Assembly (NCBI GenBank): GCA_012862575.1
Contig: BLSF01000023.1
Span: 1-64,000 of the forward strand
DNA from: Parietichytrium sp. I65-24A
Taxonomy: Eukaryota; Sar; Bigyra; Thraustochytrida; Thraustochytriidae
Reading direction: 5' to 3'
Length of the DNA stretch: 64,000 bases
Each line of letters starts with the position of its first letter. Position 1 is the stretch's first letter. Below the pieces are notes generated by a model. That model saw only the letters and a list, made by a program, of their open reading frames with translations. It was not told the DNA's origin and made no database searches. Shown here piece by piece: positions 1-64,000 of the stretch. The position numbers and the translations under genes are program-made.

Positions 1-31
1 CAATTATAGATCTGAAAAGGGGAAGGGATGC

Positions 32-42
32 GCGGGGACACC
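32..42 (+). promoter_or_regulatory. GCGGGGACACC promoter motif copy
   Basis: This single copy of the GCRGGGACAC motif lies 115 bp upstream of the pyrophosphatase ATG and about 30 bp upstream of a TATA box. The same motif is clustered in front of the RB gene (5971-6240), so a shared upstream activator site is inferred. No known factor is assigned. Confidence 0.35.
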
Positions 43-73
43 ATCGAGCGTATGTTGACCTTATAGATACTGC

Positions 74-81
74 TATATAAG
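74..81 (+). promoter_or_regulatory. TATA box of the pyrophosphatase gene
   Basis: The sequence is TATATAAG. It lies 76 bp upstream of the ATG at 157, leaving room for transcription to start near 105 and for a short leader of about 50 nt. This is the best TATA-like element in the window. Confidence 0.5.
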
Positions 82-156
82 TAGGCTGGGAGTGTGTACG
101 TGGGGACTCACGGCGCGCGGTGGCTGTGGCTGTGGCTGTGGTAGATAGTGTTTTGC

Positions 157-2634
157 ATGCGCCTAGCGCTGGCGATCGGACTGGGGGAAGGCGCTTCTTT
201 GGAAGGAGTTTCTTCGGTTGAAGGTGTTGCAGGGAACGGAAGCGCGGGGACAATGTTGAACGTGAGCGGTAACGCGACGATCCCAGCGGCGGATGTCACG
301 TCGGAGCATGGCGCCGAGGTGGCTGCGATGACGCTGATCGTGGTGGCGAGCGTGGTCGGGATCGTGTTTGCAGTGTTTCAGTTCTGCATGGTGAAAGGTA
401 TCAGCCTGGAGTTGGACAACGCCTCCGAGAGCCTCGTGCTGGATGGGAGCAGCGCTGGCCACGATGAACTGTCCAGACAGGAAAAGCTCATTACAATTTC
501 TTTGGCGATCAGGGATGGCGCGAGAAGCTTCCTTGCCGCCGAGTACAAAATTTGCCTCATCTTTGTGGCGGTGTTTGGACTGGTAATTATCGCGCTTCTT
601 GGCTCGGCCAACACCTGCGGAGAGTCAAAGTTTGGCGAGCCCGCAGTGGAGGGAAGCTGCTGGGTGGACGCGGCGTTCACGCTGTCTGCATTTGTGATCG
701 GTGCTCTGACTTCGATGATCTCTGGGTACATTGGCATGATGGTAGCGGTCTTCACCAATGTGAGGACTACCGCTGAGGCCACCAGGGGGTGGAAACAAGC
801 ATTTAACGCCGCATTTCGCGGGGGCGCTGTGATGGGATTTGCATTGTCGGGGTTGGCGCTCATCGTTTTGTACATAATCATTATGCTCTTCAAGATCTAC
901 TTTGTGAACGACGAGCTCGACAGCTCCGAATTTCCGATTTACCTGCACCTCTTCGAGGCTGTTGCGGGATACGGTCTCGGAGGCTCTAGCATCGCATTGT
1001 TCGGCCGAGTTGGCGGTGGCATCTACACCAAGGCTGCAGATGTCGGTGCTGATCTTGTTGGCAAGTACGAGCAGAGCATCCCCGAAGACGACCCAAGGAA
1101 CCCAGCAACCATTGCTGATAATGTTGGGGACAACGTGGGCGATATTGCTGGGATGGGCGCTGATCTTTTTGGTTCATTTGCGGAATCCACTTGTGCAGCT
1201 CTTGTGCTCTCGTCCAACTCGATCCAACTTCAGGGTAACTTTGCGAGTGTGCTCTTTCCTTTAGTCATCTCTGCGATCGGCATTCTAGCATGCATACTCA
1301 CCTCGTTCGTTGCGACCGATATCAAGCCAGTCAGGACGGGAGAAAACGTGGAGCCAGTTCTCAAGACGCAGCTTATCCTCTCAACCGTCCTCCTCACCCC
1401 TTTGCTTGCCCTGGTCAGCTGGCTGTTTCTTCCAAACGAGTTTGAGTTTCAGAGCAAGATAGAGGGCGTCGCTGAAACCTCAACATGGTACGGCGCTTTC
1501 ATTTGCATTCTCTGTGGCTTGTGGAGCGGCCTCATCACTGGGCTTGTGACAGAGTATTTCACTTCGCACTCGTACAACCCGGTCCGTGAAGTGGCCAACT
1601 CTTCAAAGACTGGTCCAGCAACGCTCATCATCTATGGGCTTGCGCTCGGATACAAGTCCGTGATCATCCCTGTCTTTTTCCTCTCCATGACTGTCTTCGT
1701 GAGCTTTTACCTTGCCGGGCTCTATGGAGTGGCGCTCGCCGCCTTGGGGATGCTCAGCTCTCTTTCCATCGGCCTCACAATTGATGCATACGGCCCAATT
1801 ACTGACAACGCTGGAGGCATCGCAGAGATGGCTGAGCTTGGCAGCAACGTTCGCAACATCACCGACACGCTTGACGCAGCCGGAAACACAACCGCTGCTA
1901 TCGGCAAAGGCTTTGCGATTGGATCTGCTGCACTGGTCTCTCTCGCTCTCTTTGGGGCATACATAACTCGCGTCTCTATCGCACTTGGACGCGAAGTTGC
2001 TGTCGTGAACGCCCTCCAACCTGTTGTCTTTTCCTTCCTACTCATTGGGTCGATGCTACCGTACTGGTTCAGCGCAATGACCATGAAAAGCGTCGGTACT
2101 GCGGCTCAGGCTATGGTCATGGAGGTGCGACGGCAGTTCCAAGACGAGGGGATCCTGAATGGAACTCGTGATCCAGATTACAAGACCTGTGTTGAAATCT
2201 CGACCAGAGCTTCACTCCGGGAGATGCTTGCCCCTGGCGCCCTCGTAATGCTCTCCCCAATTCTCACAGGATATATCTTTGGGGTGTATGCGCTTGCCGG
2301 CCTTCTCTCTGGATCGCTTGTTTCCTCCGTTCAGCTGGCTATCTCTGCTTCAAATACAGGTGGCGCGTGGGACAATGCCAAAAAGTACATTGAGGCCGGA
2401 GCTCTTGGCGGAAAGGGAAGTGACAATCACAAGGCCGCGGTGGTCGGTGACACCGTCGGGGATCCGCTCAAGGACACCTCTGGCCCGGCTCTAAATATTC
2501 TTATGAAGCTGATGGCCATCATTAGCCTGGTGTTCGCAAATAGCTTTGCTAGATTTGCGGTGCCATGCATTAATCAAGAGAGCGCCAAGTGGGCAGGATA
2601 CGAGAAGTGCTTCGCTTCTGCATCCAGTTCATAA
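157..2634 (+). CDS. vacuolar-type H+-translocating pyrophosphatase, K+-dependent class
   Basis: This is an integral membrane proton pump that hydrolyses pyrophosphate to acidify vacuoles or acidocalcisomes. The 825-residue protein has the usual plant-type length and about 16 hydrophobic segments. The catalytic loop with [29 protein letters not shown] and GADLFGS lies near residues 295-350. The C-terminal loop [21 protein letters not shown] is intact. The GNTTAA motif carries Ala where K+-independent enzymes have Lys, so the K+-stimulated class is expected. The open frame extends upstream to a GTG at 148, but the first ATG is at 157. A shorter start at the Met encoded at 253, just before the first membrane span, cannot be excluded. 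A TATA box stands at 74-81. The gene is intronless. The next gene, HSBP1, is convergent. Confidence 0.95.
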
Positions 2635-2831
2635 TCGGATGGACTTCAATTCTCCTAAACCAAACTAATCTTCTGCATTTCTCTCGCCTTCTCTGGTCCT
2701 TTTGATTTCCTATCCTCTCAGAGGACGTTGCGATGCATCTTGTGCTCAAAGGAAATAATCTAATCACTTGGAGGAAATCTAAACTAAACTGAATTCATAG
2801 TAACAAGAAATAGGAGCGAAAATGAAACTCT

Positions 2832-3408
2832 TCAGTTCGCTTCAGGAGCATCTTTTGCAGGCTCCACATCATCAGAAAGAGAGCGGTCATTGTCTGCACG
2901 ATCGTTCATAGCATCGCCCTCTACCCCGGCTTGAGCCATCAGATCGGATATCGACTTCTCGAGGCCATCGATTCGGTCACCCATCTCGTCGATGCGGGAA
3001 ACAATTGCCTCGCTCATTTGCTGGAATCTCGATTGCTGAGGTTTACCAAAGTCGCCATCAGTTTCCTCTCAAATTCGTCTCCACAAACCGTAAAATAATA
3101 AAAAAATCATTTTTTAAAGGCCCACTTACCATCTGAGTCAACAGACTTTGAACCTGTGGCACGTCATCGAATTACAACAGTTAGACCGCAATGTAGCTTG
3201 CTAGCTCGACAGCCTCCTCACGACAAACCTACAAAGACAGAGAGGTCCTGCTCCTCGCTCGCGCCTCCAGCAGCTCCAGCCGCGTTGTCCTTCGATGCAG
3301 CGCCTTCCGACTACACGAATCCGCCCCAACCGCACGAATCAGCAACCAAGGAAACACATCAGTCTCACACCATGCACTCTCGCCCACAACTCTGCATAAA
3401 CTCACCAT
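2832..3408 (-). CDS. HSBP1: heat shock factor-binding protein 1, multi-exon
   Basis: HSBP1 is a small coiled-coil protein that binds trimeric heat shock factor and also occurs with endosomal WASH-associated factors. The last exon, 2832-3035, encodes [20 protein letters not shown] and AQAGVEGD, a very close match to the family core. Joining exons upstream restores the rest: 3130-3153 (24 nt, VQSLLTQM), then 3233-3310, ending EEQDLSVF. Introns 3036-3129 (GTAAGT...CAG) and 3154-3232 (GTAGGT...CAG) are both phase 0. No in-frame ATG exists in the 3233-3310 exon. The best initiator is the ATG at 3406-3408, followed directly by GTGAGT, with acceptor TAG at 3311-3313, which gives a first coding exon of just ATG. 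The predicted protein is 102 residues. The family and the last two introns are well supported; the ATG-only exon is inferred. Confidence 0.8.
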
Positions 3409-4339
3409 TTTTCCACCCCCCTTTTTGACACAACCTCAACCAACTGCAAACCCGCAGACTGGCCCACATCAACGAACAAAACACATCAGCAAACAAAACA
3501 AAACAAAATAAAACACACACAAACACATGCGGGCACCCACCAACCATGAGCGTTAGCGTCTCCCGCGCACTCGGCGATATCGTCCCACCACCTAAAGTCC
3601 CCCACAACGACAACGACAACGACAATAACAATAACAACGACAACGACACCGACAACGACCCGTCCGCCACTCACCAGCGCAAGTCACTCCCGCTTCTCCT
3701 GCTTGCCGTGGACGACTGCTCTCCGTCTCGATCCTACGCTCCTACGCTCCTACTCCAGCTCCTGTGCCAACGCCGTATGCCTGCTCTGCCTGCTCTGCAC
3801 TTCTTCGATGTTTGGCGTGTTGTTTTGATTGATTGAGTAGATTGACATTGTGAGTTGGTTGATTGATTTTTAGAGAGTTTTTCAGAACATTGATAGAAAC
3901 TTGGTGTCAATCGAGAAGGGTCGCCGGCTACCGGCTAGCTATGGTTAACTGGTAGTGCACCACCTGCGAAACCGTCTCTTCTTAGGGTTATTCGCATGAT
4001 TTGGGAGTAGGGGTGGTTGTAGTCGATTGGGTAGCTAGCCTAGTCTGGCTTCGTTAGGTAGTGTTGGTTAGGTGATTCCGGTAATAGATGGCGAGTACGA
4101 GGCGGTTAGTACCGGTAACTTCAGAGTATTCACTGTCAATTCCGGAGTGCAACTGGTGCAATTTGATCTTGAAGCGGACGGGCTGTGCATGGAAGAAAGT
4201 GTGGTTCGCAAGAAGGTAATACAGGGCTCGACAAAGTTGAATGAACATTTTGAATTCCGATGTCTTTACAATTGTGTTGGGATAGTACGTAATGGTCAAT
4301 GTTTGAGATGTTCAATCTGATCTCAGGATGTGGACAGCA
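3409..4339. other. gene-free interval with ACAACG repeat
   Basis: No protein-coding gene is supported here. Positions 3606-3660 hold an imperfect (ACAACR)n hexamer tract, which opens several frames without making a plausible protein. A pyrimidine-rich stretch at 3409-3425 lies just 5' of the HSBP1 start on its coding strand and may belong to that promoter. Confidence 0.6.
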
Positions 4340-5128
4340 CTAATTATCGAGATGCAGAAGGAGGGCGTCCAGCTCGCTTGTGTAAGAGTTGAGCATGGAC
4401 TCCAAGTCACGCACTTTGATGAGCTCCTCCAAGGAGCTGGAGTCCATGTTGTCGTCGAAATTCTGCGTGGCCAGTTGTCTAGCAATGTCATTCTCGATTT
4501 CTTCGGCAAGCAATAGCCGTTTCCGTTTCGCAAGTTCGATATCGACATCTCCGATTTTTTGAGCCGCAGAGTTGTCTATTTCTCTTTTCAATGCCTGAAA
4601 CGAGGTGTCGTCCTGCTTGAACTCTCCCCGAAAAGCTTCAATGCTTGCGTCTTCACGGCCCCAGCGAGAAGCTCGTGCTTGTAATGCCGGCATCTCAGCT
4701 TCACAAGACGTTCCCGATCTGGAAGAGTCCAGGTGCGTACTCAACGCCTGAAGCTCCTCTTCCTCTTGTCTCTCGAGTTGCTCGAGCGCCAGCGCTCGCT
4801 GCTGCTGCCACTCCCCGAGCCCAGAGATCAATGTGTCAATGCTCGAGAGCAACTCTGTATCAGGGCCATTCGCCTGGTATCCGCCACTTGCAAGTTTTTC
4901 CAGTAAATTCTCCGTCACATCCTTCTCGCCTTTTCCGAAGCGATGCGACTCTGTCTCTACTCTCTCATCGTCCACTCCTTGTGTCCTTTCGCCGTCTCCG
5001 CGTTCAGAGCTCTTTCGCCTGCTTGCACTGTTCCTCACAAGCTTGTCCAAGAAGTGCTCTTCGCCTTCGCTTGGCTCGCCATTCGAGCTCCTCAGCGACC
5101 AAATATCCGTCAGTCGAGCTTGCGCCAT
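4340..5128 (-). CDS. hypothetical coiled-coil protein, 262 residues
   Basis: I do not recognise a family. The protein starts MAQARLTDIW at a true ATG and is hydrophilic and acidic. It is predicted to be largely helical, with Glu/Leu/Gln-rich heptads around residues 105-140 (QQQRALALEQLERQEEEELQ) and 180-225 (ELAKRKRLLLAEEIENDIARQ). There is no signal peptide or membrane span. Immediately upstream, at 5143-5191, lies a 7-unit GATCTCA heptamer array that would be in the leader or promoter. The size, the sustained reading frame and the absence of low complexity across most of it make a real gene likely. A cytoskeletal or trafficking adaptor is possible but not shown. Confidence 0.6.
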   Translation of the reverse strand: MAQARLTDIWSLRSSNGEPSEGEEHFLDKLVRNSASRRKSSERGDGERTQGVDDERVETESHRFGKGEKDVTENLLEKLASGGYQANGPDTELLSSIDTLISGLGEWQQQRALALEQLERQEEEELQALSTHLDSSRSGTSCEAEMPALQARASRWGREDASIEAFRGEFKQDDTSFQALKREIDNSAAQKIGDVDIELAKRKRLLLAEEIENDIARQLATQNFDDNMDSSSLEELIKVRDLESMLNSYTSELDALLLHLDN

Positions 5129-5142
5129 CGGCTCCGGGAGCA

Positions 5143-5191
5143 GATCTCAAATCTCAAATCTCAGATCTCAGATCTCAGATCTCAGATCTCA
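5143..5191. repeat. heptamer tandem array (RATCTCA)7
   Basis: Seven consecutive 7-bp units are present: five GATCTCA and two AATCTCA. They end just upstream of the ATG of the minus-strand coiled-coil gene. This is one of eight or more 7-bp-unit arrays in the window. Confidence 0.9.
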
Positions 5192-5868
5192 GCGCCCCGG
5201 CCCCTCTGCTGATTGTTCACGTAGCGTTCGAAATGTCGCGCGTTCAGAGCGAAGAAGACGAGCCGACCATGCGCCCGTCCATCCCTCCCTTGCTGCGCCA
5301 ACACCGTCGTGGAAGTAGACTTTGACAGAAACAAATAGTTCAAAACCAAGGTTGCCCAAATGCGCACCTCGCCTTTGATGGTGCCGGTGGTCGAGAGTGT
5401 GGGCGAGCGTGTCCTGTTGTTCCCCGTCGCTCGCGAAGCTTGCCCTGCACTGGACTTGAGAGCTCTCGAAATAGAACTACGACAACTTGAACTAATGCTC
5501 AACAATACATCAAACACATCAAATTCATTCATGACAATGTTCATTGAATCAATCCGAGTCAAAACTTGTATGAACGGACACTTTGCTCGGTCTGAGATCC
5601 CCAGAGAAGCGTCATAATGGTGTGTTCGTTACGTACTTTTGACGTACAGCTATATTTTAATCAGGTCACTTTGGGGTGGACGTGATGGTTGGGAGTCCCA
5701 TAATGGAGCGTAAGATCTCCTAGATATCCAGTATTTTTAAAAGTTGTACTGATGCGTATAGATACCTGGATAAGACTCGAGGCACCCTCGCTCTATCTAC
5801 TCTAGTGGGACAGCGAAAATAGTAGCAAAGAGCCAAAAGTCTTAGCGTTCAACAAGTTGGAAAATTCA

Positions 5869-5899
5869 TTTCGTATCAGCAAAATATGCTGATACGAAA
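5869..5899. repeat. perfect inverted repeat, 13-bp arms, 5-nt loop
   Basis: The arms TTTCGTATCAGCA and TGCTGATACGAAA are exact reverse complements separated by AAATA. The structure sits alone in intergenic DNA about 690 bp upstream of the RB start codon. It could form a cruciform, bind a dimeric factor, or mark a small RNA hairpin. Confidence 0.9.
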
Positions 5900-5970
5900 A
5901 CAGCGTATTTGACTACCTTGAACTACGATTTCAAACTCGTGGGTCGGATAGGCTCAGACAGCAGCGCTGA

Positions 5971-6240
5971 GCGAGGACACCCGCTGGCACTAGCGAGGAA
6001 GAGGAAGGAGGGGCCGCCGAGCGAGGACACCCTCTTAGCGTTTCGCCTACAAGCGATTAAAAAAAAATCCCCGACCGGTGAGAGGCCGCGCAGCTCGCGG
6101 ATCATTTTCCGGTGGGACGCTGCTACCGCTGGCGCTAAAAGTTAGCATAGGCGCGGGGACACTCGTTGGAGCGGGGACACTTTTTACGAGGACGCTCTGC
6201 CGTCCGTCCGCGGTTTGACTCGTCGCAGCTGCGGGGACGA
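5971..6240. promoter_or_regulatory. cluster of GCRGGGACAC motifs in the RB promoter
   Basis: Four clear copies lie at 5971-5980, 6021-6030, 6153-6162 and 6171-6180, with variants at 6186-6195 (ACGAGGACGC) and 6231-6240 (GCGGGGACGA). A related CGGGGACA is at 6365-6372. All copies are on the plus strand, the direction of RB transcription. A cis-regulatory array is inferred; no known factor is assigned, and it is not a canonical E2F site. Confidence 0.5.
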
Positions 6241-6584
6241 TCGGCCTTGGGGGAAGGGAAAGTGTAGGGCGAATCCGGGCTGGCAGAAGAGTGGAGGTAG
6301 GGATAGGTAGATATATCATTGCATTATCTGAATTCTGCATTTTGTTGGGCTTTCATTGGGCGCTCGGGGACAGTCTTGCTTCGCGATCGCTTTGCACCGT
6401 GTTCTGTGTGTTCTGTCCGAGTCGTTTGCGTCTCTTTTGGCAGGAATTTGATACGTCGCGGGAGTCGTCGGTCCGTGATATAGGTGATATAGGTGAATTG
6501 CGGATTTGGACGAATACATTTGCGGATTTGGACGAATTCATTTGCGGATTTGGGCGAATAGAGCGCTCGCAGCAGTCCTGCGGG

Positions 6585-9500
6585 ATGTCTGAAGACTTGG
6601 TGGAGCAGAATTTGCCGGATGCGGAAGAAAGTGTCGTCCGCATCTGTGCGAGGTACAGTTTGGATGAGAGTGTAGAAAATGAGGCGCTCGGGCGCTTAAG
6701 AGCCATCCTGCAGAGTGGAGCAGTTCCGATTGTGTCGGGTGAAATGGACGCCGACCGCGATCGGGTTTGGGTGGCTTGTGTGCTATTTGTGACGCTTGCG
6801 TTGCAAGAGTGTGCCGCGGCGAAACCAAACAAACGGCAGAGGCAGACTGTGGATGCTCAGCAGGGCCAGAGCCAGCAGTCAAGACCGCAACTTTCCTTGC
6901 AGCTCACGGAGGCTGTAGGGGAGAGCAGTCGGCTCAAACTTGACGATCTCATCCGCGAAACGTCGCTGACAGTCCGTGAGATTGTGGAGAATGTCAAGTT
7001 GGCCTTGGAGGCTTCAGTTGACTACTACCTTCAACACGAAGCTGGAACGGTCCCTTCACCGAGCAACCTTCGACGCTCGGCCCGGAACGCGCGGTCGCCA
7101 AGCCCACTTGACGGAAGCGAAATTATTTTGCTTCCGCTTGAGAGAGAGGTTTTGGGCAAATCCGAGAAACTCAAGTTGTCTTATGCGAGAATTGAGCTCA
7201 TGTTTGGGAAATTCAACATGATCTGGAGCAGTGCGGGGAACATCCTGCCTCAGGCAAATGTCCCTCTTCGCGGCTCGCAAGTAAACTCTCGCATCTTCAA
7301 CACAAGCTGGCTCCTATTTATTCTCGCGCGCGAAGTCCTTGTGCTTAAAGATCAAAACTCGGACGACATTGTTCCCTCATACAAGCTTTTGGTAGCTATC
7401 ATCACACTGACACGCTTCGCGCGCACTTTGGAAGATGCGCCGTCGACGTTGGCAGATATCGCGGAGGAGGGCAGGCAAGGGCCTGCAAAGCGGAGAAAAT
7501 TAAGCGACGTAGAACAAAAGGTGATCTCAGCACCAGCAAGAAAGAGGACTCGGTCCAGTGTTCCCAGCTCAAAGGACGGCTTTGGTGCTCCTCTTTTTGG
7601 CGACGAGAATGCCGCCTCTTTCTTCAAATTTGTGAAGGTGGAAGAGGCGGAAGTTTTGGAGATTGTGGATAACTTTAAGGCGATGCTAACCAAGCTGCTT
7701 GACATATTTCCCCCAGATTGCCGGGATCTAAACTTCATCCTCAGTGCTAGCGGACTGGCATCTGTCAACGTCCAGTCGTCGTTGAGGCGTCACTATGAGA
7801 GCACATACATTAAGAGTATCACGGACTTTGATCAGCAGTGGTTCTTGGAGCAGCCCTCCTTGGTACAATTTGCTTGCACCCCAATGAAGCCCGTGCACAG
7901 GGCGAACTCGCCCGCTCCCAATCTAGTCAGAGGAGCTTCCCTCATTCACAAAGTGTCGAAGGAGGAGACCGACGCAGCGAAAGTAGTTGCTGAGGTGGTG
8001 AAGGACGGCGCACAGCGCGTCAACAAAGCTCTCTTCGATAGCTCGGAGAAACCTCCACTGTACCCTGGCTCCTCGGTCCCAAAGACGTTTGACTCTCCAA
8101 TGCAGCCCGCCCTAGTTACAGCAGGCGGAACCCCGGGATTGCACACCCCAGTGTCCTTGGCAGTGGAAGCTAGCAACTGGTTGAGCAGAGAATTATACGG
8201 GGCGCCAGAAGGTCCGAGCGAGTCCCTACTTCGTTTCTTTCGCGAGTGCAGTGAGAATCCTGAAGTGAGCATCAAAGCCAGGGTAGACGAAATGCAGGGC
8301 AAATTGCTTCGGGAGCACAAACGCAGTAAGCCGTCCATCGCCAAGGAGCTTTTCAGCGCCAAAGCCGATGATGACGCCCGCGATGTGCACGACGACGATA
8401 CGAGCGGTGGGGAAGAGGAGAACTCGCTGCTCGGCCTCTCAAGAAGCGCATCAATTCTGTCGCGCAGCTCGAGCACTAGTGCGATCGAGGAGCAATTGTC
8501 ACTGGGCTCCCGACTCTATTATCGAACACTGGAAACTTTTCTGCGAGGCGAAGCTTCGCGGTTGAATATTCAGAAATTCGATGGGCTTTTGCACAATGAT
8601 ATGTTTCATCGAGCACTGTACTCGTGCTGCATGGAGACCATTTTCCGCTCAAAAGAAGTATTCAGGATGATGTATCCGGTGCTGACAAATTGTCTCGGGG
8701 TTCCAGCGCTAGAGCTTCTAAAGGTGATGGAGAGCTTTTCGCGCTACGTGCCAATGCTGCCCAAGCTTCTGAAGCAACACATGCAGCTCGTGGAGAGCGA
8801 CATTTTAGAGGAAGCTGCTTGGGTAGCAGGATCCGAAATATTTGAGCTCATCGCCGAACGCCGAGACGTCAAAGGCGACGAGAACGATAGGAGCGGCAAC
8901 TCTGCGGCTCGAAACAAACGATTTGCGTCTCTCGACATGTTCTCCAAAAAGCTGCTCGTGTTGGCGAATGATCGCATGCGAGAGCTGTTCAGACGACTCA
9001 ATCTACCGGGGTCGGGCTTCTACTCTGATCTGTGGGATATATTGAGGACTGCAATCAATCGCCATCCCGAGCTTCTCGTCAATCGCCACATTGACCACGT
9101 TATCTTGTGCACTATTTACGGTGTGTGTAAAGTGAGAGGATTTGTTCCCGAGGTGTCATTCAAGAAACTCCTTAAGGCTTACAAAAGCTCGGTACACAAC
9201 AATCACAGGGACATGTACTCACAGCTTGTAAATAAGGTGAAGCGGGGAAGCTCCCACAGCACCAACTACGAGCGAATCGCTCATGACATTGACCTTGGAG
9301 GAAAGGATGCTGACGCTGAAAAGGGTGGCATTCGAGGAGATCTAGTCGCGTATTACAATCAGGTTTACATTCCCACCATGAAGGAGGTCATACTAAACTT
9401 GCGAACCAAAGTGCCTGCTCCTGCTCCGCCCCAAATCGGGAGCGAGCGCCGCTTACCTACTGTTCCGCAGCAGACAGGAGAAGAGGCAGCCAACAAAGTT

Positions 9501-9881
9501 TCCTCTCCGCAGAGCCCACGGAAACCGACAAGTAAGGACTCGAGCCCGCCCCAGAGCGACTTGGTTGGAATGACTCCTCGCACAAGAGAACTCTACGCCT
9601 TTCAAGAATCACCTGCTATCACTCGTGGTGGTAGAGTGTTCCGGAACCCCGATGCTCCAAATTCACGGGCTAGCGCGCCCCGCTCCTCCAGTCGCATTCG
9701 TCTTCAAAATCTATTACATCGCCACTCGGCCAATCGAGCAGCCGAGCTTGCTGCAGGAACCCCAAGAAATCTAAGAAGCAACTCGTCTGCCTCCGATGCT
9801 ACTGGCGTGGCAGTTTTGTCTCCCGTGACGACTACCTCGTCCCCTCAGGAGCGAAGAAGACTCCGGAACAACAAGCCTTGA
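6585..9881 (+). CDS. RB1: retinoblastoma-family pocket protein
   Basis: RB proteins bind E2F-DP and chromatin factors to block S-phase entry until phosphorylated by cyclin-dependent kinases. This 1098-residue protein shows an N-terminal helical region, pocket A at about residues 520-751 (TPVSLAVEASNWL, LGSRLYYRTLETFLRGE, ESDILEEAAW) and pocket B at about 781-885 (LVNRHIDHVILCTIYGVCKV). After pocket B comes the family tail segment DLVAYYNQVYIPTMKEVI near residue 920. The C-terminal tail has several minimal CDK sites, including SPRK and TPRT, consistent with the usual phospho-control. The open frame begins upstream at a GTG (6291), but the first ATG in frame is 6585, with MSEDLVEQNL. The gene is intronless. 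The promoter carries the GCRGGGACAC cluster. Confidence 0.95.
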   Translation: MSEDLVEQNLPDAEESVVRICARYSLDESVENEALGRLRAILQSGAVPIVSGEMDADRDRVWVACVLFVTLALQECAAAKPNKRQRQTVDAQQGQSQQSRPQLSLQLTEAVGESSRLKLDDLIRETSLTVREIVENVKLALEASVDYYLQHEAGTVPSPSNLRRSARNARSPSPLDGSEIILLPLEREVLGKSEKLKLSYARIELMFGKFNMIWSSAGNILPQANVPLRGSQVNSRIFNTSWLLFILAREVLVLKDQNSDDIVPSYKLLVAIITLTRFARTLEDAPSTLADIAEEGRQGPAKRRKLSDVEQKVISAPARKRTRSSVPSSKDGFGAPLFGDENAASFFKFVKVEEAEVLEIVDNFKAMLTKLLDIFPPDCRDLNFILSASGLASVNVQSSLRRHYESTYIKSITDFDQQWFLEQPSLVQFACTPMKPVHRANSPAPNLVRGASLIHKVSKEETDAAKVVAEVVKDGAQRVNKALFDSSEKPPLYPGSSVPKTFDSPMQPALVTAGGTPGLHTPVSLAVEASNWLSRELYGAPEGPSESLLRFFRECSENPEVSIKARVDEMQGKLLREHKRSKPSIAKELFSAKADDDARDVHDDDTSGGEEENSLLGLSRSASILSRSSSTSAIEEQLSLGSRLYYRTLETFLRGEASRLNIQKFDGLLHNDMFHRALYSCCMETIFRSKEVFRMMYPVLTNCLGVPALELLKVMESFSRYVPMLPKLLKQHMQLVESDILEEAAWVAGSEIFELIAERRDVKGDENDRSGNSAARNKRFASLDMFSKKLLVLANDRMRELFRRLNLPGSGFYSDLWDILRTAINRHPELLVNRHIDHVILCTIYGVCKVRGFVPEVSFKKLLKAYKSSVHNNHRDMYSQLVNKVKRGSSHSTNYERIAHDIDLGGKDADAEKGGIRGDLVAYYNQVYIPTMKEVILNLRTKVPAPAPPQIGSERRLPTVPQQTGEEAANKVSSPQSPRKPTSKDSSPPQSDLVGMTPRTRELYAFQESPAITRGGRVFRNPDAPNSRASAPRSSSRIRLQNLLHRHSANRAAELAAGTPRNLRSNSSASDATGVAVLSPVTTTSSPQERRRLRNNKP

Positions 9882-10293
9882 AATCTCACTTTTGTTCAAG
9901 CAAGTCTTTGCACGCCGGAGTTCTCTTTCTCGAAACATGACATTATATATATACATAATAGATATGCAAGTTCACAAAGTGCGCATGAGATCCGCCAACC
10001 CTGCTTGAAACGCCATCCAAGCTCACCCACTGACGTATCGAGTCTCGTAGCAGAGTAACCATCCCTCCGACTCCAATCATTCCAACATCTCGCCCTACTT
10101 TCAACGTGGATTTAAAACCAGATCACGGACTCTCGTCGCTGTGTAAGTACATTGCGGCCCTGTCATTTGTGAGCCCCGAGTCTTCGTTTTATACTTTGCT
10201 CTCTCGAAAACAAACAAAAAGACAGCAAAAGAAGCAATAGTTATAGCGCTCATCTCCAAGCAAGCAGAGTCTTCCACTTGTTCATTGGAAGTG

Positions 10294-10324
<31 letters not shown>

Positions 10325-10515
10325 AAGTAAAGTAAACTACACGCAACTACTGGGAGTTTGCACATTAGTTGAGACCAAACAGTAGGAAGTGGGCGAAGAG
10401 GAGAGCGAGCTGGAGTGGGGGTGTCAAGCGCACACAAGGTTGTGCGAAAAAAGCATTAGGAGATCTGATCGTTCACGAGGCGTTGAATTAGCCTGAACCG
10501 AAAAGGGCGGGAGAG
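9882..10515. other. RB-ACBP intergenic region
   Basis: I see no gene in this 634-bp stretch. It holds an AT-rich ATATATATACATAATA segment near 9945-9962, probably the 3' end of the RB transcript, and a GTGAAA hexamer repeat at 10291-10326 upstream of the acyl-CoA-binding protein gene. Confidence 0.6.
10291..10328. repeat. hexamer microsatellite (GTGAAA)6
   Basis: Six perfect GTGAAA units are followed by degenerate GTAAAGTAAA. The array lies 188 bp upstream of the acyl-CoA-binding protein start and is purine-rich on the coding strand. Confidence 0.9.
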
Positions 10516-10857
10516 ATGTCCAAGTCGGTGAGCCCAGAGGCGCTCTTGCGAGCAAAGTTTGGGTTGGCCGTGGAGCACTCGAACAAAAAGGACGGGTCGT
10601 CAGGGAGCTTGGACACGTCTCAGCAGTTGCGATTTTACGCCCTGTTCAAGCAGGCCACGGAAGGCGAGTGCCGCGCTGAGGCCCCTAGTAAGCTTAGTTT
10701 TGTCAAGTACGCCAAGTGGCAGGCGTGGCGAGACTTGAAGACGATGTCCAAGGAGAGAGCTATGCGAGAGTACCTGGAGGAAATGGACAAGACTGTCCCG
10801 GACTGGAAGAAGGCTGTTCGTGCTGCGCACGACATTAAATTACGATCGAAATTGTAA
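10516..10857 (+). CDS. ACBP: acyl-CoA-binding protein
   Basis: This is a small cytosolic carrier of long-chain acyl-CoA esters for lipid synthesis and trafficking. The 113-residue protein has the four-helix ACBP fold signature: QQLRFYALFKQATEGEC at about residues 36-52, then KYAKWQAWRDLKTMSKERAM at about 65-84. The Tyr and Lys of the YALFKQA and KWQAW motifs, which contact the acyl-CoA headgroup in this family, are present. It is slightly longer than the 86-90 residue animal form because of N- and C-terminal extensions. The start ATG at 10516 is preceded by a purine-rich leader. The 3' end converges on WDR91 with only 121 bp between stop codons. Confidence 0.95.
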   Translation: MSKSVSPEALLRAKFGLAVEHSNKKDGSSGSLDTSQQLRFYALFKQATEGECRAEAPSKLSFVKYAKWQAWRDLKTMSKERAMREYLEEMDKTVPDWKKAVRAAHDIKLRSKL

Positions 10858-10978
10858 ATTATCAAGAAATGTACACATCAACTTGCTTTTTTAGGACTCT
10901 CCGCTTTTCCAATTCTGTTCAAAATAGTCATTTCTGCCATTAATAGGTCAAAAAAATCTCAAAACACAGGCGTAAAGT

Positions 10979-12835
10979 CTAGGAAAACGCTCCTTTCGCA
11001 TGATACAACTTTACGGAGCCATCAATGCTCGCAGTACACAAAGTAGACTGGGAGTTTGCCGAGGTCGTCCAATCCAGAGAAGTGATTAGTCTCTTGTGCG
11101 GCGTAGATGCTTGCTTCGCGCTACTCGCATCTGCGTTTAGGTACTGCAGAGTCGAGCCATACGCAGGGCTGGAAACAAGCATACCGCCCTGTTGCTCCGG
11201 ATCCAACACAATGTCACCGTATCTGCAAAGGTCATTGTAGCTCACGCTCCAGTCCGACGGACGGCCCAATGCGGGAGCCTCGAAGAACTTCAGCGCTTCA
11301 CGAATTCGATGCAAGCTCCACGTAGACACGGAACCATCTTCCAGAAGGCACATGACAGCTGTTTCATCCGAACTTAATACCACACGCGATATTGCAATTC
11401 CTTTGTCGCTGGCGGCCCATCTCATGATAGCAGTACCTTTCAAGACGTCGAAGACTTGTACAAAACCGCTCGTGGAGCCGGTCACTAAAAGAGAGCCATT
11501 GTGATTGAAAGCTACAGATGTAGCAATGAGCTCATCGGTGTTGAAAGCGGTGTGGAGCTGCAATGTGGTTGCACTCCATAAAGCTAGGAGCGACTGTGGC
11601 TTGACCATAGGCTTGAACAACAGCCGGGCATTGTCCACGCGAAATGGAACATTGCTTCTCCCGATGCTGACAGTTGCCAACAGCTGCTTCCGAGCGCAAA
11701 TCTTGGTGTCGACCACGTAAGGTAGAATTCCAGACCCGTCCGTAACTGTAAGTTCGCCCTTGTCCTGCTGCTTGCCAACATTCCAAATTTTGACCATTCC
11801 GGTGGAAGTCCCAATCGCAAGGAGATCCGACGCCGCTTCAGTGTGCCAATCAAGTGAGAGCGCTGGACTTGGGCAGAAAATTATTTGGTGTTGTTGCAAT
11901 GGCTTGCGGTCGTTTGCGTCGAGCCCCTGGAGTGAGCCGTTCCAAATTCGCACGGTTGAGTCACTGGAGGCAGTTGCGAGGAAACTGCCATCTGGAGAAA
12001 ACTTGCAGCGGTTGACCTTCGCAGCATGCTTGGCAGACACGGCGCTTTGCAGCACGAGCCCAGTATCGGAGTCGCGATCGAGAGTTACTTCACTTTCCTC
12101 CTTCGGCATTGGAGGCTGTTGAGGATCACTGAGAACCGCTTCTTCGGGTGGGATCTCTCGTAGTACCTCAGTCATCGCAGCCCTATTCGACAAGATAACG
12201 TGGAGCCTCGCCACCTCTTCGCGCAGTTGGGCATTCTCAAGCTCCTTGGCCCGAAGAGCGGCTTTCATTGAGTTCTGAGACTGGTTGACCAGAGGAAACG
12301 CCAACAGCTGTGGCGCCTTTTGTTTCCTGAATACCTGGCCAATGAAATTGCTTAGCGAATAGCAAAAGAGTTTTGGCCACTCTTCCTGAAAAAAAGGCCC
12401 AAAATGAATGTCCTTTTCAGGGCTCTCGCAGTATGGAAGAGAGTACCAAGCTCGCCACTCCTGAATGTCCAAGGTCTCCTGAGCGATAACATTTTTTGCA
12501 AAAAACTCTTGCATGCATTCTTGCCGCGCAGCCTTCTTACTGTTCACCAGGTAAAGCTTGAAAAGACTGCTCTTCAGCTTCTCCGCTGTCTCAGACAGAA
12601 CGGGCTCCAAAGCCCCAAAGCCGCACCTGCTCTCCAAGAACCTCCACATCTTCTGCAACCCAAGTAGCTGTCCGCCGGAAGCCAGCTCCAACAAATGCAG
12701 CGCGACTCTTTCGGAGCTCAGGCCCTCCAACTTGTTCTCCTCGCACTCCCGCTCCATCGTCCGGAAGGTGTCCAGAAACCCTCTGAACACGAGGTACTCC
12801 TGCACCATATCATCCACTTCGCCGAGGTACTCCAT
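10979..12835 (-). CDS. WDR91: WDR91-like WD40 protein of the endosomal PI3P pathway
   Basis: In animals WDR91 is a Rab7 effector that lowers PI3P and promotes early-to-late endosome conversion. This 618-residue protein matches the family from its N terminus: VDDMVQEYLVFRGFLDTF, then LKSSLFKLYLVNSKKAARQE, QEFFAKNV and a WRAWYSLPY block. A short coiled coil (AKELENAQLREEVARLH) follows near residues 198-216. The C-terminal half contains WD repeats, including CKFSPDGSFLATASSDSTVR, LLAIGTSTGMVKIWNVG and LCTASIDGSVKLY. The open frame runs back to a TTG at 12856; the first ATG is 12835 (MEYLGEVDD), which aligns with the family start. It is intronless and convergent with the acyl-CoA-binding protein gene. 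Confidence 0.93.
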   Translation of the reverse strand: MEYLGEVDDMVQEYLVFRGFLDTFRTMERECEENKLEGLSSERVALHLLELASGGQLLGLQKMWRFLESRCGFGALEPVLSETAEKLKSSLFKLYLVNSKKAARQECMQEFFAKNVIAQETLDIQEWRAWYSLPYCESPEKDIHFGPFFQEEWPKLFCYSLSNFIGQVFRKQKAPQLLAFPLVNQSQNSMKAALRAKELENAQLREEVARLHVILSNRAAMTEVLREIPPEEAVLSDPQQPPMPKEESEVTLDRDSDTGLVLQSAVSAKHAAKVNRCKFSPDGSFLATASSDSTVRIWNGSLQGLDANDRKPLQQHQIIFCPSPALSLDWHTEAASDLLAIGTSTGMVKIWNVGKQQDKGELTVTDGSGILPYVVDTKICARKQLLATVSIGRSNVPFRVDNARLLFKPMVKPQSLLALWSATTLQLHTAFNTDELIATSVAFNHNGSLLVTGSTSGFVQVFDVLKGTAIMRWAASDKGIAISRVVLSSDETAVMCLLEDGSVSTWSLHRIREALKFFEAPALGRPSDWSVSYNDLCRYGDIVLDPEQQGGMLVSSPAYGSTLQYLNADASSAKQASTPHKRLITSLDWTTSANSQSTLCTASIDGSVKLYHAKGAFS

Positions 12836-12893
12836 TCTCCGCCCGCAGCAGGCCAAACCTGCGCTCTAAACAACGGCCCAACTCGTTTTGGTT

Positions 12894-12935
12894 TTCTGTA
12901 TTCTAAATTCTCAATTCTGAATTCTGTACTCTGTA
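12894..12935. repeat. heptamer array TTCTNNA, six units
   Basis: The units are TTCTGTA, TTCTAAA, TTCTCAA, TTCTGAA, TTCTGTA and CTCTGTA. The TTCTGAA word is shared with arrays at 28607, 51604 and 63504. It lies about 60 bp 5' of the WDR91 ATG. Confidence 0.85.
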
Positions 12936-13020
12936 CTCGGTTTTCTGTTCGCTCTTCGCTCTCCGCTCTCAGCACCAAACCATTCTGCTCCTGCGTGCCC
13001 AGCGGTGCGCTCTCCTGTCG

Positions 13021-13160
13021 CGTGTCGAGTTTCCAGTGTCCAGTGTCAAGTGTCGAGTGTCGAGTTTCCAGTGTCCAGTATCGAGTGTCGAGTGTCCAGT
13101 GTCGAGTTTCCAGTGTCGAGTTTCCAGTGTCCAGTGTCCAGTGTCCAGTGTCGAGTGTCG
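13021..13160. repeat. heptamer minisatellite AGTGTCS, about 20 units
   Basis: This is the largest tandem array in the window: 140 bp of 7-bp units, mainly AGTGTCC and AGTGTCG with AGTTTCC interspersed. It is open in several frames on both strands, which creates repetitive spurious open frames such as CRVSSVQ and DTGHWTL. It lies 5' of WDR91. Confidence 0.95.
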
Positions 13161-14081
13161 CGATCAAAACCAAAACCAGAGCCAAAACCTGCTCTTGATT
13201 GAACCACCTCCTTTCTTTGCTTTTGCTTACTTTGCTTTCCTTCGCTGGGCTCCTTCAACGTTGCGCAATGAAATGAGCAGCGGCCAACTCAATTCTTTCT
13301 CTCCATCTCTCTTTTCTGGCGTATCTTTCTTGTTTGCCTACTCCTTGCAAGTAATCGAACCTCTGCCTCTACGGTTGTGCTGTGTTCAGACGCCTCTGTG
13401 GACCTGAGCAGAACGCATTTTTCATCAATTACCGCTTATGGCTGGCAGCGCGATTTGTACTATTCGATGTGTGCCTCCTAACAAATTGTTGCGTACCGGA
13501 GTGACCCCTACACGGAATAGGGTTTGTTTTACGGCGCTGCACTTCGTGATACTTCGTGGCTTGAAGGTAGGGTGTCAGGTAGTCAGAGAAAGGCATTGAT
13601 TTGCGTTGCTATGCGTTACTAAATAAGAGGTTGAACTTGAACTTGAAGGGGCAAAAGGGGCGGACTTGCAGACTTGGTCAGTCCTACACACGAGGAAGAC
13701 GAATAAGTTGACGCTTCAGAATTCACAACTTATAACCCATGAATTAGGTAATCATAACTTGAAAGCCGAGCCCACAGCGCCAACAACCTCGAACGTCTTC
13801 CCACGAGTCACCCCAATCTTCTTGTGTCACTGTGAATTCACAGTCAATGTTCTGAATGAACATGGAAATTTAGATCCATAGGAGTTGGCCAGCGGCCGCG
13901 GTGATAGTCGTGCGAGTGAACTGTGAACTGTGACCTGTGACTAACAGTGCCACAGTCCGACGACCTCCGATTGAGAAAGAAAGATATGTCAATGAGATAG
14001 CAACGATGGCAGAGAAGGAGAGCAGACCCCGATTCTCAGCTCGGACAATAGGAGGTTGAAGACAGAGTGCAAGCGGCAAAG

Positions 14082-15189
14082 ATGGCACGAAGAGTGGAGA
14101 AGCTGACGATGCACATGACGTCCGGCGTCATGCAAGACCCTGCCGCCGGAGTGGTGGGCTTGGAAGCCGCGGACTTGTTCAATATGACAGGGAAGGTCGC
14201 TCTGGTCACCGGGGGGATCCAAGGGCATCGGCAAAATGATTGCTGCTGGCTTCGTCAGCAACGGCTGCAAGGTGTACATCACGGCGCGAAAAGCGAGCAT
14301 CTGCGACGAAGCAGTGAAAGAGCTGAATGAAATCGCTAAAAAGGCGTCCAAGTCGGGCGAGGCCATCTCCCTCCCGGGAGACCTCTCAACGCTGGAGGGC
14401 GTCTTGGATGTAGTGAAGAAGCTTAGCGAGAGGGAGTCGCGACTCAACGTGCTCGTCAACAACGCCGGGGCGACTTGGGGAGCTCCACTTGAAGAGTACC
14501 CGGACTCTGCTTGGGAAAAAGTGATGAATCTGAACGTCAGACACCTCTTCAACTTGACACAAAAGTGTCTTCCATTGCTCAAGAATGGCGCGGCCAAGGG
14601 TGACCCTGCACGCGTTATTGTAAGTTGAATCTTGTTTGTTTGTAGACGTGCAGCCAGCTTTGAACGAGAATGCCCAACTGACCTGAGATGGATAAAATCT
14701 TTGTGATGCGTCGTGCTACCTTTAGAACATTGCAAGCACGGACGGCGTGCGCGCAACTCAGACTTTTGGCCCGACTGCAGCATTTGCGTACACAACGTCG
14801 AAGGGCGCAGTCGTGCACCTGACAAAGGCATTGTCCCGTGCGCTCTCTGAATTCCAGATCACGGTGAACTGCGTGGCCCCTGGAGTATTTCCATCGTAAG
14901 TGAACATTGAGTTGATGCAGGCCGTGTTTAAAAGGGAGCAAATGCAAATGACAACGATGTACTGACTCTGATTCACTCGTATAGGAACATGACCCAGTTC
15001 TCTCTCAAGTCTGAAAAAGGCGCCTCGGCTGCTGCCAACGGAAATCCACTCAAGCGCGTTGGCCGCACCGCGGATATGGCTGGAACTCTGTTGTACCTCA
15101 GCTCGCCAGCTGGAGCATTCACGAACGGTGCCATCATTGTACTCGATGGAGGCGGCCATCTTCAGAGCGAGCTTGGATGGTCCAAGTAA
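14082..15189 (+). CDS. short-chain dehydrogenase/reductase, three exons, with a one-base frame disruption
   Basis: This is an NAD(P)(H)-dependent oxidoreductase of the classical SDR family, closest in feel to RhlG/3-oxoacyl reductase-like enzymes. Exons are 14082-14619, 14726-14895 and 14985-15189, with GTAAGT donors and AG acceptors. Visible motifs are the cofactor glycine motif (TGG..KGIG), NVLVNNAG, the catalytic Ser in IASTDGV, YTTSK and the PGVFPS turn. In the glycine motif the frame breaks: a run of six Gs at 14211-14216 puts VALVTGG in one frame and SKGIGKMIAAGF in another. Five Gs would be expected from the family motif. Either the assembly has a homopolymer error or the gene is newly inactivated. 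The rest of the gene and both introns look intact, which favours an error or a very recent change. The frame opens at GTG 14067; the first ATG is 14082. Confidence 0.85.
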
Positions 15190-15506
15190 ATAACCGACAT
15201 CATATTTACTTTTATGACAAGAAGCTGTACTCACTCTGCGTCTCCCTTTTTTCTATTACCCTGCTGTGTGGAAAGGAACAGACTTGCCTTGCTCGATACA
15301 ACGAGATGTACAAGAGAAGAAGAAGAAGAGCATTCTCTTTCATATGTGGATCCATGAAATGAATTCTCTCTTGATTGGCCGCTTACAATGCGTCCAGTGA
15401 CAACAGTTTATATGTTCAATGAAACGAATTTATAGCTATCCTACCCGACCGCTAATAAGTATAAAATTGACAGTAAATACACCACACCAGTCCGAAGTTG
15501 ACACAC
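15190..15506. other. convergent 3' region of the SDR and TPR genes
   Basis: This 317-bp stretch separates the two stop codons. It is AT-richer than its surroundings and holds a GAAGAAGAAGAAGA run near 15316-15330. No gene is seen. It probably contains both 3' untranslated regions. Confidence 0.6.
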
Positions 15507-16587
15507 TCACTCAAACTTGAGAGGAGGGTCAACTCTGAACTGAAGAAACCGCCGCGCTCGTGCACAACACACACTCACGAAACCTGGGGGCGGAACAATA
15601 ATTTCAGGTGCTTCGTCCAGTTCCACATCATCTTCTTCGTCATCCGCAGTGTGAATAGCATCTCCGAACGCATTCGAAAAGATCCTCCTCTCCAACTCTT
15701 TTCGTTTCGCCTTCGATCTCACTTTCTCCCGCAATAGCTTATTTTCCGCAGCACAGCAGCCGGGCAGAATTCTCTCCGCGCTCACAATATCATTCTTCGC
15801 CTTGCGCAACTCATCCAGCTCTATGAATCTAAACCGAGCAAACCGTCCAACGAATGCGCAAGCAAGCATACCAACCAACAAATTTCAGCTCATCAGAACC
15901 ACCAACAACGGCACCAAGCCCAACAACTTACGCCTTGGCTCTCAGCGCCATCACCTCCGCTCCTGCTGGCCAGCCTCTAATCGCCAAATCGCACAGCGCG
16001 ACCACCCTCACAAACTCCTTCTTCCTCATCAAACACCTGCCCACGCCAGCCAGCAATCTTCCCCGCTTCTCCCCCACTGCCGCGTCTCCATCTTCACTTT
16101 CAACTCCATTTGCATTCGCATTCGCATTCGCATTCGCATTCGCATTCGCGTTTGCATTTGCGTTTGCGTTTGCGTTTGCGTTTGCGTTTGCGTTTGCGTT
16201 TGCGTTTGCATTTGCATTTGCATTTGCATTTGCATTGGCATTTGCATTTGCAACCCCGTGGTCCTGGTGCTCATCTCCTCCCACACCGGCGACGGCGTCC
16301 AGAAACATTTCTGATGCGGCGTCCACGTATCCCTTGGCCAGCAGCTCCTCTGCCTTGTCTTCCTGCGCGCGGACCCACTCGCTGCGCTGATCAGCGTCCA
16401 TTCGCGCGAGCATGGCGCCCACGCGGCCCCATCTCTCGCGGCGCAGCGCCTCGCGCATCTCTGTGCCGTCCGATTCATCCGCGCCACGCCGCCGCAGCTC
16501 CACATCGCCGCTGGCAAGCAGGGACCCGAGGACGCTTGGCGTACGCGCGCACACTCCCGAAGTGTCCGCGCTCATCGAGGACGGCAT
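15507..16587 (-). CDS. TPR-like protein with an Asn-Ala dipeptide repeat
   Basis: The protein resembles the TPR tails of FKBP/AIP-type co-chaperones, but no isomerase domain is present. Exon 1 (15932-16587, ATG at 16587) and exon 2 (15507-15828) are joined by a 103-bp GTAAGT...TAG intron to read ALRAKAFIELDELRKAK across the junction. Helical TPR-type segments flank a run of about 24 Asn-Ala pairs encoded by the hexamer at 16107-16252. A family-like KRKELERRIFSNAFGD block follows, then an acidic tail. Near the end, GTGAGT and TTTCTTCAG bound an in-frame 39-nt stretch that could be a miniature intron. If removed, the tail would read PPPGF-FRVDPPLKFE. I keep the unspliced version as default. Function is inferred only as protein-protein interaction. 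Confidence 0.7.
16107..16252. repeat. coding hexamer repeat (TTTGCN/GCATTC type), about 24 units
   Basis: Alternating GCATTC, GCGTTT and GCATTT units on the plus strand encode (Asn-Ala)n on the minus strand within the TPR gene. No frame on either strand contains a stop, so four spurious repetitive open frames (FA, HS, QT/QM, CV/CI types) overlap it. Confidence 0.95.
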
Positions 16588-16700
16588 TGCTTCTACTGTC
16601 TACTGTCTCCTGAGCTCGGTGCCCCCGCAGCTTGCGGACTTTTCGCTGGCAACTCTCTCTTGGTGCTCTGTGATTCTTGCAGCTCGTAAATTTGCGATGT

Positions 16701-16751
16701 CACGTGCGTGGTATAGATAACGTACGCTAACGTACGCGAATGTACGTACGC
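16701..16751. promoter_or_regulatory. E-box and CGTACG repeat block in a divergent promoter
   Basis: A perfect CACGTG is at 16701-16706. It is followed by two copies of TAACGTACGC (16718-16727, 16728-16737) and a GTACGTACG variant ending at 16751. The block lies 114 bp upstream of the minus-strand TPR gene and about 740 bp upstream of the lipase. Regulatory use is inferred from the palindromes and position. Confidence 0.45.
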
Positions 16752-16948
16752 CACAGCCGAGTTGAATGGAACTTCAAGAAGTTGACCACCGGAAACAGGT
16801 AGTAACGGACTCTGGAAACGGAAACGGCTGAAACGGCTGAAATGGGATGATACCAACAATGAGTCCATCGTCTCTCTTATCTCCTGTTGCTAACTGCGAG
16901 TATGGCCGCTCGAGGCTGGAGCTGTACTCGGGTTCCGTCGCATACATC

Positions 16949-16957
16949 TATATATAG
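16949..16957 (+). promoter_or_regulatory. TATA-like element upstream of the lipase gene
   Basis: The sequence TATATATAG is followed within 4 bp by GCGGGGACC, echoing the TATA plus GCGGGGAC pairing at the pyrophosphatase gene. The lipase ATG is 530 bp away, so if functional it implies a long or spliced leader. Confidence 0.3.
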
Positions 16958-17486
16958 TACGCGGGGACCGATCATTCGTTCGTTCGTTCATTCACGACAT
17001 GTCGCGATGTATGTGATGTACTCACAGTCAGTACCGGTATGTAATTTCCTTTCGGGTTCCTGCGACGAGAACCCACTCTCCCTCCCTCCCAAAGAAAGAA
17101 CCCAAGACCGTTACATCCCACTACTGATGGGGTAGCGCAAATAATAGGGAACTCGTTAAAAGGCTTTTTAGAAGGGGCGTTTTGAGTGTGTCTTCCTCAC
17201 AAAGTGGACAAAGAAAGGCAAAATTTTGGGACTTTTGCTGTGAGGAGTGTGAGGAGGGAGGGCACTCGAGGGAACGATAACTTTGGCGCAGGAAATTCCG
17301 CGAATCACAGTGTGATTAAGGTGTGGCTATCGAATGCTAACCAGCAGTGTGTAGGTGTCGGCATACGGGAGTCGAAAGTATTGACAGTGCCGTGGGAGAA
17401 GGCTGAAAGAGTCGCCAGAGCAGATGTCAGCACAGCCCAAAGGCATTTGACGAAAGTTCAGCCCGGACGAAGTGAGACGGGCGAAG

Positions 17487-20400
17487 ATGGTGGAGATTGT
17501 GATTGCGAATTTCAAGCTGGAGGTGTTGAGGAAGAAGTCCTTGAAATGGCTGTATGGAGCGTCGATATTTACATATGCCTTGTCAGTGGCCGGGGCGGCC
17601 ACGATTATGTTGCTCTTTGTGCAGTCTCACTGTAAAGATCTCATGACCATCGACCACGAGGACTATGCGGAGGCATTGGTCATCATCAATGGGGTGGTGT
17701 ATACGGTCGGTGGCCTTTTGTTGGTGTGGCTTGTGCTCGCGTACCCTCAACGAATCATCTTGAAAGCGTGGAAAAGCGACTGGAAGCCTCTACCACAGCA
17801 AATGATCTTGATCGTGTTGATCGTGACATTCAACTTCATTCCACTCTTCAGCATCTACCGGAGCGTCATGTACTGGAATTCTATGGCCGAAGGGCTCAGA
17901 ATCGCAAGCAAAAATTCCTTGTGCCTGATTGCTGTTCTTCGCTCTATATCTGACCTGCATCACGACAAGGTCGTGGGGATGTCGAACTTCGGAATGGCGG
18001 TGATCTATCTTATATGGGCGAGCACAATTAGCATCAGCGGCTTGCTGACGAAAGAGGCTGTAACAAGGCGGGCGCTGCAGCGTCTGCCGCTGATGAGGAA
18101 AAGGGCGCTGTCTGCCATGCTTGAGCGACAATCATCCTCAAACACCTTGCCTGACAATAACAACATCCAACTTGGTGACATCTTAGGTGGTGATGGCGCG
18201 ATTGCGACGCTTCACGAAGAAGGCGTACCCGACTCTTCAAACTTTAAGGAGAAGGATATTGAGGAAGTGGAGGAGGAGGTGGAGGATGGTGCTCTGGACG
18301 ACTCTGTCATGTCCAAGTTGATCAAAGAAGAAGGTGGCGCAAACGAAGACAGCGTTCAAGGAAAATGCTCTTCCTGGAGGCACCAATGTTGGTCCGCGAA
18401 AATGTCTTTTACTGCATTCCTAGAGGCGATGTTTCCGGCATTTCAGCTTGAGGAGCAAGAATCGGATGCGCAAGTCCGCAGACTTATTCAAGACGGCCAA
18501 GATGGAAGAGTCTTGCTCTCGGAGCCCACGTCCTTGGAACTTATGCGCAACGGCGTTACGTGGGGCTTCTTGATTTTCCTTGTCGTGTACGTGGCGCTTA
18601 TATGGACGATTGAGTCGATCTACCAGTTTACCTACGGCATCTTCCCCTTCGTCGGGGCCATTTCCTTGTTCCGCGTCTGTTTCGCGCTGGATGCAGAAGG
18701 GCACTACTGCTGTGATCCTTCCAAGTATCGCGTTAGCTTTCTGAGAGCGGTGTGGAGCAGCGTTTTCGTAGTATTGGAATGCCTCATCTTTGTGTACATC
18801 GTCATTCTTGCAAGACGGACGAGGAGGGTGCTTGCGCAGGTCCCTTATAACCAGAACCGCTCCAACTACCTGGCCTTCATCTACATGCAGTCCACGATGA
18901 CTATGATGTGGTTTTTCGCTGGAATCTCCTCGCTGTTGGATCTTTCCACTCCGAACATAGAGTATTATTTGAAGGAAGTCGTGTGGAACCCGGATTCAAA
19001 GATGATCGACGTCCAATTTAATCCTCTGTACACTGTCGGCATCACACCATACACGCCGGGCTTTAGTTACATTTACCTTGCAGTTGTGCTCTGGATCTTT
19101 GGTTTCGCATTTGTTTTACTTCCGGCAGACTCTGTCGGTTGGAGAGGCTGGTGGGTCGGAAGCGAGGAGGGTTCCGAGACAGTTCAATCTCATTTGCGTC
19201 ACTATATGCTGCCCACATTTGAGAATGCTGCGGAACCTGGCCAACACGAGGAGCAGCAGCACAGCGTTGCGATGGCTCTGACGATGGGCGAATTTTGGGC
19301 GGAGCATCCGCTCTATATCTCGGACGAAGCATCATTTGCAGCCCTTCACGAAAAGACGTCGAGAAGTTCGCCGCCAGGAGAACAGCGTCGTGATTCTCCG
19401 GCCGGGTTTCCGGCAGCCCGCCCTTCGCGAGCAAACGGACTCCATGCACTCACTCGCTTTCCGTCGCGCTTACGGAAGCATCTTTCGTCTTCGCTGGGCA
19501 CTGTGCCTAGACTTCACCGCGAGTACAGTCTTTTGAGGCAGGTCATGCAAAACACCAATCCACACAATTTCCATATTTTCAACCAAATTATGAGCCCCGT
19601 TCTCGTGATGGAAACTGAGCTCAGCCTACTAAATTATGCGCAGATTGCATATATGGCTCGCGCAAGCAAGCGAGGAGATGCTGTGAATGCGGATGATGAG
19701 CTTCAGGAGGAACGGGAAGCTGAGAGTGACTTTGGCGGGGCCACTCCTGCACAACGAACCTCGAAAAAGAGAAAGAGAAAGTTACGAAAATTACTCGAGT
19801 CTACTGATGCGGATCCTTCAAAACTAATTGAAGACAATGACTCTACATTTGTGGAGCACGTCATTGACGCGGAGACGGACACGCACGCTTTAATTGCATA
19901 CGGAGAGGACAGAGTCATCATCACGTTTCGCGGGACTGTTTCGGGCGTCAATGTCAAGACCGACCTGGACTTTGGCTTGCGCGAGTACCCGATGGCGAGC
20001 GGAGTTGTTGCACGGCCTCAAGAGAGTAACATGGACAAGCGGGCCGCCCTTCTCGTTCCGAAGGTCCACGGCGGGTTTCTGAAAGCTTTTGGTAACGTTT
20101 CAAAGCGTATCATGGAGCTCGTGTTGCCTCTGCTCATGGACGGAGAGGTTCAGAGAAGAGCGCTCCTTTGCACCGGTCACAGCCTAGGCGGCGGATTGGC
20201 TGTGCTTTGTGCTTTCGAGTTTGGTGTGCATCTGTACCGGATATTTGGACGGCCTGGGAAAATTCAGGTTACAACCTTTGGTTGTCCGAGGGTGGGTAGC
20301 TACTCATTCTGCGAAAGATTTGCGAGAGTTGTTCCTTGCGCAAGAAGATTCGTGTTGGCGGGTGACGTTATCCCGCGAACGCCTCCCCGCCTTTTCACTG

Positions 20401-20990
20401 CGCCATACTCTGGATACTTTCATGTCGGAATCGAGGTGTTGCTCGATCTGAATGGCAATCTAATTATCAACCCGAACTTTATCGAGAAAGTAGCTGTTGG
20501 GAAGACGTGGAAAGCGCCAAGAAAAAGGATGCACTTTATGAGTCGGTACTGCCTGGCGCTTGTGCTGTGCTCTCGCAGACGGCATGGCCCGTCTTGGGAG
20601 ATGCCACTCTGGATCAGCGTGCTAAACCGCATGATTTTCTTTGCACAGTCTGATCTGATCGCGCGGGAAGAAAAGCTGCAGGATGACGTCAGGGATATAT
20701 TTCTGCGGGACGGAATTGTTTTCGGCAGCAAACGAACAATTTCGTGCCAAACGGACTCGCAGCCTGTCGAACTGGATCACCTCTCAATAGTTGTAGATGC
20801 TCCGACAGCACCTACTCCTGAAAATGACACCTCAGCTCCGACCCCTTCGGCCAACACTGGTACGATTCCCCCGTCTATCGAATCTGTCTTGGATCAGCTC
20901 CGGGCCGCGAACCAAGCCTCACTCCTTCAACAGGACGCAATGGAGTGGCTCACTCTGCTCATCAACACTGCGAACACTGGCCACTCGTAA
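17487..20990 (+). CDS. polytopic membrane lipase, class 3 (diacylglycerol lipase-like)
   Basis: This is a predicted membrane acylglycerol hydrolase of 1167 residues. The N-terminal half has about nine hydrophobic spans (near residues 23-45, 63-86, 106-125, 168-188, 355-375, 385-405, 420-442, 462-482 and 527-548) with a long acidic loop between spans 4 and 5. The C-terminal half carries the class 3 lipase domain: VIITFRGTVSGVNVKTD near 812, the nucleophile elbow GHSLGGG near 896, catalytic Asp in LAGDVIPRTP and His in GYFHVGIEV. The complete triad suggests an active enzyme. Diacylglycerol lipases have four spans, so this extended membrane part is unusual. The frame begins at GTG 17472; the first ATG is 17487 (MVEIVIANF). 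A basic KKRKRKLRK patch lies near residue 765. The gene is intronless. Confidence 0.88.
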   Translation: MVEIVIANFKLEVLRKKSLKWLYGASIFTYALSVAGAATIMLLFVQSHCKDLMTIDHEDYAEALVIINGVVYTVGGLLLVWLVLAYPQRIILKAWKSDWKPLPQQMILIVLIVTFNFIPLFSIYRSVMYWNSMAEGLRIASKNSLCLIAVLRSISDLHHDKVVGMSNFGMAVIYLIWASTISISGLLTKEAVTRRALQRLPLMRKRALSAMLERQSSSNTLPDNNNIQLGDILGGDGAIATLHEEGVPDSSNFKEKDIEEVEEEVEDGALDDSVMSKLIKEEGGANEDSVQGKCSSWRHQCWSAKMSFTAFLEAMFPAFQLEEQESDAQVRRLIQDGQDGRVLLSEPTSLELMRNGVTWGFLIFLVVYVALIWTIESIYQFTYGIFPFVGAISLFRVCFALDAEGHYCCDPSKYRVSFLRAVWSSVFVVLECLIFVYIVILARRTRRVLAQVPYNQNRSNYLAFIYMQSTMTMMWFFAGISSLLDLSTPNIEYYLKEVVWNPDSKMIDVQFNPLYTVGITPYTPGFSYIYLAVVLWIFGFAFVLLPADSVGWRGWWVGSEEGSETVQSHLRHYMLPTFENAAEPGQHEEQQHSVAMALTMGEFWAEHPLYISDEASFAALHEKTSRSSPPGEQRRDSPAGFPAARPSRANGLHALTRFPSRLRKHLSSSLGTVPRLHREYSLLRQVMQNTNPHNFHIFNQIMSPVLVMETELSLLNYAQIAYMARASKRGDAVNADDELQEEREAESDFGGATPAQRTSKKRKRKLRKLLESTDADPSKLIEDNDSTFVEHVIDAETDTHALIAYGEDRVIITFRGTVSGVNVKTDLDFGLREYPMASGVVARPQESNMDKRAALLVPKVHGGFLKAFGNVSKRIMELVLPLLMDGEVQRRALLCTGHSLGGGLAVLCAFEFGVHLYRIFGRPGKIQVTTFGCPRVGSYSFCERFARVVPCARRFVLAGDVIPRTPPRLFTAPYSGYFHVGIEVLLDLNGNLIINPNFIEKVAVGKTWKAPRKRMHFMSRYCLALVLCSRRRHGPSWEMPLWISVLNRMIFFAQSDLIAREEKLQDDVRDIFLRDGIVFGSKRTISCQTDSQPVELDHLSIVVDAPTAPTPENDTSAPTPSANTGTIPPSIESVLDQLRAANQASLLQQDAMEWLTLLINTANTGHS

Positions 20991-23046
20991 AGGGTAAACA
21001 TGGGTAAAAGGATCCACCCTCGCTCAATTTGAGCGGCTTTCTGTAATATTTAATAGATGTTCCCAAATCTCTTTCGCTGTATCCATTTTATAGCACCCAT
21101 TAACACTTCCGTAGTGCACCCACGACGCGAATCTCACCAGACAAGGTGTGTTTCACTGGTGTGTGTACTCAGCCTATATTGGGCGAGGGTTGGCCAGCAT
21201 TTTTTGCTGTGCGAGGGAAGCATTGCGTTGAAACAGACCGCTCAGACCGCACAGCGAATTCGCGGGAAAAGCGGCCGATGGAACGGCGATGGAACTGGAG
21301 TATAGCAACGAGAAGAGAGTATCGCTTCCTCGAATTGCCGACTTTTCGAGGACCGGCGTAAGTGCAAGTTTGTCATTCTTCACTCCAGAGATCCACCCCT
21401 TCATTGTGAAAACTAACAATTAAGATCGCTCCACTCCACCTCTCTCGCTCAAGGTTCTACCACATCGACAACAAAACAGCTAAGCCCGCGAGGGATTTGC
21501 AAGCCTCTGAGGCAGTGTGCACTGATCGCTGTTCTCTTGTTGCTACGTTGTGACGGACTATTTTGTAAAGAGCGACACAAGCGACTGTTTTCCATTTGCA
21601 AGTGTACATTGAACGAGAGGCTCAGGATGGTACCGGTAAGTAGTGCGGCGCGCTCCGCGAACTGTCATTCTGGTGGTTCACGATGTGTCCAGTGAGCATT
21701 TGGCGCATGTGCCAACATCCACGGAGGCAATGCTGTGGCTTGAAACTCGATCTTGAGTTTCGCCTGTAGTAGTTTCTCTCATTTAAAGACCTGGAGACCT
21801 ATGGGGGAGGGGGGGCTTAAGCGATTGAATTCCTGACTCAATGCCGAAAACTGCGAGGGTTGAGGGACTCTTCGTCGATAAAGTGGAGGCTCTCGGTGCT
21901 GTTTGAAATTACGAACGATGATTGGTGCTTTACTGTTAGACAGAACACGTCAACTTCCGAGAACGGCCGTGGCGCTTGGAATTAAGATGGTGCGATGCAA
22001 TTCATAGTTTCCTGCGTCCAATTTCATTTCACTCAAAGAGTTGCGCGTTCAGGTCGTAAGATGGTGCACCCCGAGAATAAACGCCAGAATCTCATCGCAC
22101 AACCAAACCCCGGAGCCCGCACCACGTTTACAGCAACGCCACCAGACGTGCGCCGCCTCCGAGTGGACCAACAATGTTTATAGTCCGAGAAACTAATCTC
22201 AAACTCAAACTCTTCGTAGATTTCGATTTTGAACCATGCCTACAATAGTCCGTGGTGAGTGAGTGGGTGGGGCGGGCGATGGATGGATGGTGTATGATGG
22301 AAAGGAAGGGGCATATGCTAATTCCAGTACCAACGCCAATGCCCATGCCAATGCCAGCGGTCCAGTGGGCGTGCTAGTCTCGGGCGACAACTCATTCGCA
22401 ACGTCTGTAGATCTCTAGATTAGAGTATTAAAGTTGACGACGAGACCTCAGGATCCCTACTTGCTCTCCAAGCACTATAGCTTCCCGAGGCCCAGGCTCC
22501 TTGTTCTACAGACGCAAAAGAGATGCAGCTACTTGTTCAATGAAAACCAAACTCTCTTTGTTTCCATCAAAACTCTGAATGAATAATTCCAAGGCCTATA
22601 CTTTCCATTTTCACCAGCCCCTTTACTCCAATTCACTCTTTCACAACCGTCGTCAATGTCTCGTGGACTGCTACTGACGCCTTACCCGACACTACGGCTC
22701 AATCCGGACGTGAACGAGGGAAAGTGGTGCACACATTTCTCGACTCCTATCTGACTTGATAGTAGTAAGTATAAAGCTGCTGAGGCTACGTGCATGGTTA
22801 TATGGATCTTACAGGTGCAAGGCAAGTCGACAGGAGACGAGACGAGACAAAAGGAAAGGTGGATGTAGTGGGTGGTAACTTTTACTTCGAACGATGCGAG
22901 AGTAGGAGAAAAGAGCGAGATTGAGAGATTGAGAGAGAAAGAGAAAAAGGAAGAGAGGCAGAGACAGAGACAGAGAGAGGGAGAGAGAGAGAAGTGGCAG
23001 ACCCCAAACGAGGATATCGCAGGCAGTTCGGGACGGCAAAGAGAAG
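20991..23046. other. 2-kb interval without a supported gene
   Basis: Short open frames here have no family resemblance. The stretch includes an ATG followed two codons later by GTAAGT near 21626-21640, a G-rich run at 21803-21816 and a CCAATGCC-rich tract near 22330-22360. A GA-rich tract at 22917-22991 leads into the next gene. A spliced small gene or non-coding RNA is possible, but I could not assemble one. Confidence 0.5.
22917..22993. repeat. GA-rich leader tract
   Basis: This is a purine-only-like run of GAGA, GAAA and CAGA units directly upstream of the ATG at 23047, on the coding strand. It is probably part of the promoter or 5' untranslated region. Confidence 0.8.
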
Positions 23047-24141
23047 ATGGCTTCAGGACTCCAAGCGCCAATAGCGGACGAGCCGCCATCAGGAGCGTAC
23101 GCAGTGGCAGGGGCAGCGTCTGGAGTGTCCAAAGGGAAGGTCTTTGCTGGCCTCCTCGCAGCTGGGCTGGTTGCAACAGTTGTTGGGATCACCACAACCT
23201 CCGGGGCGAACCCTGACGATGACACTTCGACCAGCAACCTGCGAAATCCAGAGACAGACGTGCCAGTGTTTGGTGCTCCATCCTGCGGGTGCTCGGAGGC
23301 TCGCTTTGTGATTAATTGTGCAAGCTCTCTAGAATTCTCAGTTTATGACAATGATGTCTTGAGATTCCAAAACACTAGTTCGGATGCTTTCTCAGAAGCA
23401 CTTGATGTGACCTTCGCGATCACATCCGCAACCTCCGTGGATATTACCTGCACTGACATGGGCACTGTCGAGGCACAAGGAATGATTGCCACGGCTTCAT
23501 TTTGTAACAAGCAGTACTTTACCACTGAGCCAATAAGCATGACCCAGGACGACTTCCTGTTCTACATGAAGTCGATCGAACCAGACTCAGTCCCTACAGA
23601 GCCACTCGTATACCAAGAGTCTGACTACTACACTGAAGCGGGCGACATCGAGTTGCAGAATGAAGACGCATTTTGGGTGTGGGACACATCTGCAGAGAAA
23701 ACTCTTTCTTTCGGTTTCGATATGACCTCACTGGGCAACAGCTGCAGCGCTCCAGTCGCCGCGCCAACAACCGCTTCAGGTTCTCCAACTTCGTGGCCAA
23801 CCGCATGGCCAACCGCATGGCCAACAACGCCAACGTCTTTGCCAACCGCATGGCCGACTGTGCCAACACCTAGCCCAACAAGGCCACCAATCCCCCCTGG
23901 CACGACTTACTCCCCAACCGGAAGCCCAACAAAGCAACCAACGGCAAACCCAACAAAGGCCCCTACAGAGAAACCAACTGGAGCCCCAACAAGAAATCCG
24001 ACGAAGGCCCCGACAAAGGAGCCAACTGAGGCTCCAACGAAAGCACCGACTACTCCATACCCAACCAAGGCACCGACTACCCCATACCCAACCAAGGCAC
24101 CGACACCTTGCCAAACAAATTGGCAAGGCTCCTGCGTGTGA
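23047..24141 (+). CDS. signal-anchored surface protein with a Pro-Thr repeat tail
   Basis: No enzyme family is recognised. The 364-residue protein has a short N-terminal segment and one hydrophobic span at about residues 32-48 (VFAGLLAAGLVATVVGI). That suggests a signal anchor with most of the chain outside the cytosol. Residues 75-235 form a globular part with several Cys and an aromatic acidic end (EDAFWVWDTS). The rest is a stalk rich in WPT, SPT, KAPT and KEPT units, closing with CQTNWQGSCV. Such x-PT stalks are common in stramenopile secreted and surface proteins and are probably O-glycosylated. The final two Cys could close a loop. The start ATG directly follows a GA-rich leader. A similar stalk occurs in the TRP-like gene at 45566-47788. 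Confidence 0.8.
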   Translation: MASGLQAPIADEPPSGAYAVAGAASGVSKGKVFAGLLAAGLVATVVGITTTSGANPDDDTSTSNLRNPETDVPVFGAPSCGCSEARFVINCASSLEFSVYDNDVLRFQNTSSDAFSEALDVTFAITSATSVDITCTDMGTVEAQGMIATASFCNKQYFTTEPISMTQDDFLFYMKSIEPDSVPTEPLVYQESDYYTEAGDIELQNEDAFWVWDTSAEKTLSFGFDMTSLGNSCSAPVAAPTTASGSPTSWPTAWPTAWPTTPTSLPTAWPTVPTPSPTRPPIPPGTTYSPTGSPTKQPTANPTKAPTEKPTGAPTRNPTKAPTKEPTEAPTKAPTTPYPTKAPTTPYPTKAPTPCQTNWQGSCV

Positions 24142-24303
24142 GAATTGGGGTGAGATACCTGCTTAGTTGCAATGCCTGCGTGAGGCTCTGCATCTCAGCT
24201 CTCCAAACTTGTTTTTGAGTTCGCGCGCAATGTGAAAATAATTAATTACTGTAGTTTTTGGACGCTTTGCACTTGTCTTGTTTGTAGCTTATTTCCTCGC
24301 CTT

Positions 24304-24386
24304 GTCGATCGTCAACTGCCAAACCTTCGCAAACGATCGACTAATGGATCGTCAATTGCCAAATCTTCGCAAACGATCGACTACTG
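24304..24386. repeat. two-copy 40-bp tandem repeat with internal inverted repeats
   Basis: Units 24307-24346 and 24347-24386 differ at three positions. Each contains GATCGT near its start and ACGATC near its end. In the first unit the arms extend to GTCGATCGT (24304-24312) and ACGATCGAC (24333-24341), a perfect 9-bp inverted repeat. Confidence 0.9.
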
Positions 24387-24813
24387 GATGAACACACACA
24401 AGTTCGGAAACCTCTTCAACTCATTCGAAGCTCGGACAGTTTCCACTTTGAGGCCACGAAGTACAGCGTAAACAAACCCTGCCGGAAGGTGGTGTGCGCT
24501 ACTTGCGCTACCCAATTATTGGCCCTCCGAGGAACGCTTTTCCCGCGCCGTTTCCGCTAGGCACCCCGCTAACCCCTCTGCGCTCCCAGCGCAATCTACA
24601 CACTCCACTAGCACCTATTGCCCCTCCGGTAGCGAACAACGAACGAAATATCGCCCAGGAGAACCGCCGGCGTTTGACTGGCTGTGGAGTTTGTTTGGCG
24701 TTTGCAAAGAGAGAGAAAGAGAGAGAGAGTGTGAGAGAGAGTGCGCAAGTTGTTGTCTGGTCCGCGTTGTAAGTCGCCGAAAAGAGGAGGAGCAGCATCT
24801 CACGGCAAAGTCA

Positions 24814-24885
24814 AACAGTGGAACATTGTATCAGTGGAAGAGTGGAAGAGTGTATCAGTGGAAGAGTGTAACAGTGGAAAAGTCG
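24814..24885. repeat. degenerate 8/16-bp purine repeat in the PNO1 leader
   Basis: Copies of GTATCAGTGGAAGAGT and the half unit GGAAGAGT recur four to five times just upstream of the PNO1 ATG. They keep the frame open upstream of the real start and explain the apparent N-terminal extension from a GTG at 24741. Confidence 0.8.
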
Positions 24886-24908
24886 GCAGGTGTAGCAAGT
24901 TGAGCAAG

Positions 24909-25580
24909 ATGGAGGTGGATTCTGCCATGGTGGAAGATGTGGTGCAGCAGCACGCCGGGGACGACTCGGAGGAGATGGTGGATGCGAGCGCGATTCAGTT
25001 CAGACCTCTGTCGGCGCAGGAGCTAAACTCGGGGAGCACACAGTTTAGGCGCATTCGCATTCCTCCTCACAGGTACACGCCGCTGCAGGCGAACTGGCAG
25101 AGCATCCTCACGCCCCTGGTGGAACACATGAAGCTGGCCGTGAGGTTTAACCCAAAGTCGAGGAGCGTGGAGATGAAGACGACGCCGGCCACGCCGGAGG
25201 GCTCTTCTTTAGCGAGAAGCGCAGATTTTGTGGCCGCTTTCGCCATGGGCTTTGAGGTAGCAGATGCAATCGCGCTTCTGAGGATTGAGGACCTCTTTGT
25301 AGAGTCTTTCGAAGTCTGCGATGTGAAGCGGTTGGCTGGAGACCACTTGTCTCGCGCAATCGGCCGTATCGCAGGCCAGGGCGGTAAGACTAGACACGCG
25401 ATCGAGAATGCCACTCGCACCCGTATTGTTGTTGCAGACAGCCACATTCACATTCTCGGTTCGTTTCAGAATATCAAGATTGCGCGAGACGCCATCTGTC
25501 GGCTTATTCTCGGAGCACCTCCAGGCAAGGTGTACAACCAGATGCGCGGCGTTGCTCACCGCCTGAGCGAGCGATTTTAA
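24909..25580 (+). CDS. PNO1: PNO1/Dim2, small-subunit ribosome assembly KH protein
   Basis: PNO1 binds pre-40S particles near the 3' end of 18S rRNA and works with the NOB1 nuclease in site D cleavage. The 223-residue protein matches the family nearly throughout: IRIPPHRYTPLQANWQSILT at about residues 49-68, VRFNPKSRSVEMKT, ADFVAAFAMGFEVADAIALL, DLFVESFEVCDVKRL and GDHLSRAIGRIAGQGGKTRH. It ends with the KH segment VHILGSFQNIK-like HIHILGSFQNIKIARDAI. The frame is open upstream to a GTG at 24741, but that part is repeat-encoded; the first ATG (MEVDSAM) is used. A possible AATAAA signal lies 219 bp past the stop. It is intronless. Confidence 0.96.
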   Translation: MEVDSAMVEDVVQQHAGDDSEEMVDASAIQFRPLSAQELNSGSTQFRRIRIPPHRYTPLQANWQSILTPLVEHMKLAVRFNPKSRSVEMKTTPATPEGSSLARSADFVAAFAMGFEVADAIALLRIEDLFVESFEVCDVKRLAGDHLSRAIGRIAGQGGKTRHAIENATRTRIVVADSHIHILGSFQNIKIARDAICRLILGAPPGKVYNQMRGVAHRLSERF

Positions 25581-26064
25581 AGGAGTTATTGTGTTGCCAT
25601 CTGACTTCTTATTTTATAACTACTGGTGAGTAGGGAGGGAACCAAGGGAATGGCTCCCCACGTATTAATGTGCGGGATCAATCGAGATGGAAGAGCTTAA
25701 AATGGCATGCTCAGCTTCTCACGGCTTACCAAGTCGAAACAACTCCCGCGGAATGTGGAATCGTCGGGGCTTTGTATGTAAACGAAAGAGTATATCTCAA
25801 TAAAAGAGTTTCTTGATTTGACACTGCGAAATGTTGGTAATTTTCATCGTTCCTAAGCGGGGAGATTCCCCGACTTGACAGTTCTGTAGTTAAAATGTTC
25901 CGGCTTCGGCTATGTGAGCCACAGGCACAGGCAGGTGTCTGAGCAACAGAGCACGCGAAATTTGCGCGGGCTGAATACTTCAAGCAGGCGCTAAACATAC
26001 CGACCTAAAGTTTGCCAGCTTTGGACAACGTCTGTATGAAGAGATGCAAGGAGCTCAGGCCGAT
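25581..26064. other. convergent 3' region of PNO1 and the PDZ gene
   Basis: This 484-bp stretch contains an AATAAA hexamer at 25799-25804 that could serve PNO1 polyadenylation. No gene is seen. Confidence 0.6.
25799..25804 (+). terminator. possible polyadenylation hexamer AATAAA
   Basis: AATAAA lies 219 bp downstream of the PNO1 stop codon. Use as a signal is inferred; protist signals are often degenerate. Confidence 0.3.
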
Positions 26065-28029
26065 CTATACCTTTTGCTTTCCCTGGATCATGTCGCGCAA
26101 ATCCAACTCGGCATCTCCTGAAAGAGAAATCTTGAAGAGCTCTGATTCATAACCCCAAATGCACTGGCGTTTGATCCAGTCGATCCACTCGTGCATGGGG
26201 ATGCCATCTTCTAGGCAGCTGTGGTAGAGCTTCTCAACGTCTATGTGACCAAGGTACTCCAAGTACCCATGCTGGTCAATGCGGCCCGACTCGCGCTCGG
26301 CCATGATCTTAACGCTCCGAAAGAGCAAGTGGAAGTGGAAATACATCTCGCCGTCCGGGTTCTCCTCAGAGCTGCATATGCTCCGCTGCTCCAAACAGAA
26401 GGAGCATAGATCAGGCGCATCGTCCTTTTCGGTGTCTTCGCCGGAGTCATTGTCGATGTCATCCAGCACCTCGTTCAGCCTTGGTGAGCGCGGCGAGGTG
26501 GCGGCCTCTCCCGCCTTCTCCTTTCTGCGCTCCTCGATGTACGCCTCGATGTACTGGTTCCGGATCCATTCAGGCCAGTCGCAAAACTCTACTTGTTCCT
26601 CGAGAACTGTGCGGTATAGGCGGTTTATCGGTAAAATGCTCAGCTCGAAAGAGGCGTGCGTGTCATCGTGTTTTAGTGTCGTGTCCTCAAAGTCAAGCAA
26701 AATACGAATCTGCGCAGACTTGCAAAGCATTTGAAAGTGGAAGAAAAGTGGGTCGCTACGGTTCGACCGATTCGTCCGTGCACATGTGCAAAACCGGGAG
26801 ACGGGCTCGCAATCTTCAGTTACCTCTGGAGATGTGAGCGCTCCGCCGTCGGCGACAGAAGACGCCGACGACTTGAAGCTCTCTCCGCCATTCGCGCCAT
26901 CTACGTCGGTCCCTGCATTTGACTTGGCCTTTTTCTTCTTTTGAGCGCGCGCTGGTTCGTCGTGGCGGCTCTTCTCATACAGCCGGCGAAACTCGATAAC
27001 TACCGGGCGTTTATGTTTGGCCACAAGCATGCCAATCTGGTGCATGGACATGCCTTCCACATTTGTGTTTCCTACCCGAATCACCTGGCTGCCAAAGTGC
27101 ACGATCCCGGACATTTCCGCCTGACCCTTGGAGCCGTCAGGGTTGCTTTCAAAAGACGTGACCAGCACCCTCTTGCCAACATCCGAGATCTGCATTCCCA
27201 GCGGGCCGTCTTTGAACACGACCTTGACTGTATTATCCATCTTCCTGCGCTCCTGGGACTTTGGGCTTAAAAATGTGTCGTCATCATTCACTGACAGGTT
27301 TCTCAGCCTCGTCGTCAGCGACCTGTCCACCTGCTCCAGCCTCACAGCCGCTCCCACTTTGTCCCCCTTCTCCCCACTCTTGCCATGCTCGCCACTGTCC
27401 GCATCCTCCATCTTGAGCCCCTTTTCCGCATTCTCCGTCTCCGTCTCCGTCTCCGTGGCACCTTGTTCTTCCGGCAACCGGAACTGAATTTCCACAGGTC
27501 GCGAGGCTTTTGCCACCAGCGCAAATACGCCTTCCAGGTCCATTCCTTCGCACTTTTCTCCTGCAATGGCCACCACCTGGGCGCCCACCGTCAGTCCGCT
27601 CATCGCAGCCGCCTGTCCTTCCAGTCGCCACACCAGCACGCCTTTCCCTGGCACCTGCAAAATCTGCAACCCCAGCGGCCCTTCGCCAAACTCGCACGTC
27701 TCTATCCGCGAGGACAGTCGCGTATGCTGCAGCCGCGCCAGGCTGCTGCGACTCAGCCGCTTCCGCCCGGACCCGCTGGAACCGGCGCCGGAACCGGAAC
27801 CAGAACCGGAACCCGCGCTTGGTTCCGCGCTGACACGGTTCTCCGCCCCGCCTGCGCCGGGTCCGCTGGGGAGCGCCGTGCTCTGAGAGGGAACCCGATC
27901 CGACGCCACGACCGGTGACGAGGATGTCGATGATGATGATGATGACGATGACGACGAGCGCGGCGGTGGGGAAGGAGGCGGCAACGGTGGCGGCGAGTGT
28001 GGCGGAGGCGCCGCCTCTGATGACGTCAT
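26065..28029 (-). CDS. two-PDZ-domain protein with a duplicated unknown Cys-containing domain
   Basis: This is probably a cytosolic scaffold of 654 residues. After a Pro/Ser and Gly/Ser-rich N terminus come two PDZ-like domains, residues about 108-186 (GEGPLGLQIL, MSGLTVGAQVVAIAG) and 266-349 (KDGPLGMQISDVGKRVLV, GSQVIRVGNTNVEGM). A basic linker (KKKKAKS) follows. The C-terminal part holds two copies of an unrecognised domain at about 413-498 and 541-628. Each has a Cys cluster, FHF..L..S..I and LY...LE..V..WP/I.WI..Q/..Y positions. The copies are joined by an acidic linker. The frame extends upstream to a TTG at 28269; the only ATG is 28029. That ATG lies in a 10-bp palindrome ATGACGTCAT containing a CRE core. 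A TETETETE run is encoded by a hexamer repeat at 27437-27464. Confidence 0.8.
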   Translation of the reverse strand: MTSSEAAPPPHSPPPLPPPSPPPRSSSSSSSSSSTSSSPVVASDRVPSQSTALPSGPGAGGAENRVSAEPSAGSGSGSGSGAGSSGSGRKRLSRSSLARLQHTRLSSRIETCEFGEGPLGLQILQVPGKGVLVWRLEGQAAAMSGLTVGAQVVAIAGEKCEGMDLEGVFALVAKASRPVEIQFRLPEEQGATETETETENAEKGLKMEDADSGEHGKSGEKGDKVGAAVRLEQVDRSLTTRLRNLSVNDDDTFLSPKSQERRKMDNTVKVVFKDGPLGMQISDVGKRVLVTSFESNPDGSKGQAEMSGIVHFGSQVIRVGNTNVEGMSMHQIGMLVAKHKRPVVIEFRRLYEKSRHDEPARAQKKKKAKSNAGTDVDGANGGESFKSSASSVADGGALTSPEVTEDCEPVSRFCTCARTNRSNRSDPLFFHFQMLCKSAQIRILLDFEDTTLKHDDTHASFELSILPINRLYRTVLEEQVEFCDWPEWIRNQYIEAYIEERRKEKAGEAATSPRSPRLNEVLDDIDNDSGEDTEKDDAPDLCSFCLEQRSICSSEENPDGEMYFHFHLLFRSVKIMAERESGRIDQHGYLEYLGHIDVEKLYHSCLEDGIPMHEWIDWIKRQCIWGYESELFKISLSGDAELDLRDMIQGKQKV

Positions 28030-28416
28030 CTTGGTTGGGGTGCGCGCGGGAGTAGTGGGGGTCCTCGCTCTCTCGAGGCGGGAAGGAAGAGAAGGGCCTT
28101 GGGAAAGGAGACACTGGGTCTGGTGAGAAGACACCGCCAGGTTGCGGGCTTTGGGAGTGAGAAACAGCGCGTGCGGAGAGTACAAGAGATGGTGTGTGAT
28201 CGTCTCCTTTAGGAGAAAGTGTGCGAGAGCACTGTTCGTTTGTTCGTTGGATGTTGCGAGGACTTGCAAGCAAGGTTTGTTTGAACACGAAAATTGTTCA
28301 TTTGGTGAGATTAAAAGTTAAGTCAAAAGAGATGAGGACTCTCTCTTTTCTTCTTTGACGCTTTTGCCGAACTGAATAGGCTCTGGCGGCGGGACTTGTG
28401 TTCGTCGTTTGCCAAA

Positions 28417-28451
28417 AAATGGGAAATGGGAAATGGGAAATGGGAAATGGG
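28417..28451. repeat. heptamer array (AAATGGG)5
   Basis: Five perfect 7-bp units in the divergent PDZ/SUMO interval. Confidence 0.95.
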
Positions 28452-28606
28452 AACGCGTTCATTCGATCATCTATAAGCCAATGCGCTTGGCCATTCCCAG
28501 GTTTGACAAGCGCATGGGGTACTAGTGCCGTTCTGATGCGTAAAGCCAAACGAAGCGTTTTGAGCATGTACACATAGAAGGCGGGAAAGCAGAATGAAAA
28601 ATGCAC

Positions 28607-28627
28607 AATTCAGAATTCAGAATTCAG
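28607..28627. repeat. heptamer array (AATTCAG)3
   Basis: Three perfect units. The reverse complement gives CTGAATT, the same word family as TTCTGAA at 12894, 51604 and 63504. Confidence 0.9.
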
Positions 28628-29302
28628 AACGTGGATAGCCGGAGTCATGAGGCGTAAGGCGCAAGGATTTTGAACCAAAGTGTTCCGCCGGAGACTCTTT
28701 GACCTGCCCTGATCATGATGGCTTGACGCTTCACCGTGCTACTCCATTCGCGATGGCGTTGATCCTTTATGCATTGGAGAACCGTCAAGAGCGAAATTCC
28801 GCCCGCAATGCGCCACGAGAACCTGGCCCGAATGAAAGGCTGGCGTCTCTTATGGGCAGGAAGCGAAGCACGAAGTACACCAGTTAGTCGAGACGGCGGA
28901 GCCAACCCAAGTCTTGATGCTGAGGCAAAGCAATGAACGCGTATGACTTTTGCAACCGACCATCACATCGCAGCAAAGTGAAAGGCACACGAGATGCGTT
29001 AATCCTGGGTTCTGCAGGCGCATTGCTTCGCGTTGGACATTGCACGCGTTTGAGAGCGAGGAGCCCAACGCTCGGCCAACAAAGACAGCAGCAGTGACAT
29101 TCTAGCTCGGCAGCTATTCAAGAGACCGTCGAGCGAACAAATTGACAAAATGACAAAATGATAAAATGACAAAATGATGTCCCAGGATAGGAGGAAGGCA
29201 GCGACGAGCTCAAGGTCATCCGAATTGGTCCTGGCAGCTTCCGAGCGGGCATTCCCAGAACAGGTGGCAAGAAGAGGGCTCAAATTAGAGTCTCTGAAAC
29301 AG

Positions 29303-29412
29303 AAATTAATTTTTACTTCATGATTTGCTGATCATTTCATTTTATTATTATTTTTTTCTTTTAATTTTAATTTTTAAATTAACAGTAAATAATTTGGTTC
29401 TAATTTGACTAG
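29303..29412. other. AT-rich island
   Basis: About 110 bp consists almost entirely of A and T (poly-T, TTTTAATTTTAATTTTT and similar), in sharp contrast to the more balanced flanks. It could be a matrix-attachment or replication-associated segment, or simply degenerate low-complexity DNA. Confidence 0.7.
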
Positions 29413-29797
29413 GTAATACCTAACGCACGCGGTTAGTGTGGAGTTCACTACGGTGCCGGGTTAGCGTTCAGTACTCTAGATAGATCACTAATGGACACTG
29501 TAATGGTTAGGTTCGCCCCATCTCTTATAAAGTCGCTACACTCACCAGTACCAACATTTGAATGTTTTCGAGCCTCCCTTCCCTTACTCCCTTGTTAAGT
29601 AATTCTATCAAGCTGGTGCTCTCGAGAAACCCAGAACCCTTAAGAGTCACTACGATAACACGTAGGTCGCCGCTCAAAGCGTTAATCGAGGGCAGAGAAC
29701 AGTCCATGCACAACTCCCCGACTTCGTCACGATGACACTGGTTCTTGGCAAGAAGTATTGGTTATGACTAGAAACAGTAGCGACAGGGCTGATTCTT

Positions 29798-29856
29798 CTG
29801 AACTGGTTGTTCTGATTCTGTCTGAACTGGTTGTTCTGATTCTGAATAATTATTCT
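29798..29856. repeat. two-copy 24-bp repeat and palindrome upstream of SUMO
   Basis: TCTGAACTGGTTGTTCTGAT plus TCTG is perfectly duplicated at 29798-29821 and 29822-29845. It abuts the 12-bp palindrome GAATAATTATTC (29845-29856), about 130 bp before the SUMO ATG. A promoter role is inferred. Confidence 0.8.
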
Positions 29857-29983
29857 GGAGATTGTGAGAGACAGAAGTGACAGAGGGCAAAACAAAGACG
29901 GGAAGGAAGGAAGGCAAAAAGCGAGCGAAGGAGAGCGAGGTGCAGACAAAGGAACACGCGAAAGCGAAAGAGTAAAGCGCAAG

Positions 29984-30396
29984 ATGAGCGACCCAGTGAA
30001 GAGCGAGCCTGAGGAGAAGCCAGGCACCATCACCATCCGCGTCAAAGAGGTAAGTTGGCGCAGATTTTGAGTAGTGCAGTGCTTGATGACGGCACGGGAA
30101 GGGAGCGTTTTGTTTTTTTTCCTGGGCGAGCTCGCGATGCTGAGTGAGGAAATGTGTATTGATGTTGCGCGACGGTCGAATAGCAAGAGGGCGAGGAGAC
30201 GTACTTCAAGGTGAAGAAGACCACAAAGATGTCCAAGGTGTTTGACGCTTTTGCGCAGCGCAAGGGAGTCGAGAGGAAGGCCCTCCGCTTCCTCATCGAT
30301 GGCGAGCGCATCACTGACGACAACACCCCAGAGGAGCTCGAGATGGAGGAGAACGACCAGATTGATTGTCTTCTCGAGCAGACCGGAGGACTCTAG
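29984..30396 (+). CDS. SUMO: SUMO, small ubiquitin-like modifier
   Basis: SUMO is conjugated to lysines of mainly nuclear proteins by the SAE-UBC9 cascade. Exons 29984-30049 and 30184-30396 are joined by a 134-bp GTAAGT...TAG intron, giving a 92-residue precursor. It shows the ubiquitin-like core TYFKVKKTTKMSKVFDAFAQ, RFLIDGERITDDNTPEELEM and DQIDCLLEQTGG. The precursor ends one residue after the Gly-Gly, so a SUMO protease must remove only Leu. The N terminus contains VKSE, a consensus sumoylation site that could allow poly-SUMO chains. The leader is purine-rich. An AATAAA lies about 350 bp past the stop. Confidence 0.97.
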
Positions 30397-31302
30397 ATCT
30401 CGTTGGTTGCGAGTGAGCGAAAGGAATAGGCAAGATGAAAATCGTTTGTTTTTATTTAGCACCCTTTGCTAAATCTTTTTGGGAATTCTGCGCGCTTTGG
30501 CTTCCGCTGCAGACGTCGCCAAGCACCGCACGTGCACTGTACCTATCTGAATCTGCTCACGATGTTTTCCACAATCAATCAAACAAACAAACAAAAAAAT
30601 TTTCAAATACCATTCTTTTCGCTGGACACTCTATATCTTTGCTCGGAGAACCATTGCCACCTCTATGTCGCAACGCCTGCGCTTGTTCTAAAAAGCTTAC
30701 AGTTTTGCTGCGTCGGCAAATTGGCACTTTGGCTTGTCAATCAATAAATGTTCTGAGTCGAGATATGTCGAGATATGTCGAGATGTGAGACTAGTAGCCA
30801 CAAAGTGAAGCGTCCCATTCAGGAGCACCTCTTGTGACTCAGCTTAGCATATTCTTAGACCCAGCGTATCACAACCATGATCCCCGTAACCCACACTACC
30901 ACTACTGGTAACAGGTCCAAAAAGAACAAACCGATCAGCTCTCTGATCCTGAACAAAGGAACCCCACTGGCTACTCGTCTGCTACGCCACACATTAGCAC
31001 ACGTGCTAGCACACTCCGACAGTCCTATGTACACCTTACTATTGCACAACTAGGCCTGCTATGCACCATCTTAATGTAAATAGTAAGAAGAGCGAAAGCA
31101 AGCGCGTCTCGGATGAGTGGAAAATAAACAAGTACTCCGGACTACTCGTACCTACTCAACTTAGTGAACTTTGTCCAAAAAACATGAATTATGGAAAAAC
31201 AATGGAAAGAGAGACCAAGTTGGGGCATAGTTCAAAGACGAGGACGAGGACGAAGGGCCAGGCAGGTCCGCAGTTAGGAGTTGTAAGTTTGTAGGAGGCG
31301 CA
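30397..31302. other. SUMO-GT47 intergenic region
   Basis: No gene is seen. There is an AATAAA at 30743-30748 and a short decamer repeat of TCGAGATATG type at 30757-30786. The stretch before 31303 is purine-rich (GAGACCAAG, GACGAGGACGAGGACGAAG). Confidence 0.6.
30743..30748 (+). terminator. possible polyadenylation hexamer AATAAA
   Basis: AATAAA lies 347 bp downstream of the SUMO stop codon. Use is inferred. Confidence 0.3.
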
Positions 31303-32970
31303 ATGGACTACGCAAAGGAAGGCGCCAACAGCAAGGGACCGCGGAGACGCAGGTCTATGGGCGCCGCGCAAGATGTGGAGGCATGCAAGTCCGTGAAGGT
31401 GTTCGGCATCTTGCTCCTGTTGCTGTTTTTGTTGTACATAGTGTCTTTCAGCATGGGCGCAGGCGCGCACAGGGAGCCTTTGTTTAGGGAAGTGGCGACG
31501 AGTGGCGTGCAAGACTTCGCGTCCGCGTTGGCGGAGACGGCCGAAGAGGTGGTCGAATCCGCTGGCCCAGTTCTTAAGAGCCAAAGCGAAGGGGACCTGG
31601 AATCCATCAATCAGATCCAGAACCTCGACAATATTTTAGACGAAGAAAGCGAGCATGAGGAAAGCGATGAAGGAGAAGACTTGACAGCGACAGACTATGA
31701 CCCTTCCGTAAACCCCGCGGAACCTTATTGCATTGACGATATTCCAGGCTTGAAGAATGTCAAGGTCATCTACGGCAACCTGACCAATGCCTTCCGGTAC
31801 TCGAAGCGGAATCAAATCAACACGAGGTTTGATCTTCCCCGGGTATTCCCAGTTGACGTTCGTATTTTTAAGCGCGCCGTAAAGAACAAGCGACAGGTTT
31901 GCGTATTTACCCGGACGCCTCGTCAAGACTCGCTTTTTAAGACCAACATCCTCTCCATGTTTGGTAGTGGCGAGTACAACTATGCTATTATGCGTTCCAC
32001 TCAATGCCAACATGACGGAACATGTACCTCTCCAGACATGGCAAAAGCCCATCCCCGCTGTAAACCGCATCTTCAACCTACGATTCACTTGCTCGAGCGA
32101 ATCAAAAACTTTCAGCATGAGCGATTTGCTCAAGTTCTAACCAACGGCATGGAGTACTATGATGTTTTGGTGAGCACAGGGGACGAATTCTGCCGCGCAA
32201 CCAACAACTTTGGCCGCGCCCATTTTCGAACCTACGCTGGTCAGAATGTCGTGAACGCCTCTTTGCAGACGCCTGTTTACCTGCCTCTAGGTCCTCGCGA
32301 GGAGTTTGAGCGCGTGCTGCCTCGCGAGATCCGTCTTGTTCGGGACAGAAAATACGTCTTTAATTTTCTAGGCAGTTTGACCTCACCAGCGAGACGAGAC
32401 CTCACCAAGGTGGTCAGATTGCAACTGAAGCGATTCAAGAGCTTCTTACACGTCGTGGCCAAGTGGAGCAAAAAGCTTACGCCTCAGAATGGCTATGTCT
32501 TTCCAGGACAGTACAAGCAGGTCCTGCTGAGAAGTGTTTTTACGCTTTGTCCGCAAGGTCACAACCCCGAAGCTTACCGAATTTACGAGGCATGTGAGGC
32601 AGGTTCCATACCCATCATTGTGCTTGACTCGCACTATCGCCGACACGAGTGCAAAGGCGCGTTCGCCCCTCTTCTCCAGCAAGGAGCGCCTTTTGTCGTG
32701 CTCAACAATTGGCTCGAGCTCCCCGGTTTCTTAGACAAAATCATGAAGCACCCGGACCGCATTCAGCAGATGCAGGCTGACACAATGGCGTGGTATTCCC
32801 AATTCATGAAGAAAGTTGCTCAACAGTTTGAGAATGTTATGGAGCTGCGGTTCCAAGACCGCATGGACCGAGGGGACTTCACTTCCACGAAAGATCTCTC
32901 CAATGTTGAAGCCTATCTGAGTGACCCAAAATACATCAAGCCTCTCACTGAAGGCATAATAGCGACCTGA
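31303..32970 (+). CDS. exostosin-like glycosyltransferase (GT47), type II membrane protein
   Basis: This is a predicted Golgi glycosyltransferase acting on cell-surface or extracellular polysaccharide. The 555-residue protein has a basic cytosolic tip (GPRRRRS), one signal-anchor span at about residues 33-50 (VFGILLLLLFLLYIVSF) and an acidic stem (about 75-135). The lumenal domain carries exostosin hallmarks: YVFNFLGSLTSPARRDLT, then FTLCPQGHNPEAYRIYEAC followed by AGSIPIIVLD. The donor and acceptor sugars cannot be read from sequence. It is a single exon. The ATG at 31303 follows a purine-rich leader. Confidence 0.88.
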   Translation: MDYAKEGANSKGPRRRRSMGAAQDVEACKSVKVFGILLLLLFLLYIVSFSMGAGAHREPLFREVATSGVQDFASALAETAEEVVESAGPVLKSQSEGDLESINQIQNLDNILDEESEHEESDEGEDLTATDYDPSVNPAEPYCIDDIPGLKNVKVIYGNLTNAFRYSKRNQINTRFDLPRVFPVDVRIFKRAVKNKRQVCVFTRTPRQDSLFKTNILSMFGSGEYNYAIMRSTQCQHDGTCTSPDMAKAHPRCKPHLQPTIHLLERIKNFQHERFAQVLTNGMEYYDVLVSTGDEFCRATNNFGRAHFRTYAGQNVVNASLQTPVYLPLGPREEFERVLPREIRLVRDRKYVFNFLGSLTSPARRDLTKVVRLQLKRFKSFLHVVAKWSKKLTPQNGYVFPGQYKQVLLRSVFTLCPQGHNPEAYRIYEACEAGSIPIIVLDSHYRRHECKGAFAPLLQQGAPFVVLNNWLELPGFLDKIMKHPDRIQQMQADTMAWYSQFMKKVAQQFENVMELRFQDRMDRGDFTSTKDLSNVEAYLSDPKYIKPLTEGIIAT

Positions 32971-34096
32971 AGCGATTCAAGTCGCCTCCATTCAACCATC
33001 CTTGCCCTACAATAGTTGAATACATCCCCCTGAAATCCCTCGCTCGATGTTCGCACGCAAGGTAGAGCTGCGCCAACCTTTGCAAATCATGTTCTTGAAA
33101 ATCTGAAGGAAACGATATTGACTGTAAAGAATGACTTTAGACGTCCATCTCAAACCAACAACTTTCCTTGCCATCATTTTTTGATTTTTGACACCCTAGC
33201 TTCCTCATGCGCGCTTCAAGGTATCACTATGATGACCGCAAGGGAACAAGTTTGACCTTTTTACCATTTGAAACTGCAATGTTAATCATTATCCCGGTAT
33301 CTGGCGTCTTTTCTCGTTGCAAGGACTCACAGACGGCCCTCTTCCCGTCTGGTCTATCTATCTTCCCCAAAGTCCCAAATCAATGTTCCAATCGTAGGCT
33401 TAGTTACCCACTCGTTACTAGTAAGTAAAATGGGCGTTTGTTCTCTGTTGTTCGTTGAGCGGACCTTTGCCAATCTCTGTCCATGAAAACACTATTTGTA
33501 ATGCAACAGCAACAATTGCCTTGAACAAAACTGACAGCTGGAAATCACCGACAACAACCCGAGCGTGGAAACAAAGCCAAACAAGAAAAACAGTTCTCTC
33601 AACTATACGCACCATCAGTCAACATTGTGCTCAATCACTCTCAACAAACCGAAACCCTCAAACGGAGCATAGCGGAGCCCAACGCGTCCTCGTGCACTTT
33701 ACTCACAGTCCGTACCACGTCCCAATTCTCACAGTGTCAGCAATAAACTGTGCTACACCAAAAGGTCAACAGCCCAGATCCCCACGGACGAGCGATATAC
33801 AATTTACGAGCAAATGCCAATTCGTTTTGCATCAAGGGTGTACTGACCGTGAGTTCGCCGCACTTGGGAGGGCTCTTCGTGGGCGGTCTGTCAAGTCGCC
33901 GTGATTGTGGACTTGGGAACAAGTTTGGAGGGAAAGCGGCGCGGCGAGGAACCTTGGGAAGTGGAACAAAGCTGGGCTGCGCTGTTTCAACATAGGAGTG
34001 CGGTGGCGGCGCCTGAAAGTATAGACCTGAGGCGGAGCTGCGCTCGAAAACGCTGTTGGAAGAGTCGGAAGTTGGAAAAAGAGGGCAACCGGCGTA
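32971..34096. other. intergenic region upstream of the giant repeat gene
   Basis: I see no gene. The interval contains a 16-bp motif ACTCACAGTCCGTACC at 33701-33716, nearly identical to copies at 17020 and 59016. It becomes purine-rich (GGAAGAGTCGGAAGTTGG) in the last 60 bp before the ATG at 34097. Confidence 0.6.
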
Positions 34097-37000
34097 ATGC
34101 GCCTATCGTTGGCGGCGCTGTGCTCCGCGTTTGGAGTGGCAGCGAGTGTGGCTGCACAGAAGGCGGAACTCGAAAATGACGCAGGTAGCTTCTTAGCACA
34201 TCTCTCGCCGAGCGATGCATATGTCAACTTTGGGGCAAGCATGATCGAATATATCGTCGCAACGCGGCACTTTGATGCGGAATCTGGAGATTTTAGGTAT
34301 CGTGGACCATTGGAGCTCGAGGAAGAGATGCAAGTGGAGCGAACCAAGATCAACTTCGCCAACCATCTTCGACGGAGTTTTAGGCAGTTTTATCCAGAGC
34401 GGGCGGCGCAGAGCAATACAACTGAAGAGGAAGAACTTCGAACTTTGCCATACTTTGTGGCCGCGGACGTTGCTCAAATCCTTAGGTCAGAGGGATTCAA
34501 CGTCCCATTCACGAGCCTAAGTCTTCGGTCATCCGATAGCGCCCGTGCAGCGGACCTTCATGCTGAACGGGAAAGAAGTCTGGCGGAGTCAGGGAGACGG
34601 AATTTGTTCACCTTTCCAGTAATTTGTGATGACGACTGTACCACCAGTCTGATTTGTTGGGGCATATCACAAGCCATCGAGGGCCTCGGGATGGAAGAAA
34701 CTTGTAATTTGGTTGAGAAAATTCAACAGATCGCGGCTGATTCCTGGACAGTGTCGGACATATTGCGCGAGCTCCCGGACTTTATGGACAATGTCAAAGG
34801 AATACAGTCCGTCGCGGGAATTATTTCTTTTGTGCAGTGTGGAAAAACTGCCACGATTTTTTCAGCATACAGCGTGTATGGTGACGAAGCGCTCTACTAT
34901 TACCCCAAAGCGATGTGCCAGAGCACGACGACCTTTAGCGGGTGCCTCACGGAGCTTTTCAAGGTCGTCTATCTTCTCCTTGTGAATCCAATCGTTAGTT
35001 TTGTTCCTGAAGATCTGCAGAGCATGCTGAAAGATATCTCGACTCTGCTATTGCAGTTGAAAGCTGGTGTGGGAGGAATTTGCACGTCTCTCGGAGATAT
35101 CGGCTTGCTGCAAGGAAATGCCCTGTCGTTTTTTGACGACTGGGAGGCTCTCTTTGATGTCGTGACAACCTCTGCTGGCAATAAAGTGACAAAGATGGAG
35201 CTTCTTTTGTCTTCGCTTACGAAACTTACCAGCTATGAACTTCTTAACGACTTCCTGCCTCAGATTCCTCGAGGATGTTCCAGTGTAATTTCAAACGCGG
35301 CAGCACAAGTCTACACCAGCGTCTTTGATTCCACATCGGCAACTTCTGCAGAGGAGATCCCGGAAAAGATCTGTGATTCTCTTGGGGCTACATCGGTCAT
35401 AGACTGCTTGGTTGGGCTTACAACCAACCTCGACTCTGTTGATTGGATAGCGTCCGCGCTCGGGAATGGGAACCTCCACGTTCTCGCCGAGCAAGTGCTA
35501 CCGAGACTCTGCACGGCCATTCAGGACATCGACGGCCTAGGAGTGGAGGATATTTTCACCGAGCTTCCGTTCATACTCAGAGTCTACCAGGACCTTGGAT
35601 TGAGCATTCTGGAATCATTACTTCCTGGGGTCCACACTGTGCTTATGGACTGCGCTGAGGACTTTGCTTCCCTCGTAGAGTCTCTGGACGCTACAATATC
35701 CTCCGACGACGTGCGGGGAACCATGCAAATTGTCTGCAGTAACAGGGTGTCTGAGAACACATGCATACTGAGGTTGTCTGACAGCCTTGACGAACTCGCT
35801 TTTGCAAGGGATGCGCTGGGCAGTGGAACACTGCGAACAGTGTTCGCGAATCTGCTGCCGCGAGCATGTGTACTCACCGAGAAAGTTGTTCCCTTCTCCA
35901 ATGAAGACAGCGACGATGTCCTTGGATCTATTTCTGTGACCAACCTATTGCAGGTCCTTCCGGATATTGTTGAGTGGTACAAATCGGTGGCTGCGCTTGA
36001 GCCCTTGAAAAACTTGCTTCCCGCTTGGCCGACAGAGTGTTCCAGCTCGCTCCTGGAGGAAATTGCGTCCGACATTTCTGCTGGATTGGACGATTCGTCC
36101 CTCATTGTAGAAAAGGTCTGTACATTGACGCAGTCCGAGCAAAGCAAGTGTCTCATGGCTCTCGCGCTTTCCTTCGAGAACAGCGACCTTGTCAATCCTC
36201 TGTTTACATCTGCTGTGGCTGAGTCTGGCCCGTACGAGGTGATGAGTGCGCTGGTGGAGAACTTGCTTCCCGAGGTTTGCCAAGCTGTTGATCAGTCTTC
36301 AATTGACGTTTCCGACATCATCCGTGCCGTACCATCGCTTTTGGACGCGTATAGAGCCTTAGACATAATACCTCTTCGCGAGAGTTTCCCCGAGGTTCAT
36401 GAATTCTTGATGGACACGGCCTGTGCGCAAAAGCTGGATGAATTGGTAGCAGTAATTGCGAATGTCGTTGACGGTTCGGACGCAGACCCTGTGCGAACAC
36501 TATGTGCTACACTAAGCCATCACTCTTGCCTGATCCAACTTTCAGACGCCCTTGACCATGTCTCCGCGCTGACAACGCAAATTGGCGTCGGCACACTAAA
36601 ATTGGTTGTCGACGTGGTAGTCCCGGACACATGCGACGCAATCGTTACGGCTGCGTCGAGCTTTGATGTTCAAAATTTGGTAGCAAATCTACCGAGCCTT
36701 CTCAAGCTGGTGGACAAGCTTGGAGCTGTGGAAGCGACTTCAGAGTCTGGTGTCATTTACCCTCTCCAGCAATACATTCCGCAGCTTCCTACAGACTCTT
36801 TCTGTCGCAATGCCTACGTGCAGATTGCAGACGAGTTCGTTTCGTTTGCCTACGATTCAACGTACTCCTTTGCAGTCCTCATTTCCGAAGTCTGTGTGTC
36901 GTGGCCTTCTCTGGGCTACATTCCGTGCCTTGTAAAGCTCGGCGACTCAATTGATCAAGTCGAGTTTATCAAGAGTTTGCTCGGAGGCCCTGGCCTTCTC

Positions 37001-40000
37001 CAAACTGTTGCGACGACACTTCTTCCAGGCGCGTGCGAGCTGTTGAGTCCGGAGTCCAATCTGGTGGACTGGAATTCCACAGGAATCATCGAATCCCTTC
37101 CGGTCATTCTGGAATGGTACGAGAATCTACAGCCGAATGCACCGGACTTTGTGAAAGGCTATCTTCCAGACTTTCCGGCAGAGCAATGTTCAGACAGTAT
37201 CATCAGTGGATTTCAAACGCATTTCCAGTATGCATACGTTGACGGCAGCGTCGATATCGGAAAGGTGTTGAAAGTGCTGTGCTCCTTACTCTCTACTGAA
37301 GAAAAAGCCTGTCTAGTTGCACTTGGAGATGCCATCGACGACGCTGATTTGCTTGCCTCTGCACTCTCACTTCCGGCTGGCACAATTCAGTCGGTGGTTG
37401 ACATTTACCTTCCTCAAATATGTAATGTGCTTGGTGACGAACTCGGAAATGTCAGCGTGGAGAATATCGTCCAAAAGATCCCTGAACTTTTAAGGTTCGT
37501 CACAAACCTTAGAGAGACTATGCCTGCGTTCGTGCAAGAGTATTTACCAATCATCCCGCATGAGCAATGTGATGCCAGTTACAATTCAACTGCAAAGAAG
37601 CTTGCTGAGAGTTTGCAAGAAGAGGGAATAATGAAGATCCCGGCTGTCCTCTGCGCCCTGGAAGCAAGTGAAGTCGAATGTCTCGCCATGTTTGGAGACG
37701 CGCTCGACGCTGTTGAATTTGTGAAGGACCTCGTCGGGGAAACAGGCTTAATTCGCTACACAGTGTACACACTTCGGGAGTTTGCTTGCAGCGTCCTTGA
37801 TGACGTGGAGGACTTCGATTTTGCTGGAATCGCCACTGCGCTTCCAAAAGCGGTAGAGATCCTGGACAACTTGTTCACCAAGTACGCCTTTCTGCAGGAA
37901 TTCCTGCCAGCCGTTCCTACAGCTTGCAAGACTCAAATCACTCCCTTGGCGGCTACATTAGCAGAGGCCATCGAAAATGCAAATGGTCAAGATCTCGAGG
38001 TGGTTGTCCCAACGGAGCTTTGCAAAGCTGAAGCTGAAACCCAGACTTGTCTTGCAGATCTTGGAAACAGCCTTGAGCAGGTTGCTTGGGTCACAAGTAT
38101 GGTTCCAAACGTCGAGTCGATCGTTCTTGATTTGCTCAAACTATTGCCGGTCGTATGCGCGATTGTTTTTGACGTGAATACCTCTGGCACATCGTTTTCA
38201 GATCCCGACGTGCTCTTGAGGTACTTGCCGACCGTGATGTCTTTGTTTGATAGTCTCTCGCAGATATCGTTTTTTGATGACTACCTTCCAAGTGTTTCGG
38301 AGAATTGCATGTCAGAATACCACACCATCGCGAGTGCTATGGCTCTGCGTGGTCTTAGCGGAGTGCCCAAGGTACTGTGCACCATGATCGACGATCAAGT
38401 CAAGGCCTGCTTCATAGACACGGCGGAGAGTATGTCGAAGATGGACGCCTACAAGGGAATGATACCTGATGGGCTTGTTGCCAGCCTGCTTGACTCTCTC
38501 CCCTCTGCCTGCGAGATCATTGATTCCCTAGGGACGTTTGATTACGAGAGCATTATAGGATCCATTCCTCTTGTGATTGACTATGTGGAAAAACTGAATA
38601 CGATCTCGTCCATCCGGGCTTACATTCCCGATATCTCGTCAGACTGTGCCACTGTCTATAAATCCTCTTTGGTTCCGCGATTTCAGGCCAGTGAACCTCT
38701 GCAAGCCATCTGTGGAATAACTTCCGCAGAAGAAAAGTGCTTCATGGACCTGCTCTCCGACCTCACGAGTATTCCCTTCGTTGCTGAGCTCGCGAGCTCG
38801 CAGCTTGATGTTACCTCTGCAAATGTTCCCGTCGTTGTAATCTCTCTAACACAGGCCGTGTTCAACCTCTTGCCTGAGGTTTGTGCTCTGGTTGAGAGCA
38901 TCCAAGATTCGGCTGAAACGATGACCATCGCCGATAACGCCTTTCTGATTGTTCCAAAAGTATTGGATGTTTTCGACCAACTGAGTCAATACGAAAAGCT
39001 GGACGAATTCTTGCCGCACATCGATGCATCCTGCTCGAGCAATTATCGCGCTATGTTCACGTCCGGCAGTAGTCTGGTGGAGCAAGATTATGTTGCTATG
39101 CTTCCAAGGGCGCTGTGTGAGGTTCTCCTTGTCACATATCCTGAGGTCCCCCAGTGTTTGGTCGGCCTTGGAAGCGAAATTGATCAGCTCTCTTTCATTT
39201 CCGCTGATATGCACATTGGATCGATGCTGACGGCTTTGACCTCCATGCTACCATTAACTTGTGATGTCATCAACCAGGTGATCGTTCCTCCTCTGGGATC
39301 AATCAACTTCACAGCAGTATTTGATGTGGTGCCTTCGCTTGCTGACATCTACATAGCGCTGCAAGCAAGTTTGCCCAGCGCTCTCTCCGACTACGCACCT
39401 CCGTTTCCGCAAGAAGCGTGCACATCCTCAGTTTTGGCTTCCATCTCGTCCAAGGTAAAAGTTGCCGTGTTGCAGAATAGCACGGATATCCCCTTGCTGC
39501 TCTGCTCAGAGTTGACCGGCACAGACAGGGAGTGCCTTGCGTCTCTCGGTGACGCCATAGACCAGATTTCAATCGTACAGGACATTCTGGGACGTAAGGG
39601 TCTTATAAGAGAGCTTGTTGGCGAAACTGTTGACGGGTTTTGCGCTCTGCTCGACGCGAACATGTTGGGTGTTGGAGTTTTGCTTGGGAAACTCGACACG
39701 GTACTCTATGTAATTGAAAGAGCGCGAGCAATCGCGCCAGACTTCTTGCAGGAGTACCTCCCAGAAATCCCGGGCGGGGAGTGCCAAACAACGGCATATC
39801 CGCACACTGCTGCGACGCTCAAGAATTTTACGACCTATAGCGTCTGTCTCCTCGGTCCCACTGAACTCGAATGCCTCGCATTGCTCGGAGACAATCTCGA
39901 GGAAACTCCCGTCTTTGTCGAGATTCTGTATGGTGATGAAGCTGTTGCTGCGACCATCAAAGCCAAGGAATCCCATAAAAGTTTGATGCGCATCCTAATG

Positions 40001-43000
40001 GAAGCGATACCAAGTATTGTGTGCGAAGTGATGAATGAGCTGGGTGAATTTGCCTTCTCCAGTTTTGTGAGCCAGCTCCCTGCTCTATTCACTCTGGTGA
40101 ACACTCTCACCGAGTACCCTTTGTTGCAAGAGTTTGTGCCATCGATTCCTGACTCATGCATGACCAACGTTGACGACATCGTGAGCCAGTTGCAAGACGA
40201 AACTCGTGACCCTGTAAGCCTGCTGTGCTCGATGTCTGCCGAAACAATGGCTTGCCTGCTCGATTTTGGGGAGAGTATAGAAAATACGCCGTGGACATCT
40301 TCTCGAGTACCGAACGCTACAGGTGTTGTGCAGGCTACATTGGACATTGTTCCTGTGGTGTGCAGCCTAATCGAGTCTGACGAAGAAATCTCGGATGCTG
40401 ATATTTTGCGCCATATTCCCCAGATCTTGGACCTGTTTTTTAAACTCGATAAAGTTGCACTCGCCAACGAACTCTACGACGTTGACGTGGGAGATGTGTG
40501 TAGATCAGATCTGGCAGAGCTCGGCAACGATTTGTCACTTCTCGACTCGATTGGGATGATACCTGATAGTCTGTGCGCTGCGTCATACCGTTCATTGGAG
40601 TGCTTAGGTCTCGTTGGTTCAAACATCGAGCATTTACCAGTGATCTCTACCATGATTCCGGAAGGATTAATTTCGAGCGTCGTGAGTGTGTTCCGCGAGA
40701 GCGCCTGCCCTATCATTCAAAGTGCGACAGGAATGAATTTCACAGCAATCATTCAAGCTATACCGAAAGCGATGAATTTGCTCTCCGAGCTGGACGAAGT
40801 TAGTATCCTGGAGCCGTACTTGCCAAAGATTTCGCAATCGTGTAAAAACGTTTTGGGTGGCTCCGTCACTGACAAGCTTCAGGTGGCTGCTTCATTTACA
40901 GAAGCAAACAGCATTATTGAGATCAGCGCTGACATCGACTTTACTGGGCTGAGCTACCTTCTCTGCCAGTACACGGAAGAAGAGATTGGCTGTGTGCGTG
41001 AAGCAGCGCAGGGGATTGAGAATACGGAGTTTCTCAACACTGCGATCACCAGCTCGCTGCCTCTACAACCAAATGGCGAAAGCTATTCCGTGGTTGGTTT
41101 GGTAAACACTACTTTTGATATCGCTGAGTATGCTTGTACCTTGTTTGACACACTGGGGAATGTCCCCTACAACTTCATATTGTTGACAATCCGCGACGTC
41201 ATCAGCATCATGGACAAGCTGAATGAGCTTCCAGTGGTGAACGAGTACGTGCCTGACTTTCGCGATAGCTGCGTGGTGTCGCTTCGATCTTTCGTGGGAT
41301 ATGTCACCGGGCCTGACCCGCTGGACGATGTGTGCCACACCACTGCCGACGAGAAGGCATGCTTGGTGGAAGTTGCTTCGCAGCTTGATGATATTGCAGA
41401 GGTAAAGTTTGTATACCGTATCATGTCGGGTGACGCCTCCGCAAGTATGGAGTCAACAGTGAGAGATGTGGTGTATCAGGTATTGGATAGCGCTTGTGAG
41501 CTAATTCTCTCCTTTGGGGAAGACCTTGATGGGGCGAACATGGCCCATCTCTTCGGAAGCATTCCAACCTTCCTCACCGCAATGCAGAATGCTTCAACGA
41601 TCCCATTCTTCTCCAATTACGCCCCAAAGCTCTCGGAAACTTGTTATACGGAGCTTGGAGACTTTTTCAACTCAAAGGCAGATAAGGCTTACGAAGAGCT
41701 GGGCGCACTGAAGATTATGTGCCAGGGCGTTGACGCTTCAGTGCTTCAGTGCGTAGTGGAGCTTGATACTGTTTTTCAAAATGTCACCATGATCAGCCAA
41801 TACATACCAACTGGTCTCATTCCCGCTTTTGCAGAATCACTCGAATACGGCTGTCCTCTATTTTACTCTGATGTCACCAGCCGATCCTACAATCGGACGG
41901 AGCTGCTGTTGACAAATATACCAAAATTGATACGAAGCGCAATGAAAATCACGGGCTTGAATGCAACTTGCGTAGCTGATCTTTCACTTGAAGGGGCTTC
42001 GTTGTGTCAGCTGAATGAATCATGTTTGAGAACTTTTCTAGTGCGCCTCAGTGGAGTTCCCCTAATTGGCAGGTTCGTACCAAGTTGGGCATCAGATCTT
42101 GTTGTCGATATGTGCTCCATGGAATCCGGAACAGAATCTCTCGCTTGGTTGATCGAGAAGCACTTGGGCACCATTTTGCAGGCGCTGGCCGATCTCAATA
42201 GTATGCAGACACCTTGCAACTCAACGCTTGCAGCAATGGCCACTAAACTGGAAACTGACACGCTAACCGCTGCAGAGATATGCTCGGAGCTCACGGTGGA
42301 GCCCGCGGATGGCCAGGAGGAGTGTCTCGTGCAGGCCGTTGCTGGTCTGAGCGAGATCGCCCTAACGAGTTTTCTCGTGGTCGATGGAACAGATGAGCTT
42401 CTCCAGGCCTCGTGCGACTTTTTGAGAGAAGAGGAGCATTCCGTCTTTGCGCTGGTTCCCCATCTCGCTCCACTGTTACACGTTCTTTCTTTCGTCCTTG
42501 GCCAGCCTAGTGACGAGTGTGGCTATGAAGTGGCAGTCACATCCGAGAAATTGAAAGATCTCGAAGCGTTCGATTCTGTTGTGTTTTGCGAGGGAGTGAC
42601 CACCTCTTGTGCAACCGAGGTGGTAATGACGCTCCGGAAGTTGCCATTCATCGGTTCCGACATCCCCGTAGGCTCGGACGAGCTAATTGGAGTGACTTGC
42701 GCGATGATTGAAGATCGGACAAGCTACGTTGCGATCGTGGAACACATTCCGACTTTGTTCGATGTTTTGGGGAAATTGATCGCAGGCTCCCATCTAAACG
42801 TTACCGAAAGTTGTCGCACCGATGTGAAGTTGCACCTTTTCAACCGTGACGGTGACCTTGACTTGACAGGCATTTGTTTGTTTGAGCCGGAATGCCGCGT
42901 CACTTTAATCGCCTCGCTGGAATCTCTCCCTCTGGTTGGCCAATATGTCCCAGAGTCGATGGTGTCGCTGGTAGGAGATTTGTGCAGCTACGCGGAGGGC

Positions 43001-45307
43001 GTTGAGGCAGACGGGATTCTTAAGCTCACCGATAGCAAAGTCGACGAGAATGGTCTCCCGCGATATTTGCCTAGCATCCTGACAATTGTCGGAAAGATTT
43101 TGGGCGATGAGACCGAAGTCAGCCGGCGGGCATTGGATTACGGGGCAACGGAGAAACATGAATGTGGAGCGAAGATTCAGGCGTATGCTTTGGGTCTGAC
43201 CGTGCTCGACGTTGAAGACATGTGTTCAAACATCCCTGGCTATTGTATGGTTATGGTGGAAGAGATGCTGGAAAGGGTGCCTTTTATTCGCGAATTCGTA
43301 CCTAGCCGGTCTGGTGAAATGCTTGCCACCGCTTGCGATGCGATCTTGTACGGTGGATCGTCGAAACGATCTTTCGTGCAGGAGAGGCTGCCAAGTGTTC
43401 TCTCAATTGCCGCTTCAGTGCTGGACTTGGACGACTCTTGCAAAGCAGGGGTGGAAGCAGCAGCTGATGCTTTTAAAACGAGAGGTACACTGGATGGGAA
43501 GCTGTTTTGTTCTTCGATCACTGCACAGGGTGCGGATCAAACCACTTGCACTGAACAAGTCGCAGTAGGGCTAAGCAGCCTTCCCTTTGTGGGTGCGTTC
43601 ATTCCAAGCGGGGTGGACGATCTTCTGAGAGGCGTATGCGAGGTGATCTCTGGCCACACGTCCTTGCGTAGCTATCTGGAAACCGAAGGTCCCGTGCTGG
43701 TTGGACTCGCTAGCTTTGCTGCTGGCGTCGAAGAGACTTGCGCAACGCAGCTAAAAGCTGTCAAAGACGTTACTTCGGCGGAGGACCTGTGTTCCACTGC
43801 CGGCTCAGAATGTTTGAGTGAGCTATCGAGCGGGCTGGAGACGATCCCTATGCTTGGCAGTTATATTCCAGGAGGATTCAATCTCCTGTTTGAAGGCATA
43901 TGTGACTTTGTTCTTGCCAAAGAAAGTTGGATCACTTTTGCTCGAAATACTTTGCCAAAGCTCTTGGGCATAGTCGGAAAAGGGTTGACGGACAGTGATG
44001 TTTGCGCCTATCAACTGGAAACGTTTGGTGTCCAATCGATGGAGGCTGGGGCTGTCGATGTGGAAAGCATGTGCCGTATTGACGATAGCTGCGTCACTAC
44101 AATGGTCGAAGGTCTTGTGGACCTGCCATTGTGGGGCTCCTTCCTTCCTTCCGAGACCTCTGATGTTATATTCGAAGCTTGCAGTATCCACAGGGAAGAG
44201 GAGAAGAGCACCAAGTACCGCGGGGCGAAAATCAAGTTGAAGCACTTTTTCGTGAAAAGCTTTGGGGTCATTGTTGAATTCGCAAATAATCTCGCTCAGG
44301 TCGATGGGACCTGCAAAGCTCAGCTTGTCAGCTCTGCAGGTGCAGTTGAGAGGCAGTTTGCGTCAAACGGCAATATAAATCCCTTCGAGGCTGTCTGCAT
44401 TGAAGTAGAGCAGAGTTGCATCTCCGCATTTATTTCTTCCTATAGACAGCTTCCGCTCCTGAGTCAATTAGTCCCCGCCGGCACGGAGGTTTTAATTGAG
44501 CTGGTGTGCCCATTGGCTGGGTTTGAGAACTCTGAAGAATTGCTGACAGCCATGTTTATGCCTTTAGGGTTCTTGGACAATCTTACAGTCGCTCTTCCAG
44601 TGCTGCGGAGCTTCACGTACGAGGACACTGAATGCGCAGAAAAATTAGACGCAGCGGCAGCTTCGCCAATCGCAGGGACGGCAGAATCGTGGCCAACGAT
44701 TTTTGCCTGCCTCATCGGGGAGTCTTGCATGGGTGAGATTTTTGACCAAGTAATGGAGCTGCCTTTCGCGCAGCAAATGATGAGCTACTACACCGGACTT
44801 TCGGACGGTTCCTTTGATCAAACTCAAGTGGTGTCCGCGATGCGTTCAATCTTGGTGGAGCAACCTTGCCTCAAGAGCGCAACGGTTACCGAATCCCCTT
44901 CTCCGTCGAGCTTGACATCATCACAGCTCAGTCCGGGTGGTGTTGCTGGAATTGTTTTAGGAATTCTGGTGCTTATCACGGGCGTCTCTCTCTCGGTAGT
45001 TTTCTACCGCCGGAGGAAGCTTGGCGCAGACAATGATAGCGGTGGTAGAGGAACTCAGCGTTTGGACGGTGCTGCAAGCCAATCCATCGTGGCACGGCAA
45101 GAAATTGACAACTTTGACAAATTGTTTTCTAGCGAAGTAGAAATGCGCTCTACCTCTTCTAGACTCAGCCCAAAGAGTGTCGTGCCGGACAGTCGTCGTC
45201 TTCGTGGCGAGGGCAACGATTTGAGGGTGAAGCCTGCAAAAACTCGACAAAATCGAGTCCAGAAGAGCCATGATACCGCTTCTGAGCATGATGTGCAACT
45301 CCAATAG
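34097..45307 (+). CDS. giant type I membrane protein with about 27 Cys-containing helical repeats
   Basis: I do not recognise the family. One uninterrupted exon encodes 3736 residues. There is a signal peptide (about residues 1-20, MRLSLAALCSAFGVAASVAA), then a unique region to about 175. An ectodomain of degenerate tandem repeats follows, then one span at about 3614-3636 (GVAGIVLGILVLITGVSLSV) with RRRK after it and a 100-residue basic, Ser-rich cytosolic tail. Type A repeats (about 18, averaging 135 residues, to about 2620) follow a pattern: CL..LGD.ID.V.F, LLP..C..L, LP.VL, L.EYLP.IP..C, VP..LC. Type B repeats (about 9, near 100 residues) read L..LPL.G..VP, DLL...C..I, LP.LL, C...L. Type B looks like a shortened version of type A. 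Cys pairs recur, suggesting disulfide-stabilised helical solenoids. An adhesion or recognition role is inferred. Its convergent neighbour is also a surface protein. Confidence 0.85.
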   Translation: MRLSLAALCSAFGVAASVAAQKAELENDAGSFLAHLSPSDAYVNFGASMIEYIVATRHFDAESGDFRYRGPLELEEEMQVERTKINFANHLRRSFRQFYPERAAQSNTTEEEELRTLPYFVAADVAQILRSEGFNVPFTSLSLRSSDSARAADLHAERERSLAESGRRNLFTFPVICDDDCTTSLICWGISQAIEGLGMEETCNLVEKIQQIAADSWTVSDILRELPDFMDNVKGIQSVAGIISFVQCGKTATIFSAYSVYGDEALYYYPKAMCQSTTTFSGCLTELFKVVYLLLVNPIVSFVPEDLQSMLKDISTLLLQLKAGVGGICTSLGDIGLLQGNALSFFDDWEALFDVVTTSAGNKVTKMELLLSSLTKLTSYELLNDFLPQIPRGCSSVISNAAAQVYTSVFDSTSATSAEEIPEKICDSLGATSVIDCLVGLTTNLDSVDWIASALGNGNLHVLAEQVLPRLCTAIQDIDGLGVEDIFTELPFILRVYQDLGLSILESLLPGVHTVLMDCAEDFASLVESLDATISSDDVRGTMQIVCSNRVSENTCILRLSDSLDELAFARDALGSGTLRTVFANLLPRACVLTEKVVPFSNEDSDDVLGSISVTNLLQVLPDIVEWYKSVAALEPLKNLLPAWPTECSSSLLEEIASDISAGLDDSSLIVEKVCTLTQSEQSKCLMALALSFENSDLVNPLFTSAVAESGPYEVMSALVENLLPEVCQAVDQSSIDVSDIIRAVPSLLDAYRALDIIPLRESFPEVHEFLMDTACAQKLDELVAVIANVVDGSDADPVRTLCATLSHHSCLIQLSDALDHVSALTTQIGVGTLKLVVDVVVPDTCDAIVTAASSFDVQNLVANLPSLLKLVDKLGAVEATSESGVIYPLQQYIPQLPTDSFCRNAYVQIADEFVSFAYDSTYSFAVLISEVCVSWPSLGYIPCLVKLGDSIDQVEFIKSLLGGPGLLQTVATTLLPGACELLSPESNLVDWNSTGIIESLPVILEWYENLQPNAPDFVKGYLPDFPAEQCSDSIISGFQTHFQYAYVDGSVDIGKVLKVLCSLLSTEEKACLVALGDAIDDADLLASALSLPAGTIQSVVDIYLPQICNVLGDELGNVSVENIVQKIPELLRFVTNLRETMPAFVQEYLPIIPHEQCDASYNSTAKKLAESLQEEGIMKIPAVLCALEASEVECLAMFGDALDAVEFVKDLVGETGLIRYTVYTLREFACSVLDDVEDFDFAGIATALPKAVEILDNLFTKYAFLQEFLPAVPTACKTQITPLAATLAEAIENANGQDLEVVVPTELCKAEAETQTCLADLGNSLEQVAWVTSMVPNVESIVLDLLKLLPVVCAIVFDVNTSGTSFSDPDVLLRYLPTVMSLFDSLSQISFFDDYLPSVSENCMSEYHTIASAMALRGLSGVPKVLCTMIDDQVKACFIDTAESMSKMDAYKGMIPDGLVASLLDSLPSACEIIDSLGTFDYESIIGSIPLVIDYVEKLNTISSIRAYIPDISSDCATVYKSSLVPRFQASEPLQAICGITSAEEKCFMDLLSDLTSIPFVAELASSQLDVTSANVPVVVISLTQAVFNLLPEVCALVESIQDSAETMTIADNAFLIVPKVLDVFDQLSQYEKLDEFLPHIDASCSSNYRAMFTSGSSLVEQDYVAMLPRALCEVLLVTYPEVPQCLVGLGSEIDQLSFISADMHIGSMLTALTSMLPLTCDVINQVIVPPLGSINFTAVFDVVPSLADIYIALQASLPSALSDYAPPFPQEACTSSVLASISSKVKVAVLQNSTDIPLLLCSELTGTDRECLASLGDAIDQISIVQDILGRKGLIRELVGETVDGFCALLDANMLGVGVLLGKLDTVLYVIERARAIAPDFLQEYLPEIPGGECQTTAYPHTAATLKNFTTYSVCLLGPTELECLALLGDNLEETPVFVEILYGDEAVAATIKAKESHKSLMRILMEAIPSIVCEVMNELGEFAFSSFVSQLPALFTLVNTLTEYPLLQEFVPSIPDSCMTNVDDIVSQLQDETRDPVSLLCSMSAETMACLLDFGESIENTPWTSSRVPNATGVVQATLDIVPVVCSLIESDEEISDADILRHIPQILDLFFKLDKVALANELYDVDVGDVCRSDLAELGNDLSLLDSIGMIPDSLCAASYRSLECLGLVGSNIEHLPVISTMIPEGLISSVVSVFRESACPIIQSATGMNFTAIIQAIPKAMNLLSELDEVSILEPYLPKISQSCKNVLGGSVTDKLQVAASFTEANSIIEISADIDFTGLSYLLCQYTEEEIGCVREAAQGIENTEFLNTAITSSLPLQPNGESYSVVGLVNTTFDIAEYACTLFDTLGNVPYNFILLTIRDVISIMDKLNELPVVNEYVPDFRDSCVVSLRSFVGYVTGPDPLDDVCHTTADEKACLVEVASQLDDIAEVKFVYRIMSGDASASMESTVRDVVYQVLDSACELILSFGEDLDGANMAHLFGSIPTFLTAMQNASTIPFFSNYAPKLSETCYTELGDFFNSKADKAYEELGALKIMCQGVDASVLQCVVELDTVFQNVTMISQYIPTGLIPAFAESLEYGCPLFYSDVTSRSYNRTELLLTNIPKLIRSAMKITGLNATCVADLSLEGASLCQLNESCLRTFLVRLSGVPLIGRFVPSWASDLVVDMCSMESGTESLAWLIEKHLGTILQALADLNSMQTPCNSTLAAMATKLETDTLTAAEICSELTVEPADGQEECLVQAVAGLSEIALTSFLVVDGTDELLQASCDFLREEEHSVFALVPHLAPLLHVLSFVLGQPSDECGYEVAVTSEKLKDLEAFDSVVFCEGVTTSCATEVVMTLRKLPFIGSDIPVGSDELIGVTCAMIEDRTSYVAIVEHIPTLFDVLGKLIAGSHLNVTESCRTDVKLHLFNRDGDLDLTGICLFEPECRVTLIASLESLPLVGQYVPESMVSLVGDLCSYAEGVEADGILKLTDSKVDENGLPRYLPSILTIVGKILGDETEVSRRALDYGATEKHECGAKIQAYALGLTVLDVEDMCSNIPGYCMVMVEEMLERVPFIREFVPSRSGEMLATACDAILYGGSSKRSFVQERLPSVLSIAASVLDLDDSCKAGVEAAADAFKTRGTLDGKLFCSSITAQGADQTTCTEQVAVGLSSLPFVGAFIPSGVDDLLRGVCEVISGHTSLRSYLETEGPVLVGLASFAAGVEETCATQLKAVKDVTSAEDLCSTAGSECLSELSSGLETIPMLGSYIPGGFNLLFEGICDFVLAKESWITFARNTLPKLLGIVGKGLTDSDVCAYQLETFGVQSMEAGAVDVESMCRIDDSCVTTMVEGLVDLPLWGSFLPSETSDVIFEACSIHREEEKSTKYRGAKIKLKHFFVKSFGVIVEFANNLAQVDGTCKAQLVSSAGAVERQFASNGNINPFEAVCIEVEQSCISAFISSYRQLPLLSQLVPAGTEVLIELVCPLAGFENSEELLTAMFMPLGFLDNLTVALPVLRSFTYEDTECAEKLDAAAASPIAGTAESWPTIFACLIGESCMGEIFDQVMELPFAQQMMSYYTGLSDGSFDQTQVVSAMRSILVEQPCLKSATVTESPSPSSLTSSQLSPGGVAGIVLGILVLITGVSLSVVFYRRRKLGADNDSGGRGTQRLDGAASQSIVARQEIDNFDKLFSSEVEMRSTSSRLSPKSVVPDSRRLRGEGNDLRVKPAKTRQNRVQKSHDTASEHDVQLQ

Positions 45308-45565
45308 AATGGTGTTTCCATAGCATCGTGGAATAGCATAATTTGAAATATGTATCAATTTGAAATATGTATCACCTTTTTTTGTTTTTTTTTTGTGAAC
45401 CGCCTGCCTTTTCTTCTTTCACTCCTCGAAAGATGGTCAGCACGCAAGCAGAAAATGGTTGAGCAACCTTGTCGCAAAAGTTTCGTCAGGAAAGATCACG
45501 AGAAGATTTTGAGAACAGAAACAAGATTAACAATAGTTTTAAAAAGCAAAGAAAAAACAATAGCC

Positions 45566-47788
45566 TCAGGAAAATGCAACGTCGCCAGCGGTATGTACAA
45601 TAGTGGTATTTTCAGGAGTGGGAGGTAGCACAAGGCGCTGTGTGGTGCTCTGTTGCTCGACAGCAATCGTCAATTTTGAGGCTTCGGACCCGTGCGAAGA
45701 CACATCAGACGCGTCATCTAGCTCGTCGAGAAGCGCAAATTTGGACTGCCTTGGGGCCACAGCAGGTGGCTGTTGCTCGCCGTATGTGACCGCCAGGGTT
45801 GCAGGTTGGGCTGCACGAGACACCCCGTCTTCGTGAGCCTTGCGCTCTGATCCTCCGACATCGGGCGCATTTGTCTGAGGGTGGTAAGGGGCGGGAGCAT
45901 AGCTTGTAGTTTTTGGCCGCGTCGCATCGAAAGTTGCTGCACCTGTGGGCCTCGTAGTGGCCGGGGATGACGTCGATGACTTGACTCTTATAGCTCTTGG
46001 TGCGGTCGCTTGGTCAAAGCGGCGGTTTGTGCCAACAGGTTTGGTCACAGTGCGCGGGAGTTCCCGCTTCCGTCCCGCTTTTTGAATGGAAATCGCGCCA
46101 GAGTCTTGCAAATCACTTTCGCTACTGGACGGCGAAATTTGCGGGTGTGAGTCATCAGTATCCCCCTTGTGAAGGCCTATGATCTGCGCATTCTTTGAAG
46201 GAGCCTTCTTTGCCTTTAACAGCATATGCGTAAAGTGCGCGACCCCGGCGACACAGAGAAACGCTAGACTAGCAACATTCACACCAACTTGTATTGAGCC
46301 TACAACGCGCATTGAATCCGACTCGATCAGAGCAGGGTAGGGACCGAATATGACTGGAAGAATTGAATTTACGAGGCTGAGCATCGCAACCAAATTGGCT
46401 AGCTTGTTCGCCGAGACGGAGATAAAAGGGGTTAACCAGAGCATGATAATGGAGTGCAAAATCGTGAGAGCGAGTAGAAACGCGGGCTGAAATGCGGGAG
46501 GATTGGCGACAAGGCCGAGAGCCAGCCCCCGCAGAAACGCCACGGAGACCTGGTAGATCCAGAAGAACCTCAGTCGGGGTTTAAACCCACTGCTCAAGGT
46601 ACTGCTGCTCGCGTCACCCTTGCTGAAGTAAGCCGCAAGCGCAATCCACACGAAGAAGAGCGTCAAGACCGCCCCGGCGAGGAGACACAACAACAAGCTT
46701 TCCACGTTGCAGTCACCAAGCGAATCCCTGCTTGCAAGAAATACCACAGAAAACGTATATGAGGAGAACAAAGCCAAAGGCAGCGCGCACATGTAGGAAA
46801 GCGAATGCAATATCCGGAGTACGAATTTTTTGAACGAAAAGGTTGCCTTCCACGATTGAAAGGCCTGCTGAGAGCGCCCATTCGTGACAACCTGTACTGC
46901 AAAGTTGGTCACAGCCACCACTACGAACAGGATGATGCTCGTGCAAATGTAATTTAAAATGATCATTTTGGGGGTCTTGGTGTCCTCGTCTGCGCAGGCG
47001 GAAAGGTAGAGCTCATCCTCGAAAGGAAAGTAACCGAGCAAAATCCACGAGAAGGATGCACTGTACTGAACGTAGTTGAGCGGGGCTGAAGGGAGATTCA
47101 TGACTGCACCAAAAGACGCCAATTGCGTAAAAGACAGAATTTCGAACGAAAGATTCAGCCACGATGGATGACCTTTCAATGGAGCCAGCACAAACGCAAC
47201 GAAGAGACTAATTGTCAAGAAGCAGATCCCAATCGCTCCAGCAGATCTCTCATGAATCTGGTATGTCACGCAGGCAGTCCCGTTCCAGTGAGACGATATA
47301 CCGCAGTCCAAAGTAGAGGATAGTCCCGTGATGCTCTCGCTCTCCGGAACGCTCTGTGCGGTTGGCGAGCTTGTTGGCAGATTTGAAGGTGACAAGTTTT
47401 GCGAAGGCGCTTGCGTCAAGGACGGGCCTGTTGGTGAGCCAGCCTGTGTTGGAAGGGGCGTTGGCGCAATCGAGTCAACTTGTGTGGGCTGTTTCGACGG
47501 CAATGACGTGGGGCTGATCGTTGGAGAGCGTGTTGGCGCCTCCGTCTCCGTCGGCTGACTTGTCGGCTTGGATGAAGGTGCCAAAGTCGGCGATCTCGTT
47601 GGGTCTCTGATTGTGGTAGGCTCCTTCGTCGGACTCAAGCTGGGAGCATTCGTGGTAGGACTTGGCGTCAAAAACGCAGTTGGCACTGAAGTCGTCGGTG
47701 CCAGGCTCCCCGCCGTGGGTTGCCCAGTCTGTGCATTCCCAACCGCCGCGGACCACAGCCACACCGCGGCCACCGCTACTCCCCGCAT
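45566..47788 (-). CDS. polytopic TRP-like membrane protein with a Pro-Thr stalk
   Basis: This 740-residue protein has a signal peptide (about residues 1-19, ending VGNAQ), then a stalk of about 130 residues rich in SPT, APT and KPT. A two-Cys segment (LDCGISSHWNGTACVTY) follows, then about nine hydrophobic spans between residues 180 and 515. The cytosolic tail of about 225 residues is Pro/Ser/Thr-rich. The span arrangement and the FKPRLRFFWIYQVSVAFLRG loop recall the TRP-like domain of fungal Flc/Pkd2 proteins, but I cannot confirm homology. A channel or flavin-carrier-like role is a guess. The Pro-Thr stalk replaces the secreted lipid-binding domain found in Flc proteins. The gene is convergent with the giant repeat gene, 258 bp between stops. 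The start is a true ATG. Confidence 0.7.
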   Translation of the reverse strand: MRGVAVAAVWLWSAAVGNAQTGQPTAGSLAPTTSVPTAFLTPSPTTNAPSLSPTKEPTTIRDPTRSPTLAPSSKPTSQPTETEAPTRSPTISPTSLPSKQPTQVDSIAPTPLPTQAGSPTGPSLTQAPSQNLSPSNLPTSSPTAQSVPESESITGLSSTLDCGISSHWNGTACVTYQIHERSAGAIGICFLTISLFVAFVLAPLKGHPSWLNLSFEILSFTQLASFGAVMNLPSAPLNYVQYSASFSWILLGYFPFEDELYLSACADEDTKTPKMIILNYICTSIILFVVVAVTNFAVQVVTNGRSQQAFQSWKATFSFKKFVLRILHSLSYMCALPLALFSSYTFSVVFLASRDSLGDCNVESLLLCLLAGAVLTLFFVWIALAAYFSKGDASSSTLSSGFKPRLRFFWIYQVSVAFLRGLALGLVANPPAFQPAFLLALTILHSIIMLWLTPFISVSANKLANLVAMLSLVNSILPVIFGPYPALIESDSMRVVGSIQVGVNVASLAFLCVAGVAHFTHMLLKAKKAPSKNAQIIGLHKGDTDDSHPQISPSSSESDLQDSGAISIQKAGRKRELPRTVTKPVGTNRRFDQATAPRAIRVKSSTSSPATTRPTGAATFDATRPKTTSYAPAPYHPQTNAPDVGGSERKAHEDGVSRAAQPATLAVTYGEQQPPAVAPRQSKFALLDELDDASDVSSHGSEASKLTIAVEQQSTTQRLVLPPTPENTTIVHTAGDVAFS

Positions 47789-49377
47789 GCTCGCGACCAG
47801 CTCGCCCTTTTTCGCCCTTTATTCCCTTTGCCGAGCAACCAACCAGTCCGCGGCCCGGCGTCTCCCTTTCTTCCTTTGCCACTTTGTCACTTTGTCACTT
47901 GCTCGTTTTCCAACCTCTCCGCGTTGGAGCCTGTCCCCCAGCCTTCCGCAAAGGCTCGCACAGAGAGACAACTTGAAATCGACAAACAATCAAACGATCA
48001 AACATTCAAACATTCAAACAAACAAACAAACAGTGAAACAGTGAAACAAACAAACGCACTGAGAGAGTCGGGGTCTCTTCTTCGTCGACTGCCGACCACC
48101 AACATCGCATCGCAAGTTTACCATTTACATATTTACATCCATTTACCATTCACCATCTATCACATCTGTAAATCAATTAGTAACTGTAATTTCGAACGCC
48201 TTCCCTTCTCCCAATTTACTCCTACGCTTCGCGGCAGCTGGCGACTAGCCCCCCCTGGAGCCACTCGACTTTTCGTGCAGTGTGCACCAAGGAAAGGGAA
48301 GAGAGCTAGCGAGATGTAGGGGTGATTAAGGAGCCGACTACGTGGGGAAGGTCCTATGTGGTACTAGTGGAAGGGGTAGCTGCGAGGTGGTGGGTGGCAA
48401 GTTGGTACTCTACTAATGAGAGTGAGCGCGATTAAGGATTTGGGTAGCACTCGCTGAGAGTGAGTTCGAGGAAGAGCTGGTAAGACTTAGCAGTAATGTG
48501 AACTAAGAAATGAATTTGGTAGAGTACTAATTTTAGCTACTAGTATTCTACGGTCTGTCTCCACAGCTTTGTGGTGCGTGCCATCATTGCATTGGCGGAG
48601 CCCACACACTGGATGGCATTGCATGGTGGGTGGTGCGCGACGCATCACGCATCACGCATCACACGTCACGGACCTAGCTTGCGCTACTGTGACTGTGGTC
48701 AGAATGTGGGCTGCACTTCCAAATCCAATCATATCAACAAAGCTTTGAGACTTGGAACACCGCCATGAGATTCAAGGATGATCACGATGGTCCAGACATG
48801 ATCGTGTTGGTGCATTGCTGCGTGTGCGCATCGTGTTATGATTACTCTTGGCGCAGCGGTTACCTGACTTGAAACTGACTTCTACGATACGACTCGGTGG
48901 ATTCGATTTGTTTACTTTTTTCGAACTTCTGTGTCTGTCCCTTCACCACAATTGTTCACTTGGGTATTACCTCGAAACTGCCGAACTTCGATGTGTGCAG
49001 GTTGGGGATCGTGGCCATTCAAGCTCTTTCGTCGAACGCTTCAGTGAAATTCAGTATGTAAATGTCGAGCTGACCACATGAGATATGGTTCTACCAAGCT
49101 AAGAGGACTTTCTCTAGAGTCCGATTGGCTTTCTCTTCAACAAAGTTTTCGCTGATACCACGCAAGGTTTTGGCTGTCAGAGAAGCTTGAGCATCAAGTG
49201 GCACAAAGCGCAATTCCTTCGGGATGCTGAGCACAAGAAGCTATTCTGGCTGTGGATGATACTTGTACGCAGTTCCTTTCTCCAAAAGCCCTGAAGAGTA
49301 GATTTGCAACAGAAAAGACGGAATTATTTCTTTGTAATCGAATCATTCTAATGTGCAAGGATGTCTTATGTTCTTTT
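47789..49377. other. gene-free interval of about 1.6 kb
   Basis: No gene is supported. Near 47799-47895 the plus strand is pyrimidine-rich, that is purine-rich on the coding strand of the TRP-like gene. A CATTCAAACAAACAAACA run lies at 48003-48030 and a GCATCACGCATCACACGTCAC run near 48642-48670. Confidence 0.6.
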
Positions 49378-50282
49378 TTAAAAATGTTCTGGAGCTCCGG
49401 AGGAGGGCAAGGCCGGATGGAGGAATCTCTTCGGCCGATTGTGCACTACCGAGGATGCGATGCCAAGGGTAAGGCAAGGATGAAAGAAAAATAGATGCGA
49501 AAGATACCGGTGTTCTTTCAAAACTTACCCCGGAGCTCCGGAGATCGTGCAAGTTGGTCGGCGTACTGCCCCATTTCAACGGCCTTCCTACCAAAAGCGT
49601 AATTTTCTGGGGAGCCACTGGACAAGCGAGTCTGTTTGGGAGAATAGGAGGTAGATGCATTGGTGCTAAACCGACTATCGACGTGGAAGCCATATGCGGT
49701 GTGGCTTCCAATTTGCTGAATCTTTTTCTCAAGCTCCGACCGGCTTTGTCGACCCTGGAATCCTTCGTGCTTTCGGCGCTCTTTCCGCTGTTGCTGTTTG
49801 TATTCTGTGGTGCTTCGGACCGCTATACTTGCGCCAACACGTTCCAGTGCTTTGTTCGTTTCTGCCAACTCACGGGTTAGTTGATCCTGCTTCTTTTTCC
49901 TCGATTGTTCCATCGCATAAGAGTGTTTGGAGCCGCTGTACACGGGCTTTCTCTTATCAGAGTCAAGCGATCGCTTTTGCTCCGGGGTTCCTTTAGCATC
50001 TTGTTCCATTGTAAGGACGGCCCGCGCTCGAACCCTGTCGCGTTCGCCGTCAACGAACGCCTCCGTTAACACGGCTTTCTGAAGCTCAAGTTTATTTCTC
50101 ACGGACTCCATTCCTTCCTTATGCCTATCGCGAAATTCACTTGCATCGTATTTGGCAAACTTGTTCACTTGCTGCGAGTTTATCAGGTCCAGCGTGTGCC
50201 CACCATGCTCGAACGCGGCATTCTTCTTGTATGCCTCTTTCAAGAAATCCAGCTCCTCGGCGGACAAGTGCCTGCCCTTCAT
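49378..50282 (-). CDS. hypothetical basic helical protein, two exons proposed
   Basis: No family is recognised. Exon 1 (ATG at 50282, MKGRHLSAEELDFLKEAYKK) encodes a hydrophilic, Lys/Arg/Glu-rich, mostly helical chain with a VLTMEQDAKGTPEQKRSLDS segment and a KKKQDQLTRELAETNKALER coil. Read straight through, the frame stops at 49518 after SPELRGKF (254 residues). However, that end contains a perfect GTAAGT donor at 49528. An 83-bp intron to the TAG acceptor at 49446 leads to exon 2 (49378-49445), replacing the tail with VHNRPKRFLHPALPSSGAPE and HF (273 residues). The donor matches other introns in the window and the intron length fits their range, so I prefer the spliced form. The frame extends upstream to a TTG at 50360; the first ATG is used. 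Confidence 0.6.
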
Positions 50283-51603
50283 TTCCGCTCTCCTTCCGTC
50301 ACACTTTGCCGCGCATGCACCCTCTGCTACCGCTCCGCCGCCAAGCCCAACCTCTTGCAAGCAGTCTCCTCTCTGTCAAATTCCTCTTGCCTCCTTGCTC
50401 GACCCTCCCACCACGAACGCCACTGCCGTTCAGCGTGAGAGTCAGTTGCGTCAGTTGCGTCAGTTGCGTCGCCGATGACGCCACAAGCAGACGCTCACCT
50501 TCTTCTCTCCTTGTCTCCTCGTCTCTCTCTATTGCTTGCAACCTGTTGATCTTCAACTTATCAACTTTCAAAGTTATCAACTTTGTCAACGCATCCAACG
50601 CTCTGCTTTCTCTGCTTTCTCTGCCCAGGTTTCCAGGTGCACACACTGCCCTTCGCGCCGTCGCTAGCATTAGCTACAATCGTCGGTAGGACTCAAGACT
50701 CCGCGCCAGAGAAGGCAGAAGCGTTCCGCTGGCTGATGCGGGCGGGCCTACCAGAGAGGTCTATAGATATCCTTAACGATGTGATGCGCGACTCACTAGC
50801 CTTCAGGCACTACAAGGGAAGACTAAGTATGTTTATGCCTTACTCTAATGAGCTCTCGATGTTGCCGCGTAGGGTTACTGTATGGATGGTACTAAGTACT
50901 AGGTAGAGGCGATATAGACTGTTGAGTAGTAGAGAATCGCGGTGGAACCAGGTTGTAACGCTTTGCCTGTGATCCTTCTGGCTTGAATGTTTCGTCTCAT
51001 CTCAGTCTCTTTGACTTTTTACAAAGGATCACACCCTTCTTCTCCAAAGTTTCCTGTTCTTATCGATATATCTACTAGCCAACGAGAGAGTCGACACAAC
51101 AAAGACCCTCAGCTCCGAGTCACGCAGTGCACAACTGATTTGCTAACTGGAAAAGAAATCTCCACAATCTCCACACCCCGGAGACTCTTACCGGTGACTG
51201 TAAGTATCACGTGACGGCATCGATCGTATAGAGAAAGGAGTGACCAATCTTAGTTCCCGCTTAGGAAACCCTATTGAAACTCATAGCAACCAGTGCAGGG
51301 TGTTCTTACAGAAGGGTGTGGCGGAGGCTTAGCATAGCGATCCTTCCTCTTTACAGGGCCAGCTAATGGTCAGCTGCTAATACCTTCCTTCGCAGCATAA
51401 GTTCTAAGTTAATGTTAGTTGGTGTGTGAAAACGAGGCTTTCGCGTTTGCTTTTGCTTTTCGTCTTGTGTTTGCAGACAGTGAATTTTAGAGATTGTGGA
51501 AAGGCCAGTAGGTTTGCACAGCGATTTGCTTGGAAGTGAAGGCGGAATGGAGAAGAGGGATGAGCTGAGAATGGCTCACAAAGACGAAGAGAGTTTGCTT
51601 TCT

Positions 51604-51624
51604 TCTGAATTCTGAATTCTGAAA
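51604..51624. repeat. heptamer array (TTCTGAA)3
   Basis: Three perfect 7-bp units, the same word as in the arrays near 12894 and 28607. Confidence 0.9.
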
Positions 51625-52807
51625 AGAATTGTGCGTGTGTACCCAGCACTAGTACCGAGAGCGAGTGCTACTCGTTGCTCGTAGCTCGTTGCTGACATTG
51701 GTGACTGTGAGAACCTGCAATCACTGTAAAAGCAATCACTGTGAGTGAGTGAGTGAGTGAGCGAGTGCCACTCACAATCTTGTATCTGACTCTCGTCTTC
51801 GTCAGCATGTGTGGCTAAGGTTAGCTGCATCAGTGGCAGATAGCTTGTTGTTTGTGTTTCGCTGTACCGAGTAGCGAGGTTTGTTTTTAAATTCACCTAA
51901 ATAACAATGCAAATTAAAATTACGAATGCGATAAATAAAAGACAGAAGAAAAGAAAATCAAGTAGGCCCTGTTGTTCACAAACGTTCAGAATTCACAGGA
52001 GAAAACAAGACACTGCGCACGAACTCGAAGAAGATTGCACATGGCGCACAAGGCACGATACCACTCTCAGCGAACCGACTAATCTAGCCCTACCCCTCTT
52101 CGCACAACATCTCAAGCATAGAGTAGATCGTTCAGCGCTCTCCGTATTGGAGGGTAGCACCTGGACAATTCGCGGCTTCTCTTGGGTGTTCCCTTTAACT
52201 GGATGTAGCCGAGGTAGGTACGAGGACTAGAGTGCATGTAGAACAGGGATAGGAGCAGAGGCTATGGTGCATAGGAAACAGTGATGACTTTGCTAGAATG
52301 GGATATGTACTAATCGTGTAGTGATGACTATTGATTTCTGATCCTCCTTCCTTTTTCGTCTCTTCTGGGTCTTTCCACATGACTTCACTCTCTTTTCCTT
52401 CCGTCTTAGGAGTCTTACATGATATTGTAATAATCATTATCCACGTGATACTCTGTTGTCTTAGAAAGGACTGCGTTTCCCTCACAGAGGTGCGACTAAT
52501 CAAACAATAAGTATCCGTAATAGAGCCGCAAGATATAAATCGTTTCCTCACAGCAGTGAGCAGTCGCTCTTACTGCCTGCGCTCTATCCACTTACTCATT
52601 CTGTTATCAATGCACTACCTCCCTCACAGCAAGCTCCTCTCACACAGACGGTAGACACCTCTACCGCCATCTAATCGTGGGCAAAAAAAATCAAAGCCAC
52701 CGCGACGCTATCCGCCAGCTACCCCAATCCTTGACAAGATCAGGGAGGGCGAGGTTAAGGACTCAAAAGAATAACAAGCCTAGCGGGTGCTACGGCCCTT
52801 GCTAGAA

Positions 52808-53333
52808 GAGAGATAGAGAGACAGAGAGAGGTTGAGAGAGGGGAAAGAAGGAGGGAAAGAGAAAGAGAGAGAGAGAGAGAGAGAGGAGCCGCATGAAAGA
52901 AAGAAAGAAAGAAAGAAAGAGAAAGAGAAAGGAAGAAGGACACGAGGACAGAAGGACACGCCAGTCATACGTCCAGTCGCTCTCTGTGCCGTCCGCGTAC
53001 CCCTTCGCGGAACCCAACGCTTCGGTTCTTCGGTTCCTCGGTTCCCGCGCCACCCCTTCTCCCGCGCGCGCTTGTGTCCTCGCGCCTCCGCGACGTTGGG
53101 CGCTCGCTATATCCTTCGCCTAGCGCCGTCTAACCCCGTCCCTCCCTCCCTCCCTCCCTCCCTCCTCCTCACCGTCCTCCCCCTTCTCTCTCCCGCGGCG
53201 TACGTCTGCGGACACTGAAAAGGTGCGCGGCGCGCCCTGTTGGGCAGAGAGAAGGAGAGCAGCTGGCGTAACGTGGGGCTCGTCAAGAGAGCTCTCGATC
53301 GAGGGGGATAGAAGAGCAGGACAGAGAGAGAGA

Positions 53334-53365
<32 letters not shown>

Positions 53366-53455
53366 AGAGTCGGAAAGTATATAGAGAATATTGAGGACAG
53401 GCAAAGACGGGAGACAGATAGACAGACAGGCAGACAGACAGGGAGACAGGGAGAG
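52808..53455. repeat. complex purine-rich microsatellite region
   Basis: GA-rich DNA (52808-52930) with (GAAA)n at 52895-52920, a (CCCT)n pyrimidine tract at 53138-53164, GA/GATA repeats (53314-53362) and GACA/GGCA repeats (53408-53452). It precedes the two-RRM gene and lies mostly with purines on that gene's coding strand. Repetitive Leu/Ser open frames on the minus strand across it are artefacts. Confidence 0.85.
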
Positions 53456-53531
53456 ACGGAGATAAAATAGAAGAGAGAGAGGTAGTGTATTAGGGAGGGT
53501 AGAAAGAGCAGGTAGTTTAGGCAGGTAGTGC

Positions 53532-53552
53532 ATGTTTGAACAGAATGAATAG
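53532..53552 (+). promoter_or_regulatory. upstream ORF overlapping the RRM gene start
   Basis: An ATG at 53532 opens a six-codon frame (MFEQNE) that ends at TAG 53550-53552, overlapping the main ATG at 53545 in a different frame. If in the transcript, it would reduce or regulate initiation at the main start. Confidence 0.4.
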
Positions 53553-56400
53553 AGAAGGGCGGAGCGCGAGTCAACACACGCGCTCGTCGCCGAAAGCAGG
53601 GATGAGCGCCACGGCGAAAGCCCGATCAGGGTCAGTTTGCGAGAGCTCGTCACCGACGCAGACTTGCAAGCTGTTTATCGGAGGGTTATCATATGACACA
53701 ACGGACGAGTCGCTGCAGAGCTATTTCCAGGACTACGGCGAAGTAGAGACCGCTGTAGTGCTGCGGGATCCCACCACCCTGCGGTCCAGGGGGTTCGGCT
53801 TCGTAACGTTCACGTCGCTCAAAGCTGCCAATGACGTGGTGTCGCACACTCGCCATCTCATCGACGGCAGGAAGGTGGAGGCAAAGTTCGCCGTGCCGCG
53901 CTCGGCCACCATGCCAAACATCAGCGCCACTGGGGCACTCTCGCCGTCGGCTTCCAGCGGGTCGGGCCAGGGCGTCGGAAATGGGAACGGCAAAAGTAAG
54001 GGAGGCGCAACGCGAAAGTCCAGAGGCGCCAGCGTCGCCAGCAAAGACGGAAGCTTCAGCGGCGGACCCTCAGCCTCGCTAAACGAAGCGGTGAAGGCAA
54101 CATCTTCTCCTGTATCATCCGTGCGGCAGTCGCCCGCAATGTCCTATGCCGCCTCCGCAAGCTTACCCTATAGCGCCGCGCTCACCGGGGCGCCGACGAT
54201 TTCCACGAGCGCGGCAACTTCTGTAACACCTAATTTTGCTACTATTGCTTCTGGGGGAGTTGCTTCCCCTCCACCGATGCTCTCACAAGCTCCTTCTCAC
54301 AAGTCCAGCGGCGATATGTCGGACGTGTCCGGCGTCATGAGCGTGAGGAGTGACAGTTTTGCGAGCGAAGATCTTACCCATGTGCATATCCCCGGTTCTA
54401 TTGGCTCTCATGGGAGCAGCATGGACGACACATATTCTGTCAATAAACCAGCTGGGGACGGCTTAGACGCTGATCATCAGCAGCAACCAGTTAGGAAGAG
54501 TAGAACGTCAAGTACCGTCAGCAAAAACGGCTCAGGAAAATTTTCACCAAGGGGCTCGGGGTCCGGAGGAGCTGCCGATGACGTTTCACGCCAAAAGACC
54601 GCCGGATCTAAGAGCCTAGGCGGGGGCATCATATCGAACAAAATATTTGTAGGGGGGCTCTTGTATGCTACTGGCCATGGTAAGTTTTATGATTTGGGCC
54701 ACTCTTCCAGGATAGATTGTGGCGCTTTACCTTGCTAACCGACAACTACCCGGAACGCAGAATCTCTCCGAGGCTTTTTCGAGTCTTTCGGTCCGGTTGA
54801 CACCGCTGAGGTTATTTACAACAGGGATACGAAGAAGTCAAGGGGGTTTGGTTTTGTGGTGTTTCAGAACCATGAATCCGTGACCAAGGTCCTTGCCGAA
54901 CAGGATGAAAAGACGCACGTCATTGACGGAAAACAGGTCGAGGTGAAGCGCTGCGTCGCGCGGCAAGAGAGTTCGTCCAAGTCGTCGGACGCCTCCTCTG
55001 TGTCTCCCACCGGAAAGCCGATGAGGCAGGGCCAACAGACTTTGCAGCAGTCCCAATCCACCCCAGCGGGCTCGTCATCTGCCTCGCAGCAAAAGCCCGC
55101 TGTTCGAAGATCACAAAGCGTGATCGAGGAAGAGAAGGACCAAATCAACGGCGGAAAGACGCAATCTGGGCAGAACCAGTGGTCTAAGAAGCCAACAATC
55201 ATCAGTTTTGCAACTGCCGCGGCTGGCGGGCCTAACGGCGAGTCAAACGGTAGCACTTTTGACGGCAGCATGTACTCGGATGAGTACTTGGACTCTGCAG
55301 GCTCAGACTCTAGGAAACTTTCTGGCGACGATCTTGACGCTGAGTACGGGTACCACGACTCAAGACGCGCAGACTCTCACGGGGGAACGGCCGATGGCAG
55401 GCATGGCCATCCTCAACTCAGCGTCATCCCGCCGGACAGCAGGGACCACGTGTTTGGTAGGCTTGACAGCCAAGGAAGCATTGACGTTTCCAGCCAGGAT
55501 GGCGTCTATCTCTCTCCTTCTCACAGGCACCAAAGCTTCAGCAAGTCCCAGAGCGGGGACGAGTTTAACATGGAGGACCAGTTCAATGAAGACGACATCC
55601 CTTCGTATCGAATGGAGCGCACCGCTTCTTCCGCTTCTTCCTCGTCTACAACCTATTACCCGTCGTACCATACGCCCTCATCACCGAGTATGCACCAGTC
55701 TCCGTTTCAGCCTAACGCATTCAGCCCTCGCGGCTCGCACGGTGAGCAAGTGGCGCCTTTCATGTCTTTGACAAGCCCTGTTGCCATCGAAGGACGTGGC
55801 TCCCCCCTCCCTTCCATTAGCCTAGATTCATTCAACAAAGCAGCACTGGGTTCGCCCTCGGTCCGTGCAGCCTCTCCAGGACCTGTTGTAGATACATCTG
55901 GCATTTGGGGCAGTAGTTCTCTCACCACACCAACACATGCCGGGCTCAGTTCGTCTACATCGGTTGGGAATGGGACTTTCTCGTTCGAAGGAGTCAACTC
56001 GCCGAGGCACCATTCCAACAGTTTGCATATAGATGCCTTCTCTGGAATGAACCTCAATGACGATATCAGCTCTCCTATGGTTTCGCCAGCGCATTCCCAC
56101 TCTCACTCTCATTCCCACGAGAACTCGGCCATGGAGCCAATGCGCTCGCCAATCAAAATGAGCAACATGGGATCCCATCATAATTCGATCCACCCGTTGG
56201 CATCACCAATGTCAACGGCTTCCGCCCCCGCGTTTGGAAGCTCCGGAGGGGACTTTTCTATGTTTCCCATGAATTTTGCATCGACACCATCCCATGGCTC
56301 CAGCACTCATGGCCACAACCAACACCAACTCTATCAGCAACAACATGGATTCCAGCATCCCAGCGCTCATCGCGGAAGCTATTTCGAAGATCATGAGTAG
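53545..56400 (+). CDS. two-RRM RNA-binding protein (Musashi/hnRNP type) with a long disordered tail
   Basis: Exons 53545-54679 and 54761-56400 are joined by an 81-bp GTAAGT...CAG intron that splits RRM2. The product is 924 residues. RRM1 (about residues 42-115) has RNP2 KLFIGGLSY and RNP1 RGFGFVTF. RRM2 (about 365-440) has KIFVGGLLYATGHESLRGFF across the junction and RNP1 RGFGFVVF. The spacing of RNPs is as in Musashi/DAZAP1 proteins, but the two RRMs are separated by about 250 low-complexity residues rather than a short linker. The C-terminal part of about 480 residues is Ser, Gly, His and Gln-rich and probably phase-separating. Role in mRNA control is inferred. The frame begins at a TTG; the first in-frame ATG is 53545, and a second Met (MSATAKA) is an alternative that avoids the upstream ORF. 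Confidence 0.92.
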
Positions 56401-57128
56401 CATGCTCTCTCGCAATTGCTGCGTGTCGATCGAGGTGGGGGTCTTGACAGCTTTATCAGCCCGACGCGGCTTGGGTCCAACCCGTTCGTTTTTTGTTGGT
56501 GCTGGACGGGCATTAAGCTCACAAGCACCGTAGGTACTTCTTCTTTCTCTCATTCATTCCCGAGAATTCTCTTTTTAAAAGAAAAGCAATCTTTTGGAAA
56601 GCTGTTTTGTAAATTTCGAAAACCGTTCCGTTGCTTCTGTGTGCAAAGAAGCGCACACCAAGGCATCTGGCTCTTTTGACACCCGCATTCTTAATGTTCT
56701 GTTGAATTTCGAAATCCGTTCCAAGTATTATATTATTTTAAAAACACAAATACGGTCAACACACGGGCATGTGCGCAGCTGGCTGGTCGAACAATCATAA
56801 AGAAATCTCTTGACTATGATTGCAAATCTCATCTCCTCGTGCCTTACTTTGCGCACAACAAAACTGAGATAGCAGTGTTCGTCCAGCGATTCGCGGCAGG
56901 AGCCAAAGTCAACCGCCTTCCTGGAGAAGAAAAAGTTAAAGGTCACTCTGGCACACGAGGGGGTCTTGGAGTACTTCCTTTCAGCCAGTATTTTATTTGT
57001 AGTCCCAGGGCAAGGATTGTCGGTCAGGTAGGTGTATAAAGGTCACGTCAAGGTATCAAAAGCACATGGAAACACATCGAGCACATGGAACTCTGTGGGA
57101 CTCGCTCCGCAAGTGGAATACACTAGAG
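56401..57128. other. convergent 3' region of the RRM and PP2C genes
   Basis: No gene is seen in this 728-bp stretch. The centre is AT-rich (56730-56760). It probably contains both 3' untranslated regions. Confidence 0.6.
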
Positions 57129-58430
57129 CTACTCTCCCAGGGCGACAATAATACAGGTGGAGTCGTCGACGACTTCCTCCATGGCGTTCCACTTCGCCAC
57201 AGAAGCTTTGATTACCTCTACGCTCGCGTCTCTCGCGGCTTCTGCTGGTGGTTTTTTAGCCATGTGTTTTCCCACAATTTTGACCACCTCCGCTGAAGAG
57301 AGAAACTCCCAAACACCGTCAGTGGCAAGGATGAGGAACTTCTCACTCCCTGTGAGCCTCGTCACGGTGATATCCGGCTCCGCGAAAACGCCTACCATTT
57401 CCGCGGCAATGTCGCCAAAAGAACGGGCCATAGCGAGCCCTGGCATGTCAACGTCTTTTTGCCAGACGCGAGGCACACCCCACTCAAACACGCGCCCGCC
57501 ATTTCTCTGAATTCTTGCGAGCTCGTTTGGAAGCTCTGGTTTCTGATCGATGGAGAGGTCCACGGCCTCCAACTTGCCATTGGAGCCGATTCTTCCGAGC
57601 ACTGCTCGGCTGTCCCCAACGTTCGCCACGTAGAGCAGGTCCTTCTTGACCACTGCAAGGATTCCAGTCGATCCGCTGACGTAGGCATCGATGTGGCTGG
57701 TAGAGAGTTTGTGATTGGCCTCCACACAACCGTTGTGCAAGATACGCTTGATTTCGACTTCGTCCTGGCAGGCCTTGCGGCCGAGGCCCATCTCTCTCCA
57801 TATGGTCACAAGTTTTTCCCTGATGTAGTTGGACGCAAGTGCGCCGTTTGGGCCGTGTCCGTCGAAAACGCAGGCCACAAAGCACTCATCGTCGCGGTCA
57901 AGACCGTCGTGGACGCAATAGGTGTCCTGGTTCTCCTTTTGGCGCTTTGCGGGGTCGTTTCCCGGCCTGGTGACGCACGAGTAGGTCAATCCCAGCGGGG
58001 CGTACTTGCCATTCTCGCCAAAGGCGCCGTTACCAATGTCTACACCCGGGTCCGGAAGAGAGCTACTCCCGCTCTGAGGTGCGAGCGTAATCGCCATTGA
58101 CTGTGGCCGGTTTCGACCGCCTTTGCGCGGGTCCTGGTGGTTGGACCGCATGATGCTCAGGCGACGGCGGTCCGCATTGACCTCGGCAACCACCTCTTCG
58201 ACATCCAGGGCCTCCATGTTGGCGTTCTCCTTGTCATTCGAGTCGGTCTCTTTCCCTTCGCTCTCTCCGTCGAGCCGGATCGTTGTGTTGGCCATCATCT
58301 CCTGGGCCTCGTGCGCATCGCAGGCCCCGTTTTCGTTAGCGAAGATGGCCAGCTCCTTCTTCTTGACGCTGTGGTCCACGTCCTTCCTGGACACCACGGC
58401 GCGCGGGTACTTTGCTTGCGTGCAGCCCAT
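57129..58430 (-). CDS. PP2C-type protein phosphatase, predicted N-myristoylated
   Basis: This is a metal-dependent Ser/Thr phosphatase of 433 residues. PP2C motifs are complete: ENQDTYC, VACVFDGHGPNG, SGSTGILAVV, LLYVANVGDSRAVLG, GLAMARSFGDI, FLILATDGVWEFLSS and DDSTCIIVAL. The metal-binding Asp residues in DGHG, TDGVW and DDS are present. I start at the ATG giving MGCTQAKYP, because Gly2 and Cys3 form a myristoylation and palmitoylation signal as in many plant-type PP2Cs. That would place the enzyme at membranes. The frame remains open upstream with another ATG at 58817 that would add 129 residues and bury this signal. That extension is low in family resemblance. An acidic N-terminal insert (residues 45-80) precedes the catalytic domain. 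Confidence 0.9.
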   Translation of the reverse strand: MGCTQAKYPRAVVSRKDVDHSVKKKELAIFANENGACDAHEAQEMMANTTIRLDGESEGKETDSNDKENANMEALDVEEVVAEVNADRRRLSIMRSNHQDPRKGGRNRPQSMAITLAPQSGSSSLPDPGVDIGNGAFGENGKYAPLGLTYSCVTRPGNDPAKRQKENQDTYCVHDGLDRDDECFVACVFDGHGPNGALASNYIREKLVTIWREMGLGRKACQDEVEIKRILHNGCVEANHKLSTSHIDAYVSGSTGILAVVKKDLLYVANVGDSRAVLGRIGSNGKLEAVDLSIDQKPELPNELARIQRNGGRVFEWGVPRVWQKDVDMPGLAMARSFGDIAAEMVGVFAEPDITVTRLTGSEKFLILATDGVWEFLSSAEVVKIVGKHMAKKPPAEAARDASVEVIKASVAKWNAMEEVVDDSTCIIVALGE

Positions 58431-58892
58431 GGTGACGAGGTCGCGGGCTCTACTCGTGCTTTCGCGCCTGAGGGGACGGAGAGTCAGAGGAATAGAAGCA
58501 GGACTGGCGGTCGGAAACGGTGACAGATGTTCTATTCGGTTTTGCAGGAGATCTTGGCGGATCGTGGCGAACAGGTAGCCAAATGGCCCAGCCGCGTCTG
58601 AAACGGTAGGCAAAGGTTGAAATTGGAGCCCGTTGGCCGTCTGCACGAGCCCTTCAACTGCAGCAAGCCTGCGTGATTGACCGTTCCAAGTCAGCTTGTG
58701 TAGAGAGGTCGAACTCGGCAACTCTTCCAGCGCCGCTGTTACACTTTTCTGCGCTCTTCCTCCTTCCCCTATCACCTTTCGGACCTTCTGCAGACCTCCA
58801 CTCGCCTTCCACACCATCACGCCTTACTCCCTACTCCCTACCCACTACGACTTTCTTCTTTCTTCCTTCCTCTTCTTTGGCCCTTTTCCACG

Positions 58893-58920
58893 CTTTACAC
58901 TTTCCACTTTCCACTTTCCA
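58893..58920. repeat. heptamer array (CTTTCCA)4
   Basis: One CTTTACA and three CTTTCCA units occur in tandem. Nearby 58825-58838 has two TACTCCC units. Both lie 5' of the PP2C gene and are purine-rich on its coding strand. Confidence 0.85.
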
Positions 58921-58957
58921 CACTCGACTTGAGCTGACTGACACTGCCACTGCGAGT

Positions 58958-58988
<31 letters not shown>

Positions 58989-59133
58989 TAGACTTGCGTT
59001 GTGGTCGTTGACTTGACTCACAGTCAGTACCATCCTGAGTGCTATACTTAGTGAGTACTGAGTACCGTCACCGTCAATGTCACCGGTACTCTGGCGAGAG
59101 AGGGCAGCCAATCTTGATCTTGGCTCTCTCCAT

Positions 59134-59186
59134 CAAACAAACAAACAAACAAACAAACAAACAGACAGACAAACAAACAAACAAAT
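59134..59186. repeat. tetramer microsatellite (CAAA/CAGA)n
   Basis: About 13 tetramer units of CAAA with a short CAGA interruption, in intergenic DNA. Confidence 0.95.
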
Positions 59187-60941
59187 AAAAAGAGAAAGAA
59201 AACAGCAAACCAAGAAGCAAACGATCCAATAAACATATATATCAAACAAGCAACTTGACAACTTGACAGTGACCTTGGACGAAAAAAAGGGAGCTCTCAT
59301 TCATATGTAAACCTCTCGCCCTCCTGGCAGGAAGATTGAGATTGAGGTTGAGGTTGGGGTTGGGTTGAGATGGAGGTTGAGAGGGCAGGAGGATGTCAAA
59401 GGGAGACAAGACAGTCAGAACAATCAGGTCAGTGAGTCAGTCACTCCTTCGCACACATGTCACAGGCTCGCTGCAGTCGCGGAAATAGAGATACATTAGA
59501 TAAACAAAGCGAGACAGAGAGTCAGAGAGAAGGACATTGGCTCATTTGGCTCATTTGGATCATTTGGCATATCAGTGACGGACCGGATCAACAGCCATAT
59601 TTGCATGATCGATAATCAACTGCTCGCCTCGTTGCAATGACATAGCCGCGATGAATAATGCACGGCTCGGGCAATGCTACGCTACCAACGAGCGAGCGAT
59701 GGACGATGATGGGAGATAATTGACGATGTGGCGTGGGCGTCAAAGTTGGCTATGAACAATCAACGAACCAACTAACTAACTGCCTCTCTGTGCTTCAAGC
59801 TCATGCAGACCCTGAGCACTGGGAAAGGAGCGTTCCTCGACATTGGCTTCTCTCTCCTCTGTTTCGCGTGTTTCATGTCCCGACTCAAAAAAAATGCGCA
59901 ACTACCTTAGCCGACACTCTGTACAACTCTGTACGGAGCCAACGGCGTCAACGTACACAAAGCAGGCCGGCTTAGGCGCTCATACTCCTTTGCTTAGCTC
60001 CGCGAAAGACGGCAAGCGTGGCTCCAACGAGTAGGGAATAGCCATCCTTTGTTTCTTCTTCTTCCTCCTTTTCTTCCTTCCTTCCTTTCCCCCGTCCGCG
60101 GTCTGGTCTCCCTTATAACGTCTTGCACGTTAGTAGAGCGGCGGTGACGGACAAATTCAAACATGTAAATTCCCTTTCACAAAACTTCACGTTCTTCAAG
60201 GGCACGCTTGAATGGATTTGGCAGGAGCTAGGTACTAGTACCGGGTGGCTGATGTGTCTGCTCCGGCTGTTCTGCTAGAAAGGGTTGCAATGATCGATGG
60301 TCCGCCGTACCGTGCACTTATTTCTGTGTCTCCTTTCGACGTCTTTCACACTGTCAATCAGTTCTCGACGTAGGCTGTTTGCAGCTTAGCGGTACTCAGC
60401 ATCGGTTTGGCAGTTTTGCCGCGACCAAAGGAAGTTTGAACTGAAATAGACGCGCTTCAAGTCATCCGCCTCCAATCGCTCTGCGCCGAATGGTGGTCAA
60501 CTGCATAGTATACTTGTGTTTAAACGAGTATCCCGCTTTGTTGTGTGTTTTAAATATGTAAAGTCAGGCGTTTATTGCCATCTGAAACCATGAATTTATT
60601 TATCTGCTCGTGCTTCGCTTGTCAGGCCAAGACTGATGTGTAAAAGGTGCTGTCTTGTGCTGTTATTTTCTATTCTGTATACTTAAGTTGCCCCTTCCGC
60701 CATTTTTGTTTCATTCATTCATTCACACTGGTCTTTGCTCGACTCCACAGCGCTCGAAACCTTAGGTTAACTTAGATGAGCGCATAGAGCTCCACCGGAT
60801 ATGTTGACTCCCGGGAGGTGGTTAAAATTGATCGATCGCTCAGCAGCCTCGCCAGGGACTAGGGAGGCTTGGTACAGGGCCGGCCTGATTCGAACGATGT
60901 GCAACATATTGTAAGGGGATAAGACAGCTTGACAGAGAACA

Positions 60942-63209
60942 TCAAGTGCTTGCCGTCGAAGTCCCGAGCGACTGTTCTTCAGTTGCCATGGCCTTTCGAA
61001 TATTTTCCTGGTACTGGTCGAGATTTTCCTTCTGGAGTTTTACCAGCATTCGTCGAGTGAGCTTTTGTTTTGTGAAGGGGCAGGTATTTTTTGGGTTGCG
61101 ACCAAGAACCCGCAACCACGTGTCGTAGCCCATGATGTGACCGTAAGGAGAAATCGCGGGGTCATAAATTAGTTCCAGAGTCATGGGGCACTTGAGCCCC
61201 GGAATAAGTTGGGGCTCCCCTTTCGATTTCTTGCTCTGCACTTCGCCAGTCTTTTGGCGTTTGGACGTTCTGGCGCACCCGTAGCCGTATGCGCCAGTGT
61301 CAGAGTCGCCCTCTGAAGAGTCGATTTCGTCGGCATAGACGTAATCTCCGTTGCTGCGTTTCTTTTTCGGCTTTGGCTTCGACTTGGACTTGGGCTTGGC
61401 GCGAACTACAACCGGCTTTGCCGTCAGCTTCTTGAGGCGTGCAGCAGCAGACTTGGTGCTCCTGACGACTGGATTCACCACCTGCTTGAGTTCACCCTGA
61501 TCGTCCTTCTCTTCGCCAGGCTTAATGGGCCCCCCACGTTTGAGTCCCTTGGGCCGAACGAATTTGAGCTTGCCATCTTCGTCAATGTGATAATTTGGAT
61601 CGTGGACCTGGCCCTCAACAATAAGTTTGCGGTAGTAGTTTGAGCACTGGTACCCAACACGCCCCGGAATTTTCATACTAAATATGCCCCACCGGTAGTC
61701 GACGCCATCTTTGATGATGTTCATGAATCGGTCGTGGTTTGCTCGGGACCATTCTCCCGTCTCTTGCTCTTCGCCTGGCGCATTAAACCTATAATAGTAC
61801 GCATTTGGGTTGCTCTTTCGGCCAAGAAACGCTCTAATCCGGGCATCAGACCATTTTAAAGCTTTTAGGTCTTCTTCTGTGTACTCAATCTCCTCCGCAG
61901 CTTCGTTTGTCTGAGCCTGCCTCGAAGTTTTTTTCGGCTCCATGTGGACATCGTTCACTTCCGATTGATTCGCCACCGTACTATCATTTTCTGCTTCCGA
62001 GTCAGGCTGTTGGCCAGTCCGCGAGGCGTCCTCTGCAGTTGACACGACCTCCATATTCTTTGTAGCCGCATGATCATCTTCCAGAGCATCGACAGCAGTG
62101 GGATTAAGATGGGTCGATCGGCTCGACCCCACTGACGACGAAGAAGATGACGCTCGCTCTACGTTTGTGCTGCGAGCCGTTTTCCTCGTGCCTGTGGCCA
62201 CAAAATCATCATCACTACTCTCTTCGCTCTCTTGATCTGGAGATCTTTTAGACTCATCTGCGCCATCAGAGTCATCGGTGCCTCTTGTGCTCTTCCCATC
62301 TCCACTTGCGATTTTGGTTTCCGGGGTGGTGTCGTCATCGTCTGAATTCGACGTCAAGGCGGTAGATTTGGATCGTAGCTTTCGAAGCTTTTCGAGTCGA
62401 ATTTGGTCTAGCTTTGCGAGGGCGTCCGCAAGGCGAAGGTTTTCTGCGCGTTTGGTTCCATCTAGCTTGTATCCCGAGTCAGGCTTTCGGTTCGCCCCGT
62501 CTCGCGCGCGGTGAGCACGATTGACGCGCTTTGCCTGCTTTGCAAGAATTTTGTCACGAATTTCAACTTTACACTTCACAGACTCTTCATGGTCACCAGC
62601 GCCCTTTTCGCCCCCATCGGCAAGCGCCTTGGCCCGCTGTCTGGCCCATTGCTGTTCGTAGAGGATCTCTTTGAGCGTGTCCAGAAATTCAGGTTCCATG
62701 GCTATCCTGTTCGCAGCTTCTATTTCGTCATTGTTACAGCACTCAAGGGCAATTTTAGCTTCTTCTTCCGTGACAGCGGTAGCCGCAATCAGATCTTTCA
62801 CTTTCTCGCCCAACTGCTTTTCCTGATACGCAGCAAAATTCTGCTTCAGCTGCGCTTGCCGTTCCTGAATGATCTTCCTTTGCTCTGGCGTAAGGTGCGC
62901 AAGAGGATCATCATCATCATCATCATCGTCGTCGTCCTCCTCATCTTCATCTTCATCCTCCTCGTCGTCATCTTCATCCTCCTCCTCCTCCTCACCTTGG
63001 TTTTCTTCCGAGGCATCTTCGGCACCGTCTTCTACATCTTGCTCTTCCTTGACGCCGTCATTGCCTGTGTTGGGCGCGGCCTCTTCCATGGTTGCCTTCC
63101 ACTCCACACTGTCCAGACATGGAGGCGTGCCCTCCTGCTTTTCTCTCTTGTCGTCCACTTCCACTTCCATTTCCATTTCCAGATGAACTGCGCCTTCGCA
63201 GTCCGCCAT
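60942..63209 (-). CDS. nuclear protein with UBA-like, Myb/SANT-like and U-box-like domains
   Basis: This 755-residue protein has a long acidic run (about residues 68-101, including ten Asp), then a UBA-like helix bundle at about 136-180 (VKDLIAATAVTEEEAKIALE, NDEIEAANRIA). A Ser/Asp-rich disordered middle is followed by a Trp-containing Myb/SANT-like segment at about 482-534 (GEWSRANHDRFMNIIKDG, WGIFSMKIPGRVGYQCSNYY). A basic KPKSKSKPKPKKKR stretch looks like a nuclear signal. The C terminus (about 673-735) reads CPMTLELIYDPAISPYGHIM then TCPFTKQKLTRRMLVKL, a U-box-like fold without RING cysteine ladders. A chromatin-linked ubiquitin ligase is a reasonable inference, not shown. The frame runs upstream to a TTG at 63317; the first ATG is 63209 (MADCEGAVH). 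An upstream exon is possible. Confidence 0.8.
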   Translation of the reverse strand: MADCEGAVHLEMEMEVEVDDKREKQEGTPPCLDSVEWKATMEEAAPNTGNDGVKEEQDVEDGAEDASEENQGEEEEEDEDDDEEDEDEDEEDDDDDDDDDDPLAHLTPEQRKIIQERQAQLKQNFAAYQEKQLGEKVKDLIAATAVTEEEAKIALECCNNDEIEAANRIAMEPEFLDTLKEILYEQQWARQRAKALADGGEKGAGDHEESVKCKVEIRDKILAKQAKRVNRAHRARDGANRKPDSGYKLDGTKRAENLRLADALAKLDQIRLEKLRKLRSKSTALTSNSDDDDTTPETKIASGDGKSTRGTDDSDGADESKRSPDQESEESSDDDFVATGTRKTARSTNVERASSSSSSVGSSRSTHLNPTAVDALEDDHAATKNMEVVSTAEDASRTGQQPDSEAENDSTVANQSEVNDVHMEPKKTSRQAQTNEAAEEIEYTEEDLKALKWSDARIRAFLGRKSNPNAYYYRFNAPGEEQETGEWSRANHDRFMNIIKDGVDYRWGIFSMKIPGRVGYQCSNYYRKLIVEGQVHDPNYHIDEDGKLKFVRPKGLKRGGPIKPGEEKDDQGELKQVVNPVVRSTKSAAARLKKLTAKPVVVRAKPKSKSKPKPKKKRSNGDYVYADEIDSSEGDSDTGAYGYGCARTSKRQKTGEVQSKKSKGEPQLIPGLKCPMTLELIYDPAISPYGHIMGYDTWLRVLGRNPKNTCPFTKQKLTRRMLVKLQKENLDQYQENIRKAMATEEQSLGTSTAST

Positions 63210-63642
63210 CCCCGTGCCCGACTCTCCTGCTGACCCACCCGCTTTCGCTCCTTTGCTCTTTTTTCGCTCGTCCCGTTCCAACGAACCGCGCCGGGGCTTG
63301 CTGGATCGCCGCACCAAAGTACAGTGCCCAACCCTCTTTCTCTCTTTCTCTATTTCTCTCTTTCTCTATTTTGCGTTGTGTGCGTTATGTGCTTTGAGAG
63401 CGATGTGTTCCGTGCAGCGCGTGTGGTGGTGGTGTGGCGTATGGTGCGAACGTATGGCGGATGCTCTTGGTCGCGCAGGTGTATCTCGGCATTGGAAGGT
63501 GCCTCTCAATTCTCAATTCTTAATTCTCAATTCTCAATTCTCCTTACTCAATTCTCAATTCTCAATTCTCCTTTCTGATTTCTGCTTTCTGCTTTCTCGT
63601 CTTGTCTTGTATTGTATTGTCTTGTTGTTGTTGTCTTGTCTT

Positions 63643-63679
<37 letters not shown>

Positions 63680-64000
63680 TCCTACACTCTCAAATACTCT
63701 CAATCAGATTTCACTCTTTTTGAAAATCTCAGAAAAATATTTGAAAAAATCAATCCAAAAAAGCAGTAAATCAAGCAAAAAATCAAGTCGATGCTTAGTC
63801 GATGCTTAGTTGCTGCTTTAGCGGAGGCGGTACTGAGTAGCAACATTGCCTATGCACTAGTACCTGTGTGATGGAGTAGTGATCCGGCTAGGAAGCAAAA
63901 TGCCTTGGTAGGGTCAGATATGAGACTCCTTAACGGTGAATAAGTAGCGCGGTTCTCGTTCCTCGCGAAGGGCGTTATCGAAGTAGTAGCTACGTCTAGC
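63210..64000. other. upstream region of the UBA/U-box gene
   Basis: No gene is seen to the window edge. CT-rich tracts (63337-63369, 63647-63676) are GA-rich on the coding strand of the UBA/U-box gene. Between them lies the 13-unit heptamer array at 63504-63594. The last 200 bp are unremarkable. Confidence 0.6.
63504..63594. repeat. heptamer array TCTCAAT-type, 13 units
   Basis: Thirteen successive 7-bp units: mostly TCTCAAT, with TCTTAAT, TCTCCTT, ACTCAAT, TCTGATT and TCTGCTT. The 7-bp register is kept even where the sequence changes. Confidence 0.9.

Follow-up and report, generated by a model that had tools for sequence, protein, structure and literature searches.

What kind of protein is encoded by an 11.2 kb frame in this window (the whole 64,000-nucleotide stretch of DNA that was analysed), and what might it do for the cell that makes it? 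The first-pass annotation, made from the sequence alone, had described a single exon encoding a 3736-residue protein with a signal peptide, a basic tail and, ahead of that tail, one membrane span, and this outline held on closer analysis. A single open frame occupies exactly 34097-45307 (+), runs from ATG to TAG with zero internal stops, and specifies 3736 aa (Table 1). The start of the protein is hydrophobic and signal-peptide-like, as judged by eye. Kyte-Doolittle hydropathy reaches its maximum of 2.58 in the 19 residues from 3618, the motif RRRK comes next, and residues 3656-3736 of the tail have a pI of 9.4; no Pfam match at E<=1, and no recognised domain, was found in this tail. The ectodomain (residues 21-3630) is acidic, with a pI of 4.2 and a mass of roughly 390 kDa. 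A signal peptide, a tandem Cys-rich ectodomain, one span and a short tail are the features of type I giant repeat surface proteins, and this combination of sequence features supports the assignment of the product as a giant single-span surface-type protein.

Table 1. Features of the frame at 34097-45307, in window coordinates.
Feature	Position	Strand	Residues and remarks
Signal peptide	34097..34156	+	1-20, MRLSLAALCSAFGVAASVAA, hydrophobic, assigned by eye
Cys-free N-terminal region	34157..34624	+	21-176
Partial N-terminal unit 0	34625..34915	+	177-273; Cys177, 181, 187, 203, 248
Long-class units 1-18	34916..41719	+	274-2541; four Cys each; unit 1 divergent
Units 6-11, one copy of six-unit block	36893..39115	+	block test against units 12-17
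Units 12-17, second copy of six-unit block	39116..41332	+	block test against units 6-11
Unit 19, transitional between classes	41720..42004	+	2542-2636
Short-class units 20-28	42005..44707	+	2637-3537; C2-C3 gap always 29
Partial C-terminal unit 29 and Ser/Pro/Thr stalk	44708..44941	+	3538-3615; Cys3538, 3544, 3591
Single membrane span	44942..45007	+	3616-3637; Kyte-Doolittle
Basic tail	45008..45304	+	3638-3736

Within the N-terminal region, a dibasic RR at residues 167-168 (34595-34600), nine residues ahead of the first ectodomain Cys, is a possible processing site. A sub-cutoff Pfam match of residues 21-186 to Leukocidin (E 0.04, 14.2 of 22.4 bits) was set aside as chance.

The degenerate tandem repeats that had been noticed by eye proved to be real. 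In a leave-one-out test, 29 units were scored with a profile trained on units 2-28 minus the tested unit and minus unit 19, and each was compared with 40 shuffles, 20 with the Cys residues kept in place and 20 full. Units 1-28 (28 of the 29) scored 21.3-79.0 bits, against a shuffle best of at most 10.3, which rules out a chance or low-complexity origin; unit 29 was weak, with 8.0 bits versus at most 5.5 for its shuffles. Unit 19 scored 26.8 bits and is matched by the profiles of both classes (16.0 and 14.1 bits), and the N-terminal piece, searched alone, revealed a further long-unit match at residues 199-240 of unit 0 (16.2 bits, E 1.4e-6). Simple autocorrelation of the protein gives weak peaks only (z 3.4 at 126 residues). 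In alignment A8, the row for window positions 42596-42883 opens with M in place of the V of the protein (a GTG read as a start), and no effect of this is expected.

The repeats are defined by their cysteines. The protein contains 121, one of which (Cys9) lies in the signal peptide; the other 120, an even number, are grouped in fours and resolve into 28 complete four-Cys units and one partial unit at each end, with the four Cys invariant in every complete unit. Unit length is 111-152 residues in units 1-18, 95 in unit 19 and 92-116 in units 20-28. The gaps across the 28 complete units are 5-13 (C1-C2), 29-49 (C2-C3), 33-64 (C3-C4) and 11-40 (C4-C1′, to the next unit), so that each unit has one close Cys pair and two Cys that stand far apart. 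All nine short units share a C2-C3 gap of exactly 29 residues, as against 33-49 in the remaining 20 units; from C4 to C1′, unit 19 spans just 11 residues. The earlier count of about 27 repeats, 18 long and nine short, corresponds to units 1-18 and 20-28, to which unit 19 and the partial units 0 and 29 are added here; its figure of about 135 residues for the long unit gives way to the measured range.

How these cysteines might be paired was approached by counting. Because the array starts and stops inside a unit, the parity of its ends separates the possible pairing schemes. Of six simple schemes tried on the 120 Cys, C2-C3 together with C4-C1′ was alone in pairing every Cys at both ends; the remaining five all had one Cys over at the C-terminal end, and an odd number over at the N-terminal one. 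The argument assumes that no Cys is left free, that one pattern recurs along the array, and that unit 0 contributes Cys203 and Cys248 as its C3 and C4. The predicted helix layout is a fair match for a C2-C3 bond and a poorer one for C4-C1′: C4 (91) of the single-unit model opens a 22-residue helix, C1′ (119) closes the 10-residue helix that follows, and straight helices would keep the two from facing each other. This weakens the case for the C4-C1′ staple, as does the short distance from C4 to C1′ in unit 19. Stiffening of the array by C2-C3 and C4-C1′ disulfides is what we infer from Cys parity.

The long and short units had been proposed to be two related classes, and a direct profile comparison of units 1-18 with units 20-28 bears this out (hhalign probability 95.8, E 6.7e-9, 77 columns); by this comparison the classes are homologous, and the suggested origin of the short class from the long one is one possible direction, the reverse being the other. 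Mean identity is 25.5% (15-38%) in the long class (units 2-18) and 25.6% in the short class (units 20-28). Among units 2-18, mean pairwise similarity is highest for units six places apart (p 0.004 by permutation, for one of 12 offsets tried). The highest-scoring in-order block pairs a run from unit 6 with one from unit 12, and 2000 permutations of unit order never equalled its score at block lengths of 4, 5 or 6. The sixth pair, 11/17, is weak, with a score of 69.5 that lies near the average, and the true length of the block may therefore be five. A search of the organism's own genome recovered this relation as well, over query residues 3-464 of 467 (E 1e-47). By these comparisons, an old, in-order block duplication of five or six units within the gene relates units 6-11 to units 12-17. 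Self-comparison of the coding sequence as DNA gave zero matches at E<=1e-3, indicating that the array is old and degenerate and ruling out a recent VNTR-like expansion. The old block duplication, together with the absence of DNA-level copies, suggests that the array has been kept since and is not rapidly changing. The duplication and the singling out of one Cys pairing from six are new here, and go beyond the first-pass annotation.

That annotation had matched the repeat to no known family, and the searches agree. No Pfam model reached its cut-off in the whole protein, in units 2-28 taken singly, in 13 two-unit segments or in 8 segments cut in another phase. The best matches in PHROGs (E 0.032) and NCBIfam (E 0.069) each involved one of 27 units, and for PDB sequences the profile searches did no better than E 0.22-0.57, so that membership of a known family was rejected on weak or sub-cutoff matches throughout. 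The GTDB, viral and phage collections contained zero matches to the repeat protein. Five protein queries of the own genome (one at E<=0.001 and four at E<=10, with 36503-37099 and 41720-42586 outside the queries) revealed no paralogue, the sole extra being a 49-residue match with E 0.225. In a light check of the literature, titles and the openings of abstracts among the matches listed mention no such repeat. Judged against Pfam, NCBIfam, PHROGs, PDB, GTDB, the viral and phage sets and the own genome, rather than against eukaryotes at large, the domain is probably undescribed.

The predicted structure agrees with the proposal of an all-helical, Cys-containing repeat. An AlphaFold2 model of a single unit (28 rows) is all-helical, with a mean pLDDT of 85.9 and a pTM of 0.67; a two-unit model (13 rows; 75.7, pTM 0.63) is helical save for two 2-residue strand or bridge stretches. 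Stacking of successive units as a solenoid, as first suggested, is at most a possible shape at the pTM of the two-unit model. A Foldseek search with the unit model found no match at E<=0.001 among PDB and viral structures. The strongest Pfam match was to BIG2_C, which scored 20.4 bits (E 5.7e-4) in the two-unit segment 14-15, short of its cut-off of 27. It falls on residues 2082-2125 of unit 15 (40340-40471) and, in longer segments and the whole protein, on residues 1968-2006 of unit 14 (39998-40114), which is the corresponding place in the two units; the signal is seen only when they are scanned together and is lost when either is scanned singly. BIG2_C is thus the best lead toward a known helical family, and falls short of membership. 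The unit might instead be a very divergent version of a known helical fold, such as an ARM/HEAT-like or saposin-like one, that the searches missed. The BIG2_C match counts toward this explanation, and the structure comparison, which was run against PDB and viral structures rather than predicted cellular ones, leaves room for a missed fold; we consider it possible, if somewhat unlikely.

Topology, size and Cys content together argue that the repeats lie outside the cell. The explanation that we put forward, tentatively and at a little under an even chance, is that the protein is a type I giant tether or adhesin, consisting of about 29 homologous all-helical units with two disulfides each, on the surface of a thraustochytrid-like marine protist. 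The ectodomain would project from the cell surface, and with its Cys residues oxidised each unit would carry two local staples with an unstapled helical linker between them. The resulting rod or chain would be expected to resist unfolding under pull, and could serve as a load-bearing tether or adhesin from the plasma or ectoplasmic-net membrane to the substrate, a neighbouring cell or the wall. Ligand contacts might be made by the Cys-free N-terminal region or be distributed across the long units, and the short units would form a membrane-proximal stalk.

PMC12221091 describes settlement and attachment of thraustochytrids via the ectoplasmic net, and reports 18 lineage-restricted proteins that rise at settlement and are candidates for the net or bothrosome, most of them without annotation by standard methods. 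Several of these Aurantiochytrium limacinum candidates have extracellular and transmembrane parts; compared by their descriptions in Table 1 of that paper alone, none of the 18 is presented as a giant protein of four-Cys repeats (PMC12221091). Few molecular parts of the net are known, and the candidates in PMC12221091 are untested, so that a large, unmistakable surface protein offers a concrete target for knockout or tagging. The repeat profile is also usable at once on other stramenopile proteomes. A bolder claim joins several parts, namely that the units form an undescribed, disulfide-stapled all-alpha family with a fold not in the PDB, and that the gene encodes a giant tether, specific to labyrinthulomycetes, of the ectoplasmic net or bothrosome; as a whole, this is unlikely.

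The same architecture could serve other ends. The thraustochytrid wall is scaly, and the ectodomain might tie it to the membrane instead of adhering to outside surfaces. A single span, a basic tail and a very long ectodomain would suit such an anchor, and a gene for an exostosin/RXYLT1-type glycosyltransferase lies upstream at 31303-32970; however, gene neighbourhood in eukaryotes is weak evidence for joint function, and an acidic ectodomain with the pI given above is no obvious binder of acidic polysaccharides, leaving a wall or scale anchor a rather unlikely role. Thraustochytrids have an osmotrophic life style, which, with type I topology, would also fit a giant endocytic or scavenger-type receptor whose many similar units bind ligands such as lipids or proteins for uptake. 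With about 29 units and a mean identity near 25% in each class, the specificities of the units could differ. The tail, however, has no recognised domain, and no unit exceeded the cut-off for any ligand-binding family, which makes uptake a distinctly unlikely function. Giant repeat surface proteins act in mating or aggregation in some other protists, and on that precedent the product might be a sexual agglutinin or cell-cell recognition protein; a Pfam scan of ten neighbouring frames revealed none pointing to mating, the own-genome queries returned no paralogue, and this role is highly improbable.

Several observations were made on the surroundings. The tail-to-tail neighbour at 45566-47788 (-) has a PT-rich N-terminal part and a multi-span part, with a TRP (PF06011) match below the cut-off (23.4 of 28.5 bits). 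At 23047-24141 (+), an N-terminal hydrophobic stretch (by eye) is followed by a long tail of PT repeats (Pfam PT, 25.8 of 26.2 bits), and 17472-20990 (+) encodes a Lipase_3 protein with hydrophobic segments; thraustochytrid-specific Lipase_3 proteins are described in PMC6841712. In COX2 and a stretch of 386 codons of COX1, both mitochondrial (genes 64% A+T), TTA accounts for 0 of 71 Leu codons and TTG for 41. PMC5203790 reports TTA as a stop in Thraustochytrium aureum, and its absence from these Leu codons is what would be expected if the same held here; this codon use points to a thraustochytrid, and we take the source to be a thraustochytrid-like labyrinthulomycete. COX1 occurs at L012 (G000:C141) as a pair of partial, overlapping copies with the same orientation, which may be an artefact of assembly. 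A search with PF00124 turned up no photosystem gene.

Among known domains, saposin-like ones resemble the unit as small, secreted, all-helical disulfide domains that can occur in tandem. Six Cys in fixed order characterise saposins, compared with four per unit here at other spacings, in keeping with the earlier judgement that the Cys spacing is not that of saposins; the saposin Pfam family gave nothing at E<=1 in units 2-28 (27 scanned), and the fold is absent among the Foldseek and VIA matches listed, although such absence excludes nothing. Oomycete elicitins are likewise secreted, all-helical Cys domains of stramenopiles, of about 100 residues, but they too have six Cys, with a spacing unlike that of these units; their Pfam profile matched nothing at E<=1 in units 2-28, and they are not known as 29-fold arrays. 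TPR, ARM and HEAT alpha-solenoids share the tandem helical organisation, and the sub-cutoff BIG2_C resemblance points in their direction; the units here differ in being 92-152 residues long with four invariant Cys, and no such Pfam model rose over its cut-off. CHCH and alpha-hairpinin domains carry two CX(n)C motifs on paired helices, whereas each unit here has a single close Cys pair. EGF, Ig and LRR domains, which had been excluded at first sight, are equally at odds with an all-helical single-unit model and the lack of any Pfam match. The giant surface proteins built from EGF, Ig or cadherin-type domains have the same overall architecture, with a signal peptide, long disulfide-rich repeats, one span and a short tail. 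Giant tethers of other eukaryotes are mostly built from such beta-domains, whereas the repeat described here is predicted to be all-alpha, and some 29 stapled helical units would constitute a different solution to the making of a tether, with different mechanics.
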